From Microbaculum marinisediminis (GTDB taxonomy: Bacteria; Pseudomonadota; Alphaproteobacteria; Rhizobiales; Tepidamorphaceae), in assembly GCF_025397915.1 (NCBI RefSeq), contig NZ_JALIDZ010000001.1:434001-498000 (forward strand): a stretch of DNA of 64,000 bases. Direction: 5' to 3'. A program made the position numbers and the translations under genes. Positions 1-64,000 of the stretch are shown here, one piece after another; position 1 is the stretch's first letter, and every line of letters begins with the position of its first letter. The notes under the pieces are model-generated. The model had not been told where the DNA came from and ran no database searches. It was given only the letters and a program-made list of their open reading frames with translations.

Positions 1-1
1 C

Positions 2-739
2 GGGGCGATCCCCCTGCGCATCATCGCCCCGGAGAACCCTAAGGGCGTCTACCTCCATTTTCACGGCGGCGGCTGGGTGATCGGCGGCGCCGACGAGCAG
101 GACCCCCGCCTCGAGCGGATCGCCGACACGTGTGGGCTTGCGGTCGTCAGCGTCGAATACCGGCTGGCGCCCGAGCACCCCTATCCGCAGGGCCCCGACG
201 ATTGCGAGGCCGCGGCGCTGTGGCTGGTGAAGCACGGCAAGGACCAGTTCGGCACCGACCGTTTCGCCATCGGCGGGGAATCGGCCGGTGGGCATCTGTC
301 GATGGTGACGATGCTGCGGCTTCGCGACCGGCACGGGCTGACCCCGTTCCGCGCGGCCAACCTGGTGGCGGGCTGCTACGACCTGCGGCTGACGCCGAGC
401 GCCAGGAACTGGGGGACCGAGAAACTGATCCTGACGACGCGCGACATCACCATCTTCATCGATCGGTTCGTGCCGCGCAGCCATCGCCTCGACGATCCGG
501 ACGTCTCGCCGATCCTGGCCGACGTGTCCGGCCTGCCGCCGGCGCTGTTCTCCGTCGGCACCCGCGATGCCCTGCTCGACGATTCGCTGTTCATGGCGAT
601 GCGCTGGGCGGCGGCGGGCAACGACACCGAGCTGGCCGTCTATCCCGGCGGCGCGCATGTGTTCATGGCCTTTCCCGGCGCGCTCAGCGAGCAGAGCCTC
701 ACGCGCATCGACCAGTTCCTGACCGGCGCGTTCGCATGA
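2..739 (+). CDS. alpha/beta hydrolase, HSL-type esterase (5' end outside window)
   Basis: The reading frame is open from the first bases, so the start lies upstream of the window. It shows the hormone-sensitive-lipase family oxyanion motif HGGGW, the nucleophile elbow GESAGG (Ser), an acid loop in [10 protein letters not shown] and the catalytic His in GGAHVF. The family hydrolyses short or medium acyl esters in the cytoplasm; the substrate here is unknown. Its TGA overlaps the ATG of the following thioesterase (ATGA), so the two are probably translated together and may both handle acyl or ester compounds. Confidence 0.85.
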
Positions 740-1596
740 GCCCGATCGAGACGCTGCGGGGTTTCGTCAACACCTGGGAGTGTGACGAGAACGACCACCT
801 GAACGTCCAGTTCTACATCCGGTTCTTCGAGGATGCGGCCGGGCATTTCCAGGTTATGGCGGGCGTCCCGGAGGCCGACCGGCGGGAACCGGCAGTGCGG
901 CACGTGCGCTACCACGCCGAGCTCAGGGTGAACGCCGGCGTGCGCGTCGAGAGCTTCGGGGTCGGCGACCGGCAAGCGGTGCACATGCTCTACGAGACGA
1001 CCGACGGACGGCTCTCGGCGACGTGCCTGGAGACCTACGACGATCCGCCCGCCGGCCTGTCGCGGGCGCTTCGCCGGCACGGCGCCGAACTGCCCGAGGC
1101 GGCGATGCCGCGCAGCGTCGACGACAGCCCCGTCGACGCCGGCGCGCAGGGCGCCCGGCCGCCGGGCGGCTACCTCACGCTCGGCACGCGCGTGCGCGCG
1201 CAGCAATGCCGCCCGGATGGCAGCGTCTTCGACTCCGCCGTGATCGGGATCAACTCGGACGCGGCGGCGCATTTCTGGGAGTCGACCGGCATCGACCGGA
1301 AATGGCTCGAAGACCACAATTTCGGCCGCGTCGCCGTCGAGATGAAGCTGACCCGGACCGGCCCGCTGCGTTTCGGCGACCTGGTCCACGTCATCAGCCG
1401 GCCCATCGCGATCGCCCGCTCCACCATCACCTTCGAGAACCGCTTCGTCAGGTCGGAGACCGGGGACGTCGCAGCCATCATGCTGGTGACGGGCCTGACC
1501 ATGAACCTGGAGACGCGCCGGGCCGCGCCCCTGCCGGAGGACAAGAGGGCGCGCACCGAGGCGCTGATCGCCAGCCAGAGCGCCAACCCGTCCTAG
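736..1596 (+). CDS. acyl-CoA thioesterase-like double-hotdog protein
   Basis: 286 aa. I chose the ATG that overlaps the upstream stop codon (ATGA), although the frame stays open further back. Two hotdog-like modules are visible. The first begins near residue 8, where [16 protein letters not shown] resembles the 4-hydroxybenzoyl-CoA thioesterase signature with its Asp/His-Asn pair. The second lies in the C-terminal half, around [11 protein letters not shown] to [13 protein letters not shown]. Proteins of this type hydrolyse acyl-CoA thioesters. Coupling to the esterase gene suggests a shared substrate, which the sequence does not identify. Confidence 0.75.
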
Positions 1597-1630
1597 ACAA
1601 CCGGCGAATATCACCGCTTCGCTGGACAGC

Positions 1631-1650
1631 GCGGCGCGCCGTCGCGCCGC
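1631..1650. terminator. GC-rich hairpin between convergent genes
   Basis: A perfect 8-bp stem (GCGGCGCG / CGCGCCGC) with a 4-nt loop lies in the 97-bp gap between the thioesterase and the convergent gene at 1694. There is no T-tract, so a role as a bidirectional transcription end is only an inference from position. Confidence 0.35.
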
Positions 1651-1693
1651 AGACGGCCAGGCGCCCCCGCCGACACCCGATTGGCGGGACCGG

Positions 1694-2188
1694 TCAGAAC
1701 CGGTCCTGGCTCTCGTAGTCCTCGCGCAGGTCGCGGGCCATGTCCATGAAGCGGCGCATGACCTTCTCGAAGGTCCGGAACACCTTGTCGAGCTCCTCGT
1801 CGCTCGGCACCTCCGGCTCCGTCGACTTCGCGTCGGGTCCGGTGCCGTCCCGGTCTCCTTCGGGTTCGGTGTCGCGCCCTTCGAGCCTGGCGATCCGCTG
1901 CTTGAGCCGGCCGATCTCACGGGCGAGCTCGCCATTGTCCTCGACCAGGCGGTTGATCTCGGCCTCGAGCGCTTCGCGGTCGTCGGCGACGGCCTCGCAC
2001 ACCCAGGACCCGCCGCGCTTGCGGCAGAAAGAGGTATCGCCGGTCTCGCGATCGAGGCGCATCAGGCCGTCGTCCACGCGGCGCAGGACATAGCGGTCGC
2101 CTTCGGTATCCGGCCGGTCGGCGCCTTGGGCGTAGGCCCCCGGCACGGCGACCAGCAAGACAACCGCGGCGATCAGAATGCGTTTCAT
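1694..2188 (-). CDS. exported coiled-coil protein, function unknown
   Basis: 164 aa. Residues 1-20 form a clear Sec signal peptide ending AYA-Q, so the mature protein is probably periplasmic. A small N-terminal region holds two cysteines (residues 55 and 64) that could form a disulfide. A heptad-like coiled coil follows at about 70-105 (REALEAEINRLVEDNGELAR), then a hydrophilic Asp/Glu/Pro linker and a charged amphipathic C-terminal helix. I recognise no named family. It lies downstream of the isomerase on the same strand, but the 78-bp gap gives little support for one operon. Confidence 0.7.
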   Translation of the reverse strand: MKRILIAAVVLLVAVPGAYAQGADRPDTEGDRYVLRRVDDGLMRLDRETGDTSFCRKRGGSWVCEAVADDREALEAEINRLVEDNGELAREIGRLKQRIARLEGRDTEPEGDRDGTGPDAKSTEPEVPSDEELDKVFRTFEKVMRRFMDMARDLREDYESQDRF

Positions 2189-2266
2189 GGCACGGCTCCG
2201 GTTTGCGCCCCCGAGCCCTCTATCTAGTCGCGAACCCGGCCGCGCACAAATATGCCGCCGCGAACC

Positions 2267-2884
2267 TCAGGGCGTGTGCGGCGCCCGGCCGCTTGCAAGC
2301 GCATCGGCGAGCAGGTCGATGCGATCCTGTCCCCAGAACGGCTCGCCGCCAAGCATGTAGGTCGGCGCCCCGAAGACGGATTTCTCGATCGCGTCGCGCG
2401 TGTTGGCGTCGTAGATCGCACCGACCGCATCGGACTTGGCCTTTTCGATCAGGGCATGGGGGTCATGGCCGGCGTCGGCGAGCAGACCCTCGACGACATG
2501 CTCGTCGGCGATGTCGCGATCGAACGCCCAGACCGACCGGTAGGCACGACCCAGGAAATCGGCCGGGTCGCCGCCCTCCGTGGCGATGGCGATGACGCAG
2601 CGGTCGACGAGGGCGGGATCGGTTGGGAAATGGGCCGGCTGAAGGTTGAGCGGCAGGCCGCGCTTCTCCTTCCAGCGCTTCAGCTCGACCAGCCGGTATT
2701 TCTGCCGCGCGGGCGCGCGCTTTGCGAGCGGCAGGCCGCCGGTTTCGGGAAACACGGCATTGAGATTGACCGGCCTGTAGACGATCTCGGCGCCATGCGC
2801 GCTGGCCGTCTCGACGAACAGGTCGTGGCCGAGATAGGACCACGGCGAAATGGCCGTGAAGAAATACTCGATTTTCCGCGTCAT
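2267..2884 (-). CDS. 2-hydroxychromene-2-carboxylate isomerase-like (DsbA fold)
   Basis: 205 aa. The ATG at 2884 follows a GGGGGAAGGG ribosome site; the open frame extends 45 nt further upstream but is not needed. The start MTRKIEYFFTAISPWSYLG carries the family's SPWSYLG motif, where Ser replaces the thioredoxin Cys, and the C-terminal part has VFGAPTYMLGGEPFWGQDR, the cis-Pro and substrate-site segment of HCCA isomerases and kappa-class GSTs. Known members isomerise aromatic degradation intermediates with glutathione. In this beta-oxidation setting the true substrate may differ. Confidence 0.85.
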   Translation of the reverse strand: MTRKIEYFFTAISPWSYLGHDLFVETASAHGAEIVYRPVNLNAVFPETGGLPLAKRAPARQKYRLVELKRWKEKRGLPLNLQPAHFPTDPALVDRCVIAIATEGGDPADFLGRAYRSVWAFDRDIADEHVVEGLLADAGHDPHALIEKAKSDAVGAIYDANTRDAIEKSVFGAPTYMLGGEPFWGQDRIDLLADALASGRAPHTP

Positions 2885-3029
2885 TCCGTTCCCTTCCCCC
2901 GGTCGCCCGCCGCGCCGTCGGCACAACAATGGAACGGGCGCGGGGAATTGGCAAAGGGAATGCGCCCGCGGCGAAACACGGTTTCGTCAGCGGGCGGCAG
3001 AGCGAAAGGGGCGCCGGGCACGCACCCGG

Positions 3030-3062
3030 CCCGATGTCATCCCGGGCTTTCCCCGGGGGTGC
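3030..3062. repeat. CGTCATCCCGG-type palindromic intergenic repeat
   Basis: The gap between the isomerase and fadB-like genes holds ATGTCATCCCGGGCTTTCCC followed by GGGG, a short palindrome of the same type as the copies near 5824, 8431 and 54198. Confidence 0.5.
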
Positions 3063-3075
3063 AGAGGCCGGTGTA

Positions 3076-5292
3076 TCAGGCCGCCTTCTTCTGCTCCGGC
3101 TTGCCGGGCGGGAAACGGCCGTAGAAGGTCTCGCCGTTGGCCGCCATCTCCTTCAGCAGCTTGTTCGGGCGGAAGCGGGGCCCGTGCTTGCGGGCGAGCC
3201 TGTTGCACAGGTCGACGAAGGCCTTCAGCCCCATGTTGTCGATGTAGCTCAGCGTGCCGCCGGCGAAGGGGGCGTAGCCGAAGCCGAGGATCGAGCCGAC
3301 ATCGGCCTCGCGCACATCGGTGAGCACCCCTTCGGCGAAGCAGCGCGCGGTCTCCAGCGCCTGGATCACCAGCAGGCGATGCTCGAGCGCCTCCTTGTCG
3401 ATGGAATCGGGATCGAGGTGGACCGGCTGCAATTCTGCCAGATCGGGCCACAGGTGCTTCTTGCCCTTGTCGGGATAGTCGTAGAAGCCCTTGCCGTTCT
3501 TGCGGCCGAGGCGGCCGCGCTTGACGACCATCTCTTCCAGAAGCGTCTCCTGCGCCGGGTCGACCGCCTTGTCACCGAGATCCTTCCGGGTCGCCTGCAG
3601 GATCTTCCAGGCGAGATCCACGGCGACCTCGTCGTTCAGGGCCAAGGGACCGACCGGCATGCCGGCCATGCGGCCGAGATTCTCGATCATCGCGGCGGGC
3701 ACGCCCTCCATCAGCATCAGGTGGCCTTCGCGGATGTAGGTGCCGACGACGCGCGAGGTGTAGAAGCCGCGCGAGTCGTTGACCACGATCGGCGTCTTGC
3801 GGATCGCCCGGCAATAGTCGAGCGCACGGGCCAGCGCCTCGTCGCTCGTCTTCTTGCCCATGATGATCTCGACCAGCATCATCTTGTCGACGGGCGAGAA
3901 GAAGTGGATGCCGATGAAGTTCTTCGGCCGCGCGCTCGCACGGGCCAGCTCGGTGATCGGCAAGGTCGAGGTGTTGGAGCCGAAGATCGCGGACTTGCCG
4001 ATCACGGCTTCCGCCTTCTGGGTGACGTCGGCTTTGATGTCCTTGTCCTCGAATACCGCCTCGATGACGAGGTCGCAGCCCTCGAGATCGGCGTAGTCGG
4101 TGGTGGTGCGGATGCGCGACAGCAGCGCTTCCTTGGCCTCCGGCGTCGAGCGGCCGCGGCTGACGGCCTTCGACACCAGCGTGTCGGAATAGGCCTTGCC
4201 GCGCTCGGCGGCCTCGATGTCGCGGTCGATCAGAACGACGTCGATGCCCGCGCGCGCGGTGACGTAGGCGACACCCGCGCCCATGAAGCCGGCGCCGAGG
4301 ATGCCGACCTTCCGGATCGGCTCGGCCGGCACGTCGGCGGGGCGGCGCGCGCCCTTGTTCAGCTCCTGCATGGAGACGAACAGGGAGCGGATCATCGAGG
4401 CCGCTTCCTTGGTCTGCAGGACGTTGGCGAAGTAGCGCGATTCCACCGTCAGCGCCTGGTCCATCGGCAGCATCAGGCCCTCGTAGACGCAGGACATGAT
4501 GGCGCGGGCGGCGGGATAGTTGTCGAAGGTCTCGCGGCGATAGATGGCGTTGGCCGGCGGGAAGATCTGGAAGCCGGCCGGCGAATAGACCTTGCCGCCA
4601 GGCAGCTTGAAGCCCTCCTTGTCCCACGGCTGCACGCCCTTGCCGCCGTCGCGGATCCACGCCCTGGCGGTCTCGACCAGCGCGTCGGCGGGGACCACCT
4701 GGTCGATCAGCCGCATCGACTTGGCCTGGCCGACGCGCAGCTCGCGGCCCTGCAGCAGGAACTGCAGCGCGTCCGGCGTCGGGATCATGCGCGGCACGCG
4801 CTGGGTGCCGCCGGCGCCGGGGAACAGGCCGACCTTGACCTCGGGCAGCGCCAGCCTGGTCTTGTCGTTGTCGGCGGCGACGCGGTGGTGGCAGGACAGC
4901 GCCAGCTCGAGGGCGCCGCCCATCGCGGTGCCGTTGATGGCCGCGACCCAGGGCTTGCCGCAGGTCTCCAGCCGGCGCCAGAGCTGCGACATGCGCCGGC
5001 TCTCGTCGAACATGCGCTGCATCGCCGCCGTCTCGTCTGTCGAGCGCATCCTGTGGAACTCGCCGAGCAGGCCCTGCAGCATGGTCAGGTCGGCGCCGCC
5101 GGAGAAGGTGTCCTTGCCGGAGGTGACGACCGCGCCCTTGATGGCCGCCTCGTCGCTCACCCTGGCGATGATCGCCTCGAGGTCGTCCATCACCGAGACA
5201 TCGAAGACGTTCATCGACTTGCCGGGCATGTCCCAGGTGACGAGCGCGATGCCGTCGGCGTCGATGTCGAGCGTGAAGTTCTTGTAGGTCAT
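3076..5292 (-). CDS. FadB-type multifunctional enoyl-CoA hydratase / 3-hydroxyacyl-CoA dehydrogenase
   Basis: 738 aa, the usual length of the alphaproteobacterial FadB/FadJ-like alpha subunit. The N-terminal crotonase domain (about 1-200) has the oxyanion segment SGKDTFSGGADLTM and the GAGGTQRVPR loop. The NAD-binding domain begins near 325 with VGILGAGFMGAGVAYVTARA, a GxGxxG Rossmann motif. 3-hydroxyacyl-CoA dehydrogenase motifs follow (GIHFFSPVDKMMLVEII, then NDSRGFYTSRV). It hydrates enoyl-CoA and oxidises the 3-hydroxyacyl-CoA. It probably works with the thiolase encoded just upstream in the same transcription direction, with the cupin gene between them. Confidence 0.93.
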   Translation of the reverse strand: MTYKNFTLDIDADGIALVTWDMPGKSMNVFDVSVMDDLEAIIARVSDEAAIKGAVVTSGKDTFSGGADLTMLQGLLGEFHRMRSTDETAAMQRMFDESRRMSQLWRRLETCGKPWVAAINGTAMGGALELALSCHHRVAADNDKTRLALPEVKVGLFPGAGGTQRVPRMIPTPDALQFLLQGRELRVGQAKSMRLIDQVVPADALVETARAWIRDGGKGVQPWDKEGFKLPGGKVYSPAGFQIFPPANAIYRRETFDNYPAARAIMSCVYEGLMLPMDQALTVESRYFANVLQTKEAASMIRSLFVSMQELNKGARRPADVPAEPIRKVGILGAGFMGAGVAYVTARAGIDVVLIDRDIEAAERGKAYSDTLVSKAVSRGRSTPEAKEALLSRIRTTTDYADLEGCDLVIEAVFEDKDIKADVTQKAEAVIGKSAIFGSNTSTLPITELARASARPKNFIGIHFFSPVDKMMLVEIIMGKKTSDEALARALDYCRAIRKTPIVVNDSRGFYTSRVVGTYIREGHLMLMEGVPAAMIENLGRMAGMPVGPLALNDEVAVDLAWKILQATRKDLGDKAVDPAQETLLEEMVVKRGRLGRKNGKGFYDYPDKGKKHLWPDLAELQPVHLDPDSIDKEALEHRLLVIQALETARCFAEGVLTDVREADVGSILGFGYAPFAGGTLSYIDNMGLKAFVDLCNRLARKHGPRFRPNKLLKEMAANGETFYGRFPPGKPEQKKAA

Positions 5293-5328
5293 GACGTTTC
5301 CCCGTTGGATGGGTCCCCATAAATGGGG

Positions 5329-5790
5329 TCAGGCGTACGGTTCGCCGGATTTGTGGATGAACTTGAAGCCGCCGCCGTCCTTGACGGCCATGAGATCGAC
5401 GTCGGGATAGTGGCCCCGTTCGGTCGGCGCCCGGGTGCCGACCTCGAGGATCACCGCCTCCCTGTCGGACCGGTTGACGAGGCAGTGGCCGTTCGGCACG
5501 CCGGCCTTGAAGCCGGCGGCGTCGCCGGCGCGCAGCACCGTCTCGCCCTCGTCCTCGATCAGCACCAGCTCGCCTTCGAGCACGTAGACGAACTCATCCT
5601 CGTTCTCGTGCCAGTGGCGCAGCGCGGTTCCCGTTCCCGGCGCCATCCGGGTCAGGTTGACGCCGAACTGGGTCAGGCCGGCGGCATCGCCGAGCGGCTG
5701 CTTGATCCGGTTCGCGTAAGCCGCCTTGAAGGGATCGGGATAGCCCGATCCCCTGCGCTCGGGAACGGCGTCCATGTCGATCTTGGGCAT
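5329..5790 (-). CDS. cupin domain protein
   Basis: 153 aa from the ATG at 5790, which has a GGAGAC ribosome site; the open frame runs 54 nt further upstream. A single conserved cupin barrel shows the metal motif [20 protein letters not shown] (His/His/Glu) and a second motif around [12 protein letters not shown]. Stand-alone cupins of this sort are often metal-binding isomerase-, dioxygenase- or sensor-like proteins; none can be assigned here. It sits between thiolase and fadB in the beta-oxidation operon, 36 bp from fadB, so co-transcription is likely. Confidence 0.85.
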
Positions 5791-5823
5791 CTGTCTCCGT
5801 GCCTTTGCCGCTTGCCACTCCGT

Positions 5824-5861
5824 CGTCATCCCGGACGGCCTCAAGGCCGATCCGGGATCGG
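5824..5861. repeat. palindromic intergenic repeat within the beta-oxidation operon
   Basis: CGTCATCCCGGACGGCC, TCAA, then GGCCGATCCGGGATCGG: two inverted arms around a 4-nt loop. It lies between thiolase and cupin genes that read the same way. A close relative lies at 8431-8480, which marks it as a dispersed element rather than a gene-specific site. Confidence 0.65.
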
Positions 5862-5871
5862 GGCGTGTGCA

Positions 5872-7080
<1,209 letters not shown>

Positions 7081-7252
7081 GCGAGCCTCCCTTATGCGTG
7101 CCGCGCCGGCGAGGGCACGGCGCAGTGTTCATGACGGATAGACGTGTGGCTGGCGATGGTCGGGTCAAGCCCGGGCGCGATCCGGGCGCGACCGGGACGG
7201 CCCGACCCGACGCCGCTGTTTCGACCGTGGGGAAGCCGTTGCGCGCCATCGC

Positions 7253-8410
7253 TCACAGGCTCCGGGCGATCAGCAGCTTCATGATCTCGTTGGTGCCGGC
7301 GTAGATGCGCTGGACGCGGGCATCCTGGTACATGCGCGAGATCGGGTATTCGGCCATGTAGCCGTAGCCGCCGTGCAGCTGCAGGCACTGGTCGACGATC
7401 TTGCACTGCAGATCGGTGAGCCAGTACTTGGCCATCGACGCGGTCGTGGAGTCGAGCCGGCCGGCGATGAGCTGGCCGATGCAGTGGTTCATGAACACCT
7501 TGGCGATGGTCGCCTCGGTCTTGGCCTCGGCGAGCGCGAACTGGGTGTTCTGGAACTCCATGACCGCCTTGCCGAAGGCCTGGCGTTCCTTGACGTAGGC
7601 GATGGTCACCTCGAGCGCGCGCTCGATCATCGCCATCGCCTGGACGGCGACGAGCAGGCGCTCCTGCGGCAGCTCGGTCATGAGCTGGACGAAGCCCTGG
7701 CCCTCCTCCGCGCCAAGCAGCGCGTCGGCGGGCACGCGCACGTCGTCGAAAAACAGCTCGGAGGTGTCCTGCGCCTTGAGCCCGAGTTTCTTCAGGTTGC
7801 GGCCGCGACGGAAGCCCTCGACCGCGTCCGTCTCGACGACGAACAGCGAGGTGCCCCTGGCGCCGGCGGCGGGATCGGTCTTCGCCACCACGATGACCAG
7901 GTTGGCATTCTGGCCGTTGGTGATGAAGGTCTTGGAGCCGGAGATGCGGTAGTGGTTGCCGTCCTTCCGGGCCGTGGTCCTGACGCCCTGCAGGTCGGAG
8001 CCGGCGCCGGGCTCGGTCATGGCGATGGCGCCGATCATCTCGCCGGTGGCCAGCTTCGGCAGCCAGCGCTTCTTCTGATCCTCCGATCCGAAATGCAGGA
8101 TGTAGGGGGCGACGATGGCGTTGTGCAACGCGATGCCGAAGGAGTCGAGGCCCGCCATGCCGAGCTGATAGGTGATCACCGCCTCGTGGGCGAAGCTGCC
8201 GCCGGCGCCGCCGTATTCTTCCGGCATCGCGGCGCAGAGCAGGCCCGCCTCGCCGGTCTTCTCCCAGGCCCAGCGCGGCACGATGCCCTCGTCAATCCAC
8301 CCGTCGTAGTGCGGGGCCATCTCGGCGTCGAAGAAGCGGCGCGACTGGTCTTCGAGGAGGACGACGTCCTCGCTCATCCAGTCGGGGCGGGGTACATCGA
8401 GTGCGGTCAT
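7253..8410 (-). CDS. acyl-CoA dehydrogenase (long-chain / isovaleryl type)
   Basis: 385 aa, the standard ACAD length. FAD-site motifs include IAMTEPGAGSDLQGVRT and ITNGQNANLVIVVAKT; the C-terminal RQAFGKAVMEFQNTQF and LQLHGGYGYMAEYPISR segments are typical. The terminal motif reads RIYAGTNEIM, with Ala where short- and medium-chain enzymes carry the catalytic Glu (YEGT). The base is therefore probably the helix-G Glu used by long-chain and isovaleryl enzymes. It makes a 2-enoyl-CoA and passes electrons to ETF. It lies between the larger dehydrogenase and the thiolase. Confidence 0.92.
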   Translation of the reverse strand: MTALDVPRPDWMSEDVVLLEDQSRRFFDAEMAPHYDGWIDEGIVPRWAWEKTGEAGLLCAAMPEEYGGAGGSFAHEAVITYQLGMAGLDSFGIALHNAIVAPYILHFGSEDQKKRWLPKLATGEMIGAIAMTEPGAGSDLQGVRTTARKDGNHYRISGSKTFITNGQNANLVIVVAKTDPAAGARGTSLFVVETDAVEGFRRGRNLKKLGLKAQDTSELFFDDVRVPADALLGAEEGQGFVQLMTELPQERLLVAVQAMAMIERALEVTIAYVKERQAFGKAVMEFQNTQFALAEAKTEATIAKVFMNHCIGQLIAGRLDSTTASMAKYWLTDLQCKIVDQCLQLHGGYGYMAEYPISRMYQDARVQRIYAGTNEIMKLLIARSL

Positions 8411-8430
8411 ATCGTCTCGTCCCTCTGCTT

Positions 8431-8480
8431 CGTCATCCCGGCGTCATCCCGGACGGCCGGGCGGCCGATCCGGGATCAGC
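8431..8480. repeat. palindromic intergenic repeat, partly duplicated
   Basis: CGTCATCCCGG occurs twice in a row, the second running into GGACGGCCGGGCGGCCGATC and CGGGATC. It is a second copy of the element at 5824-5861 and fills the gap between the two acyl-CoA dehydrogenase genes. Confidence 0.6.
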
Positions 8481-8564
8481 GAGCCACAGATGGCGCCGGG
8501 CCTCTCCGGTCCCGGATCTCCACACCGTTCCGGCCGGGATGGCGACCGATGCCGGTGTCCACCA

Positions 8565-10358
8565 TCAAAACGCCTCCGCCGACAGCGCCATCAGGGTGTC
8601 GGCACCGGCGGAAATGCGGGCGTAGTGGGCCTTCGCCTCCGGCATGATCCGCTCCATGAAGTAGCGGCCGGTGACGAGCTTGGTCTCGTAGAAGGCCTTG
8701 TTGTCGGCACCGTCGGCGAGCCTGGCCTGCGCGACCCTGGCCATCCGCGCCCACATGTAGCCGAGGGCGACGAGGCCGAAGAGATGCATGTAGTCGGTCG
8801 AGCCGGCGCCGGCGTTGTCGGGCTTCGTCATCGCGTTCTGCATGAACCACATGGTGGCCTGCTGCAGCGTCTCCAGCCCCACCTTCAGCGGCTCGACATA
8901 GGGCGCCATCGCCTCGTCCCCGGCGTTCTCCTTGACGAAGCCCTCGACCTCGCCGAAGAACGCCATCACCGCGCGGCCGCCATTGGCGGGCAGCTTGCGG
9001 CCGACCAGATCGAGCCCCTGGATGCCGTTGGCGCCCTCGTAGATCATGGCGATGCGGGCGTCGCGGACAAACTGCTCCATGCCCCACTCGGCGATGTAGC
9101 CATGGCCGCCGTAGACCTGCTGGGCGGTGACCGCGTTCTGGAACCCGGTATCGGTGAGCACGCCCTTCACGACAGGGGTCATCAGGCCCATCAGGTCGTC
9201 GGCGGCCTGGCGCTCCGCCTCGTCGGCGCCGCCATGGGCGATGTCGCCGCGGACCGCCGTCCATAGCACGAGCGCGCGGGCGGCCTCGTTGAACGCCTTC
9301 ATGCTCATCAGCACGCGGCGCACGTCCGGATGCACGATGATCGGGTCGGCCGGCTTGTCGGGGTCCTTCGGCCCGGTCAGCGCGCGGCCCTGCAGGCGCT
9401 CGCGGGCGTAGGTCACCGCGTTCTGATAGGCGACCTCGGACTGCGACAGCCCCTGGATGCCGACGCCGAGGCGCGCTTCGTTCATCATCGTGAACATGGC
9501 GCGCAGGCCCTTGTTCTCCTCGCCGACGAGCCAGCCGGTGGCGCCGTCGTAGTTCATGACGCAGGTGGCGTTGCCGTGGATGCCCATCTTCTCCTCGAGC
9601 GCGCCGCACCCCAGCGCGTTGCGCGCGCCGAGGCCGCCGTCCTCGGTCGGCAGTATCTTCGGCACGACGAACAGCGAGATGCCCTTGGTGCCGTCCGGCG
9701 CGCCCTCGATGCGGGCAATCACGAGATGGACGATGTTGTCGGAAAGATCGTGCTCGCCGGCGGAGATGAAGATCTTGGTGCCGGTGATCGCGTAGGACCC
9801 GTCGCCGTTGGGCACGGCCTTCGTCTTCAGGAGGCCGAGATCGGTGCCGCAATGGGGCTCGGTCAGGTTCATGGTGCCGAGCCATTCGCCGGACACGAGC
9901 TTGGGCAGATAGAGCGCCTTCTGGGCGTCGGAGCCGTGGATGGTCAGCGCGGCGATGGCGCCCTGAGTCAGGCCCGGATACATGCCGAACGCGACGTTGG
10001 CGGAGGATACGAACTCGTTGATCGCGGCGCCGAGCGTGTGCGGCAGGCCCTGGCCGCCATATTGCGGATCCGCGGTCAGGCCGATCCAGCCGCCCTCGGC
10101 GAACTGGCCGAAGGCATCCTTGAAGCCGGTCGGCGTGGTGACGCTGCCGTCGTCGTTGCGGGTGCAGCCCTCGGTATCGCCGACCCGGTTCAGCGGCTGC
10201 AGCACCTCCTCGCAGAGACGCGCGCCCTCCTCCAGGATCGCCTTGACCAGATCCGGGGTCGCCTCGGCGAAGCTCGGGATGTTGTTGTAGCGGTCGATGC
10301 CGATGACGTCGTTCAGAAGGAACAGCACGTCGTCGACGGGGGCCTTGTAGCTCGGCAT
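8565..10358 (-). CDS. acyl-CoA dehydrogenase, large form with extra C-terminal domain
   Basis: 597 aa, longer than the 380-aa ACADs. It has the DmdC/FadE-like layout: an N-terminal helical extension ([20 protein letters not shown]), a core with [19 protein letters not shown] and [20 protein letters not shown], the catalytic-Glu motif [18 protein letters not shown], and a C-terminal domain of about 130 residues. Family members oxidise acyl-CoAs, with DmdC acting on a methylthio-acyl-CoA; the substrate cannot be read here. It is the first enzyme gene after the MerR regulator, 65 bp downstream on the same strand. Confidence 0.9.
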
Positions 10359-10423
10359 GGTCTCACTCCCGGAATGGTCTTGTTGGCGGCCGGATCGGGG
10401 GACCGCCCCGGCCGATCGTCACA

Positions 10424-10882
10424 TCAGCGTTCGTTGCGCTCGCGTTCCTTCAGGATGCCCTGGACCACGTCGCGGGCACGCTTGAGGTCGCCCAGCGCCT
10501 GATCGATCTCGGCGCGCTGGGCCTCCAGATACCCGATCTGTTCGTCGAATTTCGTCAGCGCCACCTTCATCTGGGTCGTCTGGCCGTCCTTCAGATCGTA
10601 GAGATCGAGCATCTCGCCGATCTCCACGAGGGAAAAGCCGACGCGCTTGCCCAGGAGGATCAATTTCAGCCGGGCGCGATCGCGGCGCGAGTAGAGCCGC
10701 GTCATGCCCTGCCGGCGCGGGTTGAGCAGCCCCTTGTCCTCGTAGAAACGGATCGCCCGGAGCGTCACGCCGAACTCGCGCGACAGGTCACCAATGGTGA
10801 AGACCGTCTTGCGATCCTGCTCGGCGGACTCGGCCTGCGCTTCGGTCTCGGACCGATCCGTCGCAGCGGCGTTATCGACCAT
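10424..10882 (-). CDS. MerR-family regulator of the beta-oxidation cluster (LiuR-like)
   Basis: 152 aa. After a hydrophilic N-terminus, residues 27-95 form the MerR winged helix (FTIGDLSREFGVTLRAIRFY and GLLNPRRQGMTRLYSRRD), followed by a long dimerisation helix with no metal-binding cysteines. It leads the operon of acyl-CoA dehydrogenase, thiolase and FadB-type genes. A near-palindrome resembling the LiuR consensus lies 33-51 bp upstream of its ATG, so autoregulation and control of the cluster are likely. The inducing acyl-CoA is unknown. Confidence 0.88.
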   Translation of the reverse strand: MVDNAAATDRSETEAQAESAEQDRKTVFTIGDLSREFGVTLRAIRFYEDKGLLNPRRQGMTRLYSRRDRARLKLILLGKRVGFSLVEIGEMLDLYDLKDGQTTQMKVALTKFDEQIGYLEAQRAEIDQALGDLKRARDVVQGILKERERNER

Positions 10883-10914
10883 GCAACGCTCCTCGTTATC
10901 GTGGGCGCACTATG

Positions 10915-10933
10915 CCTTACGCTTACGTAAAGG
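10915..10933. promoter_or_regulatory. LiuR-like MerR operator
   Basis: CCTTACGCTTACGTAAAGG on the plus strand reads as CTTTACGTAAGCGTAAG on the strand of the regulator. This is close to the published LiuR-type site TTTACGTAAACGTAAA. It lies directly upstream of the merR start, where a MerR-family promoter site is expected. Confidence 0.6.
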
Positions 10934-11024
10934 TCAAATCCAAAACGCCGTTCCGCCCGAACGGGCATGGCGGGCCGGCACGTGTCCCGTTTCGAGACCA
11001 TCGCGCCGAGAAACCACCGTGCGC

Positions 11025-11039
11025 TTAACCAACTATTTA
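11025..11039 (+). promoter_or_regulatory. CtrA-box-like site
   Basis: TTAACCAACTATTTA equals TTAA-N7-TTTA, one mismatch from the CtrA consensus TTAA-N7-TTAA. It stands 110 bp before the chosen start of the PodJ-like gene in an otherwise GC-rich gap. Confidence 0.4.
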
Positions 11040-11082
11040 CCCTGATGGGAAAACTATCCATCGGGGATCAGCTAGGCCGGAC

Positions 11083-11094
11083 GATTCCCGACTC
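11083..11094 (+). promoter_or_regulatory. paired GANTC (CcrM methylation) sites
   Basis: GATTC at 11083-11087 and GACTC at 11090-11094 are two GANTC sites 7 bp apart, upstream of the PodJ-like gene. In alphaproteobacteria such sites are methylated by CcrM and read by GcrA-type regulators. Confidence 0.4.
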
Positions 11095-11148
11095 CGGAAA
11101 TGAATGGAGCGCACGCCCGGCACGAACGGACCGGATCGATACACTAAC

Positions 11149-14100
11149 ATGGCACTTCGCGGCTCACGTAGAGAACCTGTCGCCCACGACGATCCCGCCG
11201 ACCAGGCGCGGCGCGCCGCGGATCGGGCGGGAATGAGCCTCGGCGACTGGCTCGATGCGGTCCTGCACGACTCGAAGGAGGGCGCCGGTTCGCCGCACGG
11301 CGTGCCGCGGCCGCCCGCTTCCACGATGGCGTCTCTGGCGGCATCTCCGGCGACGTCTCCCGAGGATTCCCCCGCGGACTCCCCCACGGATTCCGCGCAA
11401 ACCTACCGCGCCGCCCCGTCGGGTGGCCGGCGTTTCGACGACCCGCTCGACGATCCGTTCGACGCCCCGGGGGCCCCTGGCCCGTCCGGACCGACGGACC
11501 CCGTCGCGCGTCGCCTCGATCGCCTGGCAGGCGCGATCGGAACCGACAAGCCCGCAGCCGACGACGACGATCCGCACTCGCTACGCGGGATCGCGCGCCG
11601 TCTCGACAGATTGAGCAGCAAGATGCCCCAAGGACCGGAACGGCTTTCGACCCGCGAAACGATCCGCGATCTAGAGGAACGGCTTCACGACATCGCCCGG
11701 CGCGTCGAATCAAAACACCGCCCGCCCCTTTCCAGGACCGCGCCCCCGGCCGCCCCCGCGCAGCCCTCGTCGGCGCCGGCGCCGACCAACGGCCTCAGGG
11801 ACGCGATCGCAGAGATCGCCTCCCGGCAGAAGACTCTCGAGGTCGAGTTCGACCGCGCCGTGTCCGGCTACGCCGACCGGGTCGACCACCGCATCGATCT
11901 CGTCTCCGAGCGGCTCGAGCGCACGCTCGGCGAGGCGCTGCCCTCCGACCAGCTCAAGCAGATCCGGGAGGGTCTGCAGAACGTCGCCGCGACCGGCGGC
12001 CTGCGGGCCAGCGACACAAAGGATTTCGCCGATCTCCGGCTGATGGTCACCGAGATGGCACGGCGCATCGAAACGATGCCCTCCCAGGTCGCGGACGACC
12101 TCGCCGAACGGCTCGAGGACACGGAACGGCGGCTCGATACCGCGACGCGCTCGGAACTGGACGCGATCCGCGGCGAACTGCGCGAAATCGCCCAGGACAT
12201 CGACCGCCGGACTCGCGGCGAGTTCGAATCCCTGCGCTCCGATATCCGCAATCTGGCGGGCAAGATCGAGTCCATGCCCGGGCGGGACGCCGAATCGATC
12301 GAAGCAAAGCTCGAGGATGTCGCCGTGCGGCTGAGCGCGGCCGCCCGCGACGAGATCGGCGCGATCCGCAACGAGGTGCGCGAAATCGCCGAGCAGGTCG
12401 ACCTTCGCGGCCGCGATGAAATGGCGGCCATGCGCGCCGAGATGGCGCGGCTGGCCGATCGCATCGAGTCGCTTCCGGCATCCGGCTCCGGAACCATCGA
12501 GGCGCAGCTCGAGGATATCGCGGCGCGGTTCGATACGGCGACGCGCGACGAGTTCGAGGCCATGCGCGGCGAATTGCGCGACCTCGGCGATCGTCTGCTT
12601 ACCGAACGCAGCACCTATGCGGCGACCAACGCCCTCGACGAGGCCGGGCTTGCCGAACTCGACGCGATCCGCGCCGACATCCGCAATCTCGCCGAACAGA
12701 TCGACGGCGTGCGTCGCGACGACTACACGGCGCTGCGCCGGGACATGCAGGCACTCGGCGATCGCGTGACGCAGGCGCCCGAGAGCCGAATGGGCGATCT
12801 GGAGAAACAGATCGCCCAGCTTTCGGAGAAACTGGCCGGCGCCGCCCAGGACGGCGACCCGGTCGCGCTGGCGCAGATCGAGCAGCAGATTTCTCGGCTG
12901 GCGGAGACCGTGGACGCCAGCTCGCGCCAGACGGCCGACGTCGGCGGGCTGGAACAGACGATCACGGACATGGTCTCCCGTATCGAGGACAGCCGGGCCG
13001 ACACCCTGGATGCGGCCCGCGCAGCGGCGAACGAGGCCATCGAGCGCGCGCTCACGGCGATTGGGGCGAGCATCGGCGATGCCGACGTCTTCGGCACGCT
13101 GCGCGACGAACTCGCCAGCCAGCGCCGGGACGCCGAAGCGACCGGGCAGCGCACCCACGACGCGCTGCAGGTGGTTCACACCACGCTGATGAAAGTCGTC
13201 GACCGGCTCGAGGAACTCGAGGACGAGGTCGACGAGGTTGCCGGAGACAAGCGGCTGCCCGGCCAGGACCAATCCATGTCTCGCGACGATGCCGGGGAGC
13301 CTGCCGAGGCGCCGGCCGTCAAGCCCGAACCGAGACTAGAGGCCGAGCCGACGAAAACGCCAGCGGCATCGGCGAAAGCCGCCAAGGCCGAAGCGAAGAA
13401 GGCCGCCAAGGCGGCCGCGGCGGGGGCAAAATCGAAGACCGGTGCCGCCTCCCCGGATGCGGACTCCGCGGATGCCGGCTCCATAGAAGACGACACGCCG
13501 CTGGTACCGGGCACCGGCCGACCGGCGGCCGCGCCGCCCGCGATATCGGCGACGGATTCGCCGGCCGACTTCATCGCCGCAGCCCGGCGCGCCGCCCAGG
13601 CGGCGGTTGCCGAGCAGTCTGGCACGCAGGACAAGGCCGCCGTCGCCAAGGGCGTGTCCCTCGACGCACTGCGCAGCGCGCTGAAGAAATACCGCCGCCC
13701 GCTGGCGATCGCCGCGGCGATGCTGGTGCTCGTCTACGGGACGATGAAAATCGCCACCCTGCTGACGGCGGATCCGGCCAACACGTCCTCGCTCGACCGG
13801 CCGGCGGTCGCAGGCACGGCGCCGGAGGCCGCGCCGCGCGATGTCACAGCGAACGCGACGATGAGCGGCCTGCCGCAGGCCTCGGCCCGGACCGTGACCC
13901 AAGCCCCCGTGGCCCAGGCCCCCGCGCCCCAGGCTCCCGCGAAGGTCGCCGACAAGCCGACAGACAAGAAGAAGGTGGCTGGCGCCAAGACCGCGGACAA
14001 CCCGAAGGCCAAGGGCAACGCGGCCAAGACGGGTGCCCGGAACAAGACGGGCGCCAGCACGCCGAAAGCCGCCGGTCCCAAGACGGCCGTCGCGCGGGCC

Positions 14101-15042
14101 GAAACCGCGCCCGCGTCCGGCGGCAATGTCACGCCGGTGACGACGCCCGCAGCCGCTTCGGCGCAGCCCGCCAGCGCCGTCTTCGACGAGCTGTCGGCCA
14201 GCACGACGCCGGAACTGCTGCGCCAGGCCGCCGCCGCGGGCGATCCGGCCGCCGAATTCGAGGTGGCGGTCCGCTACATGGACGGCCGCGGCCTGCCCCA
14301 CGACGCCACCAGGGCCGTCGAATGGTATCGCAAGGCGGCGGCGCAGGGGCTTGCCCCGGCGCAGTATCGCCTCGGCAGCCTGTACGAAAAGGGCGAAGGC
14401 GTCGGCCGCGACCTCGCCATGGCCCGCATGTGGTACCAGCGCGCCGCCGAGCAGGGCAATCGCAAGGCCATGCACAATCTGGCCGTGCTCTACGCCGACG
14501 GCATCGACGGAAAGCCGGACTACGAGAAGGCGGCCATCTGGTTCCGCCAGGCCGCCGAATACGGTCTCGCCGACAGCCAGTTCAACCTCGCGGTCCTGTT
14601 CGCCCGCGGCCTCGGCGTCCAGACCAATTTCGCCGAGTCGTTCCGCTGGTTCGCGATCGCCGCCGACCAGGGCGACAACGAGGCGCTGGCGAAGCGCGAC
14701 GAGGTGGCCAACCAGCTCGACCAGGAAAGCCTGCTGAAGGCCCGCGCCGTGCTGGACGCCTGGACGCCGAAGACACCCGACGCCAGCGCCAACGTCGTTC
14801 CCGAACCGCAAGGCGGCTGGGGGTCCGTGACGCAGGCGCGGCAGGTCTTCATCGATCGCGACATGATCATGTCGGCCCAGTCGATGCTGTCCAGGCTCGG
14901 TTTCACGCCCGGTCCCGCCGATGGCCAGGTCGGCCCCCGCACCCGCGACGCGGTGCGCGCCTTCCAGCGCTCGGTGGGCATGCCGGACACCGGCGACATC
15001 ACCCCGGAGCTGATCGAGGAGCTCGGCAAATCGGCCGGCTGA
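11149..15042 (+). CDS. PodJ-like polar localisation protein: coiled coil, TM, Sel1 repeats, peptidoglycan-binding domain
   Basis: 1297 aa from ATG 11149 (MALRGSRREPVAHDD); an in-frame ATG at 11104 is possible but adds a poor N-terminus. Domains in order: a short N-terminal motif (RRAADRAGMSLGDWLDAVL) typical of PodJ-like proteins; repeated coiled coil at about 160-700 with a recurring RGELREIAQDID-type unit; an Ala/Lys-rich linker; a single TM at about 850-872 (LAIAAAMLVLVYGTM); Sel1 repeats at about 1035-1190 (YRLGSLYEKGEGVGRD, HNLAVLYADG); and a C-terminal peptidoglycan-binding fold at about 1240-1296 (GFTPGPADGQVGPRTRDAV). The coiled coil should be cytoplasmic and the Sel1/PG part periplasmic, linking polar scaffolds to the wall. 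Confidence 0.85.
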   Translation: MALRGSRREPVAHDDPADQARRAADRAGMSLGDWLDAVLHDSKEGAGSPHGVPRPPASTMASLAASPATSPEDSPADSPTDSAQTYRAAPSGGRRFDDPLDDPFDAPGAPGPSGPTDPVARRLDRLAGAIGTDKPAADDDDPHSLRGIARRLDRLSSKMPQGPERLSTRETIRDLEERLHDIARRVESKHRPPLSRTAPPAAPAQPSSAPAPTNGLRDAIAEIASRQKTLEVEFDRAVSGYADRVDHRIDLVSERLERTLGEALPSDQLKQIREGLQNVAATGGLRASDTKDFADLRLMVTEMARRIETMPSQVADDLAERLEDTERRLDTATRSELDAIRGELREIAQDIDRRTRGEFESLRSDIRNLAGKIESMPGRDAESIEAKLEDVAVRLSAAARDEIGAIRNEVREIAEQVDLRGRDEMAAMRAEMARLADRIESLPASGSGTIEAQLEDIAARFDTATRDEFEAMRGELRDLGDRLLTERSTYAATNALDEAGLAELDAIRADIRNLAEQIDGVRRDDYTALRRDMQALGDRVTQAPESRMGDLEKQIAQLSEKLAGAAQDGDPVALAQIEQQISRLAETVDASSRQTADVGGLEQTITDMVSRIEDSRADTLDAARAAANEAIERALTAIGASIGDADVFGTLRDELASQRRDAEATGQRTHDALQVVHTTLMKVVDRLEELEDEVDEVAGDKRLPGQDQSMSRDDAGEPAEAPAVKPEPRLEAEPTKTPAASAKAAKAEAKKAAKAAAAGAKSKTGAASPDADSADAGSIEDDTPLVPGTGRPAAAPPAISATDSPADFIAAARRAAQAAVAEQSGTQDKAAVAKGVSLDALRSALKKYRRPLAIAAAMLVLVYGTMKIATLLTADPANTSSLDRPAVAGTAPEAAPRDVTANATMSGLPQASARTVTQAPVAQAPAPQAPAKVADKPTDKKKVAGAKTADNPKAKGNAAKTGARNKTGASTPKAAGPKTAVARAETAPASGGNVTPVTTPAAASAQPASAVFDELSASTTPELLRQAAAAGDPAAEFEVAVRYMDGRGLPHDATRAVEWYRKAAAQGLAPAQYRLGSLYEKGEGVGRDLAMARMWYQRAAEQGNRKAMHNLAVLYADGIDGKPDYEKAAIWFRQAAEYGLADSQFNLAVLFARGLGVQTNFAESFRWFAIAADQGDNEALAKRDEVANQLDQESLLKARAVLDAWTPKTPDASANVVPEPQGGWGSVTQARQVFIDRDMIMSAQSMLSRLGFTPGPADGQVGPRTRDAVRAFQRSVGMPDTGDITPELIEELGKSAG

Positions 15043-15072
15043 TCACCGCCAGTTAGCAATAATCACGAATTC

Positions 15073-15103
15073 CCCCGCCGGCAGATTGACAATGCCGGCG
15101 GGG
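15073..15103 (+). terminator. terminator hairpin after the PodJ-like gene
   Basis: A perfect 11-bp stem (CCCCGCCGGCA / TGCCGGCGGGG) with a 9-nt loop begins 31 bp after the stop codon. A run of six T lies about 20 bp further on, so it is not a classic immediate U-tract terminator. Confidence 0.6.
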
Positions 15104-15167
15104 CTGCCATTAACAAGTATGAGTTTTTTCTAATATGTAATCGGGCTCGGGCCCCGCAGGTCGTGTG

Positions 15168-16097
15168 ATGGAGATATATCTACCCATCGCCGAAATCGCC
15201 GTTAACATGTTCATGCTGCTCGGAATGGGGGCAGCAGTCGGCTTCTTGTCGGGCATGTTCGGGGTCGGCGGCGGATTTCTGCTCACCCCTCTCCTGATTT
15301 TCACGGGCATCTCGCCGGCCGTCGCCGTGGCGACCCAGACGGGGCAGATCGTCGCGTCGTCGGTTTCGGGCGCCCTCGCCCACTGGCAGCGAAAAACCAT
15401 CGACATCTCGCTCGGCGTCATCCTGATCGCGGGCGGCCTGGTCGGCGCCGCGCTCGGCGTGGTGCTGTTCAGCTGGCTGCGTAGCTTCGGCCAGCTCGAC
15501 CTCATCATCGGCATTATGTACGTGCTGTTCCTCGGCGGCGTCGGCGGAATGATGCTGGTGGAAAGCGGTCGGGCGATGATCCGCCGGCGACTGGGCCGGT
15601 CGGTCGCGGCGCGGCGTCCGGGCCAACATACCTGGCTGCACCGGCTGCCGGTGCGAATGCGCTTCAAGCGCTCGAAGCTCTACATCAGCGTGTTGCCGGT
15701 CGCCATTCTCGGCGCGCTGATCGGCCTGCTGGTCGCGATCATGGGCGTCGGCGGCGGATTCATCATGGTGCCGGCGATGATCTACCTGTTGCGGGTGCCG
15801 ACCAACGTCGTCATCGGCACCTCGCTGTTCCAGATCATCTTCGTGACCGCTTTCGCCGCGGTGCTGCACGCGGTGACGACGCAATCGGTGGACTCGGTCC
15901 TGGCGCTGCTGCTGATGATCGGCGGCGTCATGGGCGCGCAGTTCGGCGTGCAGGCCGGGTTGAAGCTGCGCGGCGAGCAGTTGCGGCTGTTGCTGGCGCT
16001 GCTCGTCCTGGCGGTCGGCGTGCGGATGCTCTACGGGCTCGTGACGACGCCGACGGACCTCTACTCGCTGACGATCGCCACGGGAGCACCGGAATGA
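15168..16097 (+). CDS. TauE/SafE family (TSUP) anion exporter
   Basis: 309 aa from ATG 15168 (a GTG immediately precedes it). Two homologous halves each carry the family's glycine motif: LSGMFGVGGGFLLTPLLIF near residue 25 and IMGVGGGFIMVPAMIYLL near 190. About eight hydrophobic segments are visible. TSUP proteins move sulfite, sulfonates or other small organic anions across the inner membrane; the substrate cannot be read here. Its stop overlaps the start of the next gene (ATGA), a pairing common in alphaproteobacteria. Confidence 0.9.
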   Translation: MEIYLPIAEIAVNMFMLLGMGAAVGFLSGMFGVGGGFLLTPLLIFTGISPAVAVATQTGQIVASSVSGALAHWQRKTIDISLGVILIAGGLVGAALGVVLFSWLRSFGQLDLIIGIMYVLFLGGVGGMMLVESGRAMIRRRLGRSVAARRPGQHTWLHRLPVRMRFKRSKLYISVLPVAILGALIGLLVAIMGVGGGFIMVPAMIYLLRVPTNVVIGTSLFQIIFVTAFAAVLHAVTTQSVDSVLALLLMIGGVMGAQFGVQAGLKLRGEQLRLLLALLVLAVGVRMLYGLVTTPTDLYSLTIATGAPE

Positions 16098-16867
16098 TGC
16101 GCAGCCTGCTCGTTCTGGCGATCGCGAGCCTGGCCGCCATCGCAGCCTCCACGGCGCGGGCGGAATCCGTCATCGCGGCGCTGTCGTCGAAGCGCATCGA
16201 GATCCGGTCCAATTTCGTCGGCACCGAACTCGTCCTGTTCGGCACCGTCGAGCGCGACGCGGCCACCGTCGGACGCCGGTCGGAGGGCTACGACGTCGCC
16301 ATCGTCATCGAAGGGCCGGGCAGCAACATGGTGGTCTGGCGCAAGGAACGCGTCGGCGGCATCTGGGTCAACGGCACCGGCGTCGAGTTCAAGAACGCCC
16401 CGTCCTACTACGCCGTCCTGACCAACAGGCCGCTCGAGGAAATCTCGTCGCCGCCGGCCCTGAAACGCCAGCAGATCGGCCTCGACTTCCTCAAGATCGA
16501 AACGGCCACGGAGCAGCCGAAACGGGTCGCCACGGAATTCCGCACCGCGCTCCTGCGTCGCGAGCAGAGCAACGAGCTGTATTTCGAGAACCCGGAAGCC
16601 GTGGAAATGCTGACGCCACGCATGTTCATGGCGCAGATCCCGCTTCCCGCCAATATCCGCACCGGCGGCTACAGGGCCCGTGTCCACGTCTTCGGGGACG
16701 GCGCCCTGCTGGCAACCGAGAAGCTCGGGTTCTGGGTGGTCAAGACGGGGTTCGAGGCGGCGATCTTCAATCTCGCCCACAGGCAACCGCTCATCTACGG
16801 TCTGGGAACGGTCGCCATGGCCTTCGGCGTCGGCTGGCTGGGAAGCGTCCTGTTCCGCCGGAGCTGA
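16094..16867 (+). CDS. TIGR02186 / Alph_Pro_TM family membrane protein
   Basis: 257 aa, overlapping the TauE/SafE stop by 4 nt. It has an N-terminal signal sequence (residues 1-22), a long periplasmic beta-rich region (KRIEIRSNFVGTELVLFGTV) and a single C-terminal TM helix (IYGLGTVAMAFGVGWLGSVL) ending in positive residues. I recognise the alphaproteobacterial family usually encoded next to TauE/SafE transporters; its function is not established. The coupling suggests it is an accessory to the transporter. Confidence 0.85.
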   Translation: MMRSLLVLAIASLAAIAASTARAESVIAALSSKRIEIRSNFVGTELVLFGTVERDAATVGRRSEGYDVAIVIEGPGSNMVVWRKERVGGIWVNGTGVEFKNAPSYYAVLTNRPLEEISSPPALKRQQIGLDFLKIETATEQPKRVATEFRTALLRREQSNELYFENPEAVEMLTPRMFMAQIPLPANIRTGGYRARVHVFGDGALLATEKLGFWVVKTGFEAAIFNLAHRQPLIYGLGTVAMAFGVGWLGSVLFRRS

Positions 16868-16940
16868 TCACGGCGTCGCGGGCTGCAATTCAGACAGCTT
16901 TGGGCGACAATCTCAGGCGACAATCTCGGGGGAGACAACC

Positions 16941-17426
16941 ATGACCATCCTATCCGACCAGCCCATCGGCAACGACTCGGCGCCGCTCGCCGCCGTCGTC
17001 CTCGGCTGGGCCGGCGTTGTCCCCTTCGTGGTCGGCGCCATCGGCCCGATGGCCATCTCGGATGTCGGCGTCGCCGCCTTCATCGCGTTCGCCACCAGCG
17101 TCTACGGCGCGCTTGTGCTGTCGTTCCTGGGCGGCATCCGCTGGGGCATGGCAATGGGGCCGCTCTACGGCTCGGAGCGCACGCAGGGTTTCGTCATCAG
17201 CATCCTGCCGCCGGTGGCGGCGTGGGTCTCGCTGATCCTGTCGGGGTTCGAAGGCCAGGCATTGCTGATCGTCGCGTTCCTGCTTCAGGCCTGGCTCGAC
17301 GTGCGTGCCGTCGGCGAGGGCCGGGCCCCGGTCTGGTTCGCGCCGCTGCGCATCCGCCTCACCGCCGCCGCCGTCGTCGCGCTGATCGTCACGGCGATCG
17401 CCGAAATGGTGGTGCTGTCCGGCTAG
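16941..17426 (+). CDS. DUF3429-type membrane protein
   Basis: 161 aa from the ATG at 16941, preceded by a strong GGGGGAGA ribosome site; the longer open frame upstream is incidental. Five hydrophobic segments and the motif FLGGIRWGMAMGPLYGSE match small DUF3429 inner-membrane proteins. No catalytic residues are apparent and the role is unknown. It follows the TIGR02186 gene by 73 bp on the same strand and faces the convergent pdeM gene. Confidence 0.82.
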   Translation: MTILSDQPIGNDSAPLAAVVLGWAGVVPFVVGAIGPMAISDVGVAAFIAFATSVYGALVLSFLGGIRWGMAMGPLYGSERTQGFVISILPPVAAWVSLILSGFEGQALLIVAFLLQAWLDVRAVGEGRAPVWFAPLRIRLTAAAVVALIVTAIAEMVVLSG

Positions 17427-17438
17427 AGGCGCGCTTTC

Positions 17439-18161
17439 CTAGTCCGGCAACAGCCTGCGCCCGGCGATCGGATAGACGGCCTTGTCGCCGATCATCCAGG
17501 CGGCGAGCGCCTGTCTCTCGAACAGCCCGGAATAGGCCTCGTCGAGAATGTTCAGCCCGCCGGTGAAGGCTCCGAAGGCGGGCATGACCAGCCGCCGCCC
17601 GTCGCCGGCGAAACAGCGCCGCCGAACGCTGCGGCCACGCAGGCGCACCCTGGCGGAGGGGTGCAGGTGCCCGGCGATCTCGCCGTCCGGCGCGACCGCA
17701 TCGGGCTCGTGGCGGAAAACCAGGCCACCGACCGCAAGCTCCTCGAACCAGTCGCCGGCAATGCCCGCCGGCGGCGTCGGGTCGTGGTTGCCGGCGATCC
17801 ACAGCCAGTCGCGCCCGTGCTGAAGCGCGGCGAGGCGATCGCGGTACGGTTCGGGGAAACGGTCGCCGGCACCGACATCGTGGAACGAGTCGCCGAGCGA
17901 GATCACCGTGCGCGGTCGGCGCGCCTCGATCACGCGCGCCAGCCGCTCCAGGGTCGCGGCAGTGTCGTAGGGCGGCACCAGAGCACCGCGACCGGCGAGC
18001 GCCGAGCCCTTTTCCAGATGCAGGTCGGCGACGACCAAGATCGATTCCGAGGGCCACCACAGCGCCCCGGAGGGATCCGGCATCAGAACGGCGCCGGCGA
18101 CATGGATCGCCGCTACCGGATCTTCCGCCGACCGATCGATCATCAGCGCCACCGATGTCAC
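17439..18161 (-). CDS. pdeM: ligase-associated DNA damage response endonuclease PdeM (metallophosphoesterase)
   Basis: 240 aa. The calcineurin-like metal motifs appear in order: ADLHLEKG near 45, GDSFHD near 90, AGNHD near 120 and GHLHP near 165. This spacing matches the bacterial PdeM family of Mn-dependent nucleases or phosphodiesterases found with a DEXH helicase and, elsewhere, an ATP-dependent DNA ligase. The helicase is encoded at 19179-21731 on the same strand, supporting the call. A methyltransferase gene lies between them and no ligase gene is visible in the window. Confidence 0.85.
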   Translation of the reverse strand: MTSVALMIDRSAEDPVAAIHVAGAVLMPDPSGALWWPSESILVVADLHLEKGSALAGRGALVPPYDTAATLERLARVIEARRPRTVISLGDSFHDVGAGDRFPEPYRDRLAALQHGRDWLWIAGNHDPTPPAGIAGDWFEELAVGGLVFRHEPDAVAPDGEIAGHLHPSARVRLRGRSVRRRCFAGDGRRLVMPAFGAFTGGLNILDEAYSGLFERQALAAWMIGDKAVYPIAGRRLLPD

Positions 18162-18235
18162 GTCCCGCCGCCTCCGCCGCAGAGTGATGCCACGGCGTTC
18201 TTATGCCCGATTCGAGCGGCGACCGGATATTGAGC

Positions 18236-18883
18236 TCATACCACGCGAAAGACCGCGTAGACGACCTTGATCGCGTCGGCGAACTCCGGGTGGCGCGGCA
18301 GATAGGGCTGCGGCTCGGTCCTTTCGAGCGTCTGCCAGAGACCGGCCTCTTCGAGGCGACGGAGAACGTCGGCGAAGTCGTCGCTCCAGTAGTCCGTGCG
18401 CTGGGTGAACAGAACGAGCCCGCCGGGCCGCGCGACGCGGCAGAATTCGCGCAGAATCTGTTCGGGCCTTTCCGCGTAGGTCATCGAGCCGATGCACACG
18501 ACCGCGTCGTAGGCGCCGTCCGGCGCCTGCAACGGATCGTTCATGTCCTGCCGGAAAAGCCGGTCGTAGGCGGCCACCGTCCGCGCCTCGTCGAGCGACG
18601 CCTCAGAGATGTCGAAGCCGTCCACATGCTCGAAGCCGGCCTCGGCCAGCCGACGTCCGGTCAGCCCCGTTCCGCAACACGCGTCGAGAATACGGGCCGT
18701 CGCCGTTATCCCGTGCGCCTTGAGCAGACCGGCGGCACGCTGCGGCGCTTCGTAGCCGAGGTCTTCCAGATCCTCGTCATAGGACCGCGCCCAGCCATCG
18801 TAGTACTCCGCCAAGGATGCCGCGTCGGCGGTCTGGATGCTTCTGAGTTTGCGCGATGCGGCTCTGGCCGTCTCGTGTGCCAC
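18236..18883 (-). CDS. class I SAM-dependent methyltransferase
   Basis: 215 aa. The SAM-binding motif I is ARILDACCGTGLTGRRLAEA near residue 65, followed by the acidic loop VDGFDISEASLDEAR and the motif YDAVVCIGSMTYAERPEQIL. This is the UbiE/COQ5-like Rossmann methyltransferase fold. The substrate is unknown. It lies between pdeM and the repair helicase on the same strand, but this alone does not show a DNA-repair role. Confidence 0.85.
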   Translation of the reverse strand: MAHETARAASRKLRSIQTADAASLAEYYDGWARSYDEDLEDLGYEAPQRAAGLLKAHGITATARILDACCGTGLTGRRLAEAGFEHVDGFDISEASLDEARTVAAYDRLFRQDMNDPLQAPDGAYDAVVCIGSMTYAERPEQILREFCRVARPGGLVLFTQRTDYWSDDFADVLRRLEEAGLWQTLERTEPQPYLPRHPEFADAIKVVYAVFRVV

Positions 18884-18972
18884 GTGTCCTCTCCTGTAGT
18901 TTCGCTGTCAGGCGACCATAGCGCGGCCAGCGCGAATAAGGCTATTGTCCGCCCAAGCGAGAGGAGCCGTCC

Positions 18973-19173
18973 ATGAAACTACTGATGCCGTTGTGGCAAC
19001 GCCTGCTGATCACCATCGTGGTCATGCTGGTTGCAGGATATGTCGCCGGATACCTGTGGCAGATGATCCTGGGCTTTCCGCTGCCGAGCTACGGCGCGGG
19101 GCTGATCGGCGGATTGTCAGCGCTGCCGGTGTGGGACTTGCTGAAGCGGATCCGGCCGAACCAGGGCGCCTGA
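18973..19173 (+). CDS. small membrane protein, unknown
   Basis: 66 aa with a good ribosome site (GAGAGGAG about 8 nt before the ATG). It has one strong hydrophobic helix (LLITIVVMLVAGYVAGYLW), perhaps a second weaker one (GAGLIGGLSALPVWDLL), and a basic C-terminus. No family is recognised. Its 3' end is 5 bp from the convergent helicase gene. Confidence 0.6.
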   Translation: MKLLMPLWQRLLITIVVMLVAGYVAGYLWQMILGFPLPSYGAGLIGGLSALPVWDLLKRIRPNQGA

Positions 19174-19178
19174 CGGCT

Positions 19179-21731
19179 TCAGCGCAGCGGCCTGACGGCG
19201 GCCTCGCCCATCGCCTCGGCGATGAGCGCGTCGGCGGCCTCGGCGAGCAGGCTTTCGTCGGCTTCGCCGTGCACCGGCTCCTTGCCGATCTCCAGAAGCA
19301 CCGGCACGGCGAGCGGCGACACCCGGTCGAGCGTCTGGTGGACGATCCTGCCGCGCGTGCGCCGCAGCATGTCGCCGACGCGGGTGACATCGAGCAGGCC
19401 CGTGGCCGCGTCGGCGCGGGTCGCCTGCAGCAGGACGTGATCGGGCTCGTGGCTCATCAGGACGTCGTAGATCAGGTCGGAGGACACGGTCATCTGGCGG
19501 CCGGTCTTCTCCTTGCCGGGATGGCGCCGCTCGATCAGCCCGGAAATCGTCGCGCAGGTGCGGAAGGTGCGCTTCATCAGGCTCGATTCGGCGAGCCAGG
19601 CCTCCAGATCGTCGCCGAGCATGTCCTGATCGAACAGCTCGCCGAGCGATAGCCGGCCCATCCGGATCATGGCGGCGATATCGCCCAGGCCCCAGACGGC
19701 GAGCGCGTATTCCGAGGCGACGAAGCCGAGCGGGCGGGCGCGCATGCGCTCGAGCCGGCGCGTCAGCAGCATGCCGAGCGTCTGGTGGGCGAGCCTGCCT
19801 TCGAACGGATAGCAGACGAGATAGAAGCGCGCCCCGCGCGGAAAGGTCTCGACCAGAAGCTGGTCGCGGCGCGGGATGACCGAGCGCAGCTTCTGCACCC
19901 CGAGCCATTCGCCGACCTCGCCGGGCAGCCGGCGCCACAGCCGTTCGTCGGCCAGGATCGCGCGCACCCGGTCGGCGAGATAGGTCGACAGCGGGAACTT
20001 GCCGCCCTGATAGGAGGGCACCTTGGCGTCCTCGTTGACGGCGCGGGATACGTAGACCTCGGTCTCGCGCAGACCTTCCAGCCGCAGGATGTGACCGGCG
20101 AAGACGAAGGTGTCGCCGGGCGCGAGCTGGTCGACGAACCACTCCTCGATCTCGCCGAGCATGCGCCCGCCGACGAGCGCCCTGGAGCGGCCACCCCGGA
20201 CCAGCCGGACCTTCAGCATCGGCGCCTCGACGATGGTGCCGACATTGAGCCGGTACTGCTGGGCGACCTTGGGGTTGGAGACGCGCCACCTGCCTTCCGG
20301 CGTCCTGCGGATGCGGGCGTAGCGCTCGTAGGTCTTCAGCGCGTAGCCGCCGGTGGCGACGAAATCGACGACGCGGTCGAAGGTCGCGCGATCGAGATCG
20401 GCATAGGCCGCCGCGCCGGTCACTTCCCGGTAGAGCGCGTCGGCATCGAACGGCGCGGCGACGGCGGAACCGAGCACGTGCTGGGCCAGCACGTCGAGCG
20501 CGCCGGTGCGTGGCGGCGGCGAGTCCTGGGCGTTCTCGGCAAGCGCCTCCAGCGCCGCCTCGCATTCCATCACCTCGAACCGGTTGGCGGGCACCAGTAG
20601 CGCCTTGGACGGCTCGTCGAGACGGTGGTTGGCGCGGCCGATGCGCTGGGCCAGCCGGCTCGCGCCCTTCGGCGCGCCGACATTGACGACGAGATCGATG
20701 TCGCCCCAGTCGACGCCGAGATCCAGCGTGGAGGTGCAGACCACCGCCTTGAGCGCGCCGGCGACCATCGCCGCCTCGACCTTGCGGCGCTGGCCGACGT
20801 CGAGGGAGCCGTGATGCAGCGCGATGGCGAGCCCGTCCTCGTTGATGCGCCACAGCTCCTGGAACAACATCTCGGCCTGGCTGCGGGTGTTGACGAAGAC
20901 GAGCGTCGTCTGGTGCGCGCGGATCGCCTCGTAGATCGCGCCGAGCGCATAGCGGGCCGAATGCCCGGCCCAGGGCACCCGCTCCTTCGGCGCCAGGATC
21001 GAGACGTCGGGGGCGACGGCGCTCTCGGCGACGACGAGATCGGCGACGGCGGTATCCGCATTCGGGCCGTGCGACTGATCCATCGGCCAGCGGGCGAGCA
21101 CCTGAGGATCGGCGACCGTCGCCGACAGGCCGACGACGCGCAGGCCCGGCGCCAGCGACCGCAGCCGGGCAATCCCCAGCGCCAGCAGGTCGCCGCGCTT
21201 GGAGGTGACCAGGGCATGCAGCTCGTCGAGCACGATCGTCTTCAGGTTGGCGAACAGCGTCGGCGCCTCGCGGCTGGCGATCAGCAGGGCGATCTGCTCC
21301 GGCGTCGTCATCAGCATCTGCGGCGGGTCGTAGCGCTGGCGCTGGCGCTTCGATTGCGGCGTGTCGCCTGTGCGGGTCTCGACGCGGATGTCGAGGCCCA
21401 TCTCGGCGATCGGCGTCTCGAGGTTTCGCGCGACGTCGACGGCGAGCGCCTTCAGCGGCGAGATGTAGAGCGTGTGCAGCGGCGAGGCGCGGCTGGCCGC
21501 CGTGCCGGGCTTGTGCCGCGGCGTCGCCGCCAACTCAACGAGGCTCGGCAGGAAGCCGGCGAGCGTCTTGCCCGCCCCGGTCGGCGCGATCAGCAGGGCC
21601 GAGCGCCCGGCGCGGGCCTTGGCGAGCAGCGCGCGCTGATGCGGCCGCGGCACCCAGCCGCGCGCGGCGAACCAGCCGGCGAAGGGCTCGGGCAGGAGAT
21701 CGAGGTCTGCGATCGGCTCGGTAACGCTCAC
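19179..21731 (-). CDS. ligase-associated DNA damage response DEXH-box helicase (Lhr-like)
   Basis: 850 aa. Superfamily 2 motifs are clear: Walker A LLIAPTGAGKTLAGFLPSL near 50, motif Ia YISPLKALAVDVARNL, DEXH box IVLDELHALVTSKRGD, motif III LSATVADP, then VCTSTLDLGVDWGDIDLVV and RIGRANHR in the second RecA domain. A long C-terminal Lhr-core-like region follows. The family acts in DNA repair with PdeM and an ATP-dependent ligase. Transcription runs toward the methyltransferase and pdeM genes. Confidence 0.92.
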   Translation of the reverse strand: MSVTEPIADLDLLPEPFAGWFAARGWVPRPHQRALLAKARAGRSALLIAPTGAGKTLAGFLPSLVELAATPRHKPGTAASRASPLHTLYISPLKALAVDVARNLETPIAEMGLDIRVETRTGDTPQSKRQRQRYDPPQMLMTTPEQIALLIASREAPTLFANLKTIVLDELHALVTSKRGDLLALGIARLRSLAPGLRVVGLSATVADPQVLARWPMDQSHGPNADTAVADLVVAESAVAPDVSILAPKERVPWAGHSARYALGAIYEAIRAHQTTLVFVNTRSQAEMLFQELWRINEDGLAIALHHGSLDVGQRRKVEAAMVAGALKAVVCTSTLDLGVDWGDIDLVVNVGAPKGASRLAQRIGRANHRLDEPSKALLVPANRFEVMECEAALEALAENAQDSPPPRTGALDVLAQHVLGSAVAAPFDADALYREVTGAAAYADLDRATFDRVVDFVATGGYALKTYERYARIRRTPEGRWRVSNPKVAQQYRLNVGTIVEAPMLKVRLVRGGRSRALVGGRMLGEIEEWFVDQLAPGDTFVFAGHILRLEGLRETEVYVSRAVNEDAKVPSYQGGKFPLSTYLADRVRAILADERLWRRLPGEVGEWLGVQKLRSVIPRRDQLLVETFPRGARFYLVCYPFEGRLAHQTLGMLLTRRLERMRARPLGFVASEYALAVWGLGDIAAMIRMGRLSLGELFDQDMLGDDLEAWLAESSLMKRTFRTCATISGLIERRHPGKEKTGRQMTVSSDLIYDVLMSHEPDHVLLQATRADAATGLLDVTRVGDMLRRTRGRIVHQTLDRVSPLAVPVLLEIGKEPVHGEADESLLAEAADALIAEAMGEAAVRPLR

Positions 21732-21822
21732 GAAAGCAGAGGTAGCGCCGCAAATCCGCCACGTCTATCGCGGGATCGGCGCGGCCGCGCGAAATCCGAA
21801 GTGGGCGCCGCGGCCCGCCTGG

Positions 21823-22818
21823 TCATTCCGGCGCGCAGGAGCCGCCGCCGAGCACGCAGAATTTGGCGCAGTGCGGGTGGCAGAGCTTGACGGCACCGCG
21901 CGAGAACATGCCGCCGTCGGCGGCAAGCGACTCGGCCAGCGTCGCGCCCATCCCGAAGGCGTCGTCATAGGGCAGCAGCGTGCAGGGCAGGACGGTGAGC
22001 GCGGCGGCGCCCCGGCGCTTCACCACCATGCGGCTCGTCGCGCACATCATGGCGTTCGGCGACAGGTCGAGGATGCCCCAGCAGGCGGTGGTAATCTCGG
22101 GCACGTCGACGCGGGCGTCCATCTCCGGGAAGATGACGAGGGCGGTGCGGTCGTCGGCGTCGATCGGCCAGCCGCGTTCGGCGAACAGCGCCGCGTATCC
22201 CGCCCGCGCGACCGGCTCGGGCTCACCCCAGACGGAGCGGCCGGCGATCGCGACCGAGAAGCCGTTTTCCGCGAGCCAGTCGAGGCCGGCGAGCGTCTTG
22301 TCGAAGGTTTTCGCGCCGCGCTCCTGCTCGTGCAGTTCGGCGGTGTAGTGATCGAGGCTGACGCGCATCACCAGCCTGTCGCCGTAGGTCTCGCGCAGGC
22401 GCAGGAGGCCGGCCCTGACCGGCGGGCGCTGCATCGGCTGCATGGCGTTGGTCAGCACCAGCGCGCGAAAGCCGCGCGACAGGGCGTCTTCAAGCATCTC
22501 CAGCATATCGGGATTCATGAAGGGCTCGCCGCCGGTAAAGCCGATTTCGGCGGTGGGCAGGCCGAGTTCGGCGATCTCGTAGAGATAGGCGCGCGCCTCC
22601 GCCGCGGTGATGTAGGCGAGGCGGTCGTTGGTCGGGCTCGATTCGATGTAGCAGTTGACGCAGGTGATGTTGCAGAGCGTGCCGGTGTTGATCCACAGCG
22701 TGTCGAGGCGCTCCAGCGCGACAGTCGCCCGCGCCTCGCCCTTTGCGGTTATGTCGGGATCGCGGAATTTCAGCGGATCGAGGGCGACGAAGCCCTTTTC
22801 GAAGGCAAGATCGTTCAT
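21823..22818 (-). CDS. radical SAM protein, function unknown
   Basis: 331 aa from the ATG at 22818 (MNDLAFEKGFVALDPLKFR); the open frame extends 78 nt upstream. The 4Fe-4S motif CxxxCxxC is present as CNITCVNCY near residue 55, followed by the SAM-binding GGEPFMNPD. A C-terminal cysteine cluster (CHPHCAKFCVLGGGSC) suggests an auxiliary iron-sulfur site, as in SPASM/twitch-type members. No substrate or peptide partner is visible nearby; the next gene is tRNA-Gly. Confidence 0.85.
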   Translation of the reverse strand: MNDLAFEKGFVALDPLKFRDPDITAKGEARATVALERLDTLWINTGTLCNITCVNCYIESSPTNDRLAYITAAEARAYLYEIAELGLPTAEIGFTGGEPFMNPDMLEMLEDALSRGFRALVLTNAMQPMQRPPVRAGLLRLRETYGDRLVMRVSLDHYTAELHEQERGAKTFDKTLAGLDWLAENGFSVAIAGRSVWGEPEPVARAGYAALFAERGWPIDADDRTALVIFPEMDARVDVPEITTACWGILDLSPNAMMCATSRMVVKRRGAAALTVLPCTLLPYDDAFGMGATLAESLAADGGMFSRGAVKLCHPHCAKFCVLGGGSCAPE

Positions 22819-22995
22819 GAGCGGCCGGACGGAGCTTATCTGCGATTGTTGGCCAATACCTAGCAGAAAGAACCGGTTTCGCCATCCAGAGGCCATTCAA
22901 GCGCGTTCACGTTCGCTTGTTTCGTGAATCTATCCGCGGCCGCGCGACCAAAAGCCTTGACAGATCTCGCGCCTTGCGGATGTTCTGTGCGCGTT

Positions 22996-23070
22996 GCGGG
23001 CGTAGTTCAGTGGTAGAACGTCAGCTTCCCAAGCTGAATGTCGTCGGTTCGATCCCGATCGCCCGCTCCA
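22996..23070 (+). tRNA. tRNA-Gly (anticodon CCC)
   Basis: 75 nt including an encoded CCA. The acceptor stem GCGGGCG pairs with CGCCCGC, the anticodon stem TCAGC/GCTGA encloses the loop TTCCCAA (anticodon CCC), and the T arm has TTCGATC. A -35-like TTGACA lies at 22957-22962. Its 3' half is duplicated at 32896-32947, so it is the integration site of the adjacent element and stays intact on the integrase side. Confidence 0.95.
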
Positions 23071-23075
23071 ATTTT
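23024..23075. repeat. attL: 52-bp direct repeat, tRNA-proximal copy
   Basis: From GCTTCCCAAGCTGAATG to CTCCAATTTT. It is identical for 52 bp to 32896-32947 and spans the 3' half of tRNA-Gly plus 5 bp beyond the CCA. Confidence 0.9.
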
Positions 23076-23156
23076 CCTTAAAGCGAACAACGGGTTGACG
23101 CCCTACCGCTAATCTACGCGTTCCCCAACGTTCCCCATCGCGTTCCCTATTCCAGT

Positions 23157-24401
23157 TCACTCATCGTTCCGCGCCTTGCGATGCGCCGCGCGAAGCTCTG
23201 CGATTCGACGCGCCTTTCCGAGCGCGCCACGGCTGTAACGCGCCGTCGTGGAGGCCTGTGCATGGCCCACCGCACCGCGTATCTCGTCAAGCGCCGCGCC
23301 GGCGTCTTCGGCCTCGGTAATGGCCCCTGCCCGCGCGTCCATGTTCCATACCGTGTCCGGGATGCCGGCCGCCCGCGCGACGACGCGCCACTCGCGCCCA
23401 TAGGCCCATTCCGCGTAGGGCCGGCCCGCCATCTCGTCGACGATCAGCGCCCCCACCCGCTGCTCCGCAGGGATCTGCTCCAGCAGCTCGGTTACAAGCG
23501 GACACAAGGCCAAGTCGACGGCGATCAGCGAACCGGTCTTCGTCGTCGCCTTACGAAGCACCAGGTCGTCGCCAATGTCCGACCAGGTGAGGCCGTTGAC
23601 CCATCGCCGGCGACGCAGCACGACCCCGGACGCCGACCCGCCGTCCGGTATCGGTTCCCATTCGCCGATCACGTCACGCTGTCGCATGCCCGTCTCGAAT
23701 TGCAGCGCCGTGCCGAGCGCAAGCGACAGGCGGCCCGCTTCGAGCGCAGCCGTGATGAACGACCGCACGTGCTTGAGCTCGAGGCGGACGCGCCGTCGCG
23801 CCGGCTGTTTGAAGCGTGCCTCGTCGAGGATCGATTTGAGCCGGGCGCATTCCGGCAGTTCGGTCATGATCCCATAGCTCATCAAGAGCCGGAGCATCTT
23901 GATCAGCCCGTGCGCCCGGCGCACGCGCTCCGGCCCGCCTGGCGTCGCCGGCTTCTTCGCCTCGTCGTACCAGCGGCGGAAATCGGGATGACGCAACGCC
24001 GACAGCGACCGCTTGCCGAACGCTCTTTCGAGGATCGCCAACGACGGGTCATAGTCGTTGCGCCGCGTGTTCCACTTCACCGCCTTGTAGGGGCTTGCCG
24101 GGTCAGTCTGGTAAAGCCGGATCAGGCTTCTGAGCGTGCCGTCGAACCGCAAATAGTCCTGCTTCTGTCCAGCCGCCCAAGAAAGCATTTCGGCTTGGTA
24201 GCGTCGGCACGCGGCGGCAATGAGCGCCCGGCCGTCCGGCGTGGTGGCGTCGTAGTGAAGGCGAACCGTCTTCGGCGTGTAGCCTTTCCGCACCAGGTCG
24301 GCACGGGCAACCCACACGTGACGGACCGTCCCGTCCTTGTTTCGCCGAGCCTTGTAGCCCGGCGCGTCGTCATCGAAGGGCATCGAGATTTTCCTCTCCA
24401 T
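23157..24401 (-). CDS. tyrosine recombinase / integrase of the element
   Basis: 414 aa. The C-terminal catalytic domain shows the first Arg in QFETGMRQRDVIGEW, the box II region as VWNMDARAGAITEAEDAG (Asp where HxxR integrases usually have His), and GHAQASTTARYSRGAL with the box His and nucleophilic Tyr. The N-terminal third is a basic arm-binding/SAM-like region. It lies next to the intact tRNA end, as expected for tRNA-targeting integrases. A start at an internal Met (MPFDDDAPG, 24383) is also possible. Confidence 0.92.
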   Translation of the reverse strand: MERKISMPFDDDAPGYKARRNKDGTVRHVWVARADLVRKGYTPKTVRLHYDATTPDGRALIAAACRRYQAEMLSWAAGQKQDYLRFDGTLRSLIRLYQTDPASPYKAVKWNTRRNDYDPSLAILERAFGKRSLSALRHPDFRRWYDEAKKPATPGGPERVRRAHGLIKMLRLLMSYGIMTELPECARLKSILDEARFKQPARRRVRLELKHVRSFITAALEAGRLSLALGTALQFETGMRQRDVIGEWEPIPDGGSASGVVLRRRRWVNGLTWSDIGDDLVLRKATTKTGSLIAVDLALCPLVTELLEQIPAEQRVGALIVDEMAGRPYAEWAYGREWRVVARAAGIPDTVWNMDARAGAITEAEDAGAALDEIRGAVGHAQASTTARYSRGALGKARRIAELRAAHRKARNDE

Positions 24402-24630
24402 CTGGATTGAAAGCCTCGATGCTAGCGAGACCGTATCGGCGCTTCCAATAGGCCTCCACTGCCGGCCAGAACCGGCCGCCCATAATCGGGTCGATCCGCG
24501 GCAGTCCGTCGCGCTCCAAGACAGCTGCCTTGTCCGGCCATTCCGCCGGCGCCTGGCTTAACCGGCGCGCGATTTCGGCCTCGCAGGGAAAGAGGCCCTG
24601 ATTGCGAACGGGATCGATTTTGCGCGACAT
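24370..24630 (-). CDS. small excisionase-like protein overlapping the integrase
   Basis: 86 aa. Its 3' end overlaps the integrase start by 32 nt on the same strand, so the two are co-transcribed. The sequence includes LERDGLPRIDPIMGGRFW and WKRRYGL, a pattern seen in small proteins beside phage integrases. Position and size suggest a recombination directionality factor or small regulator; no clear HTH is visible, so this is inference. Confidence 0.65.
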   Translation of the reverse strand: MSRKIDPVRNQGLFPCEAEIARRLSQAPAEWPDKAAVLERDGLPRIDPIMGGRFWPAVEAYWKRRYGLASIEAFNPDGEENLDALR

Positions 24631-24779
24631 ACCGGGAGCGCCCTAGCTGCTGACAAATTGGTTGCGGTCTCGCCTCCCCACCTCGGAGCATTTCAGACAG
24701 GGGGCAGGTGAGGAGGCTTGCTCCCGAGACGGACCGCGCGCCACGTTTCGATCCCCGCGCCTGATCGTTTTTCGGCTGG

Positions 24780-26627
24780 CTATTCGCCCGGATTCGAGTA
24801 CCAGCTCCGCCAATCGACAAAGCCGCCCCCGAAGTCGAGCCGAACGCGGAACCTGACGCCGTCGACATCGAAGCCAGCTTCGGTATCGATCTGCGGTCCG
24901 GGATCGCCCTCCAGGTAAGCGTACTCCAAGCCGTCAATCACGCCGGGATCGGCCACGACGTACCACCGGGTCGCGTCCGTGAAGCGCGGCTCCACGATCA
25001 GCTCCAGGCGGCCGCTGAACGGATTGACGTCATCGACCTTGGCGGCCGCGATCGAGGCCAGGACCTGCTCGCCGATGGTCTCCAGCTCGGCAGGGACGAG
25101 TAGATATTTGGGCGGCACCGAAATCAATTCGCCCTGCAGCCCGGTCTGCTTCCGCATCGCCTGGCGGGCCACCGTCAAGGTGGTCACCGACACGACCGCA
25201 CCGGAAGCGGCGAGGTTGCCATGATCGGCGTGGAACAACGCCTTGCCGTCGCTCATCGCGGCGTTCGCCTTCACGAGATCGGCAAGGAAATTGTTTTCGA
25301 ACGCGAGTGCCGCGCGGCCCATTTCGCGCGGCACGCGATCGAACGCGGCGAGATCATCGTTTACGAGCGCCTGCCGGGTGATGCCGAAGATCTTGCCGAA
25401 GGTATCGATCTTGTAGCTCTCACCGCTCTCGTTGAACGTTCCGTGCTTGAATTCCCCGTGCTCGTTGACTTTCTCAAGGCTCGGCCCACCGGAGAGTTGC
25501 AGCTTTGTTTTTTTCCGGAAATCCCGAGCGGTCGTCTGTCGCGCGACCATTCGCACACCGGAGGTCGGCACGTCGTACGCGGCTCGGAGCGTCCGGTTCA
25601 CTGTGTCGGCGAGCACCAATGGAAAATCGCTTGTGGTGTGCAGACCGCGAGTGACGAGTTCAGCCGTCGAAAGACCGCGCGTGCTGTGTCCGCCGAACGC
25701 AAGGCACTGCCGAGCGAGTTCGGGGACCGTGAGCCTGGCGAACTCCCGCGCCGGATCGCTGAGCGAGTGGCTCGGCGCGATCCGCTGATAGAGCGCTTCA
25801 CCCATTGCGGCGGCACGGAACTCGGGATTGTCGAAGCTTGCGCCGCCGCCGCCGACTTCGACATGCGGGAACGTCATATGCTCTTCCGAGCGCTTTGCCA
25901 GATGGTCGAGGATCGCCTCCTTGAAGGGTCCCTCGTCCTTGTCCTTGTGGCGGTTGTAGAACTTGTTGGTGAGACCGTAGCGCTGCACCAGCGCCCGCCT
26001 TTCGGTCTCGCCGAAGGTCCGCGTCTCCTGCTCGCGCGTCGGCGTCGCCGGCGGCGGGGCCTCGATGGTGGCAGTCTCGATTTCGTCGGGATCCATGGAT
26101 GTCTCCTTTGACCGGACATGCGCGCCCGGATCGGCTGCCACCGACACGGCGCTGACTTCGTAAAGGTGGATTTGGCGGGCGATGCGGACTTCCCGTTCGC
26201 CTGCATTCGCCGGCGGAATGCGCTCCCACTCGCCGACCTCGTAGCCGAAGCTGATCGCGACACCGACTCCGGCGACGAGGTCGCGGACTAGCTGCTTGGC
26301 GGCCTGGCTATCGCCGAGCTTGATCTTCGCCCGGACGTTCTGCGGCCCGACCGTGACCGCGAGTACGCGGCCGAGCTTCGCGCCCGGATTGAACATGTTA
26401 TGACCGGCGAGGAACGGGACGCCGGCCGGTGAACCGACCCGGGTCAGGTCCCAATTGCTGGCCTCGCGGGAAAGCCGCTCGATGTAGCCGTACCGGCGCA
26501 CGTCGGCGAAGGTCGAAACCACCGCGTCCAGCGTGCGGGTTTCCTCGTCCCAACTCAGTCCGCCGGCGGGCGCGCGGCGCACCATCAGGTCGGATTGATT
26601 CGCGTCGATCGCGCGCTGCAGCATCAT
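24780..26627 (-). CDS. prohead protease / major capsid protein fusion
   Basis: 615 aa from tandem ATGs with a GGAGG ribosome site; the frame is open for 366 nt more upstream but that region belongs to the preceding gene. Residues about 1-170 resemble the HK97-type prohead protease, with His in PFLAGHNMFNPG and Ser in VSAVSVAADPGAHV. A Glu/Pro/Thr-rich linker follows. From about residue 300 to the end the sequence is major-capsid-like (TTSDFPLVLADTVNRTLR, DFRKKTKLQLSGGPSLEK, ALFHADHGNLA, LELIVEPRFTD). The protease matures the shell. No other structural gene is present in the element. Confidence 0.9.
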   Translation of the reverse strand: MMLQRAIDANQSDLMVRRAPAGGLSWDEETRTLDAVVSTFADVRRYGYIERLSREASNWDLTRVGSPAGVPFLAGHNMFNPGAKLGRVLAVTVGPQNVRAKIKLGDSQAAKQLVRDLVAGVGVAISFGYEVGEWERIPPANAGEREVRIARQIHLYEVSAVSVAADPGAHVRSKETSMDPDEIETATIEAPPPATPTREQETRTFGETERRALVQRYGLTNKFYNRHKDKDEGPFKEAILDHLAKRSEEHMTFPHVEVGGGGASFDNPEFRAAAMGEALYQRIAPSHSLSDPAREFARLTVPELARQCLAFGGHSTRGLSTAELVTRGLHTTSDFPLVLADTVNRTLRAAYDVPTSGVRMVARQTTARDFRKKTKLQLSGGPSLEKVNEHGEFKHGTFNESGESYKIDTFGKIFGITRQALVNDDLAAFDRVPREMGRAALAFENNFLADLVKANAAMSDGKALFHADHGNLAASGAVVSVTTLTVARQAMRKQTGLQGELISVPPKYLLVPAELETIGEQVLASIAAAKVDDVNPFSGRLELIVEPRFTDATRWYVVADPGVIDGLEYAYLEGDPGPQIDTEAGFDVDGVRFRVRLDFGGGFVDWRSWYSNPGE

Positions 26628-26646
26628 TGCGCCTCCGTGGGGTCGT

Positions 26647-27150
26647 TCAACGCTTTGAAGCCCCTTCCTTGCCGTCGCGGTCGAGCCGTGACAGCTCGAC
26701 CAAGAGCGAGAGCCGAGGCCGAAGGGCTTCCGCAACCTGACGGCAATCGAGCGCGATCCAGCCTGGAACGCTGTATTGGGTCGCGTTCTCCAGCTTTTCG
26801 AACAGTTCGATTTGGAGATCTTTGCCCATTGGCCACGCAGCGATAAACGGCAGGTCGCGATATCGGCGATCGAGATCTGTAAGATCGTCATCTCCCTTGA
26901 GATGTGCCCAGACGAACTGCGTAGCGTACCGGCCGAGCTTGATGGCGAAGTCCAAGTCGGCAACCAGACGCGAGGAGGCCAACAGGTGGGCAATCGCGAG
27001 GGCGGCTATGTCTCCATAACCATATCCCCACCGCCCGTTTGGCCGGAGCTGCCCGATCTCCTCCAACAGGCCACGGAAACGCCAATCCCGTAGAGACGCG
27101 GCGCTGACGCCAGTGTGGTGAGCAACTTCTCTTGGATCGAATAGCCGCAC
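26647..27150 (-). CDS. MerR-like DNA-binding regulator upstream of the capsid gene
   Basis: 167 aa from a GTG start with GGAG about 10 nt upstream. The N-terminus MRLFDPREVAHHTGVSAASL and the following DWRFRGLLE form a MerR/excisionase-type winged helix, and the rest is helical without metal ligands. The stop lies 19 bp before the capsid-fusion start, so it probably heads a two-gene operon. A 10-bp inverted repeat 12-53 bp upstream is a likely binding site. Confidence 0.75.
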   Translation of the reverse strand: MRLFDPREVAHHTGVSAASLRDWRFRGLLEEIGQLRPNGRWGYGYGDIAALAIAHLLASSRLVADLDFAIKLGRYATQFVWAHLKGDDDLTDLDRRYRDLPFIAAWPMGKDLQIELFEKLENATQYSVPGWIALDCRQVAEALRPRLSLLVELSRLDRDGKEGASKR

Positions 27151-27161
27151 GGTGCCTAACT

Positions 27162-27203
27162 CCGTTGTATTTAACGTTTATATATCATTGCACAATACAA
27201 CGG
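27162..27203. promoter_or_regulatory. inverted repeat upstream of the MerR-like/capsid operon
   Basis: CCGTTGTATT (27162-27171) and AATACAACGG (27194-27203) are perfect 10-bp arms separated by 22 bp of AT-rich DNA. They lie directly upstream of the GTG start at 27150, which fits a repressor or activator site over a promoter. Confidence 0.55.
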
Positions 27204-27290
27204 TCAATAAATTTGCTGCGCGGTTGGCAATCCACGCTCACTGGAGCCGCCCCCCCCCCACATCGCAAGCGCCGCTCCGAACATCGACCC

Positions 27291-27770
27291 TCACATGCCG
27301 TCCTCGCGCTCGCACTGGTCGCCGACATCCTCCTCCAGGTCTCGGTCGGCGCCGATCGCCCAATGCGGCTGGAACCAGTTCCCCACGCAGCCCAGGCTCG
27401 GTTCACGGTCTGGGTCCGGCTCGTGACCGTCGTGCTCGCCTTCTCGATCGTCGTCGGTTCCGCCGGCCCAAGCCTTCAGAAACCCGTGCTCCAGGCTACC
27501 GAGACTCGGCTCCCGCTCGTCGCCGTTAGGCTCGTGGTCCTCGTCCAGCTCGCGCGGGTCGGTGTCCTCGTCGACATCGCTGTCCTCGGCGTCGGCATCG
27601 CCGTCGACCTCGTCGAGGAACAGCGTCATTGACTCGACGAAATTGAGCGCGTCTTGAACGGCCGCTTCGAGCAGCCGCCGCAGCGCCGGCGTGATCGCCA
27701 GGAACTCGGTCAGGTGATCAGAGACAAGGGTCTCCCGTTCGCGGACATGGGTATTCATGCGCGGCCTCAT
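27291..27770 (-). CDS. acidic phage-type protein with repeated REPSLG motif
   Basis: 159 aa; a second in-frame Met at 27758 may be the real start. An ordinary helical N-terminus (about 1-55) is followed by a strongly acidic region (DGDADAEDSDVDEDTDPREL) and two copies of a short unit with REPSLG (EREPSLGSLEHGF, DREPSLGCVGNWF). I recognise this as a recurrent type in alphaproteobacterial phage-like elements, without an assigned function. Its start lies inside the operator shared with the divergent XRE gene. Confidence 0.7.
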   Translation of the reverse strand: MRPRMNTHVRERETLVSDHLTEFLAITPALRRLLEAAVQDALNFVESMTLFLDEVDGDADAEDSDVDEDTDPRELDEDHEPNGDEREPSLGSLEHGFLKAWAGGTDDDREGEHDGHEPDPDREPSLGCVGNWFQPHWAIGADRDLEEDVGDQCEREDGM

Positions 27771-27810
27771 GTGGTATAGAATTGTTCAGACGAGCCATTC
27801 TGTACCACAT
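27769..27810. promoter_or_regulatory. divergent operator between the acidic-protein and XRE genes
   Basis: ATGTGGTATAGAAT (27769-27782) and ATTCTGTACCACAT (27797-27810) are 14-bp inverted arms with one mismatch and a 14-nt spacer. A third half-site, GTACCAC, occurs at 27832-27838 inside the start of the XRE gene. The layout suggests a repressor-controlled switch. Confidence 0.6.
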
Positions 27811-27819
27811 GGAAGCTAT

Positions 27820-28089
27820 ATGGTCAATAAAGTACCACGCGGTATTAATTCGATCACAGGCGCACAAGTACGCGCCGCGCGTGCATTGGTCCGATGGACA
27901 GCAAACGATCTCGCAACCGCTGCGAAACTTGGTGTAATGACGATCCGGCGCGCTGAGGGCACAGACGATGCAGTTAGCATCACGCCAGCGAACGCCGACG
28001 CCATCCGCCGCGCGCTAGAATGCGCTGGCGTCGAATTCATCGAGGAAAACGGCGGCGGGCCGGGGGTAAGATTGAAGGGCTCCGCTTAA
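27820..28089 (+). CDS. XRE-family regulator of the element
   Basis: 89 aa from the ATG at 27820 (MVNKVPRGINSITGAQV). The core is an XRE helix-turn-helix: ITGAQVRAARALVRWTANDL, AAKLGVMTIRRAEG, then DAIRRALECAGVEFIEENGG, a common short phage or plasmid regulator ending. It is the only rightward gene of the element and diverges from the acidic gene across an inverted repeat, so it probably represses that region and itself. Confidence 0.82.
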   Translation: MVNKVPRGINSITGAQVRAARALVRWTANDLATAAKLGVMTIRRAEGTDDAVSITPANADAIRRALECAGVEFIEENGGGPGVRLKGSA

Positions 28090-28185
28090 GTTACTATCCC
28101 TCGCAGTCTCACGTTGCCCGGCGTAAGAAACGGGTACTTGATCGCCACCGAGCGGCAGCGCGTGGACGCGTCGCGTTCAGGATTA

Positions 28186-30525
28186 TTATGTTTGGATACG
28201 CACCCGCTGACGCAGCTGCTCATAGAGTTGAATTTCGGCTTCGTGGGCGATTTCCACCACAACCGCGAAGGCTTGACGACCGACGTCTGCAGCCCAACCG
28301 CCTGCGCACCTAACAACTAGATGATAGGTATCGCCGTAGTGGCTGACATCGCGCGAGAAACTCGCGGTTGCTGTTTGCAGGCTGGATTTCTCGCGTAGCG
28401 TAGGACGTGGTTCCAGCGAGCAGTTAAAGCGATTTTCCAACGCTGGGAATGGACCGTCTTCTGCTACGCGCCGGCGAAAATGCTCAAAGATGAGATCTGG
28501 CTCACAACCACGGATCAGCCTGAACCCCATCGTATTGCCCGCATAGTCGCGTCGGCTGTGACGAACCGGCGGATCGTAAGCTAGGCTAACCCTGATTGTG
28601 CGTCGCCCCCGCTCAGTCTGAAATGCCTCAGGAATCGGGATCTGATAAACAGCAAAATGATCGACTTCCAATTCATCTTCGGCATAGAGCGCTACGCGCG
28701 CATCATCGGAAAAAACAGCGCGCTCAATATCGACTAACCCATGACCGCAGATCGCTCGTTCCGCATCAGCGCCAAGGGGCTGGAGCCTTGCGCGCGCCTC
28801 TGCAGGTATGCTTGCGCTTCCCGCGAGAAGTGCGCGGATCAGATTTGCCGAAGCGTTGGGGAAACGAGCTAATATTTGGCTCGCTTTGAACGCTACGAGC
28901 GGCGCCGAATAGGAGGTACCTGATCGGCCGGCAAAAAGACGATCAACAAATACATTATGAAGTGAAAGCACCCCAGCTTCTGGTAAGTCCTCGCCGCCTC
29001 GCAAACGCGCTACGATAGGATCGTATACCAGCGTGCCACCAACATCGACTAAATCAGGCTTAATTCCCTCTCGAATTCCGGGACCCGCCCTAGAGAACGG
29101 CGAGGGTTCCAGTGCATTTGTGATCGGGCGCACACCTACACTGCCCGCAGCCAGTGGGCCCATTCCATCGCCCTGCGCCAACGAGCCTACAGTGATGACG
29201 TTTATCGCGCCGGCAGGCTCGCATAGTCGATTTGTAGGTTCCAGCAGATACCCGGGATACTCGGTGACGGCCTGCTCGATACGATTGCCTACCCTTGGAT
29301 TGCGATTACCCGCAGCGACAATTATAAGCACGTCCAAGTCGCGAGCCAATTCGTCAAGCGTTGCCGCCCAGGGACCCACTTTGCCTCCGTCAAAGACCTT
29401 TTTCCGGTCCCCCAAAGCGATAACGAAAATCCGGCAATCGAACTCTTGGCTTAACTGAGTGATTGCGTCCCGCATCAATGCGGGCGTTAGGCGCCGGTCG
29501 GGAAAATTCCCAGTGTGATCAAGTACTTTAGCAGAACACAGCCGTGCAGCGCGATCAAGTGTTCCATTGTCAAGTTGAGCGCGCAGATCACCGAACGTCG
29601 AAATCCCGGAAACAAAGGTACCGTGGCCAAAGTCATCCGCCGTACCTAACGCCTCCGGCACACCAATGGCGCCCACGATTATGTCTTCGATCAACGGATG
29701 TAGATTTACGCCGCTGTCGATAACGCCAATTAGAGGGGCGTCCTCACCGACCTCACCCAGCGGTGGCAAGTCGGCCATTTCAAAATCAACGGCCTCTCCG
29801 GTTGAAACGTCCGGCTCCGGTGGAAAGTCGATTTCTGCGATTTCATCTATTCCGAGTAATGTCTGAATGATCGCACCGTCGCACCGAATGCGGACGAGTG
29901 ATATGGAGGGGCCGATATATCTGTCTAGCTCTTCGCCATTTCGTCCTTGAACGTAGGCTGAAATATCTTCGATTTTCCTGGTCCGCAAATCGCGACGGCC
30001 AAGGTCCCACAGCTCGGCATCCACAGTATAAATTGTGCCAGCTTGGAAATCTGCCACCTCAGTAAAGCCGTCCTCCCGCGCCCTGATGCCAATCCGGTCG
30101 CGAGGCGCGATTGCACTGATACCCTCGATGCCGCCGATGAAGGCTGCATAAGCTGGGTTCACGCACCCCAGAGGCACGCCTTGACCATAGGCGGCCAAGC
30201 GTTCACGGAAAGCGGCCATGTCGTCGGTTGAAGCGAATAGCACCAGTGTCCGATCGTCATCGCTCGACAACAAAGTCAAGCCGACTCGGTTCCAATCCTC
30301 CTCAAGAAGCGCCCCGGACATCTGGACTTTGAGGATCAGCGAGGGATCGACGAACTCCGGCCGGCGCCGACGCTGCTGTGTTTCTATGGCGAGGTTAAGT
30401 TCAGCGTCTAGCCGCTGGCTATGCGCCGCGGGATTACGCGGTGGAGGCGGTCGTCCACCTCCAGCTTTTCTTCGTTGGAACCGCTCGGGCAAACGCAGGA
30501 GTTGCAAATGCTCATAGCGTGCCAT
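28186..30525 (-). CDS. ietS: IetS-like subtilisin-family serine protease (anti-phage IetAS)
   Basis: 779 aa. The S8 triad is visible: Asp270 in LIGVIDSGVNLHP, His301 in DDFGHGTFVSG and Ser538 in GRSGTSYSAPLV, with the oxyanion Asn407 in VAAGNRNP. About 260 residues precede the protease domain and there is no signal peptide, so it should act in the cytoplasm. It follows the AAA ATPase gene by 10 bp. An AAA ATPase plus subtilase pair is the composition of IetAS, described for plasmid stability and later as a phage-defence system. The base composition is AT-richer than the chromosome. Confidence 0.82.
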   Translation of the reverse strand: MARYEHLQLLRLPERFQRRKAGGGRPPPPRNPAAHSQRLDAELNLAIETQQRRRRPEFVDPSLILKVQMSGALLEEDWNRVGLTLLSSDDDRTLVLFASTDDMAAFRERLAAYGQGVPLGCVNPAYAAFIGGIEGISAIAPRDRIGIRAREDGFTEVADFQAGTIYTVDAELWDLGRRDLRTRKIEDISAYVQGRNGEELDRYIGPSISLVRIRCDGAIIQTLLGIDEIAEIDFPPEPDVSTGEAVDFEMADLPPLGEVGEDAPLIGVIDSGVNLHPLIEDIIVGAIGVPEALGTADDFGHGTFVSGISTFGDLRAQLDNGTLDRAARLCSAKVLDHTGNFPDRRLTPALMRDAITQLSQEFDCRIFVIALGDRKKVFDGGKVGPWAATLDELARDLDVLIIVAAGNRNPRVGNRIEQAVTEYPGYLLEPTNRLCEPAGAINVITVGSLAQGDGMGPLAAGSVGVRPITNALEPSPFSRAGPGIREGIKPDLVDVGGTLVYDPIVARLRGGEDLPEAGVLSLHNVFVDRLFAGRSGTSYSAPLVAFKASQILARFPNASANLIRALLAGSASIPAEARARLQPLGADAERAICGHGLVDIERAVFSDDARVALYAEDELEVDHFAVYQIPIPEAFQTERGRRTIRVSLAYDPPVRHSRRDYAGNTMGFRLIRGCEPDLIFEHFRRRVAEDGPFPALENRFNCSLEPRPTLREKSSLQTATASFSRDVSHYGDTYHLVVRCAGGWAADVGRQAFAVVVEIAHEAEIQLYEQLRQRVRIQT

Positions 30526-30535
30526 GTCGGAGCTG

Positions 30536-31525
30536 CTAGCCTGACTGAGTTATTCGCGTGCGACCATGCTTGCGGCGGCGCTCGTCACTAATCGCTTTAC
30601 GAAAATCACTCTCGCGGACCTCTTTTCGTTTCTCGATGATAGCAGATTTTATAGCCTGAGTACTTACGCGGTCTATCTCCGCAAAGGAATAGCCGCCCAA
30701 ATTCGCCGCGTAACTAATGGGATCAAAGGCAACCGTGATATTCTTGAACTTCATTCGCAGGAAGCGCTCTGTTAAGCGCCGATCGGGCTTGTCAAACCAG
30801 ATCACCTCGTCGAATCGACGCCAGATTGCTTCGTCTAAAGATTTATCTAGATTAGTTGCCGCCACCAAGAAACCCTTGGGCGTGATCCGGTCAATGAAGA
30901 TCAGTAAACTATTTACGACGCGGCGCAGCTCATTGTGCTCGCCACTTTCGTCTCTGGCACGGGCTAGCGCATCGAACTCGTCAAAAAACAGGACGCTGGG
31001 TTGTTTTCGTGCAAATTCGAATATTTTACGTACGTTGGTCGCTGTCTCGCCAAGATAAGAGGAAATCAACCGGTCCAGCTTAACGATATAAAGCGGCAGG
31101 CCTAATTCACACGCAAATATCTCCGCACAGAGCGTCTTTCCACAACCGGGCGGCCCGCAGAAAAGCAACTTCGAACGAACTGGCAAGCCGCGTCGTCGAA
31201 TTTCTTCGGCTCGCCGAAATTCCTTCATTAGCCCAAGGAAGACGCGTGTATTTTCAGAACTAAGCACAATGTCCTGTTTGCTGTGAGTTGGCTCGACGAG
31301 TTCGATGAAATCACCCGCCGCCTCTGGAAATGGGATAAGCGGCGCAAGTGCCTTTGGCTTAGATTGCCGAGCAGGCGCGGCATCAAGGGTATTTCGGAGC
31401 GAACGAGCGAGCACGCGGTTATTCTTCTTCTCTTCTTCGTCGATGATCTGCTCGGCTACGGCACGAAATTCATCGTCCCGGCCGTAACTCGCCAGCAGTT
31501 TTTTCATCAACTCGCCGCGTGCCAT
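30536..31525 (-). CDS. ietA: IetA-like AAA ATPase (anti-phage IetAS)
   Basis: 329 aa. Walker A GPPGCGKT is at 124-131, Walker B LFFDEFDAL at about 179-187, sensor 1 in VAATNLDKSLD and the Arg finger region in WRRFDEVIWF; this is a classical AAA module with a short N-terminal helical domain. The stop lies 10 bp before the protease start, giving a two-gene operon. In the family the ATPase is thought to control or feed the protease partner. The trigger is unknown. Confidence 0.82.
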   Translation of the reverse strand: MARGELMKKLLASYGRDDEFRAVAEQIIDEEEKKNNRVLARSLRNTLDAAPARQSKPKALAPLIPFPEAAGDFIELVEPTHSKQDIVLSSENTRVFLGLMKEFRRAEEIRRRGLPVRSKLLFCGPPGCGKTLCAEIFACELGLPLYIVKLDRLISSYLGETATNVRKIFEFARKQPSVLFFDEFDALARARDESGEHNELRRVVNSLLIFIDRITPKGFLVAATNLDKSLDEAIWRRFDEVIWFDKPDRRLTERFLRMKFKNITVAFDPISYAANLGGYSFAEIDRVSTQAIKSAIIEKRKEVRESDFRKAISDERRRKHGRTRITQSG

Positions 31526-31881
31526 GTCTTGTCTGCCAACTCCCCAAGCGCCACCGAATCATATCCGCGTATACGCCACTTCAGCATGATTTCCGCTCGC
31601 GCAGTTTAGCCCAACTGTCAACTTCAGCATTTCGTTTTCGCGCTGCGAGGCCAAAATTCTTGTGCCTGTCCCTTCTTGGGGCAGCCTTAAATCCAGTACG
31701 GACTGAAATGCGACAGTCATACACACGCCGTCCCGACACGTGCGCTACCGCTGGGACACGTGTATCCGTGTACCGCATGCACGCTGATCTACTGGCGAAC
31801 ATTCAGGCGCAGTGTGCCCGTAGGAGAGGCGGCCCTTGGGAAGGACCCAACCAAGGGGCCCCACCGCGCTGGCCGTTTTGT
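31526..31881. other. 356-bp gap upstream of ietA with duplicated GACACGTG sites
   Basis: No convincing gene. GACACGTG occurs at 31735-31742 and 31755-31762, 20 bp apart on the same helical face. The second copy is part of an imperfect inverted repeat GGGACACG / CGTGTACC (31753-31772). These may be operator sites for ietA or the neighbouring HTH gene. The rest shows nothing I can name. Confidence 0.45.
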
Positions 31882-32499
31882 TCACCATCGCCGCTCCCCG
31901 GCGCCAAGATGCCGTAATATTCGTCGGCACTGCCGATCGGAGAGCGAGGGTCTAGGTCGAAGGCCGGGAGCGCTCGGCTCTCTTTTCTTGAAAACCTTCT
32001 GTTTCTCCGTCCCAGGCACGCCCGTGCCCCCACCCCCCTCTGCAGCGCGGCCGAGGCGTAGCCAAGCGATCCATTCCGCCGAAACGATAGTGATGATGTT
32101 CGGTAGATTGCGGTCCCGCGCGATCCGCCGTTCCTTAACGTGGATCAAGCCAGCCGCCTTGGCGGTGCGCACGGCGCGCTTCACGACTGTTGTGCCGGAC
32201 AACCCCGCGCGTTTCGCGATGTCGCTATTGGCAAGCGCGCAGAAGCCACGGCGGCGCACCTGGTCGCGGATGATGGCCATGACGGCCATCTCGCCCGGTG
32301 TGAACATCGCCCGGAGCTGCGGCGGCAAAGCCGAGCTGCCGCCCCAGACGCGGCGCCGGTCGCGCCGCATGCCGCATTCGAGCGAACTCGCCGGTGGCGG
32401 CAATCGGTGCGCCCTGCGTTTCTCGGGGAGATCCGGAATGCTGTCCGGATCAACGCCGTATTTGGCGCACAGCGCAAGAAGGTCGGCCTGGGCGTTCAT
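31882..32499 (-). CDS. winged-helix DNA-binding protein of the element
   Basis: 205 aa. The central part (about 65-150) is a winged-helix/HTH domain: FTPGEMAVMAIIRDQVRRRG, SDIAKRAGLSGTTVVKRAVR and AGLIHVKERRIARDRNLPNI. The ends are basic and probably disordered. Similar proteins occur in small phage islands, where they may act in regulation or replication initiation. Its ATG overlaps the preceding stop codon (32496-32499). Confidence 0.7.
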   Translation of the reverse strand: MNAQADLLALCAKYGVDPDSIPDLPEKRRAHRLPPPASSLECGMRRDRRRVWGGSSALPPQLRAMFTPGEMAVMAIIRDQVRRRGFCALANSDIAKRAGLSGTTVVKRAVRTAKAAGLIHVKERRIARDRNLPNIITIVSAEWIAWLRLGRAAEGGGGTGVPGTEKQKVFKKREPSAPGLRPRPSLSDRQCRRILRHLGAGERRW

Positions 32500-32831
32500 C
32501 GCCCCGCCCTATCGCCGGCCGGCAATTCATGCGGATAAGCATCTTTCGAAGTGCGGTTCCTAGGGGGAAACGCGTTTAGCGTCGAGGCCGAAACCGGTTC
32601 CGTATCCGCACCGGTTATCGCTCGGCCAGAAGAAGATACCGGTTCCTCGGAGGGACTGATATCGCCCGCCCGGCTCGCCTCGATGATCGCAGCGCGCGCG
32701 TCGCCACGATTGGCGAAGCGACCGAGCTTGACGTTGCGGCCATCAATGACCGCGATAGCGTCGCATCCGCCCTCGGTTTCGTTGATATACCCTATGCAGT
32801 CCAAACCGTGCGTGACGGCAAGTTCCGGCAT
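32496..32831 (-). CDS. small element protein, unknown
   Basis: 111 aa. The first 55 residues look folded (CIGYINETEGGCDAIAVIDG, RFANRGDARAAIIEASR) and the rest is low complexity. Its TGA overlaps the ATG of the winged-helix gene (ATGA), so the pair is coupled. It starts inside the tail of the extended glycosyltransferase frame on the same strand. No family is recognised. Confidence 0.55.
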   Translation of the reverse strand: MPELAVTHGLDCIGYINETEGGCDAIAVIDGRNVKLGRFANRGDARAAIIEASRAGDISPSEEPVSSSGRAITGADTEPVSASTLNAFPPRNRTSKDAYPHELPAGDRAGR

Positions 32832-34867
32832 CCGAGGATCCTTTCCGGTCTCTCGGATGGGGAACTGGGGTTAACTGGATCAAACGGTTGCCGGCGCTTC
32901 CCAAGCTGAATGTCGTCGGTTCGATCCCGATCGCCCGCTCCAATTTTTCCATAGGCCTGCGAATCGGGCGGGACCGGCGCCATGCCGGTCAGGCCGTGCT
33001 CGGTCTTTTCCCACAAATGCGGGGCGCGGCAGAGCTGCGCGACGGCGCGGACGGCGGCGATCGACATCGTCAGCCAGTAGACCGGCAACAGCGCCAGTTC
33101 GGGCACGAGCCACCACATCGGCCGGTGCCTCAGGCCGGCAAGCGCAAGCGCGAACCCCGCCGCGTAGCCCGCAATCAGGTTCAGCATGCCAATCCAGTTG
33201 ACCGCGAAGTCGACCGAACCGCCGCCATTGAGGAAGATGTCGCCGCGCAGGACCTGGACGGCGATGGCCACAAGGAAGACCGGGTGGACGAAGGCGGAGG
33301 CGACGACGCCGCCGAAGATCGCCTGAATGCCCAGGAACCGGACCGGACCCAGGCGGCGCAGCAGGTCGCCGGGCGCGCGCATGTGGACCAGATAGGTCTG
33401 GATCCAGCCCTTCATCCAGCGGGTGCGCTGGCACAGCCAGGGCCGGAAGCTGACGGGCGCCTCCTCCAGCGTCGTCGACCGCAACGTCTTGCAGCGATAG
33501 CCCGCCCGGGCCAGCCGCAGGCCGAGGTCGGCGTCCTCGGTCACGTTGTAGGCATCCCAGCCGCCGACCGCCTTCAGCGCGCGGATGCGGAAATGGTTGG
33601 AGGTTCCCCCCAGCGGAAACGGCAAGCCGAGCCGCTCCAGCGCCGGCAGGAACACCTCGAACAGCGAGGCGTATTCGAGCGCGAGCTGGCGCGTGAACCA
33701 GCTCTCCGGCCAGTTGTACCAGGCGAGCCGCGCCTGCAGGCAAACGACGTCTTCGGATTCGGCGGCGAAGCGCTCGGCGGCGAGGCGCAACTGGCGCGGA
33801 TCCGGCAGATCCTCCGCGTCGAAGACGGTGACGAAAGCGCCCCGGGCGAACGCCAGGGCGAAACCGAGCGCCTTCGGCTTGGTCTTCGGCGCGGCATCGG
33901 GGACAACGACGACCTGGATCTGCGGCGGCAGCGCGGCCCGGCGCAGGACCGCCAGCGTCTCGGCATCGTCGGCCTCGGTGACGATCTTGATGTCGAGACG
34001 GTGGGCGGGATAGTCGAGGCGCGCGAGCGCGGCGATCAGGCCGGGCACGAGGGCGGCCTCGCGATAGAGCGGCACCAGCACCGTGTAGTCCGGCAGCTCG
34101 TGGTCGGATAGCGGCCGAGATCGCTCCGTCCGGGACGACTCCGGAGGGCCAGACAGCGAAGATCCTAAAGAGGACGGCATCAGCCCCAGCACCGCGGCGG
34201 CGAGACGCAGCCCGATGACGCCCAGAAAGAAAAGGCCGAACAGGCCGGTCAGCGCCAGCAGCGTCGCAACCGGGAACGCCAGCGCGGCCAGCAGGGCGAC
34301 AAGCGGCATGGCGGCGAGCACCACGGCCTGCCTGCGGTCGAGCAGCCGGCGCGCGGAATTGCCGTCGTGCAGCAGCCCGCCGCCATTTCGGGCGACCGCT
34401 ACGAGATGGTCCTGCGCGCACGAGACGAGGGCGTCGGTCAGCGCCTGCGGCGTGGTGATGAACAGTTGCCGGGCCGCAAAGGGACGGGCGGAAAGCGTCT
34501 CCACGAGCGCCGCGACCTGTCGTCCGCGCGGCGCGCAGGCGATCTCGGTGCCGTCGCCGTTGGCCACGACGAGCATGCCGAGCCGCGCGGCGAGCGCCGG
34601 ATCGCGGCCGACGAAGGGATCGGCGGGAAAGCGCAGCCGCACGATGGATACGAACCGGGCGCCGACCGCGGCGGAGAGTGCGCGATAATAGGTGTCGATC
34701 GAGACGAGACGGCGCGACAGCAGCAGTTCATGCGCGCAGGCGCCGAGCCGGTCGGCCTCCGCGACGGCCTCCTCTAGCGCCTCAAGCGGCAGCCTGCCCG
34801 TGAGAAACGCCACGTCGGGCGGCAGGTCCGCAACCGCTTCGCGCCGAACGGCACCCTCCGCCGTCAC
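32792..34867 (-). CDS. membrane glycosyltransferase family 2, 3' end altered by element insertion
   Basis: 691 aa from a GTG at 34867 with AGGGGGG just upstream (a TTG at 34885 is in frame). Residues about 10-165 resemble the N-terminal domain of GspE-type proteins. Two TM segments follow, then the GT-A domain with LVPLYREAALV, FDAEDLPDP (DxD), TEDADLG and QRTRW, the processive GT2 signature, then four or more TM segments. The last ~51 codons come from the antisense tRNA repeat (GDRDRTDDIQLGK) and element DNA, so the native C-terminus was replaced. The product may be an exopolysaccharide or lipid-linked glycan. Confidence 0.88.
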   Translation of the reverse strand: MTAEGAVRREAVADLPPDVAFLTGRLPLEALEEAVAEADRLGACAHELLLSRRLVSIDTYYRALSAAVGARFVSIVRLRFPADPFVGRDPALAARLGMLVVANGDGTEIACAPRGRQVAALVETLSARPFAARQLFITTPQALTDALVSCAQDHLVAVARNGGGLLHDGNSARRLLDRRQAVVLAAMPLVALLAALAFPVATLLALTGLFGLFFLGVIGLRLAAAVLGLMPSSLGSSLSGPPESSRTERSRPLSDHELPDYTVLVPLYREAALVPGLIAALARLDYPAHRLDIKIVTEADDAETLAVLRRAALPPQIQVVVVPDAAPKTKPKALGFALAFARGAFVTVFDAEDLPDPRQLRLAAERFAAESEDVVCLQARLAWYNWPESWFTRQLALEYASLFEVFLPALERLGLPFPLGGTSNHFRIRALKAVGGWDAYNVTEDADLGLRLARAGYRCKTLRSTTLEEAPVSFRPWLCQRTRWMKGWIQTYLVHMRAPGDLLRRLGPVRFLGIQAIFGGVVASAFVHPVFLVAIAVQVLRGDIFLNGGGSVDFAVNWIGMLNLIAGYAAGFALALAGLRHRPMWWLVPELALLPVYWLTMSIAAVRAVAQLCRAPHLWEKTEHGLTGMAPVPPDSQAYGKIGAGDRDRTDDIQLGKRRQPFDPVNPSSPSERPERILGCRNLPSRTVWTA
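32896..32947. repeat. attR: 52-bp direct repeat, partial tRNA-Gly copy
   Basis: Identical to 23024-23075. It contains only the 3' half of tRNA-Gly (anticodon loop to CCA), so it is not a functional tRNA. It is read antisense as part of the glycosyltransferase frame. Confidence 0.9.
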
Positions 34868-34959
34868 GCGCCCCCCTGCTGACAACCACAGCCGGGGTTA
34901 CTATAAGCATCGAACCCGCTCTGCAGCGAGATTTTTCTCGCAGTGGTTGAAAGGACGCC

Positions 34960-35820
34960 ATGGGCCGCATCGGTCGCGCTATCGTGAATTGCATCGCCGC
35001 CGGCGTCGCCGTGACGCTGCTGAGCCCCGGCGCACACGCGGTCGATCTTCCCGCCCAGGTGACGGTGCCGAGCTTCTGGGACCCCGCCCACAGGATGGAG
35101 AAACCGGATCTCTCGGAAGTCCGGGCGGTGCGGATCCTGGTCGAGGCGGAGAACCCGCCGTTCGCCTTCGTCGGTGCCGACGGCTTGCCGACCGGATTCT
35201 CGATCGAGCTGGCGCGGGCGATCTGCGTGGAGCTCGACGTGCCCTGCACGGTGCAGACGCTCAGATGGGACCTGCTGCCGAGCGGCATCGAATCGGATCT
35301 CGGCGACGCGATCATCGGATCGCTGGCGGTGTCCGCCGATAGCCGGGCGCGCTTCGACTTCTCCAACCGCTTCCTCACCCGGCCGGCGCGGTTCGTCGTC
35401 CGGAACAAGGGGCCCGAGCTGGAGATGATCCCGGAGGGGCTCGCCGGCAAACGCATCGCGGTGCAGCGGGGCACGGCGCATGAAGCCTATCTGAGGGCGT
35501 TCTTCCCCGGCTCGGTGCTGCACACCTACGAGACGGCCGACGCGGCGCGGACCGCGCTCAAGAACGGCGATGTCGAGGCGCTCTTCGAGGACGGACTGAA
35601 CGCGAGCCTGTGGCTCAACGGCTCGACTTCGGAAAACTGCTGCCGCTTCGCCGGCGCACCGTTCACCGAGGCGCGCTATTTCGGCGAGGGTCTGACGGTC
35701 GCGGTGGCGCCGGGCAATGACAGGCTGCGCGAGGCCTTCGACTTCGCCCTGGCCCGGATCCAGCAGAACGGCACCTTCCGGGAAATCTTCCTGCGCTATT
35801 TCCCGGTCAGCTTCTACTGA
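34960..35820 (+). CDS. extracellular solute-binding protein family 3
   Basis: 286 aa with AAGGA before the ATG. An N-terminal signal (residues 1-27, ending AHA) is followed by the periplasmic binding domain: VRILVEAENPPFAFVGADGL, LPTGFSIELARAICVEL, SADSRARFDFSNRFL and GLAGKRIAVQRGTAHEAYL. The family delivers amino acids or similar solutes to ABC permeases or acts as a sensor. No permease gene is adjacent. Its end overlaps the convergent desaturase-like gene by 7 bp. Confidence 0.88.
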   Translation: MGRIGRAIVNCIAAGVAVTLLSPGAHAVDLPAQVTVPSFWDPAHRMEKPDLSEVRAVRILVEAENPPFAFVGADGLPTGFSIELARAICVELDVPCTVQTLRWDLLPSGIESDLGDAIIGSLAVSADSRARFDFSNRFLTRPARFVVRNKGPELEMIPEGLAGKRIAVQRGTAHEAYLRAFFPGSVLHTYETADAARTALKNGDVEALFEDGLNASLWLNGSTSENCCRFAGAPFTEARYFGEGLTVAVAPGNDRLREAFDFALARIQQNGTFREIFLRYFPVSFY

Positions 35821-36677
35821 CTGCCGGCCTCGTCCGCGGCGGCCTTTCGTTCTTCGAGATGGCGGCGCACCCTGTTCTGCGGGCCGAAGGGCAACAGCAG
35901 CGACCAGCCGAGGCGGGTCGGCTCGTCGGTCCGGTAGTCGTCGAGGCCGATAGTCATCCCCTCATGGCCGAGCGCGGGCTGCGGCACGTAGGTGCGGAAC
36001 AGCCGGTCCCAGATCGACAGGTTGAAGCCGTAGTTGGAATCGGTTTCGGCGATATCGGTCGAGTGGTGAACGCGGTGCATGTCCGGCGTCACCACGACGG
36101 CACGCAGGATACGGTCGAGCCGGGCGGGAATGTTGAAATTGGCATGGTTGAACATCGCCATGCCGTTCAGCACCACCTCGAACAGGAAGACCGACAGCGG
36201 CGGCGCGCCCAGCGCCACGACGACGACCATCTTCCAGACCATCGACAGCACGATCTCGAAGGGGTGGAAGCGCAGGGCCGTGGTCACGTCGAAATCGACG
36301 TCGGCGTGATGGACGCGGTGGATGCGCCACAGGATCGGGATCTTGTGGACGGCGAGATGCTGCGCCCAGATGGCGAGATCGAGCGCGAGGAAGGCGAGCA
36401 GGCCGGCGACCCAGCCGGGAAGCGCAAGCATATGGAACAGGCCGATGCCGTTCGCATCGGCCCACAGCGCCACGCCGACCGCGGCCAGCGGAAAGAGCAG
36501 CCGCACGGCCAGCGTATCGATCAGCACGATCGCCATGTTGGTGATCCAGCGGCGGCCGCGGCCGAAACCGAGGTCGCGGCGCGGGGCCGAGATTTCGGCC
36601 AGCGCCATGATCAGGAACACGCCGGCGAACACGGTGAGGCGCAACGCCCCTTCCCCGATCGTGTCGACAAAATCCAT
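35814..36677 (-). CDS. sterol desaturase / fatty acid hydroxylase family protein
   Basis: 287 aa from the ATG at 36677 (MDFVDTIGEGALRL); the frame stays open upstream. It has hydrophobic helices and the di-iron histidine boxes HLAVH, HRVHHADVDF, and near the C-terminus MHRVHHS. The family hydroxylates or desaturates lipids in the membrane. The substrate is unknown; many bacterial members act on hopanoids, carotenoids or fatty acyl chains. Confidence 0.9.
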   Translation of the reverse strand: MDFVDTIGEGALRLTVFAGVFLIMALAEISAPRRDLGFGRGRRWITNMAIVLIDTLAVRLLFPLAAVGVALWADANGIGLFHMLALPGWVAGLLAFLALDLAIWAQHLAVHKIPILWRIHRVHHADVDFDVTTALRFHPFEIVLSMVWKMVVVVALGAPPLSVFLFEVVLNGMAMFNHANFNIPARLDRILRAVVVTPDMHRVHHSTDIAETDSNYGFNLSIWDRLFRTYVPQPALGHEGMTIGLDDYRTDEPTRLGWSLLLPFGPQNRVRRHLEERKAAADEAGSQ

Positions 36678-36775
36678 CAGCCCGCGTGCTCCGGTGCGGT
36701 TGTACCCTTTCCTGGCCCGCAATATCGTGCGCGCACATCGCGGCGGCAAGCCGCCACCACCATCCAGGATCAACC

Positions 36776-37438
36776 GTGACAGAGCCAAATACGAGCGTCG
36801 AGACACTTCTTTGGGATCGCCCGGCCACCCGCCCCGCGCACGCGACCCTGCTGCTCGCCCACGGGGCCGGCGTCGGCATGGACAGCCCGTTCATGGCCGG
36901 GATCGCCGGGCGCCTGGCCGAACGCGGCGTCGCGGTGGCCCGGTTCGAATTCGCCTACATGGCGGCACGGCGAACCGGGGGCAAGAAAAGGCCGCCGCCG
37001 CGCGCCGAAAAGCTCGTCGACGAATATCTCGCCGCGATCGAAGCGGCGACAGCCGAGGGTATCGACGGTCCGCTGCTGATCGGCGGCAAGTCGCTGGGCG
37101 GCCGCGTCGCCGCGATGGCGGCCGGCCAGCCGACCATTGCCGCGGCCGGGGTCGTCTGCCTCGGGTATCCTTTCCACCCGCCCGGCCAGCCGGACGCGCA
37201 GCGCCTGACGCCGCTGCAAGACGCACACCTGCCGGTCCTGATCTGCCAGGGCGATCGCGATCCGTTCGGCGCCGCGGCCGAGGTCGCGGGCTACGGGCTG
37301 CCCGGCCATGTCAGGGTCGCCTATCTCGAGGACGGCGACCACGACTTCAAGCCGCGTGGCCGTTCGCCGGCCACATGGAAGGGCAATCTCGACGCGGCGG
37401 CCCAAACGGTCACGGAATTCGCCGCGGCCCTAGGATGA
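36776..37438 (+). CDS. alpha/beta hydrolase of KANL3/Tex30 type
   Basis: 220 aa from the GTG at 36776, with AGGAT just upstream; the longer frame runs into the divergent gene. Motifs: LLAHGAGVGMDSPFM (oxyanion strand), the nucleophile LIGGKSLGGRVAAM (GKSLGG), Asp in CQGDRDPFG and His in GDHDFKPR. The family is serine-hydrolase-like with no assigned cellular substrate. It starts 98 bp from the divergent desaturase-like gene. Confidence 0.85.
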   Translation: MTEPNTSVETLLWDRPATRPAHATLLLAHGAGVGMDSPFMAGIAGRLAERGVAVARFEFAYMAARRTGGKKRPPPRAEKLVDEYLAAIEAATAEGIDGPLLIGGKSLGGRVAAMAAGQPTIAAAGVVCLGYPFHPPGQPDAQRLTPLQDAHLPVLICQGDRDPFGAAAEVAGYGLPGHVRVAYLEDGDHDFKPRGRSPATWKGNLDAAAQTVTEFAAALG

Positions 37439-37508
37439 TGGCGTTAGCCGGCGTAGACTGGTCATAATAAGACGGATCACAATAACGAAGAGACGGGACC
37501 GGAAGAGA

Positions 37509-37874
37509 ATGGCCAGGGGAACGATATTCGAACGTTACGGCGGCTTTGCCACGGCCGGGAAGATCGTCATGGCGTTCTACGACCGGATCCTCGATTCCGA
37601 CATTACCGGGCCATACTTCGACGACGTCGACATGCCGCGGCTGATGGACCACCAGACCAAGTTCGTCGCCTCGGTCATGGGCGGTCCGGCCAGCTATACG
37701 GACGAGATGCTCGAGCAGCTGCATCGCCGGCTGAACGTCACCAACGAGGCGTTCGACGAGATGGCCCGCCTGTTCCGCGAGACCCTGGAGGAATTCGCCA
37801 TGGCGGAGGAAGACGTGGAGACCCTGGCCAGGGAGATCAACTCCCGGCGCGACGTGATCGTGAGCGCGGACTGA
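37509..37874 (+). CDS. truncated haemoglobin (group 1-like)
   Basis: 121 aa, the length of a 2-on-2 globin. The motifs YFDDVDMPRLMDHQTKF and MGGPASYTDE match trHbN-type proteins, and the proximal haem His lies in LEQLHRRLNVTNEAF. Such globins bind O2, NO or CO. Its stop overlaps the start of the cyclase gene (TGATG), so globin and cyclase are made together. The globin could act as a gas sensor or NO/O2 scavenger for the cyclase. Confidence 0.88.
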   Translation: MARGTIFERYGGFATAGKIVMAFYDRILDSDITGPYFDDVDMPRLMDHQTKFVASVMGGPASYTDEMLEQLHRRLNVTNEAFDEMARLFRETLEEFAMAEEDVETLAREINSRRDVIVSAD

Positions 37875-38962
37875 TGAGCGCCGATCCGGTTCCGGCCGAT
37901 CCGGACGTCGGCAGCGCACTCAATCTCGATGCGTTCAATCGCGCGCTGATCGAGTCCGTCGGGGTCGGGATCGCCATCGTCGAGTGCGACGGCCTCAAGG
38001 TCCTCTTCCAGAACAAGCGGTTCGAGCAGCTGTTCGGCTCACCGGCGAACGACATCACGCTCGACCAGCTCATGCAGGTGCCCGACCTGAGCGGCCTGGA
38101 ACCCGGCGCGGTGGAGACCTGCGAGATCTCGGTGAAGCAGAAGCGGCGGCCGGTGACGCTCGCGGCGCATTTCTCGGTGCACGAGGACGACGGGCGCCAC
38201 GTCTACATGGTCGAGATGCACAACATCACCAAGGTGAAGGAGCTCGAGTACATGATCGAGTCCTACGCCAAGATGGTGGAGAAGAACGAACGGGCGCTGC
38301 GGCGGGAGAAGGAGCGCGCCGAGCGGCTGCTGCTCAACATCATGCCGCGCACGGTCTACGAGGAGCTCAAGACCTTCGGCGTCACCACCCCACAGCGCTT
38401 CGAGTCGGCCTCGGTGCTGATGCTCGACTTCGTCGATTTCACCGAGATGGCGGTGTCCAAGGACCCGCTGGCGCTGATTTCCGAACTCAACGACATCTTC
38501 ACCGGCTTCGACAGGATCGTCGAGCAATTCGGCTGCGAACGGCTAAAAACGATCGGCGACGCCTATGTGGCCGTATCCGGCATTCCCGAGGCGACCCCCG
38601 ATCACGCCCAGAACATCGCCCGCACGGCGCTCCTGTTTCGCCGCTTCATCCGCCAGCGCAACGCCACGCGGGAGGAGAAATGGCGCTGCCGGATCGGCAT
38701 CGCGTCCGGTCCGATGATCGGCTCGATCGTCGGCATCCAGAAATACGTCTACGACATCTTCGGGCCTGCAATGGACCTTGCCGCGCGCATGGAGCAGCAC
38801 GCCGAGCCGATGGAGATCCTGCTGCCCGAGGCGACCGCAGACCACATCCGCGGCGAATTCCGGCTCGAGCCTGTGGCCGCGCGCGAGGTGAAGGGGTTCG
38901 GCACGCTCGACCTGTTCAAGCTGGTCGGCGGCGACGAGGAACTCGGCGTCACCCTGATCTGA
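37874..38962 (+). CDS. PAS-domain class III adenylate/guanylate cyclase
   Basis: 362 aa. A PAS-like sensor domain (about 20-125) is followed by a signalling coiled coil (KNERALRREKERAERLLLNI) and a class III cyclase domain (about 170-350). Metal Asp residues appear in VLMLDFVDFTEM and LKTIGDAYVAVSG. The Lys in LKTIGD and Asp in YDIFGPAMDLAARM match adenylate rather than guanylate cyclases. The gene overlaps the globin stop codon, which suggests a haem-linked input, perhaps O2 or NO, to cyclic nucleotide output. This link is inferred. Confidence 0.88.
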   Translation: MSADPVPADPDVGSALNLDAFNRALIESVGVGIAIVECDGLKVLFQNKRFEQLFGSPANDITLDQLMQVPDLSGLEPGAVETCEISVKQKRRPVTLAAHFSVHEDDGRHVYMVEMHNITKVKELEYMIESYAKMVEKNERALRREKERAERLLLNIMPRTVYEELKTFGVTTPQRFESASVLMLDFVDFTEMAVSKDPLALISELNDIFTGFDRIVEQFGCERLKTIGDAYVAVSGIPEATPDHAQNIARTALLFRRFIRQRNATREEKWRCRIGIASGPMIGSIVGIQKYVYDIFGPAMDLAARMEQHAEPMEILLPEATADHIRGEFRLEPVAAREVKGFGTLDLFKLVGGDEELGVTLI

Positions 38963-39048
38963 CCCCGCGATCGCCGGGTGCCGGCGGGATCGCGCGTCGA
39001 AACCGGCGCCGCCACGGCATCGCTGGACAGTTGGGTCTTGAGGGGTTA

Positions 39049-39074
39049 ATTCCTATATTGTCGGAATAAATTCC
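39049..39074. promoter_or_regulatory. ATTCC/GGAAT operator cluster upstream of the S24 repressor
   Basis: Three half-sites lie within 26 bp: ATTCC (39049-39053), GGAAT (39063-39067) and ATTCC (39070-39074). They form inverted pairs around AT-rich DNA 53-78 bp before the ATG, as expected for an autoregulated LexA/CI-like repressor. Confidence 0.5.
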
Positions 39075-39126
39075 AAACCCGACACCCGCCCGACGGTCCG
39101 CAGCCGGGGCGGAGGGAGCCGAACCA

Positions 39127-39768
39127 ATGCTCTCCCATCGCCAGATATGGTCCGCGATCGACGCGCTCGCCGCGCGCTACTCGATGTCGGTGTCCGGCCT
39201 CGCGCGCCGCGCGGGTCTCGACCCGACGACCTTCAACAAATCCAAGCGCAGCGCGCCGGACGGCCGGTTGCGCTGGCCGAACACGGAATCGATCGCGAAG
39301 ATCCTCGACGCAACCGGCTGCTCTATCGAGGACTTCATGGCGATGGTCGGCGACAGCTCGGCGGACGACACGCCCTATCGGCAGCACGCCGTGCCGCTGA
39401 TCGGCTTCGCCCAGGCAGGCGCCGGCGGCTTCTTCGACGACGGCGGCTTTCCCGTCGGGGCGGGCTGGGACGAAGTCGCGTTTCCCGACGTGGCCGACGA
39501 ACATGCCTATGCGCTGGAGGTGACCGGGGACAGCATGCTGCCGCTCTACCGCGACGGCGACGTGGTGATCGTATCGCCCGGCGCGTCGGTGCGGCGCGGC
39601 GACCGCGTCATCGTGCGCACTCGCGGCGGCGAGGTCATGGCCAAGGTGCTGGCGCGACGCACCACACGCACCATCGAATTGCACTCCGTCAATCCCGCGC
39701 ACGAGCAGCGCACGCTGGCGCTGGAGGACATCGACTGGATCGCCCGCATCATCTGGGCGAGCCAGTGA
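39127..39768 (+). CDS. S24-family (LexA/CI-like) transcriptional regulator
   Basis: 213 aa. The N-terminal HTH (about 10-75) includes YSMSVSGLARRAGLDPTTFN. The C-terminal peptidase domain has the catalytic Ser in LEVTGDSMLPLYRDGD and Lys in GGEVMAKVLARR, plus a possible cleavage region in the linker. Self-cleavage on RecA* activation is known for the family and plausible here, as both residues are intact. Its stop overlaps the EamA start (GTGA). Confidence 0.87.
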   Translation: MLSHRQIWSAIDALAARYSMSVSGLARRAGLDPTTFNKSKRSAPDGRLRWPNTESIAKILDATGCSIEDFMAMVGDSSADDTPYRQHAVPLIGFAQAGAGGFFDDGGFPVGAGWDEVAFPDVADEHAYALEVTGDSMLPLYRDGDVVIVSPGASVRRGDRVIVRTRGGEVMAKVLARRTTRTIELHSVNPAHEQRTLALEDIDWIARIIWASQ

Positions 39769-40697
39769 CCGCGGGAGAGACGACCGGAAGCCGCGCGGCA
39801 AGCGCCGATCCGGGACGCGGCCTGTCGCCGACGCTCGGCATCGTGCTCGTGCTGGTCGCCGCCACCGGCTTCGGGTTGTTGCCGATCCTGTTGCGCGGCG
39901 CCTATGCCGGCGGGCTTTCGCCGGAAGCGGCGACCTTCTACCGCTACGGCGTTCCGGCGCTGGTCTTCGTGCCGCTTATCGTCCGGTTCAACGGCGATTT
40001 CCGCGCCGCCGCGATCGCCGTGGCGACGGGCCTGGTCCTGGGGTTCGGCGTGCTCGGCTATTTCCGCGCCCTGCACGACATGCCGGTCGCCGTCGCCGCC
40101 CTGATCTTCTTCACGTTCCCGCTGTTCGCGGTGGTCGTGGGCTTTCTCGCGTTCCGGCTGCGGCCCGACCGGCGCTCGCTGGCCGGCGCGCTTATGGTTC
40201 TGATCGCCTGCACCCTGTTCCTCGACCCGACCGCCATCGCCGCCCGGCCGATGGCGGTCCTGCACGCCTTCGCCGCGCCGGCGGCCTACGCGACGGGCAT
40301 TCTCGTGATGGCGCACGTCCTGTCCGGCGCCGACCGGCTGGCGACGCTCGGCGGCATCTATCTGGGCACCGCGATTTCCAGCGGCCTGCCACTTGTCGCC
40401 GGCGCGCCGGGAGGGCTGTTTCCCGATACCCCCGTCGGTTTCGCCGCCGCGCTCGGTCTGCTCACGATCGGCGGCATCGTGCCGCAGGTCGCGCTGGTGT
40501 TCGCCGCCCCGGTCATCGGCCCTGCCCGCACCTCCATCATCGCCGCCTTCGAACTGGTCGTCGCGCTCGGCTCCGGCTGGCTGGTGCTGGGCGAGCCGAT
40601 CCGGCTCGTCGAGGTCGTCTCGGCGGCCCTGATCGTCACCGCCGTGGTGCTGGCGGCGACGGCGAGGCCGGCGCACGTCAAATCCGCGACCGCCTGA
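39765..40697 (+). CDS. EamA/DMT-family transporter
   Basis: 310 aa from a GTG that overlaps the regulator's TGA. Ten hydrophobic segments in two EamA halves are visible (LGIVLVLVAATGFGLLPILL, YFRALHDMPVAVAALIFFTF and TSIIAAFELVVALGSGWLVL). DMT proteins export metabolites such as amino acids, nucleobases or drugs; the substrate is not identifiable. Coupling to an S24 regulator suggests damage- or stress-linked expression. Confidence 0.87.
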   Translation: MTAGETTGSRAASADPGRGLSPTLGIVLVLVAATGFGLLPILLRGAYAGGLSPEAATFYRYGVPALVFVPLIVRFNGDFRAAAIAVATGLVLGFGVLGYFRALHDMPVAVAALIFFTFPLFAVVVGFLAFRLRPDRRSLAGALMVLIACTLFLDPTAIAARPMAVLHAFAAPAAYATGILVMAHVLSGADRLATLGGIYLGTAISSGLPLVAGAPGGLFPDTPVGFAAALGLLTIGGIVPQVALVFAAPVIGPARTSIIAAFELVVALGSGWLVLGEPIRLVEVVSAALIVTAVVLAATARPAHVKSATA

Positions 40698-40735
40698 TCC
40701 GGCGGCGGTTGCCTGCGCCCGCGCGGTAGGCGACC

Positions 40736-41746
40736 ATGGACCCGATCCCAACGCGGCGAAACACGAAACGCATGGTCCGTACCCTCGCCTTGATTGCCAT
40801 CGGCGCCATCGCGCTCACCGCCCTCCTCTACGGCGTGGTGCTGAACGGCTTCGGCCTGTTCACGCCATTGGCCGATACCGGCGCGCAGACACAGACCGCC
40901 GCGACAACCGACACGCCGAAACTGGATGCTCCGAAGGGGGATGCCCAGCCGACGGGTATCGCCGAGGGGGCGGAGGACAGCTCCGCAGACGGTGACCGGG
41001 CCGTGTCAGGCAAACAGCCGGAGGCGCCAGACGAAGCGTCCGCTGCCGCCGACGCCGCGCCTGATAAGACCGGTGAATCGCGTACCGAAACTACCGCTTC
41101 CCCGCCGCCCCGGACCGCCCGCAACGTGACGCCGCCGAACGTCCTGAGCCGGCCGACCACGCCCTATCGCGATCCCCGCGCCGCGACGACGCGCGAAGAG
41201 GCGCCGGAGGACTCTTCGCCCCGCCGCTTTCACCGGATCGTAGTCGAGGATGCGGCGACGCTCAGGTCCGGCAACACGACGATCCGGTTCGCTGGCATCG
41301 CCCCGATCGCCGCCGACCGGACATGCACCGACGCGGCGGGCCAGGCCTGGCCCTGCGGCCGGGTCGCCGCGGCGGCGCTGCGCCGGCTGATCCGCCACCG
41401 CGCGATCGACTGCACGGTCGCGGCGGTGGCGGCGGAGGGGATCGTCGCGACGTGTTCGGCCGGCCTGCAGGACATCAACGGCTGGCTGGTGGCGCAGGGC
41501 TGGGCCGAGGTGCCGCCGGACAGCGCCTATGCCGAGGACGCGGAGGCGGCCCGCGGCGAAAAGCGCGGCATCTATCTGGCCGAATGGCGCAACACGGCGC
41601 CGGGCGACAACGACGCGGAGTCGCTGTCGGCCTTCTCCGCCCCCTCGGTCCAGTCCGATCCGTTCTCAGTCCTCTCGCAGGGAACCGTCGAGGGCGCGGC
41701 CGATCAGGGCACGGGTCTCGTCGATGCCATAGAGCGCGACGAATGA
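40736..41746 (+). CDS. thermonuclease (SNase)-like membrane-anchored protein
   Basis: 336 aa. One TM helix at about 13-37 ([20 protein letters not shown]), then a long low-complexity Ala/Asp/Pro/Thr linker, then an SNase-like barrel from about 160 ([51 protein letters not shown]). The catalytic set is less complete than in micrococcal nuclease, so activity is uncertain. The last 81 bp overlap the lysK 3' end in antisense. Confidence 0.72.
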
Positions 41747-43330
41747 GCCGAATCTCGGGCCCTGGCTCTGGCCAATCAGCACTTCATACAGTGCCTTGAA
41801 CCAGTCGCGCAGGTTGTCGAAGGGATGGGTCTTGCCGATCTCGTAGACGATGTTCTGGATCGTCTCGGCATCGGTACCCGCGGGCAGCGCCGCAAGTTTC
41901 TCCGACAGCTCGGCCAGCGCGGCGCGCTCCACCTCGCTGGGCGCGCGGTAGCGCTTGGCCGGCAGCACGAAGTCGTGGAAATAGTGGATCGCATAGCCGA
42001 CGAGCTGGTCGAGCCGGGGATGCGTCTGCGGGCTCGCGTCCGGCGCATAGCGGCGGATGAAGCCCCACAGCACGTCGCGATCCTCGGAATTCGAGGCCGA
42101 GACCAGGTTCAAGAGCATCGAGAACGAAATCGGCACGCCGGCATCGGGCACGGCGCCGGAATGGATGTGCCAGACCGGGTTGGCCAACAGGTCCTCCGGC
42201 TTGCTCCCCTCTCCTGAAGCCTGCGCCCGATACTTCTCCAGGAAGGTCAGGTAGTCGTCGACATTGCGCGGGATGACGTCGAAATACAGCCGCTTGGCCT
42301 TGCGCGGCGCCTGATACATGAACAGCGCCAGGCTCTCCGGGCTGGCATAGCGCAGCCACTCGTCGATGGTCAGGCCGTTGCCCTTCGACTTGGAGATCTT
42401 CTCGCCGTTCTCGTCGAGGAACAGCTCGTAGTTGAAGCCGTCCGGCGGCAGCCCGCCGAGGATCGTGCAGATCCGGCTCGACAGCTTCACCGAGTCGATC
42501 AGGTCCTTGCCGGCCATCTCGTAGTCGACGCCGAGCGCATACCAGCGCATCGCCCAGTCGGCCTTCCACTGCAGCTTGCAGGCGCCGCCGGTCACCTTCA
42601 CCCGGACGAGCTTCTCCGTCTCCGGGTCCTTGTAGACGATGGCGCCGGAGGCGACGTCGCGCTCGATGATCGGAACCTGCAGCACCTTGCCCGTGCGCGG
42701 ACACACCGGCAGGAACGGCGAATAGGTCGCCTGGCGCTCCTCGCGCAGCGACGGCAGCATCACCGCCATCACCTCGTCGTAGCGCTCCAGCACCGTCATC
42801 AGCGCCCGGTCAAAGCGGCCCGAGGTGTAGCAGTCGGTCGCGCTCATGAACTCGTAGTCGAAGCCGAAGGCATCGAGGAACGAGCGCAGCATCGCGTTGT
42901 TGTGCTCGCCGAACGAACGGAACTTGCCGAACGGATCGGGCACCTGCGTCAGCGGCTTGTCGAGATTGGCGCGCAACAGGTCCTGGTTCGGCACGTTGTC
43001 GGGCACCTTGCGCAGCCCGTCCATGTCGTCGGAAAAGCAGATCAGCCGGGTCGGCACCGTGTCCTCGGTCAGCACCCGGAAGGCATGGCGCACCATGGTG
43101 GTGCGCAACACCTCGCCGAAGGTGCCGATATGCGGCAGGCCCGAGGGGCCGTAGCCGGTCTCGAAGATCACCGTCTTGTCCTGGCCGACCGTGTCGCGCC
43201 GCGCGATCAGCTTGCGGGCTTCCTCGAACGGCCAGGCGCGGCTGTCGCGCGCCAGCGCCGCCAGTTGAGCCGCGGTCGCGGCGGCGCCGCCTGCGGCACC
43301 GCCCGCGGCGGCTTCGACGGGATCGGTCAT
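41666..43330 (-). CDS. lysK: class I lysine--tRNA ligase
   Basis: 554 aa. The class I signatures are [11 protein letters not shown] (HIGH box) and KISKSKGNG (KMSKS box). It charges tRNA-Lys with lysine. Class I LysRS is typical of alphaproteobacteria and archaea, unlike the class II LysS of most bacteria. The 3' end overlaps the convergent thermonuclease-like gene by 81 bp. Confidence 0.95.
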
Positions 43331-43481
43331 CGTCTTGAATCCTGAACTACGGGTGTCCCGGCCCCTTAGGCCGGCCGGCGCGGACCCTATGGAGACGCGG
43401 GCCGCGCGTCAATTGGGGGGGGGATGGATCGCCATACAGCATATACGTGCATCCCAACGCGGATGCCTTTGATGATGCACA

Positions 43482-44051
43482 TCATATACTTATATTCCCC
43501 GCCAAGCGTAAGCGCTGGATTATAGCGGTAATTGCAGCGATTTCATCTGGACGATAAACGTATAACTCAATACTTAGAAATCGACAGATCGCAATAGCGT
43601 GTTCCTGAGCGATTTCCTGTATGCGCCGTATTTCCTCAATACTCTCCAGAGGCCGTTTGCGGCTTTCATCGCATCGACGCCGCTCAGCAATGGCACTTGG
43701 ATTGTCCGCAAGAAAAACCATGCCACTAATGCAAATCGCCTGGAACACGGCAGGGCGAACCAGGATGAGTTCATTATCCTTCTCGATCACAGTATGACCA
43801 TCGAGGATGACGAGACCGGAGCTTGACTTAGTCTTTCGCTTAAACCCCTCTACTAGAAACCGCTGGTTCTCATCAATGTCGATTAGTCGCAACTGATCTT
43901 GCGTAATGGCGATACCCGTCACATTGCGCCCTTCCGCAATCAACGCACTAGCTTGCAGATGCTCCAATGGAATCGAGGCGGCAAGCGTCCTTACCAGCGT
44001 TGATTTACCTACGCCGGAAATACCTGTGAGCGCTATAACTTTGGCTGCCAC
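43482..44051 (-). CDS. P-loop nucleotide kinase-like protein (third gene of the XRE-ASCH/PIN island)
   Basis: 189 aa. The N-terminus VIALTGISGVGKSTLVRTLA is a P-loop (GxxxxGKS) of nucleotide or adenylate-kinase-like enzymes; GLVILDGHTVIEKDNEL and a lid-like AERRRCDESRKRPLES follow. The start overlaps the PIN-GNAT stop by 19 nt on the same strand. The role is unknown: a nucleotide or small-molecule kinase is likely, perhaps acting on a product or ligand of the partner genes. AT-rich. Confidence 0.7.
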   Translation of the reverse strand: MAAKVIALTGISGVGKSTLVRTLAASIPLEHLQASALIAEGRNVTGIAITQDQLRLIDIDENQRFLVEGFKRKTKSSSGLVILDGHTVIEKDNELILVRPAVFQAICISGMVFLADNPSAIAERRRCDESRKRPLESIEEIRRIQEIAQEHAIAICRFLSIELYVYRPDEIAAITAIIQRLRLAGNISI

Positions 44052-45583
44052 GGAGAAAACCCGAGATCAATCTTCCCTATAAGATCTTCTAGATGTCTAT
44101 TTCTAATCCTAAATATTGACTGCGGAGGATGCCCAGGCATCACTCCGAGAATTCGCAGCTCTTCGAGTGAAACCGCTGGCTCTATATAGGCTACTAGAAG
44201 GTAATTTATTACTTTAACAGGCCGCCCCTCCGTCGCCTTCCACATCTCCAGCTCGGCCTCGCTATATACAGATCGCCCACCCGTCAACAACATAAGATCC
44301 TTCGTCGACGATGCGACAGATGACTCTTCAAAAATTCCAATCGCTGTTAATGCCTGTGAGGGCGGGTTTCTTGATTTTCCTTTATAGAACATCAGGAGAG
44401 AACCGGGCGGCCCCAGGCTCGCACTAGCGCGGCAAAGGTAGACCTTTCGAATTGTGTTGCCTGGTCGTTTTGGCCCCAGACCTACCCCGAGCGTTTCGAA
44501 TAGATCCGCCTGTTTCGGATTCCGCAAATCGGGATAAAGCGTGTCGTGATACCCTTCTTTTATAGGAATGCCGAAAGCTCGAACCCCACAGCCCGTCACG
44601 AAGCGGGGATAGTTCAGTCGACCAAGCTCGAAATTTGAAGTACCGGCCACCGGCAAAAGCGGGCCTTGCGAGAACGGCTTCTCATATATCAACTCGCCAT
44701 CTCTTTTTGTCGCGGTATTCTGAAATCCATAATACTCCAGAAGATCTATCAAAGCTGACTGCGTTTTATATGTAGTTATGTAGGCAAGATTATACCTGTT
44801 AATTTGGGCGAACCAAAAAACCTTCTTCAAAAGCAATTCACCTAGCTTTACACCACGCTTCTCAGGCCGAACCTTGAAAGTGCAAATCTTAAGTATTTTT
44901 TTTGCCTTTATTGTCGCATCAGTGTCGGAAGCAGTCTCGTCTTTCCTAACGATCAACCCAGCGAGCCCTTCATCAAACACCGCCCAACATACTCTCCGTT
45001 CATGAACACATTTTTCGCGCCACCACTGGTCAAATGACGGGTAGTCTTCACGCAGGCTGCTGAATATGTCGTCCGTTAACTGTATCTCATTGGCATATAC
45101 TTCTTCGACATAGCGAACTGGAGCAGCAACTGCCTCATACGTAGTCCTCAGCAATTGGACCGCATCGGCGACGTAGAGTACACGGCGGCCAAGCTCTGGA
45201 GACACGCGGCGCGCGCGCTCATGTAACCTACGATCTTCGGTGACTAAAAAGTCAGCCACGCCGCGCTCAACAGCATCCAGCAATGTGGCGTCTACAATGT
45301 CGTTGGGACGACCAAGCGGACCGAATTTTCTTTCTAACTCGGCCGTCTCGAGCCCACGCACTTTTCGAAGGAACTGAAACTTGCGTAGCTTGCTGAGCGA
45401 GATGTTGCGTCTAACTACGTCCCTGTCGCGCTGTATGTCATCTCGGGCCGCCTCGTGGACCATTACGTCCACTTTATATTTTGCTGCAGTGCTTAGTAGC
45501 GCTGCGAAAGCAGGTTGAACTTGGCGATTATCTTCTAGGCCAATAATGACATTCGTATCAATCAGATACGTCTGCGCACTCAT
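44033..45583 (-). CDS. PIN nuclease - GNAT acetyltransferase fusion with unknown C-terminal domain
   Basis: 516 aa. PIN domain (about 5-150): acidic residues in YLIDTNVIIGLED, DIVDATLLDAV and FLVTEDRRLHERAR. GNAT domain (about 200-290): KICTFKVRPEKRGVKLGELL, the acetyl-CoA motif A, and NLAYITTYKTQSALIDLLEY. The last 200 residues are not recognised but include YPRFVTGCGVRAFGIPI; they may be a PUA/ASCH-like or other RNA-binding fold. PIN domains cut RNA in toxins and RNA decay. It overlaps the HTH-ASCH gene by 26 nt upstream and the kinase by 19 nt. Confidence 0.78.
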   Translation of the reverse strand: MSAQTYLIDTNVIIGLEDNRQVQPAFAALLSTAAKYKVDVMVHEAARDDIQRDRDVVRRNISLSKLRKFQFLRKVRGLETAELERKFGPLGRPNDIVDATLLDAVERGVADFLVTEDRRLHERARRVSPELGRRVLYVADAVQLLRTTYEAVAAPVRYVEEVYANEIQLTDDIFSSLREDYPSFDQWWREKCVHERRVCWAVFDEGLAGLIVRKDETASDTDATIKAKKILKICTFKVRPEKRGVKLGELLLKKVFWFAQINRYNLAYITTYKTQSALIDLLEYYGFQNTATKRDGELIYEKPFSQGPLLPVAGTSNFELGRLNYPRFVTGCGVRAFGIPIKEGYHDTLYPDLRNPKQADLFETLGVGLGPKRPGNTIRKVYLCRASASLGPPGSLLMFYKGKSRNPPSQALTAIGIFEESSVASSTKDLMLLTGGRSVYSEAELEMWKATEGRPVKVINYLLVAYIEPAVSLEELRILGVMPGHPPQSIFRIRNRHLEDLIGKIDLGFSPWQPKL

Positions 45584-46349
45584 TTTCTAAGGCCACTCGA
45601 AGAATTTGAGAAACGTATAGGAAAGATTGTGGCGGCTCAAAACCAAACCGTTGCCTCAGCTCATCAAGATTTTTAGGGCGCGAGAACGCGCGCGCATTTG
45701 AGATCTTAAGCGCAACTCCGTCTCTTACCCCCTCGAAATAGCTCTCAAACTCCACCCTATCAATCTGAGCCATCCCCCCAAATCGATCCCATATTTCTTT
45801 GACAGGCATCTTTATTACATCATCAATCTGGGCACTGCCAACCATCGCACGCACCGGTGATGTCGAGTATATGTAGGCAACCGTTCCACTCGCCGCCGAA
45901 ATCGGGAACCGCCGACGCAATTCAACGGTTTTTTTTCCTTCGAGAATTTTTTCAGAGTATATCGGCCGAACACTCAATACCACATCGCGCCTCGGTTTGA
46001 ATATATCACCTCCAAGTATTGGAAATACTATCTTCTCATCGCTCGCAATATAAAAATCAAATGCACGCGCACGGTTATACGCTGGCCGGGAACCCGGACC
46101 AAAGACCGCTTCTATACGAATATTAGCCCCTAGCGCCTCTACGTATTTTTTCAAGGAAGAAATCTTGACATCGCCGCGACTTTCAATCTTTGAGATCGCT
46201 GCCTGGCCCACATTCAAGCGCACCGCCAAGTCTGATTGCGTTAAGCCGGCCAATTCGCGAAGCCCCCTAAGGCACTGACCAACGAAGCGGCTAAGATCGC
46301 TCTCCTTTAAGCGTGCGGTGTTGACTACTTTCTTGTCAGACTTGGCCAT
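45558..46349 (-). CDS. XRE regulator fused to an ASCH domain
   Basis: 263 aa with an AAAAAAGG ribosome site. Residues about 22-80 form the XRE HTH (LRELAGLTQSDLAVRLNVGQ, AAISKIESRGDVKISSLKKY). Residues about 120-260 show the ASCH pattern VVLSVRPIYSEKILEGKKTV, VELRRRFPI and AYIYSTSPVRAMVGSA. ASCH is a PUA-like fold proposed to bind RNA or modified bases. It leads the AT-rich operon, so it may repress the operon and sense a nucleic acid or ligand. Confidence 0.78.
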   Translation of the reverse strand: MAKSDKKVVNTARLKESDLSRFVGQCLRGLRELAGLTQSDLAVRLNVGQAAISKIESRGDVKISSLKKYVEALGANIRIEAVFGPGSRPAYNRARAFDFYIASDEKIVFPILGGDIFKPRRDVVLSVRPIYSEKILEGKKTVELRRRFPISAASGTVAYIYSTSPVRAMVGSAQIDDVIKMPVKEIWDRFGGMAQIDRVEFESYFEGVRDGVALKISNARAFSRPKNLDELRQRFGFEPPQSFLYVSQILRVALENECADVSD

Positions 46350-46899
46350 GAAAAACCTTTTTTAAGAATCATACAGAAAGCCAAACATTCCATACAGGGA
46401 ATATACAGGCACACCAACACTGGTCGCCACCAATCAGTGGCAGGCTCAATTCAAACACTCATGTGAGCCCATTCTGTACGATCCAATGTCTGCTATCCGC
46501 AAGACTCCCAATGTCCGCTTTTGGTTGACAGTTGACGCCACTCAATTGCCCATTTCGAGCGCAACGGCGGGACGATGCCGTTCGACGCCACCCAATCCCG
46601 TCCCTCCTCCCCCCGCCCCCACCCCGCACGGGCGCTTGACCAGCGGTGTGCGATCGCGCATCACGGCGCGCGACAGCACAGGGCGAAGCATTCCACAGGG
46701 CGAAGCGTTCCATGAAGGCCGCGCGACGAAGGATCTGACGGTCGCCCCGGCGCATGGCGCATGGCGCGCCGCGCGGGGGCCCGAAGCGCGACGCCGCGCC
46801 GGCTGACGCCGGTCCGGCCGAGGCCGGTGCGGCCGTCGCGCCGCTTTTGCCTGCGCGCGGGGTGCGCCCGCGCGCGCCAACACGGTCAGAGAGCATCTC
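46350..46899. other. 550-bp gap between the XRE-ASCH island and catB
   Basis: The left part (46350-46450) is AT-rich and holds the probable island promoter. The right part is GC-rich and contains a 17-bp tandem duplication, CACAGGGCGAAGC(A/G)TTC at 46677-46693 and 46694-46710. I see no gene; the long open frames here mirror catB. Confidence 0.5.
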
Positions 46900-47535
46900 A
46901 TGGACACCATCTTCGAAAGCCCGTTCCGGGGCATCCCCCTGGACCGGCAGGTCACCAATCCGAACATCGTCGTCGGCCGCTACAGCTACTATTCGGGCTA
47001 CTATCACGGCCACGGCTTCGACGACTGCGCCCGCTTCCTGCTGCCCGACGACGGGGTGGACCGGCTGATCATCGGCAGCTTCTGCTCGATCGGCTCGGGC
47101 GCGGCCTTCATCATGGCGGGCAACCAGGGCCACCGGGCCGACTGGATCAGCACCTTTCCGTTCCACTGGATGGCCGAGGTGCCGGCCTTCGCCGGGGCGG
47201 CCAACGGCTATCGGCCCGCCGGCGACACCGTGATCGGCAACGACGTGTGGATCGGCTCCGAGGCCATCGTCATGCCCGGCGTCACCATCGGCGACGGCGC
47301 GGTGATCGGAACGCGGGCGCTGGTGACGCGCGACGTGGCGCCCTACACCATCGTCGGCGGCAACCCGGCAAAGCCGATCCGCACGCGCTTCGACGACGCG
47401 GCGATCGCCCGCCTCGTGGACATGGCCTGGTGGGACTGGCCCGACGACTGGCTGGGCGAGGCGATGGCGCTGCTGACCAGCGGCGACGTCGACGGCCTGC
47501 ACCGCTACTGGACGGCAAAGACAGGCGGGGCCTGA
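46900..47535 (+). CDS. catB: CatB-type chloramphenicol/xenobiotic O-acetyltransferase
   Basis: 211 aa. It is very close to the CatB family: the start [19 protein letters not shown] and [20 protein letters not shown], then [20 protein letters not shown] (catalytic His), [20 protein letters not shown] (left-handed beta-helix hexapeptides) and [12 protein letters not shown]. It transfers acetyl from acetyl-CoA to chloramphenicol or similar hydroxyl compounds. I see no integron attC site or cassette setting, so it looks chromosomal. Confidence 0.93.
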
Positions 47536-47577
47536 TCGCAGGCTGAGCCTGATTACGAGCTGGGCCTGATCGCAGGC
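47528..47577. repeat. 16-bp direct repeat at the catB stop codon
   Basis: GGGCCTGATCGCAGGC occurs at 47528-47543 (containing the catB TGA) and again at 47562-47577, with a partial copy between. Too short and simple to be an attC site. Confidence 0.45.
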
Positions 47578-47731
47578 GCGGCCTGGTCTCACAGGATCGG
47601 GGGCGGGGCCATCGCCGCCCCCCCCATCTTGCACCCCCCGCGCGGCGCGACTACGGTGCGCTCCGCCGCGCCGGCGTTTCGACGCGCGCGGATTTCGCGG
47701 ATTTTCGCCAACCGGACAGGACGAGCACGCT

Positions 47732-48145
47732 ATGACCAAGTCGGTGAGCCCCCAGGAAGCGCTCATCTATGTGATGGTGACCATGTCGGCCGCCGACCGC
47801 ACGATGACGGACAACGAACTGCTGCGCATCGGCGGGATCGTGCAGAACCTGCCGGCCTTCCGCGCGTTCGACACGGAACGGCTGGTCGCCGTCGCCGAGG
47901 ATTGCGGCGCGCTCTTGAACGAGGACGACAGCCTGGACAAGGTGCTCGACCTCGTCGCCGAGACGCTGCCGCCGAAGTTCTACGACACCGCCTACGCGCT
48001 GGCCGTCGACGTGGCCGCCGCCGACCTGGACGTGGAGCAGGAGGAACTGCGCCTGCTGCAGCTCCTCAGGGACCGCTTCGATCTCGATCCGCTGGTCTGC
48101 GCGGCGATCGAACGCGGCGCGCGGGCCCGGTTCCGCACCCTCTAG
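47732..48145 (+). CDS. TerB-family protein
   Basis: 137 aa, all helical. The N-terminal ALIYVMVTMSAADRTMTDNE and later YALAVDVAAADLDVEQEELR repeat the TerB acidic metal-binding pattern, with Asp/Glu in each half. TerB proteins were named for tellurite resistance but occur broadly in membrane-stress systems; the function here is unknown. It is followed 23 bp later by a small membrane-protein gene. Confidence 0.85.
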   Translation: MTKSVSPQEALIYVMVTMSAADRTMTDNELLRIGGIVQNLPAFRAFDTERLVAVAEDCGALLNEDDSLDKVLDLVAETLPPKFYDTAYALAVDVAAADLDVEQEELRLLQLLRDRFDLDPLVCAAIERGARARFRTL

Positions 48146-48168
48146 TGGCCCCGGAGAAGGACGCCGCG

Positions 48169-48447
48169 ATGGCCAATGGCGCGTTCAATCGCTTCTTCGG
48201 CGGGCCGCCCGGCTGGGTGATCGTCCGGCTGGCGGTGATCTCGCTGATCGTCGGCCTGATCTTTTCCGCGCTCGGCATCAGCCCGCTCGACATCGTGCGC
48301 AATTTCGAGCGCATCCTGCGCGGCATCTGGAACCTCGGCTTCGAGGCGCTGGCCGATCTGTTCCGCTACTTCCTGCTCGGCGCCGTTGTGGTCGTCCCGG
48401 TGTGGCTGGTGATGCGGCTGACCAAGGTCGGCAAGAACGGCGAATAG
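48169..48447 (+). CDS. small DUF6460-like membrane protein
   Basis: 92 aa from ATG 48169 with GGAGAAGG upstream. Two TM helices: WVIVRLAVISLIVGLIFSAL and YFLLGAVVVVPVWLVMRLT. The linker ISPLDIVRNFERILRGIWNL is typical of a small alphaproteobacterial family I believe is DUF6460. Probably co-transcribed with the TerB-like gene. Confidence 0.68.
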   Translation: MANGAFNRFFGGPPGWVIVRLAVISLIVGLIFSALGISPLDIVRNFERILRGIWNLGFEALADLFRYFLLGAVVVVPVWLVMRLTKVGKNGE

Positions 48448-48463
48448 CGCCCCTTAGGCCGGA

Positions 48464-49381
48464 TCAGACAAAGCGGGCCGCCGTGCGATGCAGGATCGCG
48501 TGGCGGCCGGCCAGCACGTCGACATCGTCCGAATAGCCGCCGCCGATGACGCAGGCGATCGGGATGCCGCGGTCGCGGCAGGCGCCGATGACGCAGGCGT
48601 CGCGTTGCCGCAGGCCGTCGTCCGACAGCGCCAGCCGGCCGAGCCGGTCGTCGCGGTGGGGATCGACCCCGGCGTTGTAGAACACCAGCTCCGGCGACAC
48701 CCGGTCGAGCAGCGGCGGCAGCATCTCGCGCAGCGTGCGCAGATAGGCGTCGTCGCCGGTGGCATCGTCCAGGCCGATATCGAGATCGCCCGCCACCTTG
48801 CGGACGGGATAGTTGCGCGCCGCGTGCATCGAGACCGTAAAGGCCTGCGGCGTCCCAGCCAGGATCTCCGCCGTGCCGTCGCCCTGATGGACGTCGAGAT
48901 CGACGACCAGCATCCGCCCGACCCCGTCGGCGGCGAGGACGCAGGCCGCCACCGCCACGTCGTTGAAGACGCAGAACCCCGCCCCGGCGGCGCGGCGCGC
49001 GTGATGGCTGCCGCCGGCCGTCGTGCAGGCGATGCCCTGTTCCAGCGCCAGCCGCGACGCCAGCACCGTGGCGCCGGCCGACAGCCGGGCGCGGCGGGCG
49101 ATCGTCGCCTCCACCGGAAAGCCGATCTCGCGCGCGATCCGCGCCGGCACGCGGGCGCCCAGAACCTGATCGACATAGGCCGGGGCGTGGGCGAGCCGCA
49201 GCCAGCTTTCCGGCGCCTCGGAGGGAACGACGAACCCGTCGGGCGCGACGACGCCGTCGGCGACCAGGATGTCGGACAGCCTGGCGTACTTGCCCATCGG
49301 GAAGCGATGGCCGACCGGCAGGGCGGCGGCGAAGGCGGGATGATGGACGACGGCGAGCGGCATGGACGCAGGATCGGCCAT
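48464..49381 (-). CDS. histone deacetylase-family (AcuC/HDAC-like) deacetylase
   Basis: 305 aa (a start at 49363 is also possible). The zinc-site motifs are present: the His pair in AGGSHHARRAAGAGFCVFND, Asp/His in VVDLDVHQGDGT, the second Asp in YNAGVDPHRDDRLG and GGGYSDDVD near the end. Bacterial members act on acetylated polyamines or small molecules rather than histones. Its upstream region carries a 15-bp tandem repeat array. Confidence 0.9.
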   Translation of the reverse strand: MADPASMPLAVVHHPAFAAALPVGHRFPMGKYARLSDILVADGVVAPDGFVVPSEAPESWLRLAHAPAYVDQVLGARVPARIAREIGFPVEATIARRARLSAGATVLASRLALEQGIACTTAGGSHHARRAAGAGFCVFNDVAVAACVLAADGVGRMLVVDLDVHQGDGTAEILAGTPQAFTVSMHAARNYPVRKVAGDLDIGLDDATGDDAYLRTLREMLPPLLDRVSPELVFYNAGVDPHRDDRLGRLALSDDGLRQRDACVIGACRDRGIPIACVIGGGYSDDVDVLAGRHAILHRTAARFV

Positions 49382-49393
49382 CCGCGCGCCATT

Positions 49394-49468
49394 GTGAATA
49401 CATCGGTCGTGGATACGCCGGCCGTGAATACGTCAGTCGTGGATATGCCGATGGTGACCACACCCATG
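49394..49468. repeat. five degenerate 15-bp tandem repeats
   Basis: Five consecutive 15-mers beginning at 49394, 49409, 49424, 49439 and 49454, starting GTGAATACATCGGTC, GTGGATACGCCGGCC, GTGAATACGTCAGTC, GTGGATATGCCGATG, GTGACCACACCCATG. They lie between the divergent HDAC-like and MATE genes. No gene uses them in a supported frame. Confidence 0.75.
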
Positions 49469-49609
49469 GCACGAATCCCGCCGTCAGGACGCGTCAGTTG
49501 CCAGCGTCGCGCATTCGCCTATAACCCTTGGACGTTCGCGGCGTGACGGGGTGGCCTCGAGGCCCGCGTCGTCGTGCCGCCCGTCCCGTTTGCTTTCGCG
49601 CAGAACCGA

Positions 49610-50932
49610 ATGTCGACCGTCCGCCCCTTCGAGGTCACCCATCGCGGGGTGCTCGCCATCGCCGTGCCGATGACGATCGCCTATCTGTCGACGCCGATGC
49701 TCGGCATCGTCGATACGGCGGTGATCGGCCAGCTCGGCCGCGCCGACCTGCTCGGCGGCATCGCCGTCGGCGCCATCATCTTCGACATCCTGTTCACCAC
49801 CTTCAACTTCCTGCGCTCGGGCACGACGGGCCTCACCGCCCAGGCGCTGGGCGCCGACGACAGGACCGGCCAGACCGCCGCGCTCTATCGCGCCGCCCTC
49901 GTCGGCCTGATCGCCGGCGTCCTGGTGATCGTGCTGCAGGCGCCCGTCCTGGGCGCGTCGCTGCTGCTGATGGGGGCGAGCGGGCCGGTGGAGGCCGCGG
50001 TGCGCGAGTATTTCGCGATCCGCGTGATCGGCGCGCCGTTCGCGCTGTTCAACTACGCCATACTCGGCTGGTTCCTGGGCCTGGGGCGGGCGCGCACCGG
50101 ACTGGCGCTCCAGCTCCTTCTCAACGGCCTGAACATGGCGCTCAACGCGCTCTTCGTGCTCTGGTTCGACTGGGGCGTGGCCGGCGTGGCCTGGGGCACG
50201 GTGATCGGCGAGACCGTCACCGCGGTCGCGGGCGGGCTCGTCGCGGCGCGGGCACTCGGCGCCGGCGCCTTCATCCCGTGGTCGGCGGTGATGGAGAAGA
50301 CCGGGCTGATCCGCACCTTCGCGGTCAACCGCGACATCATGATCCGCTCGTTCTCGCTGCTGTTCGCCTTCGCGCTGTTCACCTCCGCCGGAGCGCGCGA
50401 GGGCGACGTGGTGCTGGCGGCGAATGCGATCCTGATGAACTTCTTCCTGCTCGGCGGCTACTTCCTCGACGGCTTCGCCACCGCCGCGGAGACGCTGGCG
50501 GGGCGCGCCATCGGCGCGCGCTACCGGCCGGCGTTTGCCCGCGCGGTCAACCTGACGCTCGTCTGGGGCTTCGCGCTCGCCGGGGCGCTGAGCCTGGTCC
50601 TGCTGCTGGCCGGTCCGGCGTTCGTCGACCTGATGACGACGAGCCCCGAGGTGCGCGACGCCGCGCGCGTCTTCCTGGTCTGGGCTGCGCTGACGCCGCT
50701 GTTCGGCGTCGCCGCCTTCCAGTTCGACGGCGTGTTCATCGGCGCCACGTGGTCGGACGACATGCGCAACATGATGCTGGTGTCGCTGGTCGTCTACGTC
50801 GTCGTCTGGCAGCTCGCCACGCCCTGGCTCGGCAATCACGGCCTGTGGCTGGCGCTGGCGACGTTCCTGATCACGCGGGGTGCCACGCTGGCTGCGCGGT
50901 ATCCGGTGCGGCTGGCGCGGACGTTTGGGTGA
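49610..50932 (+). CDS. MATE-family efflux transporter (DinF-like)
   Basis: 440 aa from ATG 49610; a GTG 36 nt upstream is in frame. Twelve hydrophobic segments in two homologous halves, with GVLAIAVPMTIAYLSTPMLG near the N-terminus and a second half beginning around LAANAILMNFFLLGGYFLDG. MATE proteins export cationic drugs or metabolites using Na+ or H+. Confidence 0.9.
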   Translation: MSTVRPFEVTHRGVLAIAVPMTIAYLSTPMLGIVDTAVIGQLGRADLLGGIAVGAIIFDILFTTFNFLRSGTTGLTAQALGADDRTGQTAALYRAALVGLIAGVLVIVLQAPVLGASLLLMGASGPVEAAVREYFAIRVIGAPFALFNYAILGWFLGLGRARTGLALQLLLNGLNMALNALFVLWFDWGVAGVAWGTVIGETVTAVAGGLVAARALGAGAFIPWSAVMEKTGLIRTFAVNRDIMIRSFSLLFAFALFTSAGAREGDVVLAANAILMNFFLLGGYFLDGFATAAETLAGRAIGARYRPAFARAVNLTLVWGFALAGALSLVLLLAGPAFVDLMTTSPEVRDAARVFLVWAALTPLFGVAAFQFDGVFIGATWSDDMRNMMLVSLVVYVVVWQLATPWLGNHGLWLALATFLITRGATLAARYPVRLARTFG

Positions 50933-51102
50933 AGGGGTGAGGGGTAAAGCTGTGGGTAGCCGATAAGAGCGAATTGTGCTGGTGAAAAGCACACACGTGC
51001 CGTCAGCTTTCGGCCCTTTGCTGCCAGACACGATCGGCCCGCTGCCGCGGTGCGGCTTTCCTGTATCGAAAGAGCACTCCGCCCAAAAAACCTACTACCA
51101 AG

Positions 51103-53280
51103 TTAAAGCGATCCTCCGGTTTCCCTAATCGCGGCGCGAACTTGATCAGCTTGAACTCCGGGAGAAAGAAATTCATCAGCTCTCTTTAGGTGGACAAATT
51201 CAGATGGTTTCCCCCCGGCGCCAAGATTCTTGATTTCCAACAAGTCCTTGCCTTCAAGAACCGCGCGCACTTTGGGCCAGTCTTCCCGATCAAGAATCCG
51301 CCTTCCTCTTTTGTCATCTCGACTGAGCCTAACCCAATGCCCACGAAGCATTAGCCTTACAAGAATTTCGAGCGTGTTCGATAGACGGGGCTTGCTCTCC
51401 AGATTTTTGACTACCTGAAGAGCTGCGATCTCACGTTGAATGTCAGCCTCGTCATGAAACCGATTCTCAACTCCGTTGGTATTCTCAACTAAAAGGGCAT
51501 GGATCTTCGGTAATGTATCGCTGAAACGAGTGTCGACGCTAACGATGGCCTCTCCAACTTCACAGGTTTCGAAAACGACATGTGTAAGGTTGCAGCCCCT
51601 TGCATCAATGCGATTCAGATATACTCCTTTCATTCGCGCCGCAGGATTGTCTGGGAATACAGCATCCAGAACCTGGCAGTTCGAAATTTCAACATAATCA
51701 TCACTATTAAACTCAGGCAAACATGCGATCGAGAGCGCTACCAGATTTCCACTGAGAGTAGTTCCGGAACTCTCTTCCTTTGTTCGCATTAGGAGGGAGG
51801 TTAGCAAGTCCCGTGACACTTCGGTATCGCTCGCGCGCAACAATGCTCCAAAAACCGACAAATCAGAAATTGAAAGCTGTGCTCTTCGCAAACCCAAGGG
51901 AGCCGGCGCTTCGCTCGGAATTTCATTCAGTAAATACTTGCTATAGAAGAATGCTTTAATTTTTTCATGAGGAAACCTTCTATTATCGCGATCACCCGTC
52001 CCCGGAGCGGGCTCAAGAAGCGTTAATGTTTTGGCTCTGGCTGAAAGCGCCCTAGCGAAAGCTTCATCTCCTGGCGCATGCTCTGCACACGCCAACTCGA
52101 CGGCAATTTCCAACAAGGAAGAATCGACGAAGTCGAGTTCATAGTCCAACATTGTTCGCGCGGCTTCGGTCAGTATCGAGTAAACAATTGCCACCCCGTT
52201 TTCCGCTGGAAGTTCAGACGGCATGCCAAGCTTTTCAACTTCCCGCAATACCATAGAGCTACAAAGGGAGATGATAGGTTCATCCTCGCTATTGAGAAAC
52301 GCATCTGGCTCCATCCGCGCGATCTGAGAAACAAAAAAGGGGCGTCTCAGCCAGCTATAACTGCTGAACCGCTCCCGCACTTCTTCCGAATGCGACAGCC
52401 ATTCCGAGTTCTGTTCGCCGAGCCAAGATACGGCGTCGGACGAATTTGGAAATCCGACATTTATTGAGTGAAGAGGCGAACCGATGAGGCTAACGGACGT
52501 CCCAATAAGTTCTTTTAAGACATCTTTGCTGATGAAAGAATCACGGCCGGAGAGGATGATTAATCCCTTACCTCCAATATCACGTAGCAGCTCGCGGAGC
52601 GCCGACCACGAATTATCGTATCCCCTGCTATCCGACAATTCATCGAAACCATCTATGGCCAGAGAAATTATTCCATTTCGCATGAGGGGAGAAATCTCGG
52701 CCCTATTGAAGCTTGACCTTAGCGCGGAAAGGCTCCCATCAATTCGGTCATCAATTGCCGATAATATCTTGCCTGCGCTTGCCACCGGGATAACCAGAGG
52801 AGCGGTGCCTGATCCGCTGACTATACTTTGCGCCCTGCTTGCTGCCAGCCTCTCAATGAAATGTGTCTTACCCGCCCCAGCTGGGCCTTCCAAACCAACG
52901 ACTCCTCCTACAGCCAAGTTAGAGAGAAAGCTGTCGATTTGCTGAAAGGTAGACTTCTCATTCATGCCATCGTCAATTGAAAATGGGACTTTCATAATAT
53001 TTTCGGTTGCCGCACAATATTCATGCAATAAAGCTTTTGCTAGATATTTTATATTTGAAAAATACTTCCCCGCCAGCAGGCTCATGAAATTTCCGGCAAC
53101 CAACTCCCCCGTTGAAGCCAAAAATATTTTCCCCTGCGCATCACGACGAAGTGATATTTTTTTACCTCGACGCTCAAACTCTGCAACCCACCCTCCATCC
53201 TCCTTTGGGATGAAGTTCGCTTCCGAAAAAGGATCATGAAACACCTTTAGATCCTCAAGTTCTTGTAATTGGTTGCTCAC
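51103..53280 (-). CDS. NACHT/STAND-like NTPase with pentapeptide-like C-terminus
   Basis: 725 aa from a GTG at 53280 that overlaps the NYN stop (GTGA); a longer frame starts inside the NYN gene but is unlikely. Residues 1-125 are a unique N-terminal domain. Walker A GPAGAGKT is at 132-139, Walker B IISLAIDGFDEL at about 204-215, and the sensor-type LIILSGRDSF near 240. The C-terminal half contains pentapeptide-like segments (RIDARGCNLTHVVFETCEVG) and a possible winged helix. STAND NTPases sense a trigger by their C-terminal half and activate an effector. AT-rich, unlike the flanks. Confidence 0.8.
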   Translation of the reverse strand: MSNQLQELEDLKVFHDPFSEANFIPKEDGGWVAEFERRGKKISLRRDAQGKIFLASTGELVAGNFMSLLAGKYFSNIKYLAKALLHEYCAATENIMKVPFSIDDGMNEKSTFQQIDSFLSNLAVGGVVGLEGPAGAGKTHFIERLAASRAQSIVSGSGTAPLVIPVASAGKILSAIDDRIDGSLSALRSSFNRAEISPLMRNGIISLAIDGFDELSDSRGYDNSWSALRELLRDIGGKGLIILSGRDSFISKDVLKELIGTSVSLIGSPLHSINVGFPNSSDAVSWLGEQNSEWLSHSEEVRERFSSYSWLRRPFFVSQIARMEPDAFLNSEDEPIISLCSSMVLREVEKLGMPSELPAENGVAIVYSILTEAARTMLDYELDFVDSSLLEIAVELACAEHAPGDEAFARALSARAKTLTLLEPAPGTGDRDNRRFPHEKIKAFFYSKYLLNEIPSEAPAPLGLRRAQLSISDLSVFGALLRASDTEVSRDLLTSLLMRTKEESSGTTLSGNLVALSIACLPEFNSDDYVEISNCQVLDAVFPDNPAARMKGVYLNRIDARGCNLTHVVFETCEVGEAIVSVDTRFSDTLPKIHALLVENTNGVENRFHDEADIQREIAALQVVKNLESKPRLSNTLEILVRLMLRGHWVRLSRDDKRGRRILDREDWPKVRAVLEGKDLLEIKNLGAGGKPSEFVHLKRADEFLSPGVQADQVRAAIRETGGSL

Positions 53281-53990
53281 GCCACAATATCCTTTGGTCC
53301 GGAGATTATATCTATCAGCTGCTGGGCATGTGTATGATTTTTTTGCACTGTGTTGACCAAGCATACATCTCCCCCAAATGCCTCTCCAGCTATGAGCCCT
53401 GGAATAACATCGTCGTCGTTACTAATAATTATCACCTTTGCCTTTTCAGGATCTAATGAAAGCGTTATTGCATCTGCAACGATAGATGAGTCGACCTGCT
53501 TCTCCATGACTCGATCACATAGGAAGCCATCGGGAGCACGACGGTTTAGGTGTTGACAGAGCTGACATGTGCACTCGCTTCGAGAGGTGAAGGGAAAATG
53601 CACACCCAACTTCTTCTCCAATCTCCTCCCTGAGCTATCAGCTAGAAGCCGATCGCCACGGTGCATTCCGATAGACGCAGGCAAGAATATTGCGCTTTTC
53701 AGTTCGTAACCGTTCCGACGCCTCCTTGCGTAACCACGTAGTAGGGCCTCGTAGTCAATGAGAACTTCCGTCGAAGTCCCACCTCTCATCCACCCTGCGT
53801 AAAGTCTAAAAGTCACCTCCCAACGCGTAGGCTGCCGGTTCTCACTTATCAGTCGGCGCTCAACGAAATACTCAACGTTGCGCAATGCAACTTCGCTATT
53901 GTGCCCCTTGGATGCATGCCTGTTTTGCAGGAAATATGGCCGAACTTGTCCCCACCAATCCACAAGTACAAAGCATCTGCGAGATCTCAC
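53277..53990 (-). CDS. NYN-domain (PIN-like) nuclease coupled to the NACHT-like NTPase
   Basis: 237 aa from a GTG at 53990 with AAAGG upstream. NYN acidic residues lie in CFVLVDWWGQVRP, KQVDSSIVADAITLS and VIIISNDDDVIPGLIA. A cysteine cluster (CTCQLCQHL, then FLCDRV) may bind zinc. The family cuts RNA. The TGA overlaps the NTPase GTG, giving fixed co-translation. This is the probable effector of a two-gene defence module. Confidence 0.8.
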   Translation of the reverse strand: MRSRRCFVLVDWWGQVRPYFLQNRHASKGHNSEVALRNVEYFVERRLISENRQPTRWEVTFRLYAGWMRGGTSTEVLIDYEALLRGYARRRRNGYELKSAIFLPASIGMHRGDRLLADSSGRRLEKKLGVHFPFTSRSECTCQLCQHLNRRAPDGFLCDRVMEKQVDSSIVADAITLSLDPEKAKVIIISNDDDVIPGLIAGEAFGGDVCLVNTVQKNHTHAQQLIDIISGPKDIVA

Positions 53991-54409
53991 TTGTTATGCC
54001 TTTCCGAGAGAGGGGCCCCTTTCTTAGATCCGAGCCTAGCCATCAGCAGGACCGGATCAAGGCTTTTCCGATTTGAACCAGGTCAGCGCAGCGCATCGAC
54101 AAGGATCTGGAAATGCGCAAGCACATCGCACGCTTGGGCGCTCGCGTTTACGTACAAGCCGCACCGCCGCAAGTCCGCTGTCCGCCGCCCCCCTTCGCCG
54201 TCATGCCCGGGTTCGACCCGGGCATCTCGTGCCACACGACGGAGATTGCCGGGGCAAGCCCGGCAATGACGTGCCTAGGGGGCCCAATACCACCGGCCGC
54301 GGCGGCAACCACGACCCGTGGCCGGCGCTCCCCACATTGCTGCCTCCCGCCGCGATGCTGGCCGCGCGCTATCCGGTGCGGTCGCCGCCGCGCTTTCCGC
54401 CCGCGACAG
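53991..54409. other. 419-bp gap with palindromic repeats between NYN and TetR genes
   Basis: Long open frames are present, but they mirror the repeat and TetR-coding sequence. At about 54198-54280 lie two palindromes of the dispersed type: CGTCATGCCCGGGTTCGACC with CGGGCAT, then GATTGCCGGGGCAAGCCCGG with CAATGAC. I see no gene. Confidence 0.5.
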
Positions 54410-54970
54410 TCAGGCCGGGACAGCGGACAGCAGGATTTCGGCGGCCGACTTCGCATCGCCCGCCGGATCGGCCTCGTGGCCGATGTGCGCGGTGACGATC
54501 GCACCTTCCTTCAACAGGAGCAGAGCCCGCGCCAGAGCGGCGGGATCCGGCGCGCCGGCGTCGGCGGCGAGCTTCTCCACCTGCCGGAACAGAAGCCGTT
54601 TGTGCTCGGCCGCCTGAGCGTGGATCGGATGTCCGGGATCGGGATACTCCGACGCCGCCTTGATGAACATGCACGAGCGGAATTCGGGCTGGTCGAACCA
54701 TTCCTTCAGCGCATCGAACATCGCCAGCAGCTGCGCCCGCGGCGGGCCGGCTTCCTCCATGCGGCGGAACAGCCAGTTGCGGAAGTTCTCGTCGCGCAGC
54801 CGCAGGGTCGCGAGGATCAGCTCCTCCTTGCTGCGGAAGTGCTTGAACATCGTGGTCTTCGAGATGCCGGTCTCCGCCGACAGAAGATCCATGCCTGTGG
54901 CGTGGAATCCGTCCCGATAGAAGATCTTGAGCGACTCCCGAACCAGCTCGTCGCGTTTGCTGGGGCGCAT
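54410..54970 (-). CDS. TetR/AcrR-family repressor
   Basis: 186 aa from the ATG at 54970 with AAAGGAG upstream. The HTH is KIFYRDGFHATGMDLLSAET and GISKTTMFKHFRSKEELI, with a ligand-binding domain containing RSCMFIKAASEYPDPGHPIH. It is divergent from the DUF1348-type gene. Two inverted repeats lie between them, so the regulator probably controls itself and the DUF1348/isochorismatase/YHS genes. Confidence 0.9.
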   Translation of the reverse strand: MRPSKRDELVRESLKIFYRDGFHATGMDLLSAETGISKTTMFKHFRSKEELILATLRLRDENFRNWLFRRMEEAGPPRAQLLAMFDALKEWFDQPEFRSCMFIKAASEYPDPGHPIHAQAAEHKRLLFRQVEKLAADAGAPDPAALARALLLLKEGAIVTAHIGHEADPAGDAKSAAEILLSAVPA

Positions 54971-54994
54971 CCCGGCTCCTTTCTGAACTGACCA

Positions 54995-55010
54995 GTCTAT
55001 AAATATAGAC
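54995..55010. promoter_or_regulatory. TetR-proximal palindrome
   Basis: GTCTATA, AA, TATAGAC: 7-bp arms, 24 bp before the tetR ATG. A good candidate for the autoregulatory site and overlapping promoter. Confidence 0.5.
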
Positions 55011-55111
55011 CTCAAATGCGAAAATCGACAAAAATATTTCGCCTTAAAATCAATAGTTTATCGGTTTCTTGTGTAAGAACATGCGCCTATTCCAAAATTT
55101 CCGCTTGCCAA

Positions 55112-55165
55112 AGTGAACAGATCGGTTCATTAACACCGCCGTCAAACAGCACCGATCAGTTCACT
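55112..55165. promoter_or_regulatory. TetR operator upstream of the DUF1348-type gene
   Basis: AGTGAACAGATCGGT (55112-55126) and ACCGATCAGTTCACT (55151-55165) are 15-bp inverted arms with one mismatch, separated by 24 bp. They end 15 bp before the ATG at 55180. Confidence 0.6.
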
Positions 55166-55179
55166 TTAAGAGAGTCGCC

Positions 55180-55644
55180 ATGAACCGCCCACCCCTTCCG
55201 CCCTTCACCGCCGAAACGGCGACGGCCAAGGTCCGCGCCGCCGAGGATGCCTGGAACAGCCGCGACCCGGCCAGGGTCGCACTCGCCTACACGCCGGACA
55301 CCGACTGGCGGAACCGCTCGGAATTTCTGCGCGGCCGCGTCGACGTCGAGGCGTTCCTGACCCGCAAGTGGCGGGCCGAACGCGACTACCGGCTGATCAA
55401 GGAGCTGTGGACCTTCGGCGACACCCGCATCGCGGTGCGCTTCGCCTACGAGGCGCGCGATCCCGACGGCGGCTGGTTCCGCGCCTACGGCAACGAGAAC
55501 TGGGAGTTCGCGCCAAGCGGGCTGATGGCCGTGCGCCGGGCCTCGATCAACGACCTGCCGATCTCCGAGGACGAGCGGCTGTTCCGCTGGCCGCTCGGCC
55601 CCCGGCCCGACGGCCATCCGGGTCTCTCCGACCTCGGCCTGTGA
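55180..55644 (+). CDS. DUF1348 / SnoaL-like protein
   Basis: 154 aa. An NTF2-like fold is suggested by [20 protein letters not shown] and [20 protein letters not shown], and [20 protein letters not shown] is the DUF1348 C-terminal signature. The family has no proven reaction. It is the first gene controlled from the TetR intergenic region. Confidence 0.85.
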
Positions 55645-55723
55645 CGCCACCCGACACCCGCCACCCGACACCCAATCCCCAATCCCCAACGGGGCCGCGC
55701 GCTCGACAGGAGCAAGACCGACG

Positions 55724-56572
55724 ATGTCCCGCAACCACCACCATCACGCCGCCCACGCCGCCGATGACGGCAAGGCGATCGCACGCCGCGGTTTCCTCGT
55801 CGCCGGCGCGGCCGGCGCCGCCGCCGTCGCTGCCGGACTGGCGACGGGCGCCGCGGAAGCCTCCGACAATCCGGCCTATGCCGCGCCGGCGGAACCGGTG
55901 CTGCCGCCGTCGACGATGACGCTCGAGAAGGGCCGGGCGGCCCTCCTCGTCGTCGATCCGCAGATCGATTTCCTCAGCCCCGACGGCGTGACCTGGGGCG
56001 TCGTCGGCGAGAGCGTCACCGAGCACAACGTCGTCGACAACATCCGTCGGCTGTTCCGCGCCGCGAAGGCCGCCGGCATGCCGGTCGTCGTCTCCCCCCA
56101 CTACTACTATCCGCACGACCATCGCTGGATGTTCGAAGGGGCGCTGGAGAAGGTGATGCACGGGATCGGCATGTTCGACCGTCCCGGTCCGCTCGACATG
56201 ACGGGCTTCGCGGGATCGGGCGCCGACTTCATGGAAGAGTACGAGGAGTACATCTTCGACGGCCGGACGATCATCGCCTCGCCGCACAAGCTCTACGGCC
56301 CCGAGCAGAACGACGCCGCGCTGCAGCTGCGCAAGCTCAGGGTTGACCAGATCGTCCTCGCCGGCATGTCCGCCAACCTCTGTGTCGAAAGCCATATGCG
56401 CGAGTTCATCGAGCAGGGCTTCGAGGTGGCCGTCGTCCGCGACGCCACGGCGGGCGCCAAGGTTCCCGAAGGCGACGGCTATCTGGCCGCCCTCATCAAC
56501 TTCCGGATGATCGCCAACGCCGTCTGGGACACCGACGAGACCGTCGAACTCGTCCAGGCGCTCGCGACGTAG
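55724..56572 (+). CDS. Tat-exported isochorismatase-like cysteine hydrolase
   Basis: 282 aa. The N-terminus contains a twin-arginine signal (ARRGFLVAGAAGAAAVAAGL), after His-rich residues 5-9. The fold's triad is visible: Asp in ALLVVDPQIDF, Lys in ASPHKLYGPEQ and Cys in SANLCVESHMREF. The family cleaves C-N or C-S bonds by a Cys nucleophile. A periplasmic location is unusual for it. Confidence 0.88.
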   Translation: MSRNHHHHAAHAADDGKAIARRGFLVAGAAGAAAVAAGLATGAAEASDNPAYAAPAEPVLPPSTMTLEKGRAALLVVDPQIDFLSPDGVTWGVVGESVTEHNVVDNIRRLFRAAKAAGMPVVVSPHYYYPHDHRWMFEGALEKVMHGIGMFDRPGPLDMTGFAGSGADFMEEYEEYIFDGRTIIASPHKLYGPEQNDAALQLRKLRVDQIVLAGMSANLCVESHMREFIEQGFEVAVVRDATAGAKVPEGDGYLAALINFRMIANAVWDTDETVELVQALAT

Positions 56573-56742
56573 CACGCCGGACGCGCCCCACCACTCAGGC
56601 TTCGAAGACACCGCCGCGCCGCACGCCGGCGCGGCCCACCGAACCCGGCGAGAGCCGGTGACGCACCCCGCTTGCCGACCGGCCGGCGGATCCAAACCAC
56701 CGCAGAGAGCCCGCGGGCTCAGCCATCACAAGGAGACCAGCC

Positions 56743-57237
56743 ATGAAATACGCCAAGCCCCTCTTCGCCGCCGCCACCCTCGCGGCCGTCCTGTCCACCG
56801 CTCCCGCCTTCGCGGCCGACGAGTACAACGTGTCGACCGGCACCACGCTCAGCGGCGCCGGCGTCGCCTCTCGCGGCGACGACCTCATCGCGCTGGCCAC
56901 CGGCCTGAAAGTGACGCCGGGCCTGGCCGAGCACACCGTCGAGCACGACGGCGTCGCCTACTATTTCTCCTCCGAGGAGACGATGAAGACCTTCGCCGCC
57001 GACCCGGGCAAGTACATGCCGCAATACGGCGGGTTCTGCGCCTTCGGCGTCGCCATCGGCAAGAAGCTCGACGCCAGCAACCGTTACGCCGACATCGTCG
57101 ACGGCAAGCTCTACGTGTTCCTGAACGCCGTGGCGTTCGACAAGTACAAGGACGACAAGGCCGGCACGCTCGCCAAGGCCGAGGCAAACTGGCCGGAGAT
57201 GCATCACCGTTCGGTGGCCGAGGTCAACGGCCTCTAG
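56743..57237 (+). CDS. exported YHS-domain protein
   Basis: 164 aa. A Sec signal peptide (1-22, ending AFA) precedes a YHS-like domain with YYFSSEETMKTFAADPGKY and YGGFCAFGVAIGKKL. The domain is associated with metal or haem binding in some families. It closes the TetR-linked gene set and is followed by a strong hairpin. Confidence 0.85.
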   Translation: MKYAKPLFAAATLAAVLSTAPAFAADEYNVSTGTTLSGAGVASRGDDLIALATGLKVTPGLAEHTVEHDGVAYYFSSEETMKTFAADPGKYMPQYGGFCAFGVAIGKKLDASNRYADIVDGKLYVFLNAVAFDKYKDDKAGTLAKAEANWPEMHHRSVAEVNGL

Positions 57238-57584
57238 GATGCCGCCGGAATGGCGATCCATTGATACGCTGGCGGCGGCCCGGGTCGCCGCCAGCGAAGC
57301 ACGGGGGAGCCATGCGCGCCCGCGCGGACCGTTATGCGGTTGCTCTAAACTTCGTCCATCTTCGCCGTAGAACCGACGTGCATTGATCCCCTTTGAGCCA
57401 AAGGTGGTCATTCGTGACGTGTTTTGTGATCGGTAGCTCGGGGTCGGAAGCGGACATCCGGTCCGCGCGAACGCCGCCCCGTGGCGCCCGGGTTCGCCCG
57501 CATTCTACCCCCCCCGAAAACACCCCGTTAACGATGGTGCCCTAGGACTCAAGAATCACTGTACCCTACGGAAGAGATTCTACG
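57238..57584. other. 347-bp gap before cyoA
   Basis: It begins with the YHS-gene hairpin at 57267-57296. The central part (about 57330-57460) looks like a worn remnant of a repeated or degenerate coding sequence, but I cannot support a gene. The cyo promoter should lie in the last 100 bp, after a C-rich tract. GGAAGAG marks the cyoA ribosome site at the end. Confidence 0.45.
57267..57296 (+). terminator. hairpin after the YHS-domain gene
   Basis: A perfect 11-bp stem (CGCTGGCGGCG / CGCCGCCAGCG) with an 8-nt loop, 30 bp after the stop codon. No U-tract follows, so it may be a stability element rather than an intrinsic terminator. Confidence 0.5.
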
Positions 57585-58598
57585 ATGTGGGCACGCCGCG
57601 TTTCGAGTTCGCCTGCCAACCGGAACCGCGACGACCGTATGGCTCGACCACGCCCGACGTTTCCGACATCCAGATCCCTGCCATCGACGATGGTACGCGC
57701 CGGCCTCGTGCTCGGCCTCGCCGGCCTCGCCGCCGGCTGCAACGACGGCAACTGGCCGGTGCTCAATCCCGACGGGCCGATCGCCTTCGCGGAACGCGAG
57801 CTCCTGTACACCGCCGTCGGGCTGATGCTGCTCGTCATCATCCCCGTCTACGTGCTCACGGCCTGGGTCCTGCTGCGCTATCGCGCGTCCAAGGAAAACC
57901 CGGACTACCGGCCGGACTGGCAGTCGAACAAGGTCGACGTGATCGTCTGGATCGGCCCCGCCCTGATCGTCATCGCGATCGGCACCATCGTGTGGGACTA
58001 CACGCACCGGCTCGATCCCTACAAGCCGATCGCCTCGCCGGAGGCGCCGGTGGAAATCCAGGCCATCGCCCAGGACTGGAAGTGGCTGTTCGTCTACCCG
58101 CAGGAGAACATCGCCGCGGTGAACGAACTGGCGATTCCCGCGGGCCGGCCCGTCTCGATCCGCATCACCTCCGACACGGTGATGAATTCCTTCTACATCC
58201 CCGGCCTCGCCGGCCAGATCTTCGCCATGGCCGGCATGCAGACGCGGCTCAACCTGCAGGCCGACACCCCGGACACCTATGTCGGCCGCAACACCCAGTA
58301 CAGCGGCAGCGGCTTCTCGGACCAGCAATTCACGGTCAAGGCCGTCTCGGCGGATGAATACCAGGCCTGGCTCGGGATCGTGCGCGAGTCTTCCGACACG
58401 CTCGACACGCAGACCTACGCGGCGCTCGCCAAGCCGAGCCAGAAGGTTCCCGTGACCTACTATTCCAGCGTCGAGCCCGGCCTGTTCGACAGGATCATCG
58501 AGAAATACACGGGCGACAGGAGGCGCCGGATGGCCCAGCTCGACACGTATGCGGGCCAGTTCAATTGCGGGCCGTCCGACAGGCAGGAGGTTCACTGA
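57585..58598 (+). CDS. cyoA: cytochrome o ubiquinol oxidase subunit II
   Basis: 337 aa; ATG 57585 is chosen for its GGAAGAG site, though ATGs at 57639 and 57690 would also work and the last sits closest to the lipobox (LAGLAAGC). Two TM helices follow, then the cupredoxin domain with [18 protein letters not shown]. The CuA cysteine ligands of cytochrome c oxidases are missing ([14 protein letters not shown] instead), which marks a quinol oxidase. Its stop overlaps the cyoB start. Confidence 0.92.
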
Positions 58599-60574
58599 TG
58601 CTCGGGAAACTGTCCTTCGAGGCCCTGCCGTTCTACAGCCCCGTGGCGCTGGGCGGCGCGCTCGGCGAGGTCGGCGCCGCCGTGCTCGTCCTCGCCGTCA
58701 TCACCTGGCTGGGGGCGTGGAAATACCTGTGGCGCGAGTGGCTGACCAGTGTCGACCACAAGCGCATCGGCATCATGTACATCGTGCTGGCGCTGGTGAT
58801 GCTGCTGCGCGGCTTCGCCGACGCGATCCTGATGCGGACGCAGCAGGCCATCGCGCTGGGCGATGACGGCTATCTGCCGCCGGACCACTTCGACCAGATC
58901 TTCTCCGCGCACGGCACCATCATGATCTTCTTCATGGCGATGCCGTTCCTGACGGGGCTGATCAACTTCGTCGTGCCGCAGCAGATCGGCGCGCGCGACG
59001 TCTCCTTCCCGTTCCTGAACTCGGTCAGCCTGTGGCTGACGGCGTCGGGCGCCGGGTTGGTGCTGGTCTCGCTGGTCATCGGCAAGTTCTCGACCGCCGG
59101 CTGGACCGCGTACCCGCCCTATTCCGGCATCGAGTACAACCCCGGCGTCGGCGTCGACTACTGGCTATGGGCGGTGATCCTGTCCGGCGTCGGCACCACG
59201 ATGACCGGCATCAACTTCGTCGTCACCATCTTCAAGCGGCGCGCGCCGGGCATGACCCTGATGCGCATGCCGCTGTTCACCTGGACGGCGCTCGTCACCA
59301 GCGTCCTGATCGTCTTCGCCTTCCCCGCCGTCACCGTCGTCGGCGCCCAGCTCGCGCTCGACCGCTATCTGGACATGCACTTCTTCACCAATGGCGACGG
59401 CGGCAACATGATGAACTACATCAACCTGATCTGGATCTGGGGCCATCCGGAGGTCTACATCCTGATCCTGCCCGCCTTCGGCATCTTCTCCGAGGTCGTC
59501 GCGACGTTCTCGCGCAAGCGCCTCTTCGGCTACGAGTCGCTGGTCTACGCCACCGCGGTGATCGGCCTGCTGTCGTTCACCGTCTGGTTGCACCACTTCT
59601 TCACCATGGGCTCGAGCGCCAACGTCAACGCCTTCTTCGGCATCACCACGATGATCATCGCGGTGCCGACCGGGGTGAAGATTTACGACTGGCTTCTGAC
59701 CATGTATGGCGGCCGCATCACCGTCTCGGTGCCGATGCTGTGGACGCTCGGCTTCATCGTCACCTTCGTCATCGGCGGCATGACCGGCGTCCTGCTCGCC
59801 ATCCCGCCGGTCGACTACATGATGCACAACTCGACCTTCCTGGTCGCCCACTTCCACAACATGCTGATCCCCGGCGCGCTGTTCGGCTACTTCGCGGGCT
59901 ACACCTACTGGTTCCCCAAGGCGTTCGGCTTCAGGCTCGACGATACCTGGGGGCGGCGCGCCTTCTGGGCCTGGATCGTCGGCTTCTACCTCGCCTTCAT
60001 GCCGCTCTACGCGCTCGGCTTCATGGGCATGCCGCGGCGCATGGAGCATTACGACATGGCCGCCTGGCAGCCCTGGCTGGTCGTCGCGGCCGCCGGCGCC
60101 TTCCTGATCCTGATCGGCATCGGCTGCCTGATCATGCAGCTCTATGTCAGCATCCGGAACCGGGCGGAGCTGGCCGACACCACCGGCGATCCGTGGGACG
60201 GGCGCACGCTGGAATGGGCCACCGCCTCGCCGCCGGCGCCCTACAACTTCGCCAGGGTCCCGGTCGTGCACGACCGCGACGAGCTGACCTGGCGCAAGGC
60301 CAATCCGGCCGAAGCGACCAGGGACGACATCGCCTCGGAAATCGAGATGCCGGACAACACCGGGGCCGGCGTCGTCATCGGCGTCGTCGCCGGCGTGTTC
60401 GGATTCGCGATGGTGTGGCACATCTGGTGGCTCGCCGCCGTGTCGGCCCTGCTGATCCTGGCGGTCCTCGTCGCGCGCAGCTTCAACGACGACGGCGAGC
60501 AGCTTCTGTCGGCCGACGACATCGCCACGGCCGAGACCCGCGGCAGCGGTCCGCTCCTGGGCTACCGCGCATGA
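58598..60574 (+). CDS. cyoB: cytochrome o ubiquinol oxidase subunit I
   Basis: 658 aa, about 15 TM helices. Haem and CuB ligands include [34 protein letters not shown] with the Tyr cross-link region, HHFFTMG, and [15 protein letters not shown]. It reduces O2 with quinol electrons and pumps protons. The start at 58598 overlaps the cyoA stop (TGATG) after AGGAGG. Confidence 0.95.
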
Positions 60575-60608
60575 CTGTACCCACCAACCAGACCAGTCCG
60601 GATCGCCC

Positions 60609-61211
60609 ATGAGCGCCGAAGCGACAACGATGCGACCCGAAAGCGGGAAGGACGCGGCGCTCGCCGACCGCGATTTCGGCTTCTGGGTCTATCTGATGAG
60701 CGACGCGATCATCTTCGCGTTGCTGTTTGCGACCTATCTCGTGCTGAAGTCGGGCACCGCCGGCGGACCGACCGGCCAGGACCTGTTCGACATCAACCGG
60801 ACCTTCGCCGAGACCATGCTGCTGCTCGCCAGCTCGGTCACCTTCGGCATGGCCAGCGTCGCGGTCGCCGGGCGCAACCGCGCGGGCGTCGTCGCCTGGC
60901 TCGCCGTTACCTTCGTGCTCGGCGCCGCCTTCCTGGCCCTGGAGTTCGGCGAGTTCGCCGGCATGATCGCCCAGGACGCCGGACCGGGGCGCAGCGGATT
61001 CCTGTCGGCCTTCTTCACGCTGGTCGGCACGCACGGCCTGCATGTCAGCGGCGGCCTCGTCTGGATCGCGGTGATGATCGCGCAGGTGCGCCTCAAGGGC
61101 CTCACCGCCCCGGTCGTCTCGCGCCTGTTCCGGCTCGGCCTGTTCTGGCACTTCCTGGATATCGTCTGGATCGGGATCTTCTCGGTCGTCTACCTGCCGG
61201 GGGTGATGTGA
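60609..61211 (+). CDS. cyoC: cytochrome o ubiquinol oxidase subunit III
   Basis: 200 aa, five TM helices; FGFWVYLMSDAIIFALLFAT and GTHGLHVSGGLVWIAVMIAQ are family signatures, and FWHFLDIVWIGIFSVVYL closes the protein. It follows cyoB by 34 bp and precedes cyoD by one base. Confidence 0.94.
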   Translation: MSAEATTMRPESGKDAALADRDFGFWVYLMSDAIIFALLFATYLVLKSGTAGGPTGQDLFDINRTFAETMLLLASSVTFGMASVAVAGRNRAGVVAWLAVTFVLGAAFLALEFGEFAGMIAQDAGPGRSGFLSAFFTLVGTHGLHVSGGLVWIAVMIAQVRLKGLTAPVVSRLFRLGLFWHFLDIVWIGIFSVVYLPGVM

Positions 61212-61212
61212 G

Positions 61213-61563
61213 ATGAACGCGACACCGAACCTTTCGGCATCCCCGCAGGCACCGGAGGGGAAATCACCGGACGAGCTGCGAAGGTCCTATCTGATCGGCT
61301 TCGGGCTGGCGCTCGTCCTGACCGCCATTGCCTTCGCGATCGTCGCCTTCGGGCTGATGCCGGCCGGCCCGGCGCTCGTCGTCATCGCGATCCTGGCGGT
61401 GATCCAGGTGCTGGTGCACCTCTATTTCTTCCTGCATCTGGATCCGCGCACGGCGCCGCGCGAGAACGTGCTGACGCTCGCCTTCGCCGTGGTGCTGATC
61501 TTCATCATGATCGGCGGGTCGCTGTGGATCATGTTCGATCTGAACCAGCGGATGATGATGTAG
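61213..61563 (+). CDS. cyoD: cytochrome o ubiquinol oxidase subunit IV
   Basis: 116 aa with three TM helices (YLIGFGLALVLTAIAFAIVA, LVVIAILAVIQVLVHLYFFL and the last before NQRMMM). Size, position and topology match CyoD, the assembly subunit of the bo3 oxidase. No cyoE is seen downstream; the next gene is convergent arsC. Confidence 0.93.
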   Translation: MNATPNLSASPQAPEGKSPDELRRSYLIGFGLALVLTAIAFAIVAFGLMPAGPALVVIAILAVIQVLVHLYFFLHLDPRTAPRENVLTLAFAVVLIFIMIGGSLWIMFDLNQRMMM

Positions 61564-61588
61564 GCGACGGGCCGGCAAGTTCGGGCCT

Positions 61589-61936
61589 TCAGAGGATCTC
61601 GAGCACGTTTTCCGGCGGGCGTCCGATCGCGGCGCGGTCGCCGGTGATCACCACCGGGCGCTCGATCAGCACCGGCTCGGCGACCATGGCCGCGATGATG
61701 TCGTCGTCCGACAGGCCCGGATCGGCGAGCCCGCGCGCCTTGTAGGCAGCCTCGCCGCGGCGCAGCAGATCGCGCGGCTTCAGGCCGAGTTTCTTCAGGG
61801 CGGCCTTGATGGCGACGGCATCCGGCGGCGTCTTCAGGTATTCGACGACGGTCGGCTCGACGCCCCTGTCGCGCAGCAATTCCAGCGTCTGGCGCGACTT
61901 GGAGCACCGCGGATTGTGCCAGATGGTGACCCTCAT
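61589..61936 (-). CDS. arsC: glutaredoxin-type arsenate reductase
   Basis: 115 aa. IWHNPRCSKSRQTLELL holds the catalytic Cys, VVEYLKTPP and the C-terminal IERPVVITGDRAAIGRPPE are the ArsC/Spx-family motifs. It reduces arsenate with glutathione and glutaredoxin. Its start overlaps the pyrD stop (ATGA); no other ars gene is present. Confidence 0.92.
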   Translation of the reverse strand: MRVTIWHNPRCSKSRQTLELLRDRGVEPTVVEYLKTPPDAVAIKAALKKLGLKPRDLLRRGEAAYKARGLADPGLSDDDIIAAMVAEPVLIERPVVITGDRAAIGRPPENVLEIL

Positions 61937-63048
61937 TCGATCCTCTCCCGTGCCCAGTCCTCGGTTGCCGTGCCGACCGCGTCGCCGATCGCGCCGAAGC
62001 CATCGCGGTCGAGTTGACGGACGAGGCCGCGCTTGATGTCGCCGACGAGCCCGAGGCCTTCATAGACCAGACCGGTATAGACCTGAACGAGCGCGGCTCC
62101 GGCGCGGATCTTCTCGTAGGCCGTTTCGGCGGAATCGATGCCGCCGACGCCGACGATCGGGATCTCCGGCGCCAGGCGCCGGCGCAGACGGGCGAGCACG
62201 ACCGTAGAGCGGCGGAACAGCGGTCGGCCCGACAGACCGCCGGCCTCCGAGGCATGCCGGTCCGAAATCCCGGCCCGGCACAGGCCCACCCGGGACAGGG
62301 TCGTGTTCGAAACGATGACGCCGTCGAAGCGATGGCGCGTCACCGCCCCGGCGATGCCGTCGAGATCGGTGTCCTCGAGGTCCGGGGCGATCTTCAGGAG
62401 CAGCGGGACGGGCCGGCCAATCCGGTCCACCTGCCGGTCACGCGCCGCCGACACGCGGGATAGCAGGTCCTCGAGCGCCTGCTCGTGCTGGAGATCACGC
62501 AGGCCGGGCGTGTTCGGCGAGGAGATGTTGACGGTGAAATAGTCGGCGATGCCGGCGAAGCAGTCGACCCCGGCGACATAGTCGGCGGCGCGGTCGGAGG
62601 CATCCTTGTTGGCACCGATATTGACGCCGAGGATGCCGTGTCCGCGGCGCGCCTCGAGATGCGCCCGGACCGCGTCGTGGCCCTGCGTATTGAAGCCGTA
62701 GCGATTGATCACCGCGCGGTCGCCGGCGAGCCGGAAGACGCGCGGCCTCGGATTGCCGAGCTGCGGACGCGGGGCGACGGTGCCGATCTCGGCGAAGCCG
62801 AAGCCGAGCGCCACGAGCGCGTCGGGCACCTCGCCATGCTTGTCGAACCCGGCGGCCATGCCGAGCGGGTTGGGAAAGGCGAGGTCGAACAGGCCGACGG
62901 CGAGACGCGGATCGTCGCCGCCCGCGGCACACCGGAGCACGCCGGTCGTTTGCGCGAGTTTCAGGGACGAGATCGCCAGATCGTGGGCGCGCTCGGGGTC
63001 GATCGCGCCGAATACGGGCCGGGCGAGCGCCGACAGCGCCCCGATCAC
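61933..63048 (-). CDS. pyrD: quinone-dependent dihydroorotate dehydrogenase
   Basis: 371 aa from a GTG at 63048 that overlaps the upstream TGA; the longer frame lies in the preceding gene. Class 2 motifs: NPLGMAAGFDKHGE (FMN site), YFTVNISSPNTPGLRDLQ with the catalytic Ser, KIAPDL, VSNTTLSR and PIVGVGGIDSAETAYEKI. It oxidises dihydroorotate to orotate with quinone in pyrimidine synthesis. Confidence 0.94.
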   Translation of the reverse strand: MIGALSALARPVFGAIDPERAHDLAISSLKLAQTTGVLRCAAGGDDPRLAVGLFDLAFPNPLGMAAGFDKHGEVPDALVALGFGFAEIGTVAPRPQLGNPRPRVFRLAGDRAVINRYGFNTQGHDAVRAHLEARRGHGILGVNIGANKDASDRAADYVAGVDCFAGIADYFTVNISSPNTPGLRDLQHEQALEDLLSRVSAARDRQVDRIGRPVPLLLKIAPDLEDTDLDGIAGAVTRHRFDGVIVSNTTLSRVGLCRAGISDRHASEAGGLSGRPLFRRSTVVLARLRRRLAPEIPIVGVGGIDSAETAYEKIRAGAALVQVYTGLVYEGLGLVGDIKRGLVRQLDRDGFGAIGDAVGTATEDWARERIE

Positions 63049-63374
63049 GCGCCGGATCCGTCGTCCGGCGCCGCGATCGCCGCGACCTCGGTAACCGCTG
63101 CGAGCGGCAGGTCCCCGTAAAGATGCGGGAACAGGGCGCCGCCGCGCGACGGCTCCCATTTGAGGGCCTCGCCCAGCGCGCTCGCGTCGACGCTGACGAT
63201 CAGCAGGTCGTCGCGGCCGGCGTAGTGCCGGGCCAGCGTGCCGGCGACCTGGTCGGCGGCGGACAGATGGATGAAGCCGTCGCGGGCATCGTCGGCGTTG
63301 CCGGAATAAGTGCCGGCGTTCTCCGCCAAACGCCACTCGTCGCGGCCGCAGATCTTGAAAACGGTTCGGGTCAT
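63045..63374 (-). CDS. DUF952 family protein
   Basis: 109 aa from ATG 63374 (MTRTVFKICGRDEWRLAEN); a longer frame to 63533 is not needed. The motifs DGFIHLSAADQV and LKWEPSRGGALFPHLYGDLP are the DUF952 signatures. The family's function is unknown. Its stop overlaps the pyrD start (GTGA), a common alphaproteobacterial pairing. Confidence 0.88.
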   Translation of the reverse strand: MTRTVFKICGRDEWRLAENAGTYSGNADDARDGFIHLSAADQVAGTLARHYAGRDDLLIVSVDASALGEALKWEPSRGGALFPHLYGDLPLAAVTEVAAIAAPDDGSGA

Positions 63375-63612
63375 GACGGCGCGACCGTATATCCGGCGCA
63401 ATCGGCCGGCAAGTCGCCAGGCAGGGAATGCACATACCGGGCCGTCGACGTCGCGACGCTCGAAAACAAAGCGACGCCGGGAAAAAACCGAGCCCGTCGC
63501 CGATCGCGATCGGCGGAAAAAGCGTCCCGGCACCGCACGAGGTCCGCGCGAGCCTGCTAGAGGCTACGCGGGCCCCTCGCCGGTGCCGGGACAAGTTCGG
63601 CCTGGCGGCACC

Positions 63613-64000
63613 CTATCCGACCAGGCTCGGTTTTCTCCCGACACTGCGAGAAACGATTTCGGAGGTCGACGTCACCACGCCGAACTGCGCGGCGATCTCG
63701 GTGACGACGCCATGTACCTGTTCTTCGCCGTATCCCCCCCTTGCCCTGCTGTCCGACGCGTCGGCGACGAACGCGGCGCGATGATTGCGATGATAAGCAT
63801 CAACCATCGTCGCCAGGCAACTCCCATCCGCCGTCAGTCCCGCGAGCAGGAAGTTGGGGCGCTCGAGGCTGTTGAGCAGAGTCGCGAAGGACTCGTTCGA
63901 ATAACAGGACGGCAGGGAGCGCTCGAACACCATCTCGTGCGGCCGGGGTCGGAATTCCTCGATCCAGTCCGCGAACGGCGTGGCGCGATTGAAAAAGGGC
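63613..64000 (-). CDS. isochorismatase-like hydrolase (5' end outside window)
   Basis: The frame is open to the window end, so only the C-terminal ~128 residues are visible. The Cys motif FLLAGLTADGSCLATMVDAY and the downstream helix with GVVTEIAAQFGVVTST match the isochorismatase fold; the N-terminal Asp and Lys parts lie outside. Substrate unknown. Confidence 0.72.
   Translation of the reverse strand, partial: PFFNRATPFADWIEEFRPRPHEMVFERSLPSCYSNESFATLLNSLERPNFLLAGLTADGSCLATMVDAYHRNHRAAFVADASDSRARGGYGEEQVHGVVTEIAAQFGVVTSTSEIVSRSVGRKPSLVG

Follow-up and report, generated by a model that had tools for sequence, protein, structure and literature searches.

The window analysed here, a stretch of 64,000 nucleotides from the chromosome of the bacterium Microbaculum marinisediminis, contains according to ARAGORN a single tRNA gene, tRNA-Gly(CCC) (22996-23070, + strand), which is the integration site of a 9.9-kb element. 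The 3' part of the tRNA gene is overlapped by the first copy of a perfect 52-bp direct repeat (23024-23075, +), and the second copy (32896-32947, +) follows at a spacing of 9,872 bp, in agreement with the boundaries proposed in an earlier note on this DNA. The tyrosine integrase (414 aa, 23157-24401, -) is recognized by PHROG_1 (1.1e-18), its match to Pfam PF00589 (4.9e-4) falls under the family cut-off, and it is 82% identical to its counterpart in the genome G001 from the same genus. The adjoining gene encodes an 86-aa protein (24370-24630, -) that is 81% identical to its counterpart in G001 and 67% identical to that in a second genome of the genus, G002; scans of Pfam, PHROGs, NCBIfam and PADLOC gave no family match better than chance for it, and its position makes it a possible excision factor. 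With its own att site and integrase the element shares a trait of Gram-negative PICIs, and its 9,872 bp place it at the lower edge of the range of about 10-20 kb that the available text of PMC10111431 gives for them.

The most conspicuous gene of the element encodes a fusion of a prohead protease with a major capsid protein (MCP) of about 615 aa (24780-26627, -), which matches NF045541 (4.7e-199; 663 bits, cut-off 525), PF25209 (1.9e-60) and, in the protease part, PF04586 (5.6e-9); an own MCP with a head maturation protease, as expected of capsid-forming PICIs (cf-PICIs), is thus present. The reading frame is open as far as 26993, and the start is probably at 26627, since the stretch before it overlaps the next gene, which is MerR-like. 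In G001 the protease half has been lost, and the N-terminal stretch of the MCP resembles that of prophage-type MCPs. Comparison of the capsid domain between the window and G001 gives a dN/dS of 0.156, similar to that of the integrase (0.18), so the MCP domain common to both is, to judge from this ratio, under purifying selection. An AlphaFold model of the MCP, built from a six-sequence alignment, is poor (mean pLDDT 53.9) and does not confirm an intact shell fold.

The remaining backbone consists of putative regulatory, replication and small genes. The MerR-like regulator (167 aa, 26647-27150, -) matches PHROG_2474 (2.1e-5) and scores just under the MerR_1 cut-off (PF13411, 3.5e-4; 21.0 against 21.6 bits), so that the alpA- or merR-type regulator of Gram-negative PICIs has a borderline candidate here. 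The possibility that this protein is a small terminase was set aside, as a related locus (L201) has a MerR-like gene in that place in addition to a PF05119 TerS; the four MerR-like proteins of that place align poorly (18-25% identity). It is followed by an acidic 159-aa protein with EPSLG repeats (27291-27770, -), which has no family match and aligns with a G001 protein at 60% identity, and by a divergent HTH protein of XRE/HipB-like type (27757-28089, +), weakly matched by TIGR03070 (0.0011) and a PADLOC control-protein model (5.4e-5), with homologues in G001 and G002. Near the far end lie a winged-helix, replication-initiator-like protein (205 aa, 31882-32499, -), which matches PHROG_15967 of unknown function (9.6e-35) and the O-like replication initiation family PHROG_391 (4.1e-5), and a 111-aa protein (32496-32831, -) of the shared backbone, with homologues in G001 and G002.

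Between the HTH gene and the replication gene we found two adjacent genes (28186-31525) predicted to form an IetAS anti-phage defence system: the S8 protease IetS (28186-30525, -; PADLOC 8.7e-118, PF00082 5e-27), with the IDSG, GHGT and GTSYSAP motifs, and the AAA ATPase IetA (30536-31525, -; PADLOC 4.2e-84, PF00004 6.5e-34), with the GPPGCGKT motif. The PADLOC models are matched over nearly their full length. The pair shares with known IetAS systems the adjacency of ATPase and protease and differs as a divergent subtype, since the NCBIfam scores are well below the equivalog cut-offs (101 against 900 bits and 237 against 510). IetAS would be an exchangeable defence cargo, as other genes occupy its place in G001. 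The earlier note overlooked both this pair and the probable cos region described below.

The integrase, the protease-capsid fusion and the regulators listed in the earlier note are present, and its statement that terminase, portal, tail and lysis genes are missing also held: none of these families was matched by any of the 10 element proteins scanned against Pfam, PHROGs, NCBIfam and PADLOC, and tblastn together with profile scans, which do not cover every family, found no TerL, portal or tail protein in the element. The gene set of a complete prophage (terminase, portal, tail, lysis) was accordingly not found in it, and neither were the portal, head-tail connectors, TerL, TerS and HNH endonuclease of cf-PICIs. 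No primase or helicase family was matched among the same 10 proteins, the replication-initiator-like protein being the only candidate of that kind.

A co-resident helper, which the earlier note had proposed to look for, has a candidate in a contractile-tailed prophage of the same genome with head, packaging, sheath, tape-measure, baseplate, fibre and lysis genes. Its MCP is 32% identical to that of the element over 414 aa (E 1e-64), so that a lone homologue of the capsid protein of the putative helper, as in Ccm-type satellites, is present. The element also contains a non-coding stretch of 105 bp (31757-31861, -), probably a cos (packaging) region with the core GGGTCCTTCC beginning at 31848 on the - strand, which matches the prophage at 76% (E 5e-15); the prophage counterpart starts 34 bp upstream of terS, and no copy of the stretch beyond these two was found in the own genome. 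A helper-like cos site is therefore present in the form of a 76% match and not an identical one. Regions upstream of TerL are enriched in the core 9-mer, with 13 occurrences in 107 kb compared with 4 in 1,275 kb, and about half of the examined related loci have the motif there; the exact core is missing within 4.5 kb upstream in 18 of the 34 TerL loci, including the clade mates L036, L060 and L242. Outside the core the sites of the window and G001 resemble that of the resident prophage (z 12.0 and 12.0), whereas z does not exceed 2.8 and 2.9 in the comparison with 16 other sites, which they do not resemble. The core was not found in the G002 element, and comparison of that element with the phage-type locus G002:C9 gave no packaging-site match, only three matches that lie either within called genes of both sequences or at the border of a gene. 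L246, a further element lacking TerL and portal, contains a core-like 9-mer that its sister copy has not retained; the second copy of the intergenic region in question, which comes from this sister element and lacks the core, was discarded. A match of the cos query in the genome G005 was taken as chance, as it falls inside a gene, which we take from its sequence to encode seryl-tRNA synthetase.

Analysis of related loci reveals that the arrangement recurs. G001 and G002, the two same-genus genomes drawn by the searches, carry at the same site elements that combine this integrase with an MCP and lack TerL and portal; the three elements have in common the integrase, 86-aa, XRE and 111-aa genes and differ in cargo, and the capsid set of G002 is a different one, so that two unrelated capsid families occur among same-site elements. 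The gene set that the earlier note had suggested seeking at this site in relatives thus recurs in its integrase and MCP, and neither genome holds the locus as a full prophage. Among 46 loci with the fusion MCP, 7 lack both TerL and portal; L249 was assigned to the TerL/portal-bearing group because its gene calls, read by eye, include genes resembling TerL and portal from other families, which shows that the profiles are not universal. In the MCP tree the window and G001 fall within a 13-member clade (support 0.99), none of whose loci has a tail-profile match, and the 12 tree loci with such a match all lie outside it. The window MCP groups with loci that have a portal, mostly TerL, and no detected tail genes. 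L201, which shares integrase family and site with the window element, carries the complete head and packaging genes in a cf-PICI-like layout. DUF2190 or tape-measure-like genes persist in some relatives; the integrase of L132 is broken, L132 and L200 have a partial tail-fibre-J-like gene, and L212 is a 2.3-kb remnant. The 127-aa protein of L132 and L200, considered as TerS, has no Pfam or PHROGs match, and a scan of viral contigs with the integrase alignment found no relative.

Two groups of known satellites provide the closest models. SaPIbov5 and other cos-type SaPIs with Ccm are described in the available text of PMC8569155 and PMC5052747 as small elements integrated at tRNA genes or other specific sites, packaged from a helper-type cos, with a single HK97-fold homologue of the helper capsid protein and without an own portal or terminase. 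The window element agrees in being small, site-integrated and devoid of portal and terminase, with a lone capsid homologue and putative helper cos packaging, but its MCP is fused to a prohead protease and belongs to the PF25209/NF045541 family, its relatives are of alphaproteobacterial type, and it carries IetAS. Gram-negative PICIs such as EcCICFT073 and PmCI172 are, in the available portions of PMC6092414 and PMC10111431, about 10 kb long with an integrase and an alpA- or merR-type regulator; one MCP gene is common in them (21 of 29 reference PICIs), and the cos sequences of EcCICFT073 match a helper. The likeness extends to size, integrase, lone MCP and a probable cos resembling that of a putative helper, whereas the window element has no detected primase, a plasmid-type winged-helix protein as replication gene, and another capsid family. 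These two groups are closer models than the cf-PICIs, with which the element shares an own MCP with protease and the grouping of that MCP among portal-bearing, mostly TerL-bearing, tail-less loci, but whose portal, TerL, TerS, connector and HNH genes it lacks. As lone-MCP PICIs are already known in gammaproteobacteria, the element is a variant of these and not a new kind.

Taken together, we consider it reasonably likely that this locus of about 9.9 kb is a phage satellite of the cos type, whose lone MCP would reshape or replace the helper shell in a Ccm-like manner. Support for this satellite reading, short of proof, comes above all from the match of its packaging site to the resident prophage, and also from the same-site MCP relatives without TerL and portal and from the MCP tree; of the suggestion in the earlier note, a satellite supplying its own shell protein thus stands, and the capsid-forming PICI as its model does not. 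The perfect repeats and same-site relatives suggest that the integrase excises the element from, and inserts it at, tRNA-Gly(CCC), and the replication-initiator-like protein may start its replication. TerS and TerL of a helper of the resident-prophage kind would recognize the helper-like cos region and fill the head with element DNA, the element supplying only its shell protein with the fused protease, and portal, terminase, connectors and tail coming from the helper. By analogy with Ccm of SaPIbov5, the MCP may co-assemble with or replace the helper MCP, giving heads suited to a small genome and lowering helper yield. The element probably travels as a parasite in the particles of a virus that shares its host genome. 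Counted against the satellite reading were the dispensability of the EcCICFT073 capsid gene, the missing primase/helicase, the imperfect (76%) site, the different capsid set and absent cos core of G002, the 18 of 34 TerL loci without exact core, the L246 9-mer and the poor MCP model.

The element could also be a cos-type satellite carried wholly in helper heads, its MCP only disturbing helper assembly or being a passenger, as the EcCICFT073 capsid gene may be. EcCICFT073 has cos sites, deletion of its capsid gene left interference unrelieved according to the available text of PMC6092414, and such genes are cited in that of PMC10111431 as not required for transfer; the loss of the protease half in G001 fits as well. 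We regard this explanation as rather unlikely, as the capsid domain is under apparent purifying selection, same-site elements use two unrelated capsid families, and the helper-like N-terminal part of the G001 MCP fits co-assembly. Decay of a prophage, or of a satellite of the capsid-forming kind, until integrase, MCP and cargo were left and phage no longer moved it, would account for the full head and packaging set of L201 at the same site and for the broken or partial genes of L132, L200 and L212. The element itself does not look like a decayed prophage, the alternative raised in the earlier note: its listed genes have open reading frames, its att repeats are perfect, its probable cos region is similar to the one in the prophage now resident, G001 and G002 are likewise compact, with MCP and without TerL and portal, and the MCP shows apparent purifying selection (dN/dS 0.16), which together make a remnant improbable. 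Recruitment of the MCP as an encapsulin-like cellular compartment or as part of the defence cargo is suggested by an MCP without portal or TerL adjoining a defence system, and is very improbable given the protease half kept in the window, the DUF2190 or tape-measure-like genes of some relatives, the cos-like site pointing to packaging, and the lack of any encapsulin family among the Pfam, PHROGs and NCBIfam matches.

A broader version of the satellite reading, which we put forward only tentatively, is that the element represents a class of reduced capsid-forming satellites in Alphaproteobacteria. Such elements would have acquired their MCP from capsid-forming satellites, retained neither portal nor terminase, and adapted the cos region, and in the case of G001 also the N-terminal scaffold portion of the capsid protein, to a single contractile-tailed helper, yielding mixed or replaced heads; several integrase/tRNA combinations, with S78- and ClpP-type protease fusions, may have reached this state independently. 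The comparison points to a possible connection of capsid-forming with Ccm-type satellites, in which portal and terminase would have been lost and the N-terminal part of the shell protein exchanged. If correct, the satellite reading extends lone-capsid cos-type satellites to Alphaproteobacteria, and the packaging-site match names a candidate helper in the same genome. The role of the lone MCP in Gram-negative PICIs appears unsettled in the available text of PMC6092414 and PMC10111431, and would become open to testing in the system of the window. The cos-like signature could serve to match satellites and helpers on sequence data only; the 205-aa protein was rejected as a marker of the element, most of its homologues adjoining parA on plasmid-like contigs.

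The 9,872-bp element (G000:C1:434001-498000 is the window, in a 5.1-Mb genome of 55 contigs) had been described in an earlier note as bounded by a perfect 52-bp repeat at tRNA-Gly, and this was borne out: both copies were located (23024-23075 and 32896-32947), the first of which overlaps the 3' end of tRNA-Gly(CCC) (22996-23070). Ten genes were recognised between them, coding for an integrase, an 86-aa protein, a fusion of an S78 protease with the major capsid protein (MCP; NF045541, 663 bits vs. a cut-off of 525), a MerR-like protein, an acidic 159-aa protein, a divergent XRE-type protein, IetS, IetA, a replication-initiator-like winged-helix protein (205 aa), and a 111-aa protein. The IetAS pair sits within the 28-32 kb part of the window, where GC content is 0.55-0.57, compared with 0.65-0.72 for most of the 20 kb around it. 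Scans with family libraries and with profiles of the large terminase subunit (TerL), portal and tail proteins revealed no packaging, portal, tail or lysis families in the element, in agreement with the earlier claim that it has no such genes. Elsewhere in the window, 44001-46000 and 51001-54000 are possible islands of low GC (0.48-0.51 against a background of 0.65-0.70).

The integrase was found at E<=1e-30 in 20 of 397 genomes of the order, and its closest counterparts there are encoded by the two genomes of the same genus drawn by our searches, G001 (82%) and G002 (77%). Whether relatives hold this locus as a full prophage was checked on these two: both elements possess an MCP, and neither yielded a TerL or portal match. 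The G001 element (L035; no TerL or portal by profile scan), whose att copies are separated by 9.15 kb with 3 mismatches in the second, shares the backbone of the window element (111-aa, 205-aa, XRE, 159-aa, MCP, 86-aa, integrase), but its MCP lacks the protease half and other cargo occupies the place of IetAS. This cargo (L035:2533-5556) encodes a 351-aa protein with a weak match to DUF3644 (1.2e-4, below cut-off) and a 251-aa protein for which no family match was found. In the G002 element (L111/L112), 10.2 kb separates the att copies, of which one has 3 mismatches. It retains homologues of the integrase, 86-aa, XRE and 111-aa proteins, while its capsid set is unlike that of the window and is made up of a prohead protease (PF04586, 4.1e-32), an MCP of the PF05065 family (8.3e-78), and a protein resembling tape measures (PF06791, 6.6e-20). 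Searches of G000 (the window's own genome), G001 and G002 with PF04860 (portal) and PF03354 (TerL) gave no match inside the same-site elements; portal matches lie elsewhere in all three genomes and TerL matches elsewhere in G001 and G002. Sequence comparison of window and G001 gene pairs shows purifying selection, with dN/dS of 0.156 for the MCP capsid domain (dS 1.1), 0.18 for the integrase, 0.17 for the 86-aa protein, 0.19 for the winged helix, 0.39 for the 111-aa protein, and 0.45 for the acidic protein.

The earlier note had also suggested looking for a co-resident helper phage. Outside the window, at G000:C1:340000-375000, we found a contractile-tailed prophage (L034) with genes for the portal, MCP, sheath, tape measure, baseplate wedge, tail fibre and endolysin, besides terS-like and terL genes; since it also carries a site matching one in the element, we regard it as a candidate helper. 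In a blastn comparison of the element with G000:C1:320000-399999, the one strong match links window 31757-31861 to L034:7186-7290 (105 bp, 76%, 5e-15), and the two weak matches also obtained (E 0.005 and 3.7e-4) fall in sequence coding for the MCP. The strong match starts 34 bp upstream of the L034:6526-7152 gene (terminase small subunit family PHROG_57, 4.9e-8), after which terL follows (PHROG_15, 8.3e-183). Among 8 genomes searched, the 105-bp stretch has two copies in G000 (in the element and in the prophage), one in the G001 element, and one, a weak match within a coding gene, in G005; it was not found in the other five.

The core of this probable cos region, GGGTCCTTC, was derived from the window/prophage alignment and afterwards tested on 34 TerL loci. 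It occurs 13 times in the 107 kb lying up to 3.5 kb upstream of TerL on the TerL strand, versus 4 times in the remaining 1,275 kb, three of the latter being also upstream on the same strand, at 3.7-4.5 kb; it is absent from 18 of the 34 loci. When all 9-mers upstream of TerL were ranked, the core and its one-base shift were the only top entries rare overall (17 and 19 occurrences vs. 80-154 for the other 9-mers listed), and CGGG follows the core by 13-18 bases in 16 of 19 sites (judged by eye). Rhodobacter phage RcKemmy has a linear record that terminates within a core-like sequence (two core mismatches), with TATGCG at its end and GGGG at its start, and this is presumably the physical DNA end. 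When the part beyond the core was shuffled 200 times, site likeness reached z=12.0 for window-L034, 9.9 for window-G001 and 12.0 for G001-L034, compared with at most 2.8 (window), 2.9 (G001) and 3.4 (L034) against 16 other sites; the window and G001 elements thus carry the site type of the resident prophage, beyond the widespread core. In the G002 element the core is absent.

The capsid proteins are also related. The prophage MCP is 32% identical to that of the window over 414 aa, and the prophage protease, a separate protein, is a relative of the protease fused to the window MCP (35%, 2.5e-14). In the G001 MCP, residues 41-102 match the N-terminal parts of three other MCPs, those encoded by L013 (39%, 9e-9), by the resident prophage (42%, 1.4e-8) and by L041 (40%, 4e-7), and nothing in the other loci searched except itself; a hydrophobic stretch opens both the G001 and the prophage MCP. 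On the simplest reading of these sequences, the G001 capsid domain would have gained a phage-type, delta-like scaffold region; such a gain would suit co-assembly with helpers like the resident prophage.

A capsid-domain search gave 46 loci with fusion-type MCPs, collected by means of the window and Chelatococcus MCPs, which were scanned with TerL, portal and tail profiles (library scans covered part of their ORFs). TerL and/or portal were detected by profile in 32, and TerL/portal-type genes of other families were read by eye in L249; six were left unscored (L013, L016, L024, L258 and L259 on short contigs, L064 with the MCP at the record edge). The seven without TerL or portal, a count that is not a frequency because the choice of queries steered the sample, are the window and G001 elements, L054 (Chelatococcus asaccharovorans; the contig begins 2.6 kb upstream of the MCP), L063 (a Sphingomonas paeninsulae plasmid; ahead of its MCP lies a short protein resembling TerS, 44% over 64 aa, 1e-10), L246 (12.5 kb, 47-bp repeats at tRNA-Lys), L247 (11.2 kb, 49-bp repeats at tRNA-Arg) and L248 (11.3 kb, 22-bp repeats, 91%, beside tRNA-Gln), the last two with ClpP-type fusions. 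Outside the 46 lie loci with 1.5-kb flanks only (among them L015, L018 and L021, where a portal was seen), further places from one MCP search, and most matches of two others (91 and 40 records beyond those listed). Two elements with no TerL or portal have one tape-measure-like gene in addition to the MCP, at L112:3508-5658 (G002, 716 aa) and L246:7096-8784 (G011, 562 aa; undetected by the tail profiles used), as though they provided for the size of head and tail alike. A further member of the L246 element family seems to be present in G011, divided between two contigs (L268, G011:C7:1-5845; L016, G011:C27) and without the cos-like core.

In a midpoint-rooted FastTree of the 46 capsid domains, the window and G001 MCPs pair (1.0) inside a 13-member clade (0.99), within which their position has weak support (0.84, 0.09). 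Their clade mates comprise seven loci with TerL and portal (L036, L038, L039, L060, L061, L242, L243), L054, and three short contigs with a portal (L053, L056, L057). No clade member has a tail-profile match, although several contigs are short and the profiles miss some tail genes; all 12 tree loci with such a match fall outside the clade. Absence of tails is clearest in L060, which has an integrase and tRNA-Met at its opposite ends, and in L061, where the integrase adjoins tRNA-Glu.

We infer that the element would excise and replicate, that a helper would package its DNA into a shell redirected by the element MCP, and that IetAS would act in defence. The sequence itself shows the boundaries, gene content, purifying selection, MCP clade and site match of the element, and the prophage gene set. 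Ccm of SaPIbov5 is a precedent for a lone element MCP: homologous to the capsid protein of the helper, it occupies the pentamers and makes heads small and isometric where they would be prolate (PMC8569155, PMC5052747). Of 29 reference Gram-negative PICIs, 21 have an MCP gene, which is cited as dispensable for transfer (PMC10111431); two lambda-like cosN sequences are present in EcCICFT073, and PmCI172, with an MCP homologue, makes small heads (PMC6092414). We consider the window element a variant of such known satellites with a lone capsid homologue; no description of lone-MCP satellites in Alphaproteobacteria was recognised in the literature searched, mainly open-access.

In one genus of the same order the integrase occurs at E<=1e-60 in 32 of 111 genomes (36 places), and 18 stretches were taken from the closer places; a Methylobacterium bullatum record (L132), found by tblastn of plasmids, was added. 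Both tRNA-Gly(CCC) repeats are in view in the window, G001, G002, L132, L200, L201 and L212. Six of the seven contain an MCP, the exception being L212, a 2.3-kb remnant, and five of these six have no TerL or portal match. L201 (G469:C24, 2162-19121) encodes a portal (PF04860, 2.9e-73), protease, PF05065 MCP, connector, PF05119 TerS and TerL, and no tail gene was seen there; this full capsid-forming, cf-PICI-like layout (as defined in PMC10690885) shares its integrase family and tRNA-Gly site with the window element. The five elements without a TerL or portal match are counted with two reservations, both on L132 and L200. These two share a partial tail-fibre-J-like protein (4.5e-9), and L132 also encodes a 215-aa protein, 97% identical in L200, that weakly matches (7e-6) a 218-position PHROGs family labelled terminase large subunit and has no Pfam match; the family was taken as mislabelled. 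The L132 integrase is broken, with a transposase-like ORF inside. Among the other integrase loci fetched, some show just a single repeat, some have a different tRNA-Gly isoacceptor (TCC in L205-L207), and some have no tRNA; phage genes lie nearby in L205 and L207, and ten large proteins from L203, L204 and L208-L211 include two flagellins, one histidine kinase and seven without Pfam match. The integrase family is thus not limited to satellites.

Homologues of the 205-aa protein also occur on plasmid-like contigs. L129 (G278:C181, 10.35 kb) encodes ParA, the 205-aa homologue, a helicase-like protein, a prohead protease and a PF05065-type MCP, with no TerL, portal or integrase match in the contig, and is possibly a plasmid-form relative. 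L147 (G158:C6, 13.2 kb) and L149 (G176:C18, 16.4 kb), each with a 205-aa homologue and a ParA-like protein, are probably circular plasmids, since their contig ends overlap.
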